From a virus, in the IMG/VR virus record IMGVR_UViG_3300007511_000075, positions 1-33,650 of that record: a DNA stretch of 33,650 nucleotides, one strand, 5' to 3'. Positions 1-33,650 of this stretch are shown piece after piece. Position numbers and translations under genes: made by a program. The first letter of the stretch is position 1. Every line of letters begins with the position of its first letter. The notes under the pieces were generated by a model. That model searched no databases. It had not been told where the DNA came from and was given only the letters and a program-made list of their open reading frames with translations.

Positions 1-200
1 ACCACTTCAATTTCGCCAACCCCATCTTCGTATTGCTCTATTATTGAGTTTACTTTTGCCTCAAGATGCTGTGGCATTTTATGAAAAGAATTTACAAGTG
101 AAAGTCTTTCAATTCTAAGCCCAGCTGGAACACACTCGACTGAAAGCAGCTGCCTGTGATTGTAGTCGCAGTATTTAGTTTTGCATTTGTAGAAGTTCAT
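1..200 (-). CDS. Hypothetical small protein, 3' end cut off by the window edge
   Basis: Reading leftward from an ATG at 200, the frame stays open to the edge of the window for 66 codons. A strong Shine-Dalgarno (AAGGAG, complement of 209-214) lies 8 nt upstream, which fixes the start. The product begins MNFYKCKTKYCDYNHRQLL and has Cys at residues 6, 11 and 23 with nearby His, so a small metal-binding knuckle is conceivable but unproven. It lies 22 nt downstream of the other leftward gene and is probably co-transcribed with it from the control region near 590. Transcription opposite to the virion genes suggests an early or regulatory role. I do not recognise the family. Confidence 0.7.
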   Translation of the reverse strand, partial: MNFYKCKTKYCDYNHRQLLSVECVPAGLRIERLSLVNSFHKMPQHLEAKVNSIIEQYEDGVGEIEV

Positions 201-222
201 TTTACTGTCTCCTTATTAAGTT

Positions 223-510
223 TTAGAGAGTGTAGCCCAAGTTTATCTTTTCAGTTGAAAGGATAGCCTTATAAACAAGCACCCTAGCTTCCTCCAGTCT
301 AGTGTAGGCCAAGACCATTTTCTTAACCTCATCTTCTGAAAATTCTACTCCACCAAGCTTAATAGGGCTTCTTTCTGATAGGCGATAATCGAGACCACCC
401 GCCGCACTACCAATCTGCTCCAATGCATCAAGCATTGACTTCATCACATAATCGTGTCCGTTCATTTTACCTATTGGAACATTTGTCGCTCCAGCCTTCA
501 TCGTAAACAT
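223..510 (-). CDS. Hypothetical 95-aa protein, leftward operon
   Basis: This is a 95-codon leftward frame. The start at 510 is supported by AGGAGG placed 5 nt upstream on the minus strand, which favours MFTMKAG over the internal Met at residue 4. The product is soluble-looking. The middle (about residues 24-55) resembles a helix followed by a basic turn (RLSERSPIKLGG), and the C-terminal third (EDEVKKMVLAYTRLEEARVL) is predicted helical with charged/hydrophobic alternation. No catalytic motif or membrane segment is visible. It is the first gene of the leftward unit, directly behind the divergent promoter region, so a regulatory or early host-takeover role is an inference from position only. 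Confidence 0.75.
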   Translation of the reverse strand: MFTMKAGATNVPIGKMNGHDYVMKSMLDALEQIGSAAGGLDYRLSERSPIKLGGVEFSEDEVKKMVLAYTRLEEARVLVYKAILSTEKINLGYTL

Positions 511-546
511 TCTGTCCTCCTAGTGGTGACCCTCGAAAGAGCCGTG

Positions 547-575
547 ATGATAACAACTAATCTGTTATCTATAAT
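547..575 (+). promoter_or_regulatory. Candidate rightward sigma70 promoter
   Basis: A perfect -10 hexamer TATAAT sits at 570-575. Seventeen bases upstream, at 547-552, is ATGATA, which matches four of six -35 consensus positions. It would start a transcript near 582 running toward the terS gene at 729. The -10 is strong by eye and the -35 moderate. Confidence 0.4.
549..569. promoter_or_regulatory. Candidate operator: perfect 7-bp dyad inside the rightward promoter
   Basis: GATAACA (549-555) and TGTTATC (563-569) are exact inverted repeats around a 7-bp centre. The 21-bp site fills the spacer between the -35 and -10 of the rightward promoter candidate, the classical position for a dimeric repressor operator. 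No repressor gene is in the window, so the binding protein is unknown. Confidence 0.4.
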
Positions 576-579
576 CTAT

Positions 580-608
580 AGGCTACGCGAATAGAACGAA
601 AATGTCAA
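580..608 (-). promoter_or_regulatory. Candidate leftward sigma70 promoter
   Basis: On the minus strand a perfect TTGACA (complement of 603-608) is followed after 17 bases by TAGCCT (complement of 580-585), which keeps the three most conserved -10 bases. Transcription would start near 573 and run into the two leftward genes. Its -10 lies only 4 bp from that of the rightward promoter, so polymerase binding to the two should be mutually exclusive. Confidence 0.4.
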
Positions 609-728
609 GTAAAAGTTTCAACTATTTTGCACTTAATTTCAACTTACTTGCTAAGTGGCTGAAGAACAACTACTTTAAAAGGGTAAAAAAAACAAGATTA
701 ATGAAAAAGAAAAGAGAAAAGAGGAGCC

Positions 729-1322
729 GTGTCAAAGTATACAACAGAACAATGGAAGATGGCAAGATCGCTATATGTCGCAGGCAGAAAACCCGCTTGG
801 ATAGCAAAACAGGTAGGTATAAAACCCCGCACATTGTCGAATAAGATCCATAAAGAGCGCTGGAAGGCCTGTAAGGTTAATAACGGTGATGGACCAGAAC
901 CGATAGTTTTTATACCACAGCCTGAAAGTGTCCTAAATAGTGGACAGTGTGATATTCCAAACGATGGACAATCCCCTTCACCTGAAGCACTTAACTTAAC
1001 CCCCGAGGCCCTCATAGACGCTAACAGCAGGGCAATTGCCCGTAAGTCTAACCAATTAATCGTAGATGACCATAAGGCCCGCCAGAAGACGATGTGGACG
1101 TTGTTAGAGAGAGCTAAGCTTGACCCTGAACTAGGAGCTGGTAAGGCTGGTACGGCAAGAGCTTTGGCAGATCTTACGGCTGTTCATGAGAGACTGCTCA
1201 AGCTTGATCGTCAGATAGCAGGGTTGGACAAGGATGCCCAGGCTCAAGTGGTGCAGGCTGTGATAGTTGTTCCGGAAAAGAACTCAGTTGAGCAGTGGTT
1301 GAAGTTGAACGTGAAGGGCTAA
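729..1322 (+). CDS. terS: Terminase small subunit (TerS)-like
   Basis: This 197-aa protein starts at GTG 729, with GAGGAG just upstream (721-726, tight spacing). The frame is closed by TGA at 702-704 and offers no ATG, so GTG is the best start. An N-terminal helix-turn-helix is visible at about residues 20-45 (WIAKQVGIKPRTLSNKIHKE), as in TerS proteins that recognise the packaging site. The middle is a helical, Ala/Lys/Arg-rich region suited to ring oligomerisation. The tail (about residues 150-197) has a hydrophobic stretch ending in EQWLKLNVKG. It is the first late gene and lies 1.2 kb upstream of terL, the usual terS position. A cluster of 11-bp iterons begins 19 nt after its stop. A non-terminase HTH regulator is possible but less likely given context. 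Confidence 0.65.
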   Translation: MSKYTTEQWKMARSLYVAGRKPAWIAKQVGIKPRTLSNKIHKERWKACKVNNGDGPEPIVFIPQPESVLNSGQCDIPNDGQSPSPEALNLTPEALIDANSRAIARKSNQLIVDDHKARQKTMWTLLERAKLDPELGAGKAGTARALADLTAVHERLLKLDRQIAGLDKDAQAQVVQAVIVVPEKNSVEQWLKLNVKG

Positions 1323-1341
1323 GTTGTTGCCCTGTAAGTAA

Positions 1342-1407
1342 TGCTTGCAGAGTGCTAGCAACATGCTAGCAACATGCTTGCAACATGCTAGCAACATGCA
1401 AGCACTT
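1342..1407 (+). repeat. Array of six 11-bp iterons, consensus TGCTAGCAACA
   Basis: Tandem units begin at 1342, 1353, 1364, 1375, 1386 and 1397. The four central copies are identical to TGCTAGCAACA except for one base in the 1375 copy, while the two outer ones are degenerate. Each central unit contains the palindrome TGCTAGCA (TGCTTGCA in the 1375 copy). The 11-bp period is close to one helical turn, so equivalent bases face the same side of the DNA. The array lies between terS and the next gene and is not translated from the best-supported start (1459). It is a candidate TerS-binding or packaging (pac/cos) element. A purine tract of AGAGA repeats follows at 1427-1455. Confidence 0.75.
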
Positions 1408-1458
1408 TGCACACAAATGCTGACTCAGAGAAGAGAAGAGAAGAGTAGAGGAGAGTAT

Positions 1459-1776
1459 ATGTCGGGCACAACCGCTGGAAATAAAAGACGACCTGTTTCA
1501 GCAAAGGTAGAACCTGAAGCTATGGGTGTACTGATAGACTTTGGTGTTGATGTTGATAGCATCAGCCCAGTGCCACACGCGCTGGATGGGTTTGAGGGGG
1601 AGGTGGGGGGTCTCGGTGCCTCCCACATCCCTCTTATCATGCCCCCTCACACAATTTTATCTACCCCCCTAAGAAAAAATTTACCTTTCGTACGCGGGGA
1701 GAGTGAGTATATTATAGTAGCTGATGATGATGGTGTTTACCATATCATCTTAATCAAGGACATGGTAGAGGGGTGA
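1459..1776 (+). CDS. Hypothetical 105-aa protein between terS and terL
   Basis: The frame is open from an earlier ATG at 1345, but that start would translate the iteron array and has no Shine-Dalgarno. The ATG at 1459 has GAGGAG (1448-1453) spaced 5 nt and is preferred, giving 105 aa. The protein starts MSGTTAGNKRRPV, with a basic N-terminus and a Gly/Pro/acidic middle. It ends in a clear beta-rich segment (SEYIIVADDDGVYHIILIKD, about residues 81-100). There is no signal peptide or membrane segment. The family is not recognised. The DNA encoding the middle contains unusual G and C runs (1594-1610 and 1664-1669). Confidence 0.6.
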   Translation: MSGTTAGNKRRPVSAKVEPEAMGVLIDFGVDVDSISPVPHALDGFEGEVGGLGASHIPLIMPPHTILSTPLRKNLPFVRGESEYIIVADDDGVYHIILIKDMVEG

Positions 1777-1806
1777 CACTCTCTCAGGCTTTTGAGGATT
1801 GTTTCT

Positions 1807-2463
1807 ATGGGATTTTTTAGTAGTATGGGTCGTGCTGGGTCGATGGCTACTGGTGGAGCGCTCTCAATGCTTCCTAGTGCCCCCGGTAAATTAAATAGTA
1901 TGCCCCAGTTAGGTAGGAGGATGTTGAGTCAGCAGCCTCAGTATGGTAATTTGAGACCTACCCCTGGCAAGCAGGGCCAGTCGGCTAAGTTGCGTGGTAA
2001 TGGTTCTCCAATGTTTAACAGGATGATGTCTAGGGCGCAGGAGAAGAGGCAGGTCCCTGTGGCTCAACCTCAGCCTATAGGTGGTTCTGGTTTTCAGGCG
2101 GCTCAGAACGCACAGAATTCAGCTGTGGGTGACGCGGTTGGCAAGGCCGTAAGGGATGTTATGTTGCAGGGTTCAATGAATTTTAGTGGTGGTGGTTTTG
2201 GTGGGGGCTCGATGGTTGGCATTGGCCCGTCCGCTAATGTTGGTAGTTATAGTCCTCCTATGCAGGCGGCAGCGGGCAAGCCGGAGTCTTATAGTCAGAA
2301 GGAGACCGGCGATTGGGCTATAGCGGCTCTTGGTGGTGGTAAGAGGCATATCAGTTCTGTTCCTAATTATACAGATCAGCCAGACCCTGGCAGGTTGCCT
2401 AGCGTGATCCAGGCGGAGTCCAGGCTTCTTGGTGACATGAGAAGCTCTGTTAAGTATGGGTAG
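1807..2463 (+). CDS. Hypothetical Gly/Met/Gln-rich 218-aa protein
   Basis: Start chosen at ATG 1807 (GAGG at 1794-1797, 9-nt gap). The frame also allows TTG at 1792, which would add five residues. The product is low-complexity and cationic. The N-terminus MGFFSSMGRAGSMATGGAL recalls the Gly-rich opening of the 15184 protein in this window. The middle has Gln/Pro/Arg-rich and Gly-rich (FSGGGFGGGSMVG) stretches, and the C-terminal 45 residues look more ordered (GDWAIAALGGGKRHISS and following). It lies between terS and terL. A minor virion or packaging-associated protein is plausible from context, but there is no family match I can name. Confidence 0.6.
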   Translation: MGFFSSMGRAGSMATGGALSMLPSAPGKLNSMPQLGRRMLSQQPQYGNLRPTPGKQGQSAKLRGNGSPMFNRMMSRAQEKRQVPVAQPQPIGGSGFQAAQNAQNSAVGDAVGKAVRDVMLQGSMNFSGGGFGGGSMVGIGPSANVGSYSPPMQAAAGKPESYSQKETGDWAIAALGGGKRHISSVPNYTDQPDPGRLPSVIQAESRLLGDMRSSVKYG

Positions 2464-2509
2464 AGTGGGTAGTTATACTATCCATTGGGGTATTTGTTGG
2501 ATACTAGAG

Positions 2510-2527
2510 TGTCCTCTTTTTAGGACA
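2510..2527 (+). other. Stem-loop ahead of terL
   Basis: TGTCCT (2510-2515) and AGGACA (2522-2527) form a perfect 6-bp stem with a U-rich 6-nt loop in the 81-nt gap before terL. No U-run follows, so this is not a classical terminator. It could be an RNA-processing or stabilising hairpin just upstream of the terL Shine-Dalgarno (GGAGG 2536-2540). Confidence 0.35.
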
Positions 2528-2544
2528 GTGCACCTGGAGGTACA

Positions 2545-3939
2545 ATGAAGTTAGGTAAGAGCCAGATAGCGTGGAAGCCCCAAGAGGGGCCTCAAGAGGC
2601 TTTTGTAAGCTGTCCCTTGCCGGAGGTTTTATATGGTGGTGCGGCAGGTGGTGGCAAGACGGATGCTTTAATTGGCGATTTTTCGTCAGGTATAGATCGT
2701 TATGGCGCTGGTTGGCGTGGTATTATATTTAGGCGAACCTTTCCCCAGTTGCAGGAGATTGAGCAAAGGGCGTTACAGATATGGGGGCCTATTTATGGTG
2801 TTAAATCGTACAATAAAGCAAATCACCAATGGAATTTTCCTTCCGGTGCTACATTAAAATTAAGATTTTTAGAAAAAAATATGGATGTAGAGAACTATCA
2901 GGGTCACCAGTACAGTTGGATTGGTTGGGATGAGTTAACCCAGTGGCCTGACGACTACTGTTATACTTATATGTTTTCACGACTTAGATCAGCAACAGGT
3001 GCGCCATGCTATGTTAGGGCTACGACTAACCCTGGTGGTGTTGGGCATGCCTGGGTAAAGGGTAGGTTTATAGATCCCACCACTCCAATGACCCCTATTT
3101 CGGATGAAATTACTGGAGAGTTAAGGGTATTTATACCTGCTAAGTTATCTGATAACAAGATCTTAGTAAGCGCCGACCCTGGTTACGAGTTAAGGTTGGA
3201 CATGATTTCCGATCCCGTTACCCGCCGCGCATTAAAGGATGGGGATTGGAATATTTTTGCGGGTCAGGCGTTTGGAGAGTTTTCTCCTGCGGTTCATATT
3301 ATTCCTAATCATGAGCTACCCAAAGGGGTTCCTGTGTGGAAGGCGTGTGACTGGGGTTTTGTTAAGCCTTACTGTGTTTTATGGGCCTATTCTAACTATG
3401 ACGGTGATATTATTATTTGGAATGAGCTGTATGGCATGAAAGACAAGCCTAATGAGGGGTCTGAAGAGCCGGCAACGGTTGTAAGAGATAAGATAGAGTC
3501 TATAGAAGCGACCAATAATGTCTGGTGTGATATTTCTTATTTAGATGGCCAGTGTTGGGCAAAGATGGATGACCAGCCCTCAGTGTATGATAGGCTGGGC
3601 GGAGCGTCTATGAATTGGCAGGCCTGGCCTAAGGGCCCTGGCTCTCGAGTAAATCAGAAACAGATCGTTCATGATTGGCTAAAAGTGATCAACGGAACTT
3701 CGCGCTTGAAAATAATGGAAAGATGTCATAACTTAATAAGGACTTTGCCTGCGATACCTTTGTCCCGGTCTAATCCGGAGGATATAGATACGGACTCAGA
3801 GGATCACGCATATGACGCGCTGAGAGGGTTGTTGGCTAAGAAGGTCTATTCTAAAGAAGAGAGAATGAGACACGCTCAAATGCGCCGTGCTAATCGGATT
3901 CACCGTAAAAAGCACACGACAAAGTTCGGAGGGTTTTAG
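2545..3939 (+). CDS. terL: Terminase large subunit (ATPase/nuclease)
   Basis: This 464-aa protein is the motor that translocates and cuts DNA at the portal. The Walker A loop is GGAAGGGKT (residues 31-39, Lys38). The Walker B-like segment WIGWDELTQW has Asp129-Glu130, and the coupling motif ATTNPGG follows at about 159-165. In the C-terminal RNase H-like nuclease the expected acidic residues are visible: CDWG (Asp269), WCDISYLD (Asp329) and DHAYDALRG (Asp420/Asp424). Length is normal for a TerL. GGAGG at 2536-2540 supports the ATG at 2545. The TAG stop abuts the portal ATG directly. The carboxy tail is very basic (RRANRIHRKKHTTK), possibly a DNA or portal contact. Confidence 0.95.
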   Translation: MKLGKSQIAWKPQEGPQEAFVSCPLPEVLYGGAAGGGKTDALIGDFSSGIDRYGAGWRGIIFRRTFPQLQEIEQRALQIWGPIYGVKSYNKANHQWNFPSGATLKLRFLEKNMDVENYQGHQYSWIGWDELTQWPDDYCYTYMFSRLRSATGAPCYVRATTNPGGVGHAWVKGRFIDPTTPMTPISDEITGELRVFIPAKLSDNKILVSADPGYELRLDMISDPVTRRALKDGDWNIFAGQAFGEFSPAVHIIPNHELPKGVPVWKACDWGFVKPYCVLWAYSNYDGDIIIWNELYGMKDKPNEGSEEPATVVRDKIESIEATNNVWCDISYLDGQCWAKMDDQPSVYDRLGGASMNWQAWPKGPGSRVNQKQIVHDWLKVINGTSRLKIMERCHNLIRTLPAIPLSRSNPEDIDTDSEDHAYDALRGLLAKKVYSKEERMRHAQMRRANRIHRKKHTTKFGGF

Positions 3940-5847
3940 ATGATAGAAAAAGGAATACAGAAAACACGTGTTGCTAATTATTTAGTTCAGCAATATGAGG
4001 ATTTAAAGTCCCAGAGGGCTGACAAAGAAGACGTATGGCTGGATTGTATTTATGCCTACATGTCGCACCATACCGATGACTGGACCGCTAAGGCTCAGTC
4101 TGAGGGTCGATCTCACAGATACATGGGCCTAACATTCGACGCTGTAGAAACATTACACAGTCAGCTGTCAGCGATGCTTTTCCCTGGCGATGAGTGGTTA
4201 TCTGTCCAGCCTGGCAGGGTTGGCATGGATATGATGGACGATGAGACTGCCGCTGATATTGAATTATTTTTAAAGTGGCAGCACCGTCAGATGGGATTTA
4301 CTCCTGAGTATAAAAGGCTGGTAAAACAGCTAATTATAACAGGTAACTGTCCCTGGTCTATGAATTGGCGCATTGATTATGCGGTTGACTATCCCAAGTA
4401 TCTGAATGATGTTAAGGCTTGGATGGACGACCAGAAGCTGATTTTTAGTGAGTATAAAAAGGCAATGGAAGAATATGAACAGGTGGCTGCGCAAGCCAAA
4501 AAGCTAGGGGCTCCTCAACCAATGCCTCCTCGTGTTGAGATGCCTAAGCGGCCGCCTGTCTCGATTGATAAAGTATTTGCAGGGCCTGAGTTTATGGTTG
4601 GTGATATATTTGATTATGTTCAAGACCCGCACGCCTCTGACCCTGGATCAGCTTTAAGGGCTCAAAGAATTTGGCGCTCTAAGGCACACCTTAAAAAACT
4701 AAATAAGCCTGACGAGACCGGGTATAAGATCTACGACAACTTAGATGCAATACACGACGGTCAAAGGCGCGGGGCCAAGGGCTCTGATAATAAAGAAGAG
4801 GCAAGGGCATCTGCTTTTGGCCTCCAACTGCCTGATAAATCACAGGTTGAGCTGCTTGAGTTCTGGGGGACATTTGAGATCCCTGGAGGGGCTGGCGGTG
4901 GCGACACCCACGAAGAGAATAAAATCTACGAAAACTATGTGGCTGTAGTTGCTAACCGTAAGCACCTGATAAGGTTCGAGCCTAGCCACCTCTGGAGTGG
5001 GGACCTGCCTCGCCAGCTGTCAACACTGATTGAAGTACCTGGGCAGATCTACGGGACGGGGCTAATAGAGCCCGCTCTAGGGGTGCAGGACTTAGCTAAC
5101 GTGCGGGCCAATCAAATGGTTGATGCTGTTGCGTTTGCTATTAATCCTGAAATGAAGGCCGTTGATGACGGCGTAATTGATCCAAATGAAGAGTCGGGCC
5201 CTGGTGTTGTACACTTGGTTGGCAACTTAAATAATCTGCAGCCTGTACAAAAAGACTTGAGCGGCTTACAGTTAGCGATGTCTGATCTTGGCCAGATCAA
5301 GTCTGAGTTCCAGCAGATCACGCGAGCATCGTCACAATTTTCTAATCAACACTACGCCAGATCAGCCACTGAGGTTTCTCAGTCTGCTGGGGTTACAGGA
5401 TCTAATCTAAATGAAATTGCTATGCATATTGAGGAAACCTCATTGAGGAAGGTAATTGAGTTACAATTACAATTCACTCAACAGTACATGGACAACGAAG
5501 AAATTGTTAAAGTTACACAGGGCGGGGTTATTGACTGGAAGAAAATTAATCCAGAAGATGTCCGTCGCAAATGGGATTTAATAATCTCAGGCTCAAAGCA
5601 CATGGCTGAACAAGATAAAAGAATACAGCAGATGCTTATGTTCCTACAGATTACCACCTCAAACCCAATGCTGGTGCAAAGTATTAATGTGCCGTATCTT
5701 TTGAAAAAGATCTATGAGGAGCACGGGTTTAGAGATGCTGACAAGATGTTAATTTCTCCTGGCGAAAACCAGCAACAGGGGCTAGATTCCGGAGATGGAA
5801 CTGAACAAACAGGAAATGAAGGCGGAGCTCCGCCGGATCAGCAATAA
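3940..5847 (+). CDS. Portal (head-to-tail connector) protein
   Basis: This 635-aa protein matches in length and sequence feel the podovirus head-to-tail connector family (T7 gp8-like, Head-tail_con). The N-terminus has a YLVQQYEDLKSQRADKEDVW helix, followed by DAVETLHSQLSAMLFP, typical of the portal clip/stem entry. The core contains GTGLIEPALGVQDLANVR (about residues 370-390) and a downstream INPEMKAVDDG segment, both common in this family. The C-terminus is acidic and Gln/Gly-rich (GDGTEQTGNEGGAPPDQQ), likely disordered. It forms the dodecameric DNA channel at one vertex and docks TerL. It begins on the base after the terL stop, and its last 53 nt overlap the next small gene. Confidence 0.88.
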   Translation: MIEKGIQKTRVANYLVQQYEDLKSQRADKEDVWLDCIYAYMSHHTDDWTAKAQSEGRSHRYMGLTFDAVETLHSQLSAMLFPGDEWLSVQPGRVGMDMMDDETAADIELFLKWQHRQMGFTPEYKRLVKQLIITGNCPWSMNWRIDYAVDYPKYLNDVKAWMDDQKLIFSEYKKAMEEYEQVAAQAKKLGAPQPMPPRVEMPKRPPVSIDKVFAGPEFMVGDIFDYVQDPHASDPGSALRAQRIWRSKAHLKKLNKPDETGYKIYDNLDAIHDGQRRGAKGSDNKEEARASAFGLQLPDKSQVELLEFWGTFEIPGGAGGGDTHEENKIYENYVAVVANRKHLIRFEPSHLWSGDLPRQLSTLIEVPGQIYGTGLIEPALGVQDLANVRANQMVDAVAFAINPEMKAVDDGVIDPNEESGPGVVHLVGNLNNLQPVQKDLSGLQLAMSDLGQIKSEFQQITRASSQFSNQHYARSATEVSQSAGVTGSNLNEIAMHIEETSLRKVIELQLQFTQQYMDNEEIVKVTQGGVIDWKKINPEDVRRKWDLIISGSKHMAEQDKRIQQMLMFLQITTSNPMLVQSINVPYLLKKIYEEHGFRDADKMLISPGENQQQGLDSGDGTEQTGNEGGAPPDQQ

Positions 5848-6013
5848 CCCAGCTTTCGCTGAGCTAATGAAGTTTATTGAGCTTCAGTGTGAGCTTGCAG
5901 ATGATACAGAAAGGCCAACGGGGCCCGAATGGGCTTTCCAGAGAGCTTTTCATGATGGCCAACGCTCAGCGTTGAAACAGGTCATCACCTGGATAAAGAC
6001 GCGTACAGAGTAA
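5795..6013 (+). CDS. Bbp19-like small phage protein
   Basis: This 72-aa protein overlaps the portal 3' end in another frame. The ATG at 5795 has GGAG immediately against it. Met8 (ATG 5816, behind AGGAA) is an equally possible start. The pattern NNPAFAELMKFIE, then RAFHDGQRSALKQVITWIK, resembles the Bbp19-like family of small proteins found between portal and scaffold/capsid genes of Bordetella phage BPP-1-type podoviruses (AF-x-GQRS-type motif). Function is unknown even in the family; a head-assembly role is inferred from position. It is predicted helical with no membrane segment. Confidence 0.6.
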   Translation: MELNKQEMKAELRRISNNPAFAELMKFIELQCELADDTERPTGPEWAFQRAFHDGQRSALKQVITWIKTRTE

Positions 6014-6032
6014 TTCTTCTCTGCGTGTCACA

Positions 6033-6064
6033 CAACCCGCCCGCCGAGGGCGTAAAACACGGGA
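6033..6064 (+). promoter_or_regulatory. GC-rich leader element, copy 1 (before scaffold)
   Basis: The 5' leader of the scaffold gene contains a CGCCC/GGGCG hairpin followed by an A-rich spacer and GGGAG ribosome-binding site. An alignable copy is found at 7850-7878 in front of the gene after the capsid. Both share CAACCCG, CCGCCG-like, GGG(G)CG, AAA and the GGAG core in the same order. Recurrence ahead of two late genes suggests a common translational enhancer, processing site or late promoter. Confidence 0.4.
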
Positions 6065-6071
6065 GTATGGC

Positions 6072-6716
6072 ATGAATAACTTGGACAATTTAAACAATCC
6101 GCAAGGTGAAGACGCACAGTCTATACCTAAAGATCGCTTTGACGAGGTCAACGAGAGGCTACTCGCTGCTGAGGCTAGAAACGACAGGCTGATGGAACAG
6201 GTTCTATCAAGTCAAGGTTCGGCCCCAGAAAACAACGAGCCTGAAGTTGAGATCGATGAAGATGTTGCCAAGCTGGTAGACCCAATTATTAATCAACGGA
6301 TGAAGGAATTAGAGGGCCGCGTTAATCCTCTCTTGAAAGAGAACGAGCTCACGCAGCAATTCCAACAGCTGGAGGATGTAATGCCAGGGATTACCGATTT
6401 ACTGCCAAACATTCGTGACAAGTTCAACCAGTTACCACAGGATCAGCAGGCGTTGTTTGATACCCCCGCGGGGGCTGTAGCTTTGGCTCAAATGGTAAAA
6501 GCCGAGGGTACAACCGGAAGCGGTGGAGACTTCGCTGGCAGGGCGCATCTTGAGGGTAGGCCTGGCAGGGCACAGAGTCACGGTCGTAACGAGGGCGGGA
6601 TTGATCCTTCCTTTATTAACAACATGACCGATGAACAGTTCGCTGAGTTTATGAAGGCTCAGGGTGGTTCGGAAGAGCCATCAAACTATTCAGAGGTTGA
6701 CTCTTTACTCGATTAG
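6072..6716 (+). CDS. Capsid scaffolding protein
   Basis: This 214-aa protein directly precedes the major capsid gene and follows portal, the invariant scaffold position. It is acidic, Gln-rich and predicted helical. About residues 20-50 form one helix (DEVNERLLAAEARNDRLMEQ), about 60-100 a second (VDPIINQRMKELEGRV), and the 170-214 tail (MTDEQFAEFMKAQGGSEEPS) suits a capsid-interacting terminal helix. It has no catalytic motifs and very few aromatics, as expected for a scaffold. GGGAG at 6061-6065 serves as ribosome-binding site within the duplicated GC-rich leader. Identification rests on position and composition, not on a sequence motif. Confidence 0.75.
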   Translation: MNNLDNLNNPQGEDAQSIPKDRFDEVNERLLAAEARNDRLMEQVLSSQGSAPENNEPEVEIDEDVAKLVDPIINQRMKELEGRVNPLLKENELTQQFQQLEDVMPGITDLLPNIRDKFNQLPQDQQALFDTPAGAVALAQMVKAEGTTGSGGDFAGRAHLEGRPGRAQSHGRNEGGIDPSFINNMTDEQFAEFMKAQGGSEEPSNYSEVDSLLD

Positions 6717-6728
6717 GAGATAATCAAA

Positions 6729-7763
6729 ATGGCAGAAACCACGGTAACTCTAGGTGCTGGTTGGACTCAATTAGCCACAGAGGCAGTATATAATCGCCAG
6801 CTACTGGCGCGTGCACTTCCTGAATTACTACACCAACAATTTGGACAAACTAAGACTTTGCCAAATCGGAGTGGTAAATCAATGTTATTCCGTAGATATG
6901 AAAGCCTTGACCAGGTGACCACACCTCTTTCTGAGGGTGTTACTCCGGATGGCACAGCGCTATCTAAAACAGATCTCGCTGCAACCATTAACCAGTATGG
7001 TAACTTTGTTACAGTGACTGACATGGTTGACCTTACCCATGTTGATCCAGTGATTAGCGAAACCGTTAGCCTTATGGGCGAGAATATGGGCGAAACCATT
7101 GACTCTATTCATAGAGATATTCTATGTGGCGGAACTAATTTTGGCGGGATGACAGGAGATGGGGAAGTTACAGCGTCAACAGGCCCAGACGAGGCTATTG
7201 CTGGCCATATCCATCCAGTGGGGTTAGACTGGGCAATTAGATTGCTCGATTCAGCTAACGCTAAGCACTTCACCCCAATGGTTGCCGGTACTAACAAAAT
7301 TGGTACTGCTCCAATTGCGAAGTCTTACTGGGCTATTATCCATCCAGATATGGTTCACGACTTCTATAACGATGCCGACTTTAATGTTGGTACTGACTTT
7401 ATCCCGGTAGAGCGCTACGCGGCTCACACTGGTGCAATGTCAAATGAGATCGGTAAATACCGTAACATTCGTTTCATTACTTCAACAAACGCAAAAGTAA
7501 GCGCCGGTTCATCATCTGAAGCAACTGTTGGCTACAAGCAAACAGATAACCTTAATGATGTTTATTCTGTTCTTATTTTTGCTCGTGACGCTTATGGCAT
7601 CATCCCTCTACAGGGTGGGGCTACTAAGACTATAATTCACCGCGCTGGTGGGCCAACTGACCCATTGAACCAACGCAACACTATTGGCTGGAAAGCCGCA
7701 ACCACTGCTAAGATTCTAAACGACGCTTGGATGTGTCGCCTAGAGTGTGCGGTGAAGGCATAG
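6729..7763 (+). CDS. Major capsid protein, N4-gp56 family
   Basis: This 344-aa protein builds the icosahedral shell. The N-terminal AVYNRQLLARALPELLHQQFG, the spacing to GKSMLFRRYESLDQVTTPLSEGVTPDG, and the following INQYGNFVTVTDMVDL (around residue 89) are the pattern I recognise from the N4-gp56 major capsid family. Length is slightly below that of coliphage N4 gp56. The E-loop/P-domain region is followed by GYKQTDNLNDVYSVLIFARDAYG and a C-terminal WKAATTAKILNDAWMCRLE, also typical. AGGAG (6715-6719) overlaps the scaffold stop. The gene is followed by a 121-nt hairpin-rich gap, consistent with strong expression and RNA processing. Confidence 0.88.
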   Translation: MAETTVTLGAGWTQLATEAVYNRQLLARALPELLHQQFGQTKTLPNRSGKSMLFRRYESLDQVTTPLSEGVTPDGTALSKTDLAATINQYGNFVTVTDMVDLTHVDPVISETVSLMGENMGETIDSIHRDILCGGTNFGGMTGDGEVTASTGPDEAIAGHIHPVGLDWAIRLLDSANAKHFTPMVAGTNKIGTAPIAKSYWAIIHPDMVHDFYNDADFNVGTDFIPVERYAAHTGAMSNEIGKYRNIRFITSTNAKVSAGSSSEATVGYKQTDNLNDVYSVLIFARDAYGIIPLQGGATKTIIHRAGGPTDPLNQRNTIGWKAATTAKILNDAWMCRLECAVKA

Positions 7764-7777
7764 CCAATACAGGTATT

Positions 7778-7803
7778 ATCTATTAGCCGATATGCTGATA
7801 GAT
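7778..7803 (+). other. Ten-bp stem-loop downstream of the capsid gene
   Basis: ATCTATTAGC (7778-7787) pairs with GCTGATAGAT (7794-7803) around a CGATAT loop, with one U-G pair. It begins 15 nt after the capsid stop. No U-tract follows, so intrinsic termination is unlikely. An RNA 3'-end stabiliser or RNase III-type processing site is a reasonable guess. Confidence 0.5.
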
Positions 7804-7811
7804 GAAATCTC

Positions 7812-7837
7812 GAGCGCTTCATTTATTTGGGGCGCTC
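7812..7837 (+). other. Second stem-loop downstream of the capsid gene
   Basis: GAGCGC (7812-7817) and GCGCTC (7832-7837) form a 6-bp GC-rich stem with a 14-nt AU-rich loop. An alternative pairing of TGGGG (7828-7832) with CCCCA a few bases later would compete. The two hairpins (7778 and 7812) in series resemble the capsid-distal processing or partial-termination regions of other podoviruses, though no U-run is present. Confidence 0.4.
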
Positions 7838-7849
7838 ACCCCCAATAAT

Positions 7850-7878
7850 CAACCCGCCGTGGGGCGCAAACCCAGGAG
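7850..7878 (+). promoter_or_regulatory. GC-rich leader element, copy 2 (before the 7885 gene)
   Basis: This is the second copy of the leader seen at 6033-6064: CAACCCG, CCGTGGGGCG, CAAA, CCCAGGAG. It contains a CGCC/GGCG hairpin just before the Shine-Dalgarno of the 7885 gene. Confidence 0.4.
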
Positions 7879-7884
7879 AATCAC

Positions 7885-8292
7885 ATGACACAAGAAACAC
7901 GAGAAGAGCGAGAGGCCCGACTTAAGGGCGCTCCATTAAGTGAAACTAAATCTGAGGCTAAAGAGGCCTCGGGCGAGAATCCTGAGCCGGGCAAAGATGG
8001 ACACAAATGCATAATGCCAGATGGTCGATACAATCCAAAGTGGAAATGTATTATGATTTCAGCTAACGACAGCACCCCTGACAGGGTCTATGCTCAGAGC
8101 CATGACGGCTCAAGGAGTGTAAAGGTTGGCGTGTGGGTTGATGTTCCGCCAGAGGTTGCAACTGCATTGACAGGTGCTGGTCATGACGAGACATCCACCG
8201 ACAACACTAAAGCTCTTGGGGGGCCTCATCAGGCCAAGACTGTTGTTAGAAGAGTGCAAAGATTCAGTGTGTCTGTGAGGGATTCTGCCTAA
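7885..8292 (+). CDS. Hypothetical 135-aa protein after the capsid gene
   Basis: The ATG at 7885 is preceded by AGGAG (7874-7878). The first 45 residues are charged and likely disordered (TREEREARLKGAPLSETKSE). The remainder is predicted beta-rich, including DRVYAQSHDGSRSVKVGVWVDVPPEVATAL (given in pieces: DRVYAQSHDG, then SVKVGVWVDVPPE, about residues 70-95) and a basic C-terminal strand VVRRVQRFSVSVRDSA. It lies between capsid and tailspike. A head decoration, head-completion or neck protein fits this position, but no family is recognised. It has no signal peptide, Cys pairs or enzyme motif. Confidence 0.65.
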   Translation: MTQETREEREARLKGAPLSETKSEAKEASGENPEPGKDGHKCIMPDGRYNPKWKCIMISANDSTPDRVYAQSHDGSRSVKVGVWVDVPPEVATALTGAGHDETSTDNTKALGGPHQAKTVVRRVQRFSVSVRDSA

Positions 8293-8304
8293 AGAAGGGC
8301 AGAA

Positions 8305-11300
8305 ATGTTTAAGAAGATACTATTATCGGTACTACTACTGGTCTTACCAATAGCTGTGTGTGGTGCGTATTATCCGCACTATATAGACACCGTACAAAAC
8401 ATTAGAGGCGACGCTGTTGCTGGTGCGACAATAACTGTCTATTTGGCGGGCACAACCGACCTAGCAACCCTGTATAACAGCGGGAGCCAAACTAAAGGTG
8501 TTAAAACCAACCCCATCCTGTCGGCCACTAATGGCCAATTTGATTTCTATATAAATGCCGGTATTTATGATATAGCGGTGTCCCGTCCAGGAGTTGTTGA
8601 TTATACTCTTGAGGATGTAACTATATCATACCTCGTCAGTCCCAGCAGCACATATAATATTTTAGACTTTGGCGCTATAGCTGATGATGGTATAGATGAC
8701 TCTGCAGCGATTCAAGCGGCGATAGACGCTTGTGGGGCAGCGGGTGGGGGGGAAGTTTATATTCCGGCCGGTACATTCCTTATCTCAAGTACAATAAATA
8801 TAATGGTTAGCAATATAACCCTTTCAGGTGAAGGGGCTGGTGCGTCTATTATTGACGATTTTGAAGGGGTTGGGGGGTTAGGCGATAATCCTCTTATAGA
8901 GATAGGCGAAATCAACGCCGGCTCTTATGTAGAAAATATTTCATTTAGAGACATAACTTTTACTAACGGCATTCCTCAAGTTAACTGGGTTTCAAACGTT
9001 AACAAATTAAGGAGCTGCATCACTGCCGCATATGTAAAAGATATAACGATAGAGAAATGTGAGTTTGTCGACATTCAGGGGGTCTCTGGATTTAAGATAG
9101 AAGATTGCATGAATGTGTATGTCCAGGATACCCTTTTCCAAAATATGGGATATTCAGGCATGGCTGTGTATTGTGACAATAAAAACGTCTTTGTAGACAA
9201 TTGTGTATTTGACACTAATACCGTAACCGAGTTTGAAGGGACCGCTGTATATCTACTTCTGAGTGGGCATGACGAACAAAACGACCCAGATGACGTGGAT
9301 TATGTTGAAAATTACTGGATTACAAATAATGTATTCAAGAATAACCCTCTTTGGGAAGGTATTGACATTCACGGTGGCAAGAATGTTCATATATTAAATA
9401 ACGTAATAGAGAATTGTCAAACAGGCATTATGGCTCAATTGGGAGCTAGAGACTATGTTACGAACCAAATAATGGAAAACATTTTTATAGAGGGCAACAT
9501 AATTGATGTAACCGGAAACGCTTCCCTATCTGAAGGAATAGAATATGAAGCTAGGGGTATAATCACTGGCGGAGATGCTGTCAATTTGACAGTTTTCCCA
9601 CACGGGGCAAAAAATATTGTAGTGTCTGGTAATACTATTATAGGTGGCGGAGATACTGAGCTCGGTGATCATGATAATGTAGTGTCTTATGGGGCGATCA
9701 CAATGCGATATTGCGATGGCGGTGTAGTGTCTGATAACATAATGAAAGACTCACAGGCGTGCGGTGTTTATGTAAGGGAGGTAGGCCCACTCATCGTTTC
9801 AGGCAACACGATAGCTGATATTGTTGCAGGAGAAGAGGACACAGTTTGGGCGTTTTACCTTAACGCAACAGACCTCAATCATCATGGAACCATAAGAAAT
9901 AATTTAATTGATGATAGTGATGAGGCTATTAATTCAGCTGCTTCTGGCTACGTTTATGTATCAAGCGGTGATAATATTAACGATGGATATAAAGTACAAG
10001 ATAATAAAGTGGTTGGTGTTATTAGTGAACATTATTACAGCGCTTACGCCACGAGGCTTATATCTTCAACAACCTATAATGTAATGGACTTCGCGACAAT
10101 AGACAACACTGGAGTTGTGCCATGCACTGAGGCGATGAACGCAGCTATAGCTGAGATTATATCTTTTGCTGGGGTGCATAACGGTGTTGATATTATAATC
10201 CCACCAGGTCATTATCGAGTCGACGGTGTTGGTATAAAAGTTGAGAACGTAGACCCATCTAATCCGCATGTCTTTATAGACGCAACCGGCGCTGAGTTTA
10301 TACGATACGAGGACTCAGATCCAGGAGTGTCGTCAAGAATGCCTGTGTTTACTATAGGTAAGGCTGGGTATTATTATGCTAGAAACATTACTCTTATCGG
10401 CGGGTATTACCGATATTACAGTACTGCGAACCATCAGATAGATGATGATAATGAATACACAACACAGTGGGGCTCGTATGGGTCTGACTGTCTTAGGTTG
10501 ATTAATCTAACGCACGGCTATATAGAAAACGTTGAGTGTTATGGTGGCTACACTGGCATACTTATGGCGGCGTGGCATGGTGACGACGATGTAGCTTTTG
10601 GTACAGGGACAATAAGTAGAACGGGTGACTATGAATTAGAGTTAACAGATACTGGGGTATATTCCTTCTGGGAAAGGTTAGGCAATGGTGATGTTATAGA
10701 ATTTCATCAACTAGCTATGGCCTCAGGCCATGAAGGTGACAATGAGTGGGATGATTTTATTTGTAGCGAAACAACAAACGCGCTAACTGTTGAGAGTGTA
10801 AGCAATGGCGTTGTAACACTAAGCACAGTGGATTCAATGTCTGCATTTGACACAAATAAGATCACCGAGGTTTATTGGGCTAAAGCACCAGCCTCGGGTT
10901 TTGGTAATGCCTATAACACAATTATTTCACCAAGGGTGGTTGATTGCAGAAATGGCATAAGACTCCTCCCAAACACATCGAGTGGTTGGGTTAATGAAAA
11001 TAATTTCGACGGTGGGTCTATAGCATATTCAGGCTCAACGCATGGGAACTACCCTGATTACGATGATGCAGGTAGAGCTCTCTACCTTTCACCAGACAAC
11101 AGGTGTGGATGGACAATAAACAACAACCGTTTCCATGATATTAGTATTGAATCAAATAGGCCAAATGTTGATGGCCCTGCCGCAATAAGAGAGTGTGGCT
11201 CATTTGGCACGGCTGACGCGGTGTCTGGAAATTTCTATATAAACAACAGGTACGAGGGAATGACCAACGGCGACACTGAATTATTGGATTTCGGGCCAAC

Positions 11301-12111
11301 CATAGATAATAATATTCGCCCTGGCAATAAAAGTGCTCACTCTATGACGCTAAAAGGCGTGCATGGCATATACAACCTGCATGATTTAGCCGCCGAGAGC
11401 GAGATTATAGGTGGCGTTGGCCTACCGTTTTCTGGTTCGCATTTAGAGCTTAAGGATTATAAAAGGTTTTCTGGCGGTACGCAGTTAAGCGCCGCAGTAT
11501 GGGGGGACCAGACGCGAACTATATTTGAAGTTGATAACAGGTCAACGATATGGTCGCCATCTATAGCGGCTCGTGGCTTTAACGGATTCCAGACAGGGGT
11601 AGAGCTTTATGGCGGCGGGCTTATTTGGATGAGCCCTATTCACACAGACCCTGACAATATCGAAGACGGCCTAATATCGGCCGTAGATCACAGGTTTGGG
11701 GAATCCTCCGGAAACGATGCTGACGATGCTGACGAGGGTTCATCCGGCTACATGTTCTACAGTGGCACAACTGAAGCTCTTAGATTTAACGATGGCGATG
11801 AGTGGAACTCTACTCTCTCTACGCGAAACAAACTAATCACAGACGAGGGCGCACTATATGATTTAGACACCACTGGCTACGGGTTAATTGTATGTGATCC
11901 TACGGATAATCTTGTGGTGGTAAGCACTGTTGGTCACGAAGATGGCCGAGTCTTACAGTTACTGAATATCTCAGATTCATACATAGTAACGCTTGCTAAC
12001 AATCAAGTCGAGTTTGAACTTGGTGGTGATGTGATTTTAGATCAATATGACACTGTGAGCCTTATCAGCTATGACGGTGTATGGTATAAGCTCAGCAATG
12101 AAACTAATTAA
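8305..12111 (+). CDS. Tailspike with signal peptide and two pectate-lyase-like beta-helices
   Basis: This is a 1268-aa protein. Residues 1-20 form an unexpected Sec-type signal peptide (FKK, then ILLSVLLLVLPIAV). Residues about 22-110 form a beta-rich head-binding-like module (IRGDAVAGATITVYLAGTTD). A first Pectate_lyase_3-like start occurs at about 115 (YNILDFGAIADDGIDDSAAI) and leads into long Asn-rich beta-helix rungs. A second equivalent start occurs near 590 (YNVMDFATIDNTG). The last 60 residues (VVVSTVGHEDGRVLQLLN, DTVSLISYDGVWYKLSN) resemble the C-terminal tip of phage tail fibres. It likely binds and cleaves a host surface glycan. Catalytic residues cannot be assigned by eye. Its location between capsid-associated gene and tail adaptor is unusual but seen in podoviruses. 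Confidence 0.82.
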   Translation: MFKKILLSVLLLVLPIAVCGAYYPHYIDTVQNIRGDAVAGATITVYLAGTTDLATLYNSGSQTKGVKTNPILSATNGQFDFYINAGIYDIAVSRPGVVDYTLEDVTISYLVSPSSTYNILDFGAIADDGIDDSAAIQAAIDACGAAGGGEVYIPAGTFLISSTINIMVSNITLSGEGAGASIIDDFEGVGGLGDNPLIEIGEINAGSYVENISFRDITFTNGIPQVNWVSNVNKLRSCITAAYVKDITIEKCEFVDIQGVSGFKIEDCMNVYVQDTLFQNMGYSGMAVYCDNKNVFVDNCVFDTNTVTEFEGTAVYLLLSGHDEQNDPDDVDYVENYWITNNVFKNNPLWEGIDIHGGKNVHILNNVIENCQTGIMAQLGARDYVTNQIMENIFIEGNIIDVTGNASLSEGIEYEARGIITGGDAVNLTVFPHGAKNIVVSGNTIIGGGDTELGDHDNVVSYGAITMRYCDGGVVSDNIMKDSQACGVYVREVGPLIVSGNTIADIVAGEEDTVWAFYLNATDLNHHGTIRNNLIDDSDEAINSAASGYVYVSSGDNINDGYKVQDNKVVGVISEHYYSAYATRLISSTTYNVMDFATIDNTGVVPCTEAMNAAIAEIISFAGVHNGVDIIIPPGHYRVDGVGIKVENVDPSNPHVFIDATGAEFIRYEDSDPGVSSRMPVFTIGKAGYYYARNITLIGGYYRYYSTANHQIDDDNEYTTQWGSYGSDCLRLINLTHGYIENVECYGGYTGILMAAWHGDDDVAFGTGTISRTGDYELELTDTGVYSFWERLGNGDVIEFHQLAMASGHEGDNEWDDFICSETTNALTVESVSNGVVTLSTVDSMSAFDTNKITEVYWAKAPASGFGNAYNTIISPRVVDCRNGIRLLPNTSSGWVNENNFDGGSIAYSGSTHGNYPDYDDAGRALYLSPDNRCGWTINNNRFHDISIESNRPNVDGPAAIRECGSFGTADAVSGNFYINNRYEGMTNGDTELLDFGPTIDNNIRPGNKSAHSMTLKGVHGIYNLHDLAAESEIIGGVGLPFSGSHLELKDYKRFSGGTQLSAAVWGDQTRTIFEVDNRSTIWSPSIAARGFNGFQTGVELYGGGLIWMSPIHTDPDNIEDGLISAVDHRFGESSGNDADDADEGSSGYMFYSGTTEALRFNDGDEWNSTLSTRNKLITDEGALYDLDTTGYGLIVCDPTDNLVVVSTVGHEDGRVLQLLNISDSYIVTLANNQVEFELGGDVILDQYDTVSLISYDGVWYKLSNETN

Positions 12112-12120
12112 GGAGCAATT

Positions 12121-12861
12121 ATGGGGATAATAGTTGAACAATCAATAGAGCCAAGAACGCTTCTTACGGCTGTTAGGCGTATACTTACAGCAAACGGGCA
12201 TCCAGAGCCAACCACGGTAGTTGGGGCTTCAGGGTCGGTACAGAAGGCTGTCCAGGCCGTCAATGACGCACAGGATGAGATCTATGCGCAGACCCAATGG
12301 CAGTGGCGCTTTAAGTGGTGGCCAATAGAGTTAACGGAGGGCGTTATGTGGTATCTAGTCCCAGGTGATTTTGGGGAGATGGCTGTTGATATACCATTTA
12401 AGGACGCGACATCTCAGATCGATGGAATTTCTTATCACGACCTATGTGATAAATATCCGCACATGAGACACTACCCGGCGGACTCTGGGATTGATTTAAG
12501 TTTAATTATAGACGCTACGAGCAGTACGGACTACCTGGGTTCACCAAAACTCTATACTGTGTGGGCTGGCCATCTCGGCCTTGTTCCGAGGCCAGACGCG
12601 GAGTATATAGATAAACAGTTAGGCTCTATTGTTGGCGGCTACTACAAGACAGCGCAGGATCTCTATGGGGACTCTGACGCTATTGATATGCCTAAGCCTA
12701 TGTGGCGAATACACCATAACTTAGCCAACGCGTACTATAAACAGTATATGGAGTTTAGTGACTGGCAAGCGACGGAGCAAAGGGCAATGGCTCAATTGCA
12801 GAAAGCTGTCACTATGGACAAGAAAACCACGCGTACCGTCAATAGGATGAGGGCGTTGTAA
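12121..12861 (+). CDS. Tail adaptor / tail tubular protein A-like
   Basis: This 246-aa protein immediately precedes the nozzle gene, the gp11-gp12 order of T7-like phages. The early region AVQAVNDAQDEIYAQTQW, followed by WRFKWWPIELTEG, matches the helix-plus-aromatic pattern of short-tail adaptor (gatekeeper) proteins. The mid part (VMWYLVPGDFGEM and KLYTVWAGHLGLVPRPD) is beta-rich. The C-terminal MWRIHHNLANAYYKQYMEFSDWQA is the long helix that packs on the portal in this family. AAGGAG at 12110-12115 with a 5-nt gap gives the ATG at 12121. The stop overlaps the next start (TAATG). Family assignment is by pattern and synteny. Confidence 0.65.
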   Translation: MGIIVEQSIEPRTLLTAVRRILTANGHPEPTTVVGASGSVQKAVQAVNDAQDEIYAQTQWQWRFKWWPIELTEGVMWYLVPGDFGEMAVDIPFKDATSQIDGISYHDLCDKYPHMRHYPADSGIDLSLIIDATSSTDYLGSPKLYTVWAGHLGLVPRPDAEYIDKQLGSIVGGYYKTAQDLYGDSDAIDMPKPMWRIHHNLANAYYKQYMEFSDWQATEQRAMAQLQKAVTMDKKTTRTVNRMRAL

Positions 12862-14660
12862 TGGGCTATGAAGAAAAAATACCGATCAGTGAGCCGTTAA
12901 ACTTTGGCGGGTTGGATACATATAGCACTCCAATAGCCATTGGTGATGAAAGCTCACCGGCTCTTAATAATGTAGATTTACACCCGTATGGCTCAGTGAG
13001 TAAACGCAAGGGATTTAGCAATATTGATGTAAGTGGGTTAACTGGCACAGGCAGCAGTGATGGTTTGTTTCACCTGAATAAACCGATAGATTCAGCGTCG
13101 TTTTTATATGCAGTGAAAAATGGTGTTTTTTATAGGCGTAAGTACGGGGCGGACTGGGCGGCTATGGATATAACAGAAACTACAGTTACGCCTGGGGCTA
13201 AATATCAAACCGCTATAGCTAGGTATCTTGTTGATCTTAATACCCTTGAAACTCCGTCAGACTTATCGGATGATACCGAGGTAGGTGAGGCGGTATATAT
13301 AGCTAACGGCGTAGACACCCCCTGGGTTGACTGGGGTGGCGAGCGTGGGTTTTCACCGCCAACAGACACTAAATTAAGAAACATGGTCTTTGGGGTTTAT
13401 GGTACAGAGGACGGAAATGGAGTTCCTAACGAAGATGGGATTAGAGGCATACCTAACGGTGCGGATAGTGGAGTTTATGGAGACGAAAATACTCCTTATG
13501 AAGCAAGGGATTGGGGGGACGATCCGCCAGAAGGGTTTATCCTTGCGGGCCAGGGCACAACAGAGAGATTAATAGCGTGGGGCTTTGACGAAGAGCCATC
13601 GCGTGTTGACTACTCTGAGCTTGGCGTACCATGGAACTTCCTAAAGAGCGGCATAAATGGAGTAGAGACTGGTGGTTTATTTAGCATTGAAGACAGTCCT
13701 TTAGACGGCGGGTTCTTTCACGCCATGCGCTCTGATGGTGACAGAGTGGTTGCCGTTCGTGAGCTTCTTGGGTACTTAATTGTATTCAAAGAAAGGCACA
13801 CCCTTGTATATACTGGTGATCTAGGGTCTACTTTTGGATTAGCACATAGCTATCCAGTTGGCTGTATTTCAGCTAAATCAATTATTCAGGTTGGCAATGA
13901 CCTGTTGTTTTGGTCTGAGGACGGGGTTCACTCTCTGTCGGCAGTACAAAGACATGGTGATCTAGCCCAAAATAAAATAGATAAAGATATTCGCGGGCTA
14001 ACTGAATCTTTAACTAAGAACACTATGACTGAAATTTGTGGCTACCATGATGCTGATAATGCTAGGGTTGTTTGGTTTGTACCAGAAAATGCAGCACCAG
14101 CCAACACGTCCGCGTTCGTGTTTTATTATGACGGTAAACCGCGATGGACTAGGTGGTCAGGCACTATGTGTGAATGCAGAGATGCAGTGAACGCCAATGT
14201 GGACGGGGCCTCTAAATCACAAGTGTATTTATTAATAAATGATGGGCGACTTGGGGTGGCTGACGGCAGTATAACAGACGATGACGCTCCTATCTCAGCT
14301 CACTATACAACTAAATGGCTTGATATTGGCGGCAGTGAGCTAAGAAAACGCCTGTTATGGTTGGATGTGTTTGCGGCTGACTCAGATAGTGATATATTAG
14401 AAATATCATTGGCCTGGGATTTTGTTGAGGAGTGGCGATCTGTCTTAGATGGCCTTGGCTCACTGGGTGAACATGTTCCCGGGGCATGGGATAGCGCTAT
14501 ATGGGACCAAGCGAAGTGGGACACAAACACGTCAACAATTAAAAGATATCAAGTTGAAGGCACTGGATACTTAATGAGATTAAAAATAAACGACGATAGC
14601 GAAAAAGGATTTCGTGTCGATGGGTGGAAACCGGAGATCAGACGAAAAGGACTACGATAA
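12861..14660 (+). CDS. Tail nozzle / tail tubular protein B-like
   Basis: This 599-aa protein overlaps the adaptor stop by one base. It is almost entirely beta-strand in character. The opening LNFGGLDTYSTP, followed by ALNNVDLHPYGSVSKRKGF, is the familiar beginning of phage nozzle-type beta-propeller proteins (also the gene 12-like group). Later features include YIANGVDTPWVDWGG (about residues 147-161), RVDYSELGVPWNF, LGYLIVFKERHTLVYTGDL and GNDLLFWSEDGVHSLSA, which match the repeated blades of that fold. The tail end contains a jelly-roll-like region (about 470-599). It would form the hexameric tube that contacts the adaptor and through which DNA leaves. The stop overlaps the GNAT-like start (TAATG). 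Confidence 0.75.
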   Translation: MGYEEKIPISEPLNFGGLDTYSTPIAIGDESSPALNNVDLHPYGSVSKRKGFSNIDVSGLTGTGSSDGLFHLNKPIDSASFLYAVKNGVFYRRKYGADWAAMDITETTVTPGAKYQTAIARYLVDLNTLETPSDLSDDTEVGEAVYIANGVDTPWVDWGGERGFSPPTDTKLRNMVFGVYGTEDGNGVPNEDGIRGIPNGADSGVYGDENTPYEARDWGDDPPEGFILAGQGTTERLIAWGFDEEPSRVDYSELGVPWNFLKSGINGVETGGLFSIEDSPLDGGFFHAMRSDGDRVVAVRELLGYLIVFKERHTLVYTGDLGSTFGLAHSYPVGCISAKSIIQVGNDLLFWSEDGVHSLSAVQRHGDLAQNKIDKDIRGLTESLTKNTMTEICGYHDADNARVVWFVPENAAPANTSAFVFYYDGKPRWTRWSGTMCECRDAVNANVDGASKSQVYLLINDGRLGVADGSITDDDAPISAHYTTKWLDIGGSELRKRLLWLDVFAADSDSDILEISLAWDFVEEWRSVLDGLGSLGEHVPGAWDSAIWDQAKWDTNTSTIKRYQVEGTGYLMRLKINDDSEKGFRVDGWKPEIRRKGLR

Positions 14661-15184
14661 TGAAGTGGAAGCTAGAAGAGATTAAGGATATGACAGCAAT
14701 ACAATACTACGAGCTCGCTAAGCACCACAGGCTCGTCCCTGACAGCCCTGATCACGCCGTGGCTAAATATCAACACTTAGAGAAGACAGCGGTAGCTATG
14801 AGGCTTACAGAGGGCAATGAAGAGCTGGCAATATTTATTATCTGTGATGTCCTTGAAGGCAACACGGCCACTATTGAAATGATTCCACACCCACAGCACT
14901 TCAGGGGTGGGTATAACGATAAACTTATTGAGGCTATGGAACCTATTTGGGGACAGGCCTTCAATACCTTGGGCGTTAGAAGGCTAACAGCTTTTATACC
15001 TGAGAGCCGCGGGCGCACAAAAAAAGCGCTAAAGGCTTGTGGGTTTAGACACGAAGGCAGAATTAGACAAATGATTAAATTTGAAAAGAAAAACCCAGAA
15101 GATATTTTCGTGCTTGGGTTACTCAAGGGTGAGCAGGCAATTCCAAAAACAGGTGAGACAAAAGATATGGACGGTGAGCAGTAA
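14660..15184 (+). CDS. GNAT-fold acetyltransferase-like protein
   Basis: The frame is open from 14624, but ATG 14660 shares a base with the nozzle stop (TAATG) and has AAAAGGA upstream. This gives 174 aa. The strand-helix pattern is GNAT-like: ELAIFIICDVLEGNTATIEMI (strands 4-5, split here as ELAIFIICDV and NTATIEMI), an HFRGGYNDKLIEAMEPI helix, then VRRLTAFIPESRGRTKKALKACGF and RIRQMIKFEKKNPEDIFVLG, the last matching RimJ/RimL-type C-termini. The R/Q-x-x-G-x-G/A acetyl-CoA loop is degenerate (FRGGYN). Phages with this gene order often carry a GNAT here; the substrate is unknown. A structural repurposing is possible. Confidence 0.65.
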   Translation: MKWKLEEIKDMTAIQYYELAKHHRLVPDSPDHAVAKYQHLEKTAVAMRLTEGNEELAIFIICDVLEGNTATIEMIPHPQHFRGGYNDKLIEAMEPIWGQAFNTLGVRRLTAFIPESRGRTKKALKACGFRHEGRIRQMIKFEKKNPEDIFVLGLLKGEQAIPKTGETKDMDGEQ

Positions 15185-15888
15185 TGGGTTTTAGTTTTGG
15201 CAAGGCTTTAATGGGTGGGGTTTCTGGCTTCTTGACCGGTGGGCCTGCTGGGGCTGTTATAGGTGCTGCGGGCGGCGGGTTGAGTGGCGGCGGTGATGTG
15301 ACTACAGGTACATCATCATCATCAACATCACAGCAAGTAAGAGCGATGACGGCAGACGAGAAAACGCGTTACGGCGCAGCTCAGCGTATGTCTATGGATA
15401 ATATGGCGATGTTACAGCCGGGCGCGATGGACGCTAGGCGCGACCAGATAGGTGCGGAGCTTCAGGCTTCTCTCGAGGCTAGCCTTGGCCAACAACACAG
15501 GCGGCAAAGCGCGGCTCAACAAACCAGTCTTTTGGCTAGGGGTATGGGTGGTGGATCGTCTTCTGCGGCAATGAGGGGCAGCTTATTTGGACAAACACAA
15601 CAAGCGCTAGGTATGGGCACACTACAAGCCAAGACGCAGGCCGGGCAAATGGCCCTTGGTGAGATGGCAAACTATAGGGCTAACTTAGGCGCAAGCCAAC
15701 AAATGTTTAGCGGGATAGAACAGGCGAGAGCTGGTTCTACGTCAGGCACGTCAAGCGGCACGATGACCCAGACAGCCCCAGACACCTCCACTGGGGATAT
15801 GTTGGGTATGGCTATGAGTTCACTTACTGATCCAGATAGCAAATGGGGTAGTAAGGCTAATGATTTTCTATCTGGCTTGTTTAAATAA
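15184..15888 (+). CDS. Gly-zipper internal virion (ejection) protein
   Basis: This 234-aa protein starts one base inside the previous stop (TAATG). The N-terminus has a glycine zipper (about residues 8-38; GGVSGFLTGGPAGAVIGAAG), able to span a membrane. A Ser/Thr run encoded by CATCAT-type repeats follows, then a long Ala/Gln/Met-rich helical region (about 60-180; DQIGAELQASLEASLGQQ). This architecture resembles the smallest ejection protein of podoviruses (T7 gp14-like), which inserts in the outer membrane. It is followed by two larger putative ejection proteins. Identification rests on composition and order, not on a named motif. Confidence 0.6.
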   Translation: MGFSFGKALMGGVSGFLTGGPAGAVIGAAGGGLSGGGDVTTGTSSSSTSQQVRAMTADEKTRYGAAQRMSMDNMAMLQPGAMDARRDQIGAELQASLEASLGQQHRRQSAAQQTSLLARGMGGGSSSAAMRGSLFGQTQQALGMGTLQAKTQAGQMALGEMANYRANLGASQQMFSGIEQARAGSTSGTSSGTMTQTAPDTSTGDMLGMAMSSLTDPDSKWGSKANDFLSGLFK

Positions 15889-15898
15889 GGGGTAACTG

Positions 15899-17260
15899 AT
15901 GACTAATATATTTGCAGGAATAGCGGCCGGGGCCGAAAGGGGCAGGGCTACAGCCTTAGCTCGGAAGAAGCTTAAGGTGGCACAGACAAAAGAAAACAGA
16001 CTCCAGGCTACGGCTAATCTAGATGAATGGGAGTCCGCATCAAATTACCAGGATGGCATTTGGGAATTAACCCAGGGCGATGGCCCGGTTAATATAGATG
16101 AGATCTCAGGTAAAATGAAGATAGGTAAGGCTATGTACGGCGACTCATTTTATATAGACGGGGCTGATCTTCTTATGGATTTACATGCTACACCTGCGGA
16201 GCTTGAAAGTTTTATAGGCACAGGTGCTAGTGATGCTGATAAAAAAAGACTGAAACAGTATACTGATATATATGAAGGGGGCGACATAGAGTTACCTGAA
16301 GGAGTAACTCGCGTAAGTAATGATAAATATCACACCACAATAAGCCATCAAACAAAAGCGTATAATACTAATATTAGTGAAAAGGATTTTTTTGAAAGAC
16401 ATCCAGAGTATGCAAATAAAAAGAAAGCGCGTGCTGGTGAATTAAAAAACCTTCACGGCTTCATGTCCGCAGAGGCACAACAGAAGCATCAAATGTCTTG
16501 GGAAATGGACAAGATGGAGTTCATGGAAGCCAAGCAGACAAATATGGAGCTTGGCAAGCACGGCCAAGAGTGGAGAGCTGCGATCGCGGATGGCTTCTCT
16601 AAAAACTTAGAACCATTCAGCAATGACCCTGAGACAATTGGTAAGTGGTTAATCGGCGCCCAAAAGGCCGGAGCTGAGAGCGGCTTCTCTCAGGACTTTA
16701 TAAACGATTCCTTAGCCCCTTACTATGAGCAAGGTAAGATCATGCGCGCTAAGTATATGGCAAAAATAAAAGGCCAAGAAGATGAACAGCAAGCAATAGA
16801 GAGATGGAACACCTCGTTAAGGCTAACCGGTAGCGCTGTCAACGCAGAGCTTGCTAGGCATGCTGGCGCGAGGGATGTAAATCTAGGCATGGATGGAAAC
16901 TTCAAGGCAAACTTCGAGGGTGCAGAGATGGAAAAATACAAAGCGTGGACGCAGGCTGCAAGACCTTATATTATAGCAGGTCTGTCAGCCCCAGAGGTTC
17001 TTGAACAAGTTATAGGCGATCCTGTTATGAAATACCCTGATGTTTCGTTTGAGGGTGAAAAAATACCAATAGATCGAATGCCGCAGATAGTAAAAGAGAT
17101 AGAAAACATAGATGGTTATGTTTATTATAACGAAGTGTTTATAGACCCTGTCAATAAAACTAGATACCCGGCTTCGGATTTAATACAGAGATGGTTGAGC
17201 TGGGTGGAAAAGAACCAGCCGACATCGCCATTCATTACCGGCATTCCTTACGGAGGTTAG
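15899..17260 (+). CDS. Internal virion (ejection) protein, 453 aa
   Basis: AAGGGG (15887-15892) is spaced 6 nt from the ATG. The N-terminus IFAGIAAGAERGRATALARK is a basic helix typical of the second ejection protein of podoviruses. The rest is largely helical and charged, with no catalytic motif seen. The region about 290-345 (QQAIERWNTSLRLTGSAVNA and KYKAWTQAARPYIIAGLS) looks like an alpha-helical repeat. It would be packaged near the portal and ejected with the genome. Its place between the Gly-zipper protein and the very large ORF follows the T7 gp14-gp15-gp16 logic. Confidence 0.55.
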   Translation: MTNIFAGIAAGAERGRATALARKKLKVAQTKENRLQATANLDEWESASNYQDGIWELTQGDGPVNIDEISGKMKIGKAMYGDSFYIDGADLLMDLHATPAELESFIGTGASDADKKRLKQYTDIYEGGDIELPEGVTRVSNDKYHTTISHQTKAYNTNISEKDFFERHPEYANKKKARAGELKNLHGFMSAEAQQKHQMSWEMDKMEFMEAKQTNMELGKHGQEWRAAIADGFSKNLEPFSNDPETIGKWLIGAQKAGAESGFSQDFINDSLAPYYEQGKIMRAKYMAKIKGQEDEQQAIERWNTSLRLTGSAVNAELARHAGARDVNLGMDGNFKANFEGAEMEKYKAWTQAARPYIIAGLSAPEVLEQVIGDPVMKYPDVSFEGEKIPIDRMPQIVKEIENIDGYVYYNEVFIDPVNKTRYPASDLIQRWLSWVEKNQPTSPFITGIPYGG

Positions 17261-17264
17261 TAAT

Positions 17265-19373
17265 ATGAGCAAGTTGAATGATTTAGCTACAGACGTAAAA
17301 ACACCTGAACCTACTATGGAAGACCTGCATAACATAGAGCTCCCTAAACAAGGGCCAACAATGAGAGAGATTCTTGAGACAGAACTTCCTGAGATCAAGC
17401 CTGCTCGGGTTGATCTTGCTAGCGCAATAGAGAGGCATAAAGAAACAGCTGTGTCTATGAGCACAACTCCAGTTGAGTCATTAAAGCCTATATTAGATGA
17501 GCCTATCACAACACAAGAGATGGCAGAGAAGATCATAGCCGCCGCGCCGCAAGAAGTGCAAGAATATGTAAGAAGACAAACCGAGACTGCACAGGCCGCT
17601 GTTATTGGTGATATAAAGACAAACTTTAGCACTATTGAGGCCGCAGTTAAAGGATACAAAACTAAAAAAAGAGCATATAATATATCATATGAAATTGGAA
17701 TGAAAGAGCTTGACTATGAGAGTTCTTGGCTAAAGCAATCTAATGAAATGAACGACCGGGAGAGCGTTGAAAGAAAAGCATCTAATCGGATAGGCTTGCC
17801 AATATCAAACGTGACCTATGGCATACAACAAAGATATGGCGTAACGGTTAGAGGTCTTAAGAGAGAAGGCGACGAGCAAATAAGAAGCGTTTATCTTGGT
17901 GGGTACAGGCCTGAGGCTATGGGTGAAGATAGTTTTATAGAGCTTTCTAACAAGCTTGTATCAAGAAGAGATATACTCGTCCATAGAATAGGAACTAAGT
18001 ACGAAGAAGATAACGACAGAAGTGAACTTGCAGAGATAGATATTTTCATAACAATAAATGGAATGCCAGACAAACAAGCTGGCGCGTTCCCTGATCTAAT
18101 GACAAAATACCCATATAGGGGATTCGACGCTACGCCGCCAGAACACAAGAGAGGCATAGCTAAGTTGGGTTGGGATAAGACTATAGGCGACCGTGAAGGT
18201 ATCCGACTTAAGATGTATAAGAAGTGGAAAGCTAAGCCTAAGAAGATTCATGGTGTTGATAATTTAGATAGCGGCGACGACAGCGTGGACCGAGCTATCA
18301 TGTCATCTAACTTGAAGGCTCCACTGTCTAAATCCGTAGACGAGGGTATACAGCAGCTTAGATTCATAACAACATACCTAGCCAATAAGGTTGGGCTCAC
18401 GGAAGATGAGTCCGTACTTCAAGCGTTCGAGACAATGCAAAACACTCGCCTTAAGTATGAGTGGATGGGTGAATCATCTGGAGCTGTCAAATGGGTGCAG
18501 GATGCTATTGGAGCATTTGGATCTATGGCGGTAATAATGACCCCGGCACTGGCCGGTGAGTTCGTTATAGGTAAGATGCTTACTAAGTTTGGTGGGAAAT
18601 GGATGACCGCACAGGTCATTGCTAGCATTTCTGCTAAGACGGGTAAGACTATATCAGTGGTCAGTGAATCACTTATGGAGCAGGCTGGAGTTTTAGAAGA
18701 ACTATATCATGAAGAATTAAATAAGCATGATCGAAGCAAATATAGCAACACAGAATGGGCGAAGCTAAAAGAGGATTTATTTGACGATGCGTATATGAAG
18801 TCATTTGCTACTTTTGCGGCCAACCTTGCTATAACAGGCCTTATGCCTGATTACTTTAGTCCTAATGGGGCTATACGAGGCAAGGCCTTTAAAAAGGCTT
18901 TAAGGAACGCTAGAGAGGCAGCTAAGACAGGGCTAAGAGAGGCTGGTCAAGAGGGTATGCAGTCGGCGATATCACAGCTTAATGTTATATTTGCCACCGG
19001 TCGCAAGGTCTCAGACTTCAGCGCGCTCCAGGTATTATACGAAGCGTCTGTTGGTTTCGGACCAGGTGCTGTTATGCACTATGTGTCACAGGCCACGAAT
19101 TCGATATCAGGGGACAGTCTGTCTCCAGAGGATATCCAGGGCTTGATCGAAAGGGCACAGGAGCAAGCCAGAATAGGCGAGATGTTTCTGGACACTCTTA
19201 TTAAAGACGGTGAAATAAAAGTTGATATTGATGATATTGAGCTTATACCCGTAGAGGCTTTAACTGAGATCCTTATGGAAGCTGGCCAGATGGCTAGTAT
19301 GCTTAACGCGGAGGGTACGGGCCCACATGAGATGTATGCGGAGATATATGAAAAACTTGGCAAGGGCATCTAG
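17265..19373 (+). CDS. N-terminal part of a giant ejection protein, ending at an in-frame TAG
   Basis: This is a 702-aa protein. GGAGG at 17252-17256 supports ATG 17265. The first 50 residues are Pro/Glu-rich, followed by helical charged segments. Residues about 415-445 are hydrophobic (AFGSMAVIMTPALAGEFVIG), and a later part has REAGQEGMQSAISQLNVIF (about 560-580), reminiscent of membrane-active parts of large podovirus ejection proteins. It ends YEKLGKGI at TAG 19371-19373. The same frame then runs on without a stop into the 2781-aa ORF. Other phages of this type usually encode one uninterrupted protein here, so this may be its N-terminal third, either truncated, separated by reinitiation, or extended by readthrough. 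Confidence 0.7.
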   Translation: MSKLNDLATDVKTPEPTMEDLHNIELPKQGPTMREILETELPEIKPARVDLASAIERHKETAVSMSTTPVESLKPILDEPITTQEMAEKIIAAAPQEVQEYVRRQTETAQAAVIGDIKTNFSTIEAAVKGYKTKKRAYNISYEIGMKELDYESSWLKQSNEMNDRESVERKASNRIGLPISNVTYGIQQRYGVTVRGLKREGDEQIRSVYLGGYRPEAMGEDSFIELSNKLVSRRDILVHRIGTKYEEDNDRSELAEIDIFITINGMPDKQAGAFPDLMTKYPYRGFDATPPEHKRGIAKLGWDKTIGDREGIRLKMYKKWKAKPKKIHGVDNLDSGDDSVDRAIMSSNLKAPLSKSVDEGIQQLRFITTYLANKVGLTEDESVLQAFETMQNTRLKYEWMGESSGAVKWVQDAIGAFGSMAVIMTPALAGEFVIGKMLTKFGGKWMTAQVIASISAKTGKTISVVSESLMEQAGVLEELYHEELNKHDRSKYSNTEWAKLKEDLFDDAYMKSFATFAANLAITGLMPDYFSPNGAIRGKAFKKALRNAREAAKTGLREAGQEGMQSAISQLNVIFATGRKVSDFSALQVLYEASVGFGPGAVMHYVSQATNSISGDSLSPEDIQGLIERAQEQARIGEMFLDTLIKDGEIKVDIDDIELIPVEALTEILMEAGQMASMLNAEGTGPHEMYAEIYEKLGKGI

Positions 19374-19457
19374 AACAGCTTAGAGGGTTGGCGGGACTCT
19401 AGGACATTTTATGAAAAAGAGCAAGCTAAGCTAGATAAAGAGCGCGGCAAACCAGAG
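19371..19457 (+). other. In-frame amber codon plus 28 open codons joining the two giant-protein frames
   Basis: TAG at 19371-19373 is followed in the same frame by 28 sense codons (starting NSLEGWRDSRTFYEKEQAKL) up to ATG 19458. The inferred peptide is charged and helical like the segments on both sides, so it reads as coding. No ATG, GTG or TTG lies in these 28 codons, and no Shine-Dalgarno precedes 19458. Reading TAG as one residue would give a product of 702+1+28+2781 = 3512 aa. Confidence 0.6.
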
Positions 19458-22400
19458 ATGTCAGGGTGGCAGCAATGGGCTGAGGCTGTTGAGGAGATTG
19501 AGGCGCAGAGGCGTGATGAGTTAAAGCCAATGGAGGCGATTGAAAAGGAAGATCTCACTCCAGCAGAAAAGTTAAAACAAAAAGCTAACGAGGCTAGTGA
19601 AACCAGAGAGACTATTTCTGGCGAAACTGTGGCTAATGATATAAACGAGATGTCTCGTGAGACCGATGAGTCTGGCGAAGATATGAAACTTAGTGAGTAT
19701 GAGAAAAAGAGAGTTAGCGCAAGGGAATACAAAGAAGAAAGCGTGGACCTTAATAAACTCCTAGAAACAGATCCAGATTTTAAAGCCGCTCACGAGAGTA
19801 GAGAGAAAGATGGCGGGCTAGCCTCACGCTACAAGGGCGAGGATGTCTCTAGTGAAAGCCTAAGCCAACCAATAACCGTAATAGATGGTGAACTTGTTGA
19901 TGGTTATTCAAGAGCGTCAGAGCTCCTTAGTCAAGGCGAGGGCAAAGCCACTGGATATGTAGCTATTCCAAAAGGCAAGTCAAAGCTGACGCTAGGCACA
20001 TCCAGGCCAGCCAAGCCAAAAACAACCAAGCCGCAAACACCGAGCGAGTCCGACCTTCCGGGGATGAGATTAAAATCACTAAGCGTAATCGAAAACAGTA
20101 TGCACCAAAAGATGTCTCGTAGTGAAGTCTTTATGCTCTTGAAAGCTAAAGGCGTAACAGCTGGCGAGATTGCTGACCTTAAAATCAAGGAGTGGGTAAA
20201 AGAAAATCCTAAAGGTAAAGTTGAGCAGGGCGATGTGCTCACGATGCTCAAGGATAAGTCGCCTAGTCTTCATTTTATAAAAAAAGAAGATAAGACCGCA
20301 GAAGCAAACGAGATAGAGGCTTCGATTAAATCTAAAGTCAAGCAATATACTAATCTAGCTGAAAAAATAAGCAAGTTAGAGATGAAGGCCGAAGAGGGTA
20401 GGGCCACAGATCACGAGATAGGCGAAATAAATAAAATAAAGCAAGAGCTTGATTCCTTAAATGAGGAGATAGAGGCGAAATGGAAGCGGCTTCGCAAAGC
20501 AACCCCTCCAGAAGACGATCTCTTAAATAATGGGCATAAGAAATATAGTGTATCGGGCAAGTCAGAAAACCCTGAAAACTATGCTAACTATAGAGAGATA
20601 TTAGTGACTGATGAGGATAGTTATTTTGTAGAGGAGGACCATTACTGGGAGGCTGGTATAGCCTTCACTGTTCGCGGCTCTGATATAGTTGGAGACAGTG
20701 AAACGTTCTTGATCGACGAGATCCAGAGCGACGTTCACCAAAGAGGGAGAACTGCTGGGTATCAAGGTAAAAACCATGACGTAGAATTGGAATCAGCTAG
20801 GGAGGAAATTAATCGTGAAACAATTAAAAGAGAAACACTTAAAGGTGAGCTTCATGCTCTCATTGAGAACTATATAAGAAAAGAAGTACCTAAACAGTTT
20901 TTAATTGACACACTAGAGCAGCGGCTGGGTCACGAGGTGAGAGAGAGAGACATAGAAGTTTACTACGCAACGTTCATGTCAAAGATGGTTTATGCCGTCA
21001 AGACATTACTGGCGGCCAAAGACAAAGGCGTAAGTCTTGCGCAACTGGCTAAAAACACGGAAGGCGGGGACCCTTTTTATAAACTAGATGAAGAGGTTAA
21101 AAGAGCTTTTCCTGTTATATTATCAGCAAACAGTGGCTATAACAGCGCTATAGATTTTAGCGATACAATCAAAACGAATACAGTTCAGGATATTGCGAGT
21201 CGCTTAATGAAGTCACAGGAATTCTCGGAGCTTAAGGAAAGCTTAAGGAGAATAGCAAGGGCTGATGAGACTCTTAAGACTCTTCATAAGAAAGTAGACG
21301 AAACCGCGCTTAAAACTTCATGGATTAAGGCTGGGCTACAAACCGCAATAGCTGAAGCTGTAAATAATAATAGAGGTGAGGTCTCTATAGCTACAGGTTT
21401 TGAGCAGATAGAGCGAAACTTCGTAAAAGAAGTTGCAAAGCACTATTATTCCCGGGATAAGCAAAAGGCATTAGATGCAATTTCTAATCTTAGAGCTAGA
21501 TATATAAACAATATATTTTCTAGTAGAGAGGCCATAAAGATTATGGACTCACTAGATAAATTCTACAACACACGCCTGCCGGGTATGCTTAAGAAGTTTG
21601 GAAACAAACATGGTGCAGAGGTTAGCCTAGTCGAGAATGATGACGGTGTTGTTAGATGGACTCTTAAACTTAACGATAAGATAAGAGATCAGGTTAAAAC
21701 TAAAGGGCTTAATTTACACACCTCCAAGATCAACGAAGGCGAGAGCTCGCGAGTGCCTCTAACGCCAACCGTGAAATCAACCAAGACTTTGTTACGCCAA
21801 GTTAAAAAAAGAGGCGTATCATTTATTGAGTTCGTATTGGGTGGCAAGGGGTCTAAGGGTTTAGAAAATTTAAAAAGTAAGTGGAATAAAGAGTATTCAG
21901 ATCCTGCGAAATACAGGGCTGGCAAAGAGAGACAAAAATCATTAACAATGGCCAAAAATGAAGCTAAGGGGCTTGGCTTTATCGTGTGGCTAAATAGAAT
22001 TATTAAGAATGATAAAGCGCTGACAGTTGATTTTACCGGAGCACCTGTTGATTTAAGCACAGAGTCTGGCCGAAAGGATTTTGTGTTACTTACTGAGTTG
22101 ATGAGGAGCAGGAATTTTGAAGTTGGCAGGACTTTGTTTGTTAAAGATGGTGTGATTTTAATGTCTACAGATAGGACATTTGGAGACCCTGCGTCTACCA
22201 CTGTAATTTCAGAAGATATGGATAGCGAGAGCGCCAAGGAAGCCGTGAAAAATGTAATGAATTATGCAAAAGCGCTAGCCTGTGATGAGGTTATATTTCT
22301 TCATAACCACCCCACATCAGAGGTTGTGCCATCGACCGCTGACCTTACAACTCATGCAACTATCCAGATACTCACAAGTAAATTTAATAAGCTCAATCAA

Positions 22401-25400
22401 ACCAATATAAAATCAACAGACATTACTATAAATCATGGTATGTTTTCAGTGATGGGTGATATTATAACAGGGCAGGACCCGCGAGTTAATGCATACACTA
22501 GACAGGAGCAAGAAAAGGAGCGCTTGCGAAAAGACACGCTTGCTGTAAAAGAAGACGTGGATAGTCTACAAGGCGAAGAGAGCCTTGATGTTTACGAGAT
22601 GGCTAGAAACGATCTTACTGTAGTTAGAATTAAATCGGTAATGGGCTCGGTTGATCGGTTATTGAGCTCAGGAATAGGCAGCGAAGCAGCTGGAGATATT
22701 GAGTCTGACCTGGCTGAGTTTATAGATATACCAGAGAAGCCCCGCTCGGCCGAAGGTATTGTTGGAAAGTTAGAAAATTTAGCGGATCAAGGAAGGTTGG
22801 ATGGGCAAGATTTTGCCATAGCCTATGTTGACCCTCAACAAAAGCTTACAGGTATAGTCACGGTTTCATATCAGTCACTTTCAGAGCAAATGCATGACAC
22901 TGGTTTTTGGGAGCGCATGAGGGCTGAGTTCGGCGGTTATGGTATCCTGGTCCCACTAAATAACCAGGCAGCCAATTCTTTACTTTTGAGAGACATTAAC
23001 GCCCTGAGCGAGCTTAACACCCTTGACCTCCTTAAGCCACCAGCTGATCTTAAGTATGGGGGAGGTATAGCTACTTACGGAGGCCCGGCCATCCGGGTTG
23101 GCGCGGACAAGATAGGTTTACCTGTAGAGGCAAGCAAGATTTCTCCGGCGATTAAAGCGTTTGAGTCCCTCGGCTCTGATACTCGGAGTGAAATGGGGTA
23201 TTCTAAGAATATTGATATAAGGAAAAAGGGCAAGAGGTCTCGAACTCAGGCGGAGAACAGGTTGCATGAGGCTGCGATTCATGATGTGCTTATAAAAGCA
23301 AAAGAGCTTGGCTTGGATGTTGCTAAATTCAGGCAGTGGTATAGTGAGTCTATTAGCGCTATGAGAGAGCAGTTGGTTAAAGATTTGCCAGCACTAGCCG
23401 AACAGGAAAATATGGCCCTGTTCGATATAATGCTTGCGGTTTTCTCAACAAAAACTGGCGTTGCAATGAACTACGACAACGCGTTTGATGCTATGGAACA
23501 CTACCTTGAAGCGGGAGAGCTTAAGGTTAGTAAAAACAAATCTAATAATGATGTTCTTTTAAATTCAAAAGATAAAATTATTGGTGGTATGTCAGGTAAA
23601 GATATGTATATTACCATGTCTAAGATTATGAGCGCCATTGAAGAGATGGGGGCTGGTAAGCTGCACCAATGGTTAATGAGGTCTGATGTTAGTAAACAGG
23701 AATTTATAGATGTATTCGGCAAAGTACCCAGCGGTGCTATGGTCGGGGGCAATAAAGGACACCTTATATTTGGGCCAAAGGTTGGCGAATTTTACGCCGC
23801 AATAACTGGCTCATCTAACGCCTTAGTGATTGATAGATGGGTGATGTATTGGGCTGTCAGGCACTTAGGTGTTATGACAGAGATGGTTACAAATAAAGGG
23901 AGGAAGGTTCGATCTAGGATTGAAGCTCCTAATAATAAGGGCACACGAGAGGTAATAAAAAATGCGTTTAGCCGGGCGCTTGAAGATGTCAATGAAGCGA
24001 CCGGAGAGAGCTGGACTATGGCTGAGTTACAGGCCGTGGTATGGATGCTTGAAAAGAACATACACGCTAACAACGAAGCGCTTGTTGAAGATGTTAATTC
24101 AATCAGTGATTTTGAGGCAGCGGCACTAACAAGAGAGGACCGAGATGGCAACACCAAACTGGAAGATAATGGAAGAGGTAAGGGAGAAGGGGATGGAGGC
24201 CTTTCGGTCGGGACAGAAGATCTCCAGGGCCAAGGCAAGCCTGCTGTGGAAGGCACAGCGCAGCAAATTACGATCGAAACAGCTCAAGAAATAGCCGATG
24301 CAATTAATGATAACGGAGGGTTTACGTATGACCCTAAAACAGGGGAGGTAATCACTAGTGTCAATGAGGATACTTGGGCTGTTGGTGTGACCCCAGAGTT
24401 ATCTCACAAGGCACAGGCACATAAAAAAATAACAGCTGAGCAAGTGCAGACAACCATACAGGAATTTATAGCTAACTCTAAAAAGGCAAGCCCGGGGCTT
24501 AATGATTTATTTGAATTAGATTCTGGCTTTAAGCTCGGTGGTTGGGTAAATAAAGAGGGTGTATTCTTTGTTGATGTAACAATGCTGATAACAGAGTCTA
24601 GATCTGGTGGCAAGGGCCCAGCTAAATTAAAAGCCATGCAACTAGCTAAAGAGCAAAACCAACAAGCTATATTCAACTTAAATGATTTCACTGAGGTAGA
24701 TACCGGTGGGACTGGTGAGGCTCGGCCCGGCATTAATATAGTAGCTGAGGCTAAAAAGCTTGGAAACAAGTATGGGGATAACACAGCGAGCTCCTTAGAA
24801 GACGATGTTGAGGTAAAAGACTCCTCTGGAGCACAAAAGCTTCTTGATATAGCCAAGCGCTTCTCACGAACAGGCAGGAAAAGTGCTCTTGGAAGAGCCG
24901 TAGAGGCTGTCAAAAACGCCCGTGATATATCTAGGAAACTAAGGAAGAAGTCTATTGCTGATCACGTGAGTAATTTCTACACTAAATGGCTTGATCCGCA
25001 TTGGCCGGCAATCAGGGCTGTTAAGAAAGCGCTGAAAATTCAAGGTAAAGGGATGCGTGATTTAGCCGCGTCCTCTAACCCTGTTATACTCGCAAGAACT
25101 ATGATGAGGTGGACCGCTATTGCAGATAGCTTCCTCCGTGGTAAAGGTGTCGCTAAATGGGACAATGCAAATGAGTACACATCAGAGTCACTCGAGAAGA
25201 TAATGCGCCCTATTAAAGAAAAAGACATTGACGCTTTTAACGCATATCTTATAGCTAGGAGAGTTATAGATCTTGCTGAGACTAAACCAGAGGGGTTTGT
25301 TGATGTTGAAGTGTTGGCGGAGAATGAGGCTGTAGTTGAAGAGGCTTTACAGGCCCACCCAGAATGGGCTGAATTAGCGTCCAAGATCACAGCGTTCAGT

Positions 25401-27803
25401 AATGCAGTTCTTGAGTACACTAAGGATGCTGGTTTAATCTCGGAAGAGGAGTACGGCCACCTGGTTGAGATGCATAAGAACTATGTGCCTCTACATGTGT
25501 TGGCTATCCTAGATGAGAATGGCAACCCATCGTCAGACTATAAGGACGGGACTAGGGTCGCGTCTGTATGGAAGCCTATATCTGAGATAGATGAAAATAT
25601 AGTTCGTGTTCCGCCACTTGAATCAATAATCAAAAACACCCACTTCTTAATTAACCTAGCACTTGAGAATGAGTTTAAGAAAAGCATCGTTGACGCTGTT
25701 GGTGATAGCGCCCCTGAAATTGTTCAACATATAGCTGATGTGGTTAAGGGTGAGCATGGCGTAACGGTTGAACAGTTAGAGGATATAGTTGACACTGAGG
25801 GAATGACTGACAAACAGATTGCTATGGTGTTAAAGCTATCATCAGCGAGAATGATAGGTGATAGTGGCCGTATAGCTATCCTTAGAGATGGCGTGACTGA
25901 GGTATATGATGTAGACCCTGGGATATATCATGTGCTGAGTAATATAGCTAAAAGCAACACAGCCCCTTGGATGAAGTTCCTGGCGGCGATGTCAGGGGCT
26001 AAGCTTCTGAGGACTGGCGCTGTCTTAGCCCCAGAGTTTACAATACGTAACCCTTTGAGAGACATATTAGGCTCATCTATATTAGGCAACTTCGTGCTAC
26101 CGCTAACTCCATATCACTTTATGAAGGCGCTGGCGCAATATGTAGGCAACACTGATCTATTTTACCAATGGATAAACTCCGGTGGGTCTCTAGGGTCTAT
26201 GCTCGGCTCGGACATTAACGAGGCTAGGCGCGAGGTGCTTGGCTCTAATGAAAAGAAGTCACAGCAAGAGGTTTATGAGCTTAAGCGTTCATCATTGCAC
26301 GGCAAAAAAGAATATATGCTGTCTGCGTCTGGGTTATTGCAATTAATTAACCCTGTGTTCTGGGGCAAGCGCGGTGTTGGCGCTATAAGGACTATATCTG
26401 AGGGCGCGGAGTCCGTCTCCAGACTATCAACATATGACAGGCGCTTACATGCTCTTATGAAAGAGGTAGCGAAGGGCAACATGACAATACGCGACGCTCA
26501 GTTAATGGCGGCGTTTGAAAGTGTAGAGGGCTCTATTGATTTTTTGAGGCAGGGAGAGTGGGCGGCAGATGCTAACCGATTATGGCCGTTCTTCTCAGCA
26601 CTACTTGGTGGCGTTGATACGACATTTAAGAAACTGGCATATGACCCAACCGGGATGACAACTAAGTCTCACAGGGCTAAAGTATGGGGCTCAGGGGCAA
26701 TGCTTGCCGCAGCCTCACTATTCCTCTGGAACCAATATAAAGACGATGAGGAATACAAGAGCATACCGCTTGAGATTAAGCTGATGGCTTGGCCTGTTAA
26801 GATTGGTGACTACTGGTGGTATATCCCTAAGCCGTTTGAGCTAGGCTTTATCTTTGCCACACTGCCAGAGCTGTTTGCTCAGCATGTGTACGATGATGAG
26901 CCGGGGTTAATTGAAGACTCGTTAGAGGGTTTTCTTCACACTACTCTGCCTAGTGGGTTGCCATTCCCTATACCGGTAGCTATAGGGCAGGCGGCGGCGA
27001 ACTACGACATGTTCTATGACGCTAAAATAGAGGGCCGCACTGACGAGACATTACCGAGGCACATGAGGTACAGCTCAAACTCATCAGCAATAGCCAGGGA
27101 GCTTGGTGCGGAGGCTAAAAAGTTACGCAATCTGCCGCTTATAGGTGAGGCTTTTGAAGAGGGCTTATCGCCTAAAAAGATCGACTTTATGATTAGGGGC
27201 GCAGGCGGTGGCCTTGCAAGGTTTGCGGTCCAGTTAATTTCTGATGGTATCCGAGCGGCTAAACCAGAAATTTATGGCAATGCCCCAAGCATGCACTATA
27301 TTTGGTGGAGAGTTTCTGCTGAAACTCCGGGCATTACAGGCCTGGTTGATCCAGCTCCGCTACGGAGGACTGTTCACGTTGAGAAGTTTTATAGTTATCT
27401 TAATAAGGCACGACACACTATGGGCGCGATGAATAGCATTACATCCGGTGGTGGTACATACGATGACATGGTTACAGCTTTAGCTGAGGACTGGTTCTGG
27501 GTAGGAGCTGCTGGGATTATGGCAGAACAGGCCGAGACGATGGCTGAGATCAATGGCTATATCAGCGTGTTAGAGCATGGCGGGATGATAGAAAAAAGTA
27601 GCACTATGTCACCTGATGAGCGCCGCGACAAGATAGATGAGTTGATAACCAGACGGAATGGGTTAGCTAAGAGAGTTGTAGAGAAAATAGAAGAGCAACA
27701 TGAGAAATACACCAGCGACCCAGAGATGATGGATAAATACCGGGACACGGTTATTAAGAATGCTAAGAAGCTACTCTTGGATTATGAAAGTGAGACAAAA
27801 TGA
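19458..27803 (+). CDS. Giant polyvalent ejection protein with JAMM and LPD-like domains
   Basis: This is 2781 aa from ATG 19458 (no ribosome-binding site; see the upstream amber). Coiled, charged segments fill the first 400 residues. IDEIQSDVHQRG at about 419-430 matches a motif of large polyvalent phage/plasmid proteins. A RadC-like JAB metalloprotease motif is complete: His949-Asn-His951, then Ser959 and Asp962 (HxHx7SxxD). FGPKVGEFYAAITG (about 1435) and WMLEKN match another polyvalent domain. From about 2194 (TIRNPLRDILG) through WWYIPKPFELGFIFATLPE (about 2452-2470) and SPKKIDFMIRGAGGG it resembles LPD38. No RNA polymerase motifs were found. It is likely packaged and injected to counter or modify host proteins. 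It ends ATGA-overlapping with the next gene. Confidence 0.8.
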   Translation: MSGWQQWAEAVEEIEAQRRDELKPMEAIEKEDLTPAEKLKQKANEASETRETISGETVANDINEMSRETDESGEDMKLSEYEKKRVSAREYKEESVDLNKLLETDPDFKAAHESREKDGGLASRYKGEDVSSESLSQPITVIDGELVDGYSRASELLSQGEGKATGYVAIPKGKSKLTLGTSRPAKPKTTKPQTPSESDLPGMRLKSLSVIENSMHQKMSRSEVFMLLKAKGVTAGEIADLKIKEWVKENPKGKVEQGDVLTMLKDKSPSLHFIKKEDKTAEANEIEASIKSKVKQYTNLAEKISKLEMKAEEGRATDHEIGEINKIKQELDSLNEEIEAKWKRLRKATPPEDDLLNNGHKKYSVSGKSENPENYANYREILVTDEDSYFVEEDHYWEAGIAFTVRGSDIVGDSETFLIDEIQSDVHQRGRTAGYQGKNHDVELESAREEINRETIKRETLKGELHALIENYIRKEVPKQFLIDTLEQRLGHEVRERDIEVYYATFMSKMVYAVKTLLAAKDKGVSLAQLAKNTEGGDPFYKLDEEVKRAFPVILSANSGYNSAIDFSDTIKTNTVQDIASRLMKSQEFSELKESLRRIARADETLKTLHKKVDETALKTSWIKAGLQTAIAEAVNNNRGEVSIATGFEQIERNFVKEVAKHYYSRDKQKALDAISNLRARYINNIFSSREAIKIMDSLDKFYNTRLPGMLKKFGNKHGAEVSLVENDDGVVRWTLKLNDKIRDQVKTKGLNLHTSKINEGESSRVPLTPTVKSTKTLLRQVKKRGVSFIEFVLGGKGSKGLENLKSKWNKEYSDPAKYRAGKERQKSLTMAKNEAKGLGFIVWLNRIIKNDKALTVDFTGAPVDLSTESGRKDFVLLTELMRSRNFEVGRTLFVKDGVILMSTDRTFGDPASTTVISEDMDSESAKEAVKNVMNYAKALACDEVIFLHNHPTSEVVPSTADLTTHATIQILTSKFNKLNQTNIKSTDITINHGMFSVMGDIITGQDPRVNAYTRQEQEKERLRKDTLAVKEDVDSLQGEESLDVYEMARNDLTVVRIKSVMGSVDRLLSSGIGSEAAGDIESDLAEFIDIPEKPRSAEGIVGKLENLADQGRLDGQDFAIAYVDPQQKLTGIVTVSYQSLSEQMHDTGFWERMRAEFGGYGILVPLNNQAANSLLLRDINALSELNTLDLLKPPADLKYGGGIATYGGPAIRVGADKIGLPVEASKISPAIKAFESLGSDTRSEMGYSKNIDIRKKGKRSRTQAENRLHEAAIHDVLIKAKELGLDVAKFRQWYSESISAMREQLVKDLPALAEQENMALFDIMLAVFSTKTGVAMNYDNAFDAMEHYLEAGELKVSKNKSNNDVLLNSKDKIIGGMSGKDMYITMSKIMSAIEEMGAGKLHQWLMRSDVSKQEFIDVFGKVPSGAMVGGNKGHLIFGPKVGEFYAAITGSSNALVIDRWVMYWAVRHLGVMTEMVTNKGRKVRSRIEAPNNKGTREVIKNAFSRALEDVNEATGESWTMAELQAVVWMLEKNIHANNEALVEDVNSISDFEAAALTREDRDGNTKLEDNGRGKGEGDGGLSVGTEDLQGQGKPAVEGTAQQITIETAQEIADAINDNGGFTYDPKTGEVITSVNEDTWAVGVTPELSHKAQAHKKITAEQVQTTIQEFIANSKKASPGLNDLFELDSGFKLGGWVNKEGVFFVDVTMLITESRSGGKGPAKLKAMQLAKEQNQQAIFNLNDFTEVDTGGTGEARPGINIVAEAKKLGNKYGDNTASSLEDDVEVKDSSGAQKLLDIAKRFSRTGRKSALGRAVEAVKNARDISRKLRKKSIADHVSNFYTKWLDPHWPAIRAVKKALKIQGKGMRDLAASSNPVILARTMMRWTAIADSFLRGKGVAKWDNANEYTSESLEKIMRPIKEKDIDAFNAYLIARRVIDLAETKPEGFVDVEVLAENEAVVEEALQAHPEWAELASKITAFSNAVLEYTKDAGLISEEEYGHLVEMHKNYVPLHVLAILDENGNPSSDYKDGTRVASVWKPISEIDENIVRVPPLESIIKNTHFLINLALENEFKKSIVDAVGDSAPEIVQHIADVVKGEHGVTVEQLEDIVDTEGMTDKQIAMVLKLSSARMIGDSGRIAILRDGVTEVYDVDPGIYHVLSNIAKSNTAPWMKFLAAMSGAKLLRTGAVLAPEFTIRNPLRDILGSSILGNFVLPLTPYHFMKALAQYVGNTDLFYQWINSGGSLGSMLGSDINEARREVLGSNEKKSQQEVYELKRSSLHGKKEYMLSASGLLQLINPVFWGKRGVGAIRTISEGAESVSRLSTYDRRLHALMKEVAKGNMTIRDAQLMAAFESVEGSIDFLRQGEWAADANRLWPFFSALLGGVDTTFKKLAYDPTGMTTKSHRAKVWGSGAMLAAASLFLWNQYKDDEEYKSIPLEIKLMAWPVKIGDYWWYIPKPFELGFIFATLPELFAQHVYDDEPGLIEDSLEGFLHTTLPSGLPFPIPVAIGQAAANYDMFYDAKIEGRTDETLPRHMRYSSNSSAIARELGAEAKKLRNLPLIGEAFEEGLSPKKIDFMIRGAGGGLARFAVQLISDGIRAAKPEIYGNAPSMHYIWWRVSAETPGITGLVDPAPLRRTVHVEKFYSYLNKARHTMGAMNSITSGGGTYDDMVTALAEDWFWVGAAGIMAEQAETMAEINGYISVLEHGGMIEKSSTMSPDERRDKIDELITRRNGLAKRVVEKIEEQHEKYTSDPEMMDKYRDTVIKNAKKLLLDYESETK

Positions 27804-28606
27804 CAATAACAAGACAACATGATTTCCAACCAGACACTAAGATTAAAAGCTCTGAGGTTAACGAGGAGCTTAATCAGCTGGTTAATGAGGCTAATGATCG
27901 CGAAACTATAACTAGTGACCATGAGACCAGGATTGCTGTAAACGAAGCTAAGTTTACAACTGGCGAGGGTATCGAAGAAGGCATCGGCATGAAGATCGGT
28001 GACATGAATATCGGTAGAAACCAGAGCGGTAATGTCATTGAGAGGTCAAGCGGTAGTGGCATTATACAAGTCAACGCACCACTTGAAACCATGGACTCTC
28101 TCGGAGTAACCACCACTTTCGATGCTGGCGGCCTTATATCGGCACACGCAGGTATAAATATTTTAGGTGGAACAATTATGGGCCATTATTTATTCCCTCT
28201 CGGATCTTTTGGGACTGGCTCGGCTAACATAAAATATGCGCCAAACAAGGGAACCCATAAAGATAGTTTTGAGACCTATTCTCAAGATAGACACTTACAG
28301 GATATGCGTAATGATGACACGATTACAGAACAGTATCACATAATGAACTGGTCTAACGCTTCAAGTGTAAGGCACTTGCTTCTACCAAGGCCTGCTATCC
28401 CTGGAGTGAGAATAAGGATATATGTAAATACAGCGCACCCACAAGCTCGTATATCCGTCAATGGATCTCTTGTGGGTGATGGGAAATTACGGAGAAGTAG
28501 TGACGGTTCCTTAACATATGAGATAGTTGTAAGTGCAAGAGCGGAATACGAGTTTGTGTCATACGACACAGATGGTGGATGTTACTGGCAATGGCGCGTA
28601 CTTTAA
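27800..28606 (+). CDS. Putative tail fibre / receptor-contact protein, 268 aa
   Basis: The ATG overlaps the giant gene's stop (ATGA), so translation is coupled. Residues 1-60 form a helical, charged opening (SSEVNEELNQLVNEANDRE) of the kind that trimerises fibre proteins. Residues about 65-150 are Gly/Ser-rich beta repeats, and the last 120 residues are a beta-sandwich-like domain (VRIRIYVNTAHPQARISVNG ending in CYWQWRVL). No signal peptide is present, unlike the next three genes. A tail fibre or knob is a structural inference; there is no family I can name. A strong RNA hairpin lies within the gene (28436-28478). Confidence 0.5.
   Translation: MTITRQHDFQPDTKIKSSEVNEELNQLVNEANDRETITSDHETRIAVNEAKFTTGEGIEEGIGMKIGDMNIGRNQSGNVIERSSGSGIIQVNAPLETMDSLGVTTTFDAGGLISAHAGINILGGTIMGHYLFPLGSFGTGSANIKYAPNKGTHKDSFETYSQDRHLQDMRNDDTITEQYHIMNWSNASSVRHLLLPRPAIPGVRIRIYVNTAHPQARISVNGSLVGDGKLRRSSDGSLTYEIVVSARAEYEFVSYDTDGGCYWQWRVL
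28436..28478 (+). other. Perfect 10-bp inverted repeat within the 27800 gene
   Basis: CACCCACAAG (28436-28445) and CTTGTGGGTG (28469-28478) are exact reverse complements around 23 nt. The loop itself contains a nested ATCC/GGAT stem. The transcript could form a long two-step hairpin inside the coding sequence. Its purpose is unclear. Confidence 0.5.
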
Positions 28607-28619
28607 ACAAGGAGAAAAA

Positions 28620-29045
28620 ATGAACTATAGAAAACTTTTCACAGCGTTAATTTTAATCATTGCAGTTTCAGCAATGGGCGCTATGGAACACAAGGGCTTC
28701 AAGCAAGTCACACTCGAGGCGGGGGAGAACCTATGGGTTCCGTTCTCAAATTTTGACACAAACGTGGAACCTTCGTCGTTGGGTGGCGTTTCTTCCACGA
28801 CATACGCCCCTGACTGGGTAGGGCTCTCTTCTCAGGGAGATATAGGGATTAGTTTCTGGTACTATAGCGCCAAGAAGACTGAAGACTATATTGAGAGGGT
28901 TCAGCCTTATTCATTCGGCATATCTGGCGCAGACACAACGTTCTCTTTAACGGGAGATTTGCCTGTCAACTTCCAGGATCTTGGTTGTCACGGCGCGTGG
29001 GTGTCAAGTGTAGAAGGTGGAACTGTTAAAATTTACTGGGAGTAA
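28620..29045 (+). CDS. Signal-peptide-bearing beta-rich protein, 141 aa
   Basis: The frame is open from 28533, inside the previous gene, but AAGGAG (28609-28614) 5 nt before ATG 28620 fixes the start. The first 21 residues are a clear Sec signal: NYRK, then LFTALILIIAVSAMGA. The mature part is beta-rich and aromatic (ENLWVPFSNFDTN, DIGISFWYYSAK, HGAWVSSVEGGTVKIYWE) with no catalytic residues visible. It resembles the size of a carbohydrate-binding or pilin-like domain, but I do not recognise it. It is the first of three consecutive genes with signal peptides, so it likely acts outside the cytoplasm or is mounted on the virion after export. Confidence 0.65.
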   Translation: MNYRKLFTALILIIAVSAMGAMEHKGFKQVTLEAGENLWVPFSNFDTNVEPSSLGGVSSTTYAPDWVGLSSQGDIGISFWYYSAKKTEDYIERVQPYSFGISGADTTFSLTGDLPVNFQDLGCHGAWVSSVEGGTVKIYWE

Positions 29046-29049
29046 TGCG

Positions 29050-29940
29050 ATGATCCGTCTACTAATACTATTCGCCTTAATACCAGTCTTGGCCTATACA
29101 CAAGCCTTAGAAGGCATTGGCTCGTTTAATCAACAACCACTAGGCGGGGCTAAGTCTATTGGGCCAAGACATGAAGCGCGAGCTAGTAGCGTTTCATCCG
29201 CCAACAGCTTAGTTATAAAATGTATTGTATTCAGTAATTCATCAACAATGAGCTCAATCCCAGAGGGAGACAATATAACTAGGGTTAACAGTGTTGGTGG
29301 TAGCGGTGAGTTAAATTCAGCCACCACTACAGGAACCAGACCAACATCAAGCCCATTGAGATTCAAGGCTAGCTCAAATGGGTGGCCTATACTAGAATAT
29401 TCTGAGATAGGGGCTTTAATTGATTTTAATGTGTCTGATGAATTGCTGGGCAGGGATGTAATAAAAGCCACTCTCCATATTAGATTAACTGGATGGGCCG
29501 CGCAAGATTATGGAAGCGAGCCTTTATATATGGACATCGTTGGGCTTATTGGCGGTGATATAGATGACTGGGTTGACTATTCAACACCAACATCATCTAA
29601 TGTTAGCTATGATTATTATAAAAGAGATTCTTTTCTTTTATGGCAGCCCCCGATATATGAATACAACCCGGTCACGCATGGTGGGCTTGGAACCAGTTAT
29701 CCGTTTGGCTTGCATGATGACTTTTGGGGGGTAGCCACAGACACAACCATTACCTCTGTGCTAGACGAGGCGGAGCTTACTTTTAATGTTACTGAGCAAG
29801 TTCAGGCCTGGGCAGGTGGAGAGAACGAGGGCGGCTTCTTGTTGTTTGGCGAAAGGGTGGGGTCGGCGCTGCTGGTCTTTGGGAATATAAATTGGGACGA
29901 TAGCTATAGACCGTACCTAGAGGTTTACATAAAGGAGTAG
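29050..29940 (+). CDS. Secreted DNRLRE-like (carbohydrate-binding-type) protein
   Basis: GGGAG (29038-29042), 7 nt before ATG 29050, is preferred over the GTG frame opening at 29017. The product is 296 aa. Residues 1-19 (MIRLLILFALIPVLAYTQA) form a signal peptide. The mature part matches the DNRLRE/CBM96-like pattern: KATLHIRLTGWAAQDYG, later DIDDWVDYSTPTSSNVSYDY, FNVTEQVQAWAGG (about 243-255) and the family-typical ending RPYLEVYIKE. Such modules occur in secreted adhesins and matrix or polysaccharide-binding proteins. A host-glycan attachment or matrix-tethering role is inferred. The gene ends 2 nt before the next start. Confidence 0.6.
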   Translation: MIRLLILFALIPVLAYTQALEGIGSFNQQPLGGAKSIGPRHEARASSVSSANSLVIKCIVFSNSSTMSSIPEGDNITRVNSVGGSGELNSATTTGTRPTSSPLRFKASSNGWPILEYSEIGALIDFNVSDELLGRDVIKATLHIRLTGWAAQDYGSEPLYMDIVGLIGGDIDDWVDYSTPTSSNVSYDYYKRDSFLLWQPPIYEYNPVTHGGLGTSYPFGLHDDFWGVATDTTITSVLDEAELTFNVTEQVQAWAGGENEGGFLLFGERVGSALLVFGNINWDDSYRPYLEVYIKE

Positions 29941-29942
29941 TA

Positions 29943-31688
29943 ATGATAAAAAGCATGTTAGTAATAGTGATGCTACCAGCCCTCTTGTGGGCCCAGATAT
30001 TTGTTGGTGGGGACCGGCCCTCATCTATAGGGGGCGGTTCTGGTGTCGCTGGAGAATACATCCCTCCAGAGGGGTCTGACACTGATCCTCCGCTCGGTTA
30101 TATCGAGATAAATAATGATGCAGCGCAGACTAATAACCCTGTTGTTGTAATCACTAATTATATAACGGATGCCAACCTAATGGACATGTGCTTCGCTAAT
30201 TCTCTAGCTAACTGGAGCCCGTGGGAGAATTATAGAGGGACTAAAACATGGGAGTTAAGTGAAGGTTTAGGGGAAAAAATTGTATACGCTAGGTTCAGGG
30301 ATTTAAATTATAATAGTGTGATAGTCCAGGATGATATTATATTAGTGTCAGGCGCGGACACTACTCCGCCGCAAGGAACGTTTGTAATAAATAACAATGA
30401 TCCAGAAACTAGTAGTTCTACAGTCACACTTTATTCTTATATTACAGATAATGAAACAAGCCAGGAAAATCTGATGATGCGGTTCTCTAATGACGGGTTG
30501 ATTTATTCAGCCTGGCATAATTACGATGATAATTATAGCTGGGAACTCCTACCTGGGGATGGGCATAAGATGGTTTATGCTCAGTTTATGGATGAAGGGC
30601 TTAACACATTTGATATATCTGATGGGATCAATCTAGTTGGGCAAACACAAGCTAATTTATTTAATGTAATGTTTACACACCACAGCATGGGGGCTAGGTT
30701 GGTTGGGAACAGAGACCCAAGCTCAGGCGGCTCTGGTGTTCCCGGATGGGAATCTAGTAATTGGCAGATGTGGGTGGCTATGGATTCAATAAATATCACC
30801 TCTCCGGAAACTGTAGAGCTTTTTCAGCAAGACAGAGATGATTTTGGCTCTAACCATAACAACCTTATGATAAGAGATAGTAGCAATGACCAATATAGAG
30901 CCCTTGACTCAAGCGGTGGCTCGGTGATTAACTCAGGGACCCCTCCTGGGAACTACCCCACAGTGCTTGAAAAGATATGGGATGACCAACATCAAGAATA
31001 TAGTGACTTTGCGGATCTACGGGCGAGCATAGTCGAAGATCAAGATATTGTTATCATCAAAAACAGCTACCAAACCACACAGTGGTGGGGGACCTCATCA
31101 TCTAGTGGGGCGAGTAATGGTAACGCTAATAATTATTATGGGTTTCGCACCGCTGGTCACGACCCTGACGACGGAGATGATGATGGGCATGATGGGGCAG
31201 AGAGTATATTAGAATATTACACGGCAGCTCAACAGATTATGCTCAATATAGCTGATTCTTGGGCTAGAAATTATCAGGACATAACTTTTGTATATCTAGG
31301 GCTTGCCCCGCGTAGTCAAATAAACGCAAACCCGGTCTATGACGACGAGGTAACGCAGGCGGTAGCTGACGCTTCAGCGTCTTATAATGATTGGTGTAAA
31401 ACCACATGGGTTAACACCCAGCCAAACATAAGATACTGGCCATGGTTTGATTATTTAACTGACGTTGATAGCAATAATACGTTAGCCTATGGTGGCAGTG
31501 TTAATGATAGCCATTACTCATGGGAACGCGGGGAAGATATTGGGTATGAGCTTGGAATATATATACATAATGTAGCAACTGCCTCTGACCGCGGCAGAGA
31601 CAGCCAGGGCAATTGGCTAGAGAATGATTCCTATAAAGTATGGGACACAGACTACGATCTTAACGACCCATGGTCGGGTGGAGAATGA
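29943..31688 (+). CDS. Secreted Ig-like plus SGNH-like hydrolase protein
   Basis: This 581-aa protein has a signal peptide at residues 1-18 (MIKSMLVIVMLPALLWAQ). Two related Ig-like repeats follow (about 52-135 and 146-230). Each runs from an I-x-INN start through a YITD and an F(S/A)N-type WS/AW segment to KxVYAxF. The C-terminal domain looks SGNH/GDSL-like: FTHHSMG with His246-His247-Ser248 as candidate block I, DIVIIKNSY, an Asp-rich loop (DPDDGDDDGHDG), ITFVYLGLAPRSQ, and NDSHYS with Asp522 and His524. It may deacetylate a host surface polysaccharide. The catalytic Asp-x-His spacing differs from the usual Asp-x-x-His, so activity is uncertain. It ends ATGA-overlapping with the next peptide. 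Confidence 0.6.
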   Translation: MIKSMLVIVMLPALLWAQIFVGGDRPSSIGGGSGVAGEYIPPEGSDTDPPLGYIEINNDAAQTNNPVVVITNYITDANLMDMCFANSLANWSPWENYRGTKTWELSEGLGEKIVYARFRDLNYNSVIVQDDIILVSGADTTPPQGTFVINNNDPETSSSTVTLYSYITDNETSQENLMMRFSNDGLIYSAWHNYDDNYSWELLPGDGHKMVYAQFMDEGLNTFDISDGINLVGQTQANLFNVMFTHHSMGARLVGNRDPSSGGSGVPGWESSNWQMWVAMDSINITSPETVELFQQDRDDFGSNHNNLMIRDSSNDQYRALDSSGGSVINSGTPPGNYPTVLEKIWDDQHQEYSDFADLRASIVEDQDIVIIKNSYQTTQWWGTSSSSGASNGNANNYYGFRTAGHDPDDGDDDGHDGAESILEYYTAAQQIMLNIADSWARNYQDITFVYLGLAPRSQINANPVYDDEVTQAVADASASYNDWCKTTWVNTQPNIRYWPWFDYLTDVDSNNTLAYGGSVNDSHYSWERGEDIGYELGIYIHNVATASDRGRDSQGNWLENDSYKVWDTDYDLNDPWSGGE

Positions 31689-31768
31689 TAATTAAAAGAA
31701 GATGCCTTGACGGCTTATTACTTGCGCTAGCGGGAGTTGTTTACGCCTTAACAAGTTTGTTAAGATGA
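31685..31768 (+). CDS. 27-aa membrane microprotein
   Basis: ATG 31685 overlaps the stop of the upstream gene (ATGA), and its TGA (31766-31768) overlaps the start of the metallophosphoesterase (ATGA again). GGTGGAG at 31677-31683 is a suitable Shine-Dalgarno. The 27 residues read MIIKRRC, then a hydrophobic core LLLALAGVVYALTSLL, then Arg: one membrane-spanning helix with a positive N-terminus. Its placement just before the lysis genes makes a holin or antiholin role attractive but unproven. The double coupling argues it is translated. Confidence 0.55.
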   Translation: MIIKRRCLDGLLLALAGVVYALTSLLR

Positions 31769-32733
31769 CCAGAAAGCCATTCCTAAACACGGAACACGCA
31801 AGGGCTTTTAGTGATCTAATAAGAAATAAGGGCGTAACAAGGTTAGCCGCTGCTAAAACAATCAAACGTGAGTTTGGCTTACACCAAACCCTTAACAGTA
31901 TCGTCAGGATACTTAGCGAGATGATTAAATATGAGCTTGATATACCGGAAGTTGAGAACACTTTACCGGAAGAGCTGATCTTACCTTATAGCGACTGCAT
32001 TGTAATGGGCGACAGCCATATGCCATACATACATAAACAGGCCTTGATTGATATGTTAGTTAGAGCTAAAGAGCTCGACATTAAAACGCTGGTACTCAAC
32101 GGTGACGCTTTGGATTTTGATTGGTGTAGTTACTACGCAAGCATGAGTGCCCCGTCAACCATACAAGAGGTCAAGTATCACGAGAGAGTTATCTATGACA
32201 TTATGCACGCCTTGTGTGGTGTCTTTGATAAGATCATAATTATTAAAGGTAATCATGACGACAGGATCATGGCTAGGCTGGATCAGCGGTTAGGGATAAA
32301 ATCCGTATGGAAAATGTTCCTCTGCCCTGATGACGATTGGACTGATCGAGAAGGCAACAAGCTCCCAAACCTACTTAATAAGTGTATTATAACCGAGAGG
32401 TTTTATGCTATTATGGAAGGTGGTCCTACGGGCGACTGGTTGTTCACTCATCAAAAGAACTACTCATCGATTGTTGGCCGCGTAGCCAGCAGGCTGTCAG
32501 CGATGAAGGATATAAATATCTGTTGCGGGCATCAACACCACCTCGGAAGCGTAACAAGCGATAGCGACAAGGCGCACTACGCGATTGACGGGGGTTGTAT
32601 GTTTGACACAAGTAAAATAGAATACAAAAACATGAGACATACGCTTCATAAAAAGAGCGTTGTTGGATGGGTGGAGATAGTAGACGGCGAACCACGCACT
32701 CGACACTGGGAGAAGGTTTATGGAAAACAATAG
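31765..32733 (+). CDS. Calcineurin-like metallophosphoesterase
   Basis: This is 322 aa. The dimetal phosphoesterase motifs are complete: GDSH (Asp83, His85), GDALD (Asp114, Asp117), GNHDD (Asn163, His164, Asp165), THQKN (His229) and GHQHH (His256, His258). An N-terminal helical region (residues 8-55; LIRNKGVTRLAAAKTIKREF) resembles a HTH-type module, which would be an unusual fusion. The substrate is unknown; nucleotides, cyclic nucleotides or phosphorylated host molecules are options, and anti-signalling-defence roles are conceivable. It sits in the lysis-proximal cassette, coupled to the microprotein before and overlapping the next gene. Confidence 0.85.
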   Translation: MTRKPFLNTEHARAFSDLIRNKGVTRLAAAKTIKREFGLHQTLNSIVRILSEMIKYELDIPEVENTLPEELILPYSDCIVMGDSHMPYIHKQALIDMLVRAKELDIKTLVLNGDALDFDWCSYYASMSAPSTIQEVKYHERVIYDIMHALCGVFDKIIIIKGNHDDRIMARLDQRLGIKSVWKMFLCPDDDWTDREGNKLPNLLNKCIITERFYAIMEGGPTGDWLFTHQKNYSSIVGRVASRLSAMKDINICCGHQHHLGSVTSDSDKAHYAIDGGCMFDTSKIEYKNMRHTLHKKSVVGWVEIVDGEPRTRHWEKVYGKQ

Positions 32734-32956
32734 CCTCGGATGGGAGGCATTTAGGGATATATTTACTGGCTTAGCTGTTGCGTGGTATGGGTTTGTGAAA
32801 TTTCTCCGTGCCAAAAAAGGCACAACGGCCTATGATGAAACAAGAGAGAAGTGTAAAGAATTTAAAAAAACCCTTGACCATCACGCCAATAAGGTCGATC
32901 ATACTCTTAATGAGATAGAGAAAGCAATAGCTGAAATCAAAGGGAGGCTAGGGTGA
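32720..32956 (+). CDS. Small membrane/coiled-coil protein, possible holin
   Basis: This 78-aa frame overlaps the phosphoesterase end by 14 nt. GAGAAGG (about 32710-32716) precedes the ATG. Residues 8-29 (WEAFRDIFTGLAVAWYGF) form an amphipathic or membrane segment. Residues 45-77 (FKKTLDHHANKVDHTLNEIE) have heptad hydrophobics and form a likely coiled coil. One membrane element plus a coiled coil, directly before a transglycosylase endolysin, recalls XhlA-like or holin-associated proteins. Its TGA shares a base with the endolysin ATG, so the two are coupled. The role is inferred. Confidence 0.6.
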   Translation: MENNSLGWEAFRDIFTGLAVAWYGFVKFLRAKKGTTAYDETREKCKEFKKTLDHHANKVDHTLNEIEKAIAEIKGRLG

Positions 32957-33414
32957 TGAATGAAGGGTTTATAAATAAGAAGGCGAGGCAATTTAATTTA
33001 GATCCAGATCTAGTTCGTGCAATTATATTTGTTGAGTCTAACAATGATGCAAGGGCGATGAGATACGAGCCAAACTATAGATGGCTTTATGAGTTTATCA
33101 ACCCTATGTGCACTAAAGCAACTGAAGAGATGCAACAATCAACCTCGTGGGGCTGTATGCAGATCATGGGCGCTACAGCAAGAGAGCTGGGTTGTGACAA
33201 GCCTTGGCTTAACTGTCTGTTAGACATACCAGACAACCTACATTATGGTTGTCTGTATCTAAGCTCTATGATCCATAAGTACGGAATAGATGGAGGCGTG
33301 AGCGCTTACAACCAAGGCTCACCAAGGAAATATGATGATGGTACATTTAAGAATCAGCCTTATATTGATAAGGTGTTCTTAAGAATGAAAGAGCTTAAAG
33401 GAGAATTAAAATGA
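32956..33414 (+). CDS. Lytic transglycosylase endolysin (SLT fold)
   Basis: A start is also possible at GTG 32953, but ATG 32956 has GGGAGG (32942-32947) 8 nt upstream, giving 152 aa. The SLT/goose-lysozyme pattern is clear. DPDLVRAIIFVESNNDARA carries the catalytic Glu27 in the ES-N context. SWGCMQIMGATARELG is motif II, and GVSAYNQGSP the AYN motif. Cys residues at three positions (CTKATEE, GCDKP, NCLLD) could stabilise it. It cleaves peptidoglycan glycan strands during lysis. There is no signal peptide, so release needs a holin; the small membrane proteins upstream are the candidates. Confidence 0.88.
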   Translation: MNEGFINKKARQFNLDPDLVRAIIFVESNNDARAMRYEPNYRWLYEFINPMCTKATEEMQQSTSWGCMQIMGATARELGCDKPWLNCLLDIPDNLHYGCLYLSSMIHKYGIDGGVSAYNQGSPRKYDDGTFKNQPYIDKVFLRMKELKGELK

Positions 33415-33650
33415 GCCCAAAAGTAGAGATCGACCTCAATGAGATCGTGGTCTTCTTACTCGAAGATTTAGGCGTTGAGGCGTTGAGGGAAAAAATGACC
33501 GCGTTGAGAGGGATTGACTGGAACCCGTTTGATGATGATGGTGATGAGTATGATTCGGTATGGTCTGAGATGCAGCACAATTTCAACTTGGTTTGGCAGG
33601 CCGCAGACTCCTTGGTCTACACGGCAGAGCGTATCGTTGTCGGTGGCGTA
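33411..33650 (+). CDS. Hypothetical acidic protein, 3' end cut off by the window edge
   Basis: AAGGAG (33398-33403) 7 nt before ATG 33411 and an ATGA overlap with the endolysin stop support the start. The frame is open to the window end for 80 codons, so the length is unknown. It begins MSPKVEIDLNEIVVFLLEDL and contains an acidic, aromatic patch WNPFDDDGDEYDSVWSEM (about residues 41-58). No membrane segment is visible in the part seen. I do not recognise it; it appears to belong to the same co-transcribed late unit. Confidence 0.7.
   Translation, partial: MSPKVEIDLNEIVVFLLEDLGVEALREKMTALRGIDWNPFDDDGDEYDSVWSEMQHNFNLVWQAADSLVYTAERIVVGGV

What the first reader, a model, noticed from the sequence alone, without database searches (positions are those of the whole stretch)
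17265..27803. A single TAG splits what looks like one 3512-aa giant ejection protein; candidate stop-codon readthrough
Seen: the 702-aa frame ends at TAG 19371 and the same frame continues, stop-free, through 28 charged helical codons into the 2781-aa frame. ATG 19458 has no Shine-Dalgarno, and no alternative start lies in the 28 codons, whereas nearly every other gene here has a clear site or coupled overlap. TAG ends at least seven other genes in the window, so it is not globally reassigned. Known: coliphage N4 packages a roughly 3500-aa protein, and related phages often have one uninterrupted giant gene. Inference: programmed or suppressor-tRNA readthrough could make two products in a fixed ratio, or a recent nonsense mutation or sequencing error split one gene. 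One caveat is that 28 open codons alone would occur by chance about a quarter of the time.
Basis: partly seen in the sequence, partly recalled or inferred. Interest (0 to 1): 0.8.

Follow-up and report, generated by a model that had tools for sequence, protein, structure and literature searches.

The report
Giant phage ejection gene, one stop
In this uncultured phage, a single stop codon cuts what relatives show to be one giant gene for a protein injected into the host with the DNA; it is most likely a one-off mutation or sequence error, not a built-in readthrough switch.

Summary
TAG 19371-19373 ends a 702-aa ORF (17265). The same frame then runs 2809 codons without a stop: 28 linker codons, then ATG 19458 and 2781 aa. 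Relatives show that this was one gene. In every kin contig with the same cassette (tail-tube B, GNAT acetyltransferase, gp14-like, gp15-like), one long ORF stands where the window has 702 | 2781; complete ones are 1921-2754 aa. A profile built without the 702-aa protein finds it as the N-terminal membrane module of those giants (E 2.9e-7), and 53 distinct ORFs carry this module and C-terminal LPD38 together. The 702-aa start has a strong Shine-Dalgarno. ATG 19458 has none and lies in the most structured start region tested. The linker scores as coding DNA. So the gene is a gp16-like 'polyvalent' ejection protein interrupted by an amber codon seen in no relative. Programmed readthrough is not supported: the stop is not conserved, no RNA structure follows it, the window holds no tRNA, and seven other genes end in TAG, two of them in frame with the next essential gene. 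A private nonsense change or consensus-base error is most likely. A recent functional gene split and host amber suppression remain open. The N4 polymerase analogy is not supported.

The parts
17265..19373 (+). 5' part of the giant gene (702 aa, ends TAG): N-terminal part of a gp16-like ejection protein; start has strong SD GGAGGT, 7 nt spacing
   Evidence: SD
18417..19238 (+). membrane module (aa 385-658, motif E..GQE..Q) homologous to the N-terminal region of intact kin giants
   Evidence: hhalign score 52.9 against max 27.9 in 80 shuffled controls; unbiased HMM E 2.9e-7; alignment A7
19371..19373 (+). amber codon TAG interrupting the frame; context ATC TAG AAC
   Evidence: no relative has a stop here
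19374..19457 (+). 28-codon linker, stop-free, coding-like composition, no start codon
19458..27803 (+). 3' part of the giant gene (2781 aa from ATG 19458, no SD, dG -30..+30 = -15.1 kcal/mol, most structured start region tested)
22230..22367 (+). RadC-like JAB domain match with HNHP...S..D motif
   Evidence: Pfam PF04002 E 5.3e-5, 23.6 bits, cutoff 22.1; motif read from translation
23766..24050 (+). DUF7178 match
   Evidence: Pfam PF23802 E 1.6e-6, 28.6 bits, cutoff 27
24921..27683 (+). conserved C-terminal region shared with all kin giants, containing LPD38 (26745-27254)
   Evidence: Pfam PF18857 E 1.1e-28; tblastn/HMM
15899..17260 (+). 453-aa gene in the gp15-like position (position only; no sequence match to kin gp15-like profile)
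   Evidence: synteny; hhalign negative
15184..15888 (+). gp14-like ejection protein (234 aa)
   Evidence: hhalign to kin gp14-like profile, prob 98.2, E 6e-14
14624..15184 (+). GNAT acetyltransferase-like gene of the conserved cassette (186 aa)
   Evidence: 38-42% identity to kin; same position annotated acetyltransferase in Pelagibacter phages; weak GNAT Pfam match
12861..14660 (+). tail tubular protein B / stabilization-like protein (599 aa)
   Evidence: kin alignment A4; PHROG matches; position relative to annotated tail tubular B

Best explanation
17265-27803 is one gene, inherited as a single giant ORF. It encodes the largest ejection protein of a podovirus: a gp16-like, LPD38-type polyvalent protein that is packaged in the head and delivered with the DNA. 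An N-terminal membrane/channel module would help cross the envelope; the long remainder carries DNA- and host-directed domains and the conserved C-terminus. In this one assembled genome the frame is broken by an amber codon 45-60 residues after the membrane module. The amber is private to this lineage or assembly: most likely a recent nonsense change or a consensus-base error, with no programmed function. Read literally, translation from the strong ribosome site at 17265 would stop at residue 702, and the C-terminal part would be made only poorly, by leaky readthrough or weak internal initiation. Shown: the sequence facts, homology, synteny and uniqueness of the stop. Inferred: virion location and function (from T7 gp16 and the polyvalent-protein literature), the recency of the change, and its lack of function.
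For: One uninterrupted giant follows the gp15-like gene in all kin contigs that reach it: G002 2572, G017 1921, G018 2494, G019 2754, G032 2604, G033 2633 aa; G001 >=1603 and G016 >=1090 run off the contig; G004 is a single giant with one frameshift. The 702-aa protein matches the N-terminal module of these giants and not the gp14 or gp15 profiles. Of all ORFs carrying the module, 53 distinct ones also carry LPD38 downstream; a real stop within 100 aa after the module occurs only in the window, in L121 (frameshift at a G7 run) and in a fragment, L143. Strong SD at 17265, none at 19458 or at any later in-frame start tried up to 19743; start-region structure is worst at 19458. The linker is coding-like. 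No stimulator structure (z -0.16 and -0.80), no tRNA, no Rfam family. No other gene in the window looks interrupted.
Against: Reads cannot be inspected, so error and real mutation cannot be told apart. A nonsense change in a virion protein expected to be essential should not become the consensus of a living phage population unless it is tolerated, suppressed or erroneous. The stop falls between the membrane module and the later domains, which is where a tolerated split or a functional readthrough would also fall. The near kin share only 45-57% capsid identity, so conservation of the stop in truly close relatives is untested; the one close contig (L180, 90% capsid identity) ends before this region.
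Confidence: 0.6

Rival explanations
1. Functional gene fission: a recent in-frame nonsense change produced two working genes, a 702-aa membrane ejection protein and a 2781-aa LPD38 protein started at ATG 19458, in a phage that tolerates the split.
For: The break lies 45-60 aa after the membrane module and before the later domains. The window is a dense, otherwise intact phage gene array. Distant relatives carry the LPD38 protein as a gene separate from the preceding gp15-like gene, so adjacent ejection proteins do assemble as separate chains. ATG 19458 is the first in-frame start.
Against: No SD, no overlap coupling, 84 nt from the stop, and the most structured start region tested. The linker still looks coding. 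No kin genome shows such a split except by frameshift or in fragments.
Confidence: 0.2
2. Readthrough or suppression: host or phage decodes UAG at 19371 often enough to make a 702-aa and a 3512-residue product, either by programmed readthrough or by an amber-suppressor tRNA from the host or the missing part of the phage genome.
For: The frame stays open and coding-like for 2809 codons. Both modules are joined in all intact kin. The stop is followed by A, a favourable 3' context for amber suppression (own knowledge; the Bossi 1983 context study is cited in PMC11126739). Phages that reassign TAG with suppressor tRNAs are known (PMC11210395). The record is a linear fragment, so missing genes are possible.
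Against: The stop is not conserved in any relative. No downstream structure, no tRNA in the window. Seven other genes end in TAG, and reading through would fuse TerL to portal and scaffold to major capsid. Measured TAG readthrough in E. coli averages 0.01-0.8% depending on temperature (PMC11126739).
Confidence: 0.16
3. Ordinary, long-standing pair of separate genes, the gp15/gp16 pair of T7-like phages.
For: Most distant LPD38 genes are preceded by a separate 450-720 aa gene of similar size to the 702-aa ORF.
Against: In the window that place is held by the 453-aa gene, and the 702-aa protein matches the N-terminus of the giants, not the gp15-like profile. No ribosome site for the second gene; coding-like linker.
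Confidence: 0.04

Closest known systems
LPD38-type phage polyvalent proteins (Iyer et al. 2017, PMC5512222)
   Same: LPD38 at the C-terminus, very long multidomain chain, RadC/JAB-like domain, encoded among virion genes, module plus LPD38 in one ORF in kin
   Different: Frame interrupted by TAG. [quoted passage not shown]
T7 gp16 ejection protein (with gp14, gp15)
   Same: Last and largest of three adjacent ejection genes after the tail tubular B-like gene. Kin giants begin with an SLT transglycosylase domain as gp16 does (PMC8954989).
   Different: Two to three times longer, carries polyvalent domains, and has no SLT at its N-terminus in this phage (an SLT gene lies apart at 32953-33414). No direct sequence comparison with T7 gp16 was made.
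Coliphage N4 virion RNA polymerase (about 3500 aa)
   Same: Giant protein of similar length expected in the virion
   Different: No RNA-polymerase domain found by Pfam or NCBIfam; the homologues are LPD38/gp16-like.
Code-15 (TAG reassigned) phages such as some crAss-like and Lak phages
   Same: An in-frame TAG inside a late structural gene
   Different: Only one gene affected, no suppressor tRNA in the window, TAG is a normal stop for seven other genes.

Membership tests
LPD38 phage polyvalent protein | LPD38 domain above curated cut-off | tested here: met
   PF18857 101.1 bits against cut-off 27
LPD38 phage polyvalent protein | Several unrelated domains in one polypeptide | tested here: met
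   RadC-like JAB, DUF7178 and LPD38 in the 2809-codon frame
LPD38 phage polyvalent protein | Encoded among virion genes and packaged or injected | tested here: inconclusive
   Genomic position among tail and ejection genes met; packaging itself cannot be tested here
T7 gp16-like ejection protein | Third of the ordered gp14, gp15, gp16 genes after tail tubular B | tested here: met
   Same order in G001, G002, G018, G019, G032, G033; gp14-like confirmed by profile, gp15-like by position only
T7 gp16-like ejection protein | N-terminal SLT transglycosylase domain | tested here: not met
   No SLT in the 702-aa part; present in kin G001 and G002. So 'works like gp16', not a strict gp16 family member
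Programmed stop-codon readthrough gene | Stop conserved in relatives with open coding frame after it | tested here: not met
   No relative has a stop at this place; kin are distant
Programmed stop-codon readthrough gene | 3' stimulatory structure | tested here: not met
   z-scores -0.16 and -0.80
Programmed stop-codon readthrough gene | Spanning product made in vivo | not testable with these tools
   needs proteomics or reporter
Code-15 phage (TAG reassigned) | TAG avoided as a stop, many in-frame TAGs, suppressor tRNA | tested here: not met
   Seven other TAG stops, one in-frame case, no tRNA in the window; the record is incomplete
N4-type virion RNA polymerase | RNA-polymerase domain | tested here: not met
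   No such Pfam or NCBIfam match

The most novel reading that the evidence does not exclude
The amber codon is a lineage-specific recoding site: a dsDNA phage uses UAG readthrough or suppression to make a short membrane-channel form (702 aa) and a full polyvalent form (about 3512 residues) of its largest ejection protein in a set ratio.
Probability: 0.1. Interest if true: 0.7.

Novelty: new member of a known kind. Interest (0 to 1): 0.28.

Why it matters
If it is only a private nonsense change or base error, it matters as an annotation point: gene callers will report two unrelated hypothetical proteins, while the pair is one gp16-like polyvalent ejection protein. It also places an orphan 702-aa protein in a family. 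If it were true readthrough, it would be a rare case of a dsDNA phage setting the ratio of ejection-protein forms by leaky termination.

Tried and rejected
N4 vRNAP identity: no polymerase domain. Direct homologue search for the 702-aa ORF: none in phages, IMG/VR by peptide patterns, PDB, Pfam, PHROGs or NCBIfam; only profile comparison worked. Other copies of the junction: none. Global TAG reassignment: rejected. A second in-frame split at TGA 1774-1776 looked similar at first, but the next gene has its own ATG 1807 with a GAGGA site, so it is ordinary. The two-gene gp15/gp16 reading was taken seriously after and dropped. AlphaFold models of the junction and of the 702-aa protein had mean pLDDT 40 and 36 and say nothing. 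Splits in L121 and L157 are frameshift-like, not in-frame stops.

Full report
What is there. The 33,650-base window is a complete virus record by itself, a linear fragment. Terminase, portal and major capsid are clear, and the gene order is podovirus-like. The ORF 17265-19373 encodes 702 aa and ends in TAG. The same frame is then open for 2809 codons to TGA at 27803. ATG 19458 is the first start codon in that stretch.

Is it more than chance? Twenty-eight open codons would occur with probability 0.17 at this base composition, so openness alone is weak. The linker also carries the phased composition of coding DNA: 0.052 bits per base, against 0.070 +/- 0.037 for held-out in-frame windows. It exceeds every out-of-frame window and every intergenic stretch of the phage. 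In-frame adjacency of two genes is common here (TerL-portal, scaffold-capsid and others), but those downstream genes have ribosome sites. ATG 19458 has none, lies 84 nt beyond the stop, and sits in the most structured start region of those tested. The 702-aa ORF has one of the strongest sites, GGAGGT.

Relatives. The 702-aa protein has no direct sequence match anywhere tried. The C-terminal 900 residues of the long frame belong to the LPD38 family. Most distant LPD38 genes are preceded by a separate 450-720 aa gene, which at first suggested an ordinary gp15/gp16 pair. Nearer kin were found through the capsid, tail tubular B-like and LPD38 proteins, and they corrected this. Their cassette is tail tubular B, GNAT, gp14-like, gp15-like, then one giant ORF: 2572 aa in G002, 1921 in G017, 2494 in G018, 2754 in G019, 2604 in G032, 2633 in G033. 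In G001 and G016 it is at least 1603 and 1090 aa and runs off the contig; in G004 it is a single giant with one frameshift. The window has the same cassette with 599, 186, 234 and 453 aa genes, and then 702 | 2781.

Homology of the 5' part. Residues 410-608 of the 702-aa protein align with the N-terminal module of the kin giants (hhalign score 52.9, E 1.5e-5, probability 80%). The best of 80 shuffled controls scores 27.9, and profiles of the kin gp14-like and gp15-like proteins give nothing. An HMM built without the window protein, iterated once, finds it at E 2.9e-7 among 10,985 ORFs. Conserved residues include the E..GQE..Q motif and a following VG. The neighbouring 234-aa protein matches the kin gp14-like profile (probability 98%), which anchors the synteny; the 453-aa protein is gp15-like by position only.

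How unusual is the break? Across all fetched viral contigs, isolates and prophages, 53 distinct ORFs carry the membrane module and LPD38 in one frame. Only three ORFs with the module end at a real stop within 100 residues after it: the window, L121 (a frameshift in a run of seven G) and a 146-aa fragment, L143. No relative shares the amber.

Function. By position and domains this is a gp16-like ejection protein merged with a polyvalent protein. T7 gp16 carries an N-terminal transglycosylase and a membrane/DNA-translocation C-terminal part (PMC8954989); kin giants keep the SLT domain at their start. In the window it is absent from the giant, and an SLT gene lies apart at 32953-33414. Polyvalent proteins are proposed to be injected with the DNA (PMC5512222). 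Virion location and activity are inferred, not shown.

Mechanism at the stop. Programmed readthrough would predict a conserved stop, a stimulator, or a suppressor tRNA. None was found. Global suppression is unlikely, because TAG ends seven other genes and would fuse TerL to portal and scaffold to capsid. Basal TAG readthrough in E. coli averages 0.01-0.8% (PMC11126739). A functional split lacks a start signal for the second half. This leaves a private nonsense change or a consensus-base error as most likely; the tools cannot separate these two, because reads are not available. I put the one-gene origin at about 0.95, and the non-programmed private interruption at 0.6.

Limits. AlphaFold models were too poor to use.

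Noticed in passing
L121:5790-5850 (Pasteurellaceae MAG): A prophage giant of the same kind is broken about 90 aa after the same membrane module by a frame change at a run of seven G, so the frame there could vary by slippage or be an assembly error.
   Followed up: partly
window 22230-22367: RadC-like JAB domain with an intact HNHP...S..D motif inside a phage LPD38 protein; the polyvalent-protein survey (PMC5512222) lists RadC only in proteins of conjugative elements.
   Followed up: partly
window 32953-33414: A separate SLT transglycosylase gene; in kin G001 and G002 an SLT domain is the N-terminus of the giant ejection protein, so the domain may have moved between the giant and a lysis-like gene.
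   Followed up: no
window 14624-15184: A GNAT acetyltransferase-like gene is conserved between tail tubular B and the gp14-like gene here, in the near kin and in Pelagibacter podoviruses; its role in a virion operon is unexplained.
   Followed up: no
L010 (Pelagibacter phage HTVC010P) 8566-13383: In this isolate the gp15/gp16-like region is annotated as several short ORFs, whereas close relatives (HTVC034P, HTVC204P, Lederberg) have two intact genes of about 580 and 1250 aa; possible sequence errors in the reference.
   Followed up: no
window 1350-1400: Short tandem-like repeats (GCTAGCAACAT / GCTTGCAACAT) upstream of the ATG 1459 gene.
   Followed up: no
L267 (G004) 11820-12175: The kin giant is split between two overlapping frames (2284 aa and 662 aa), most simply a frameshift in the assembly.
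   Followed up: partly
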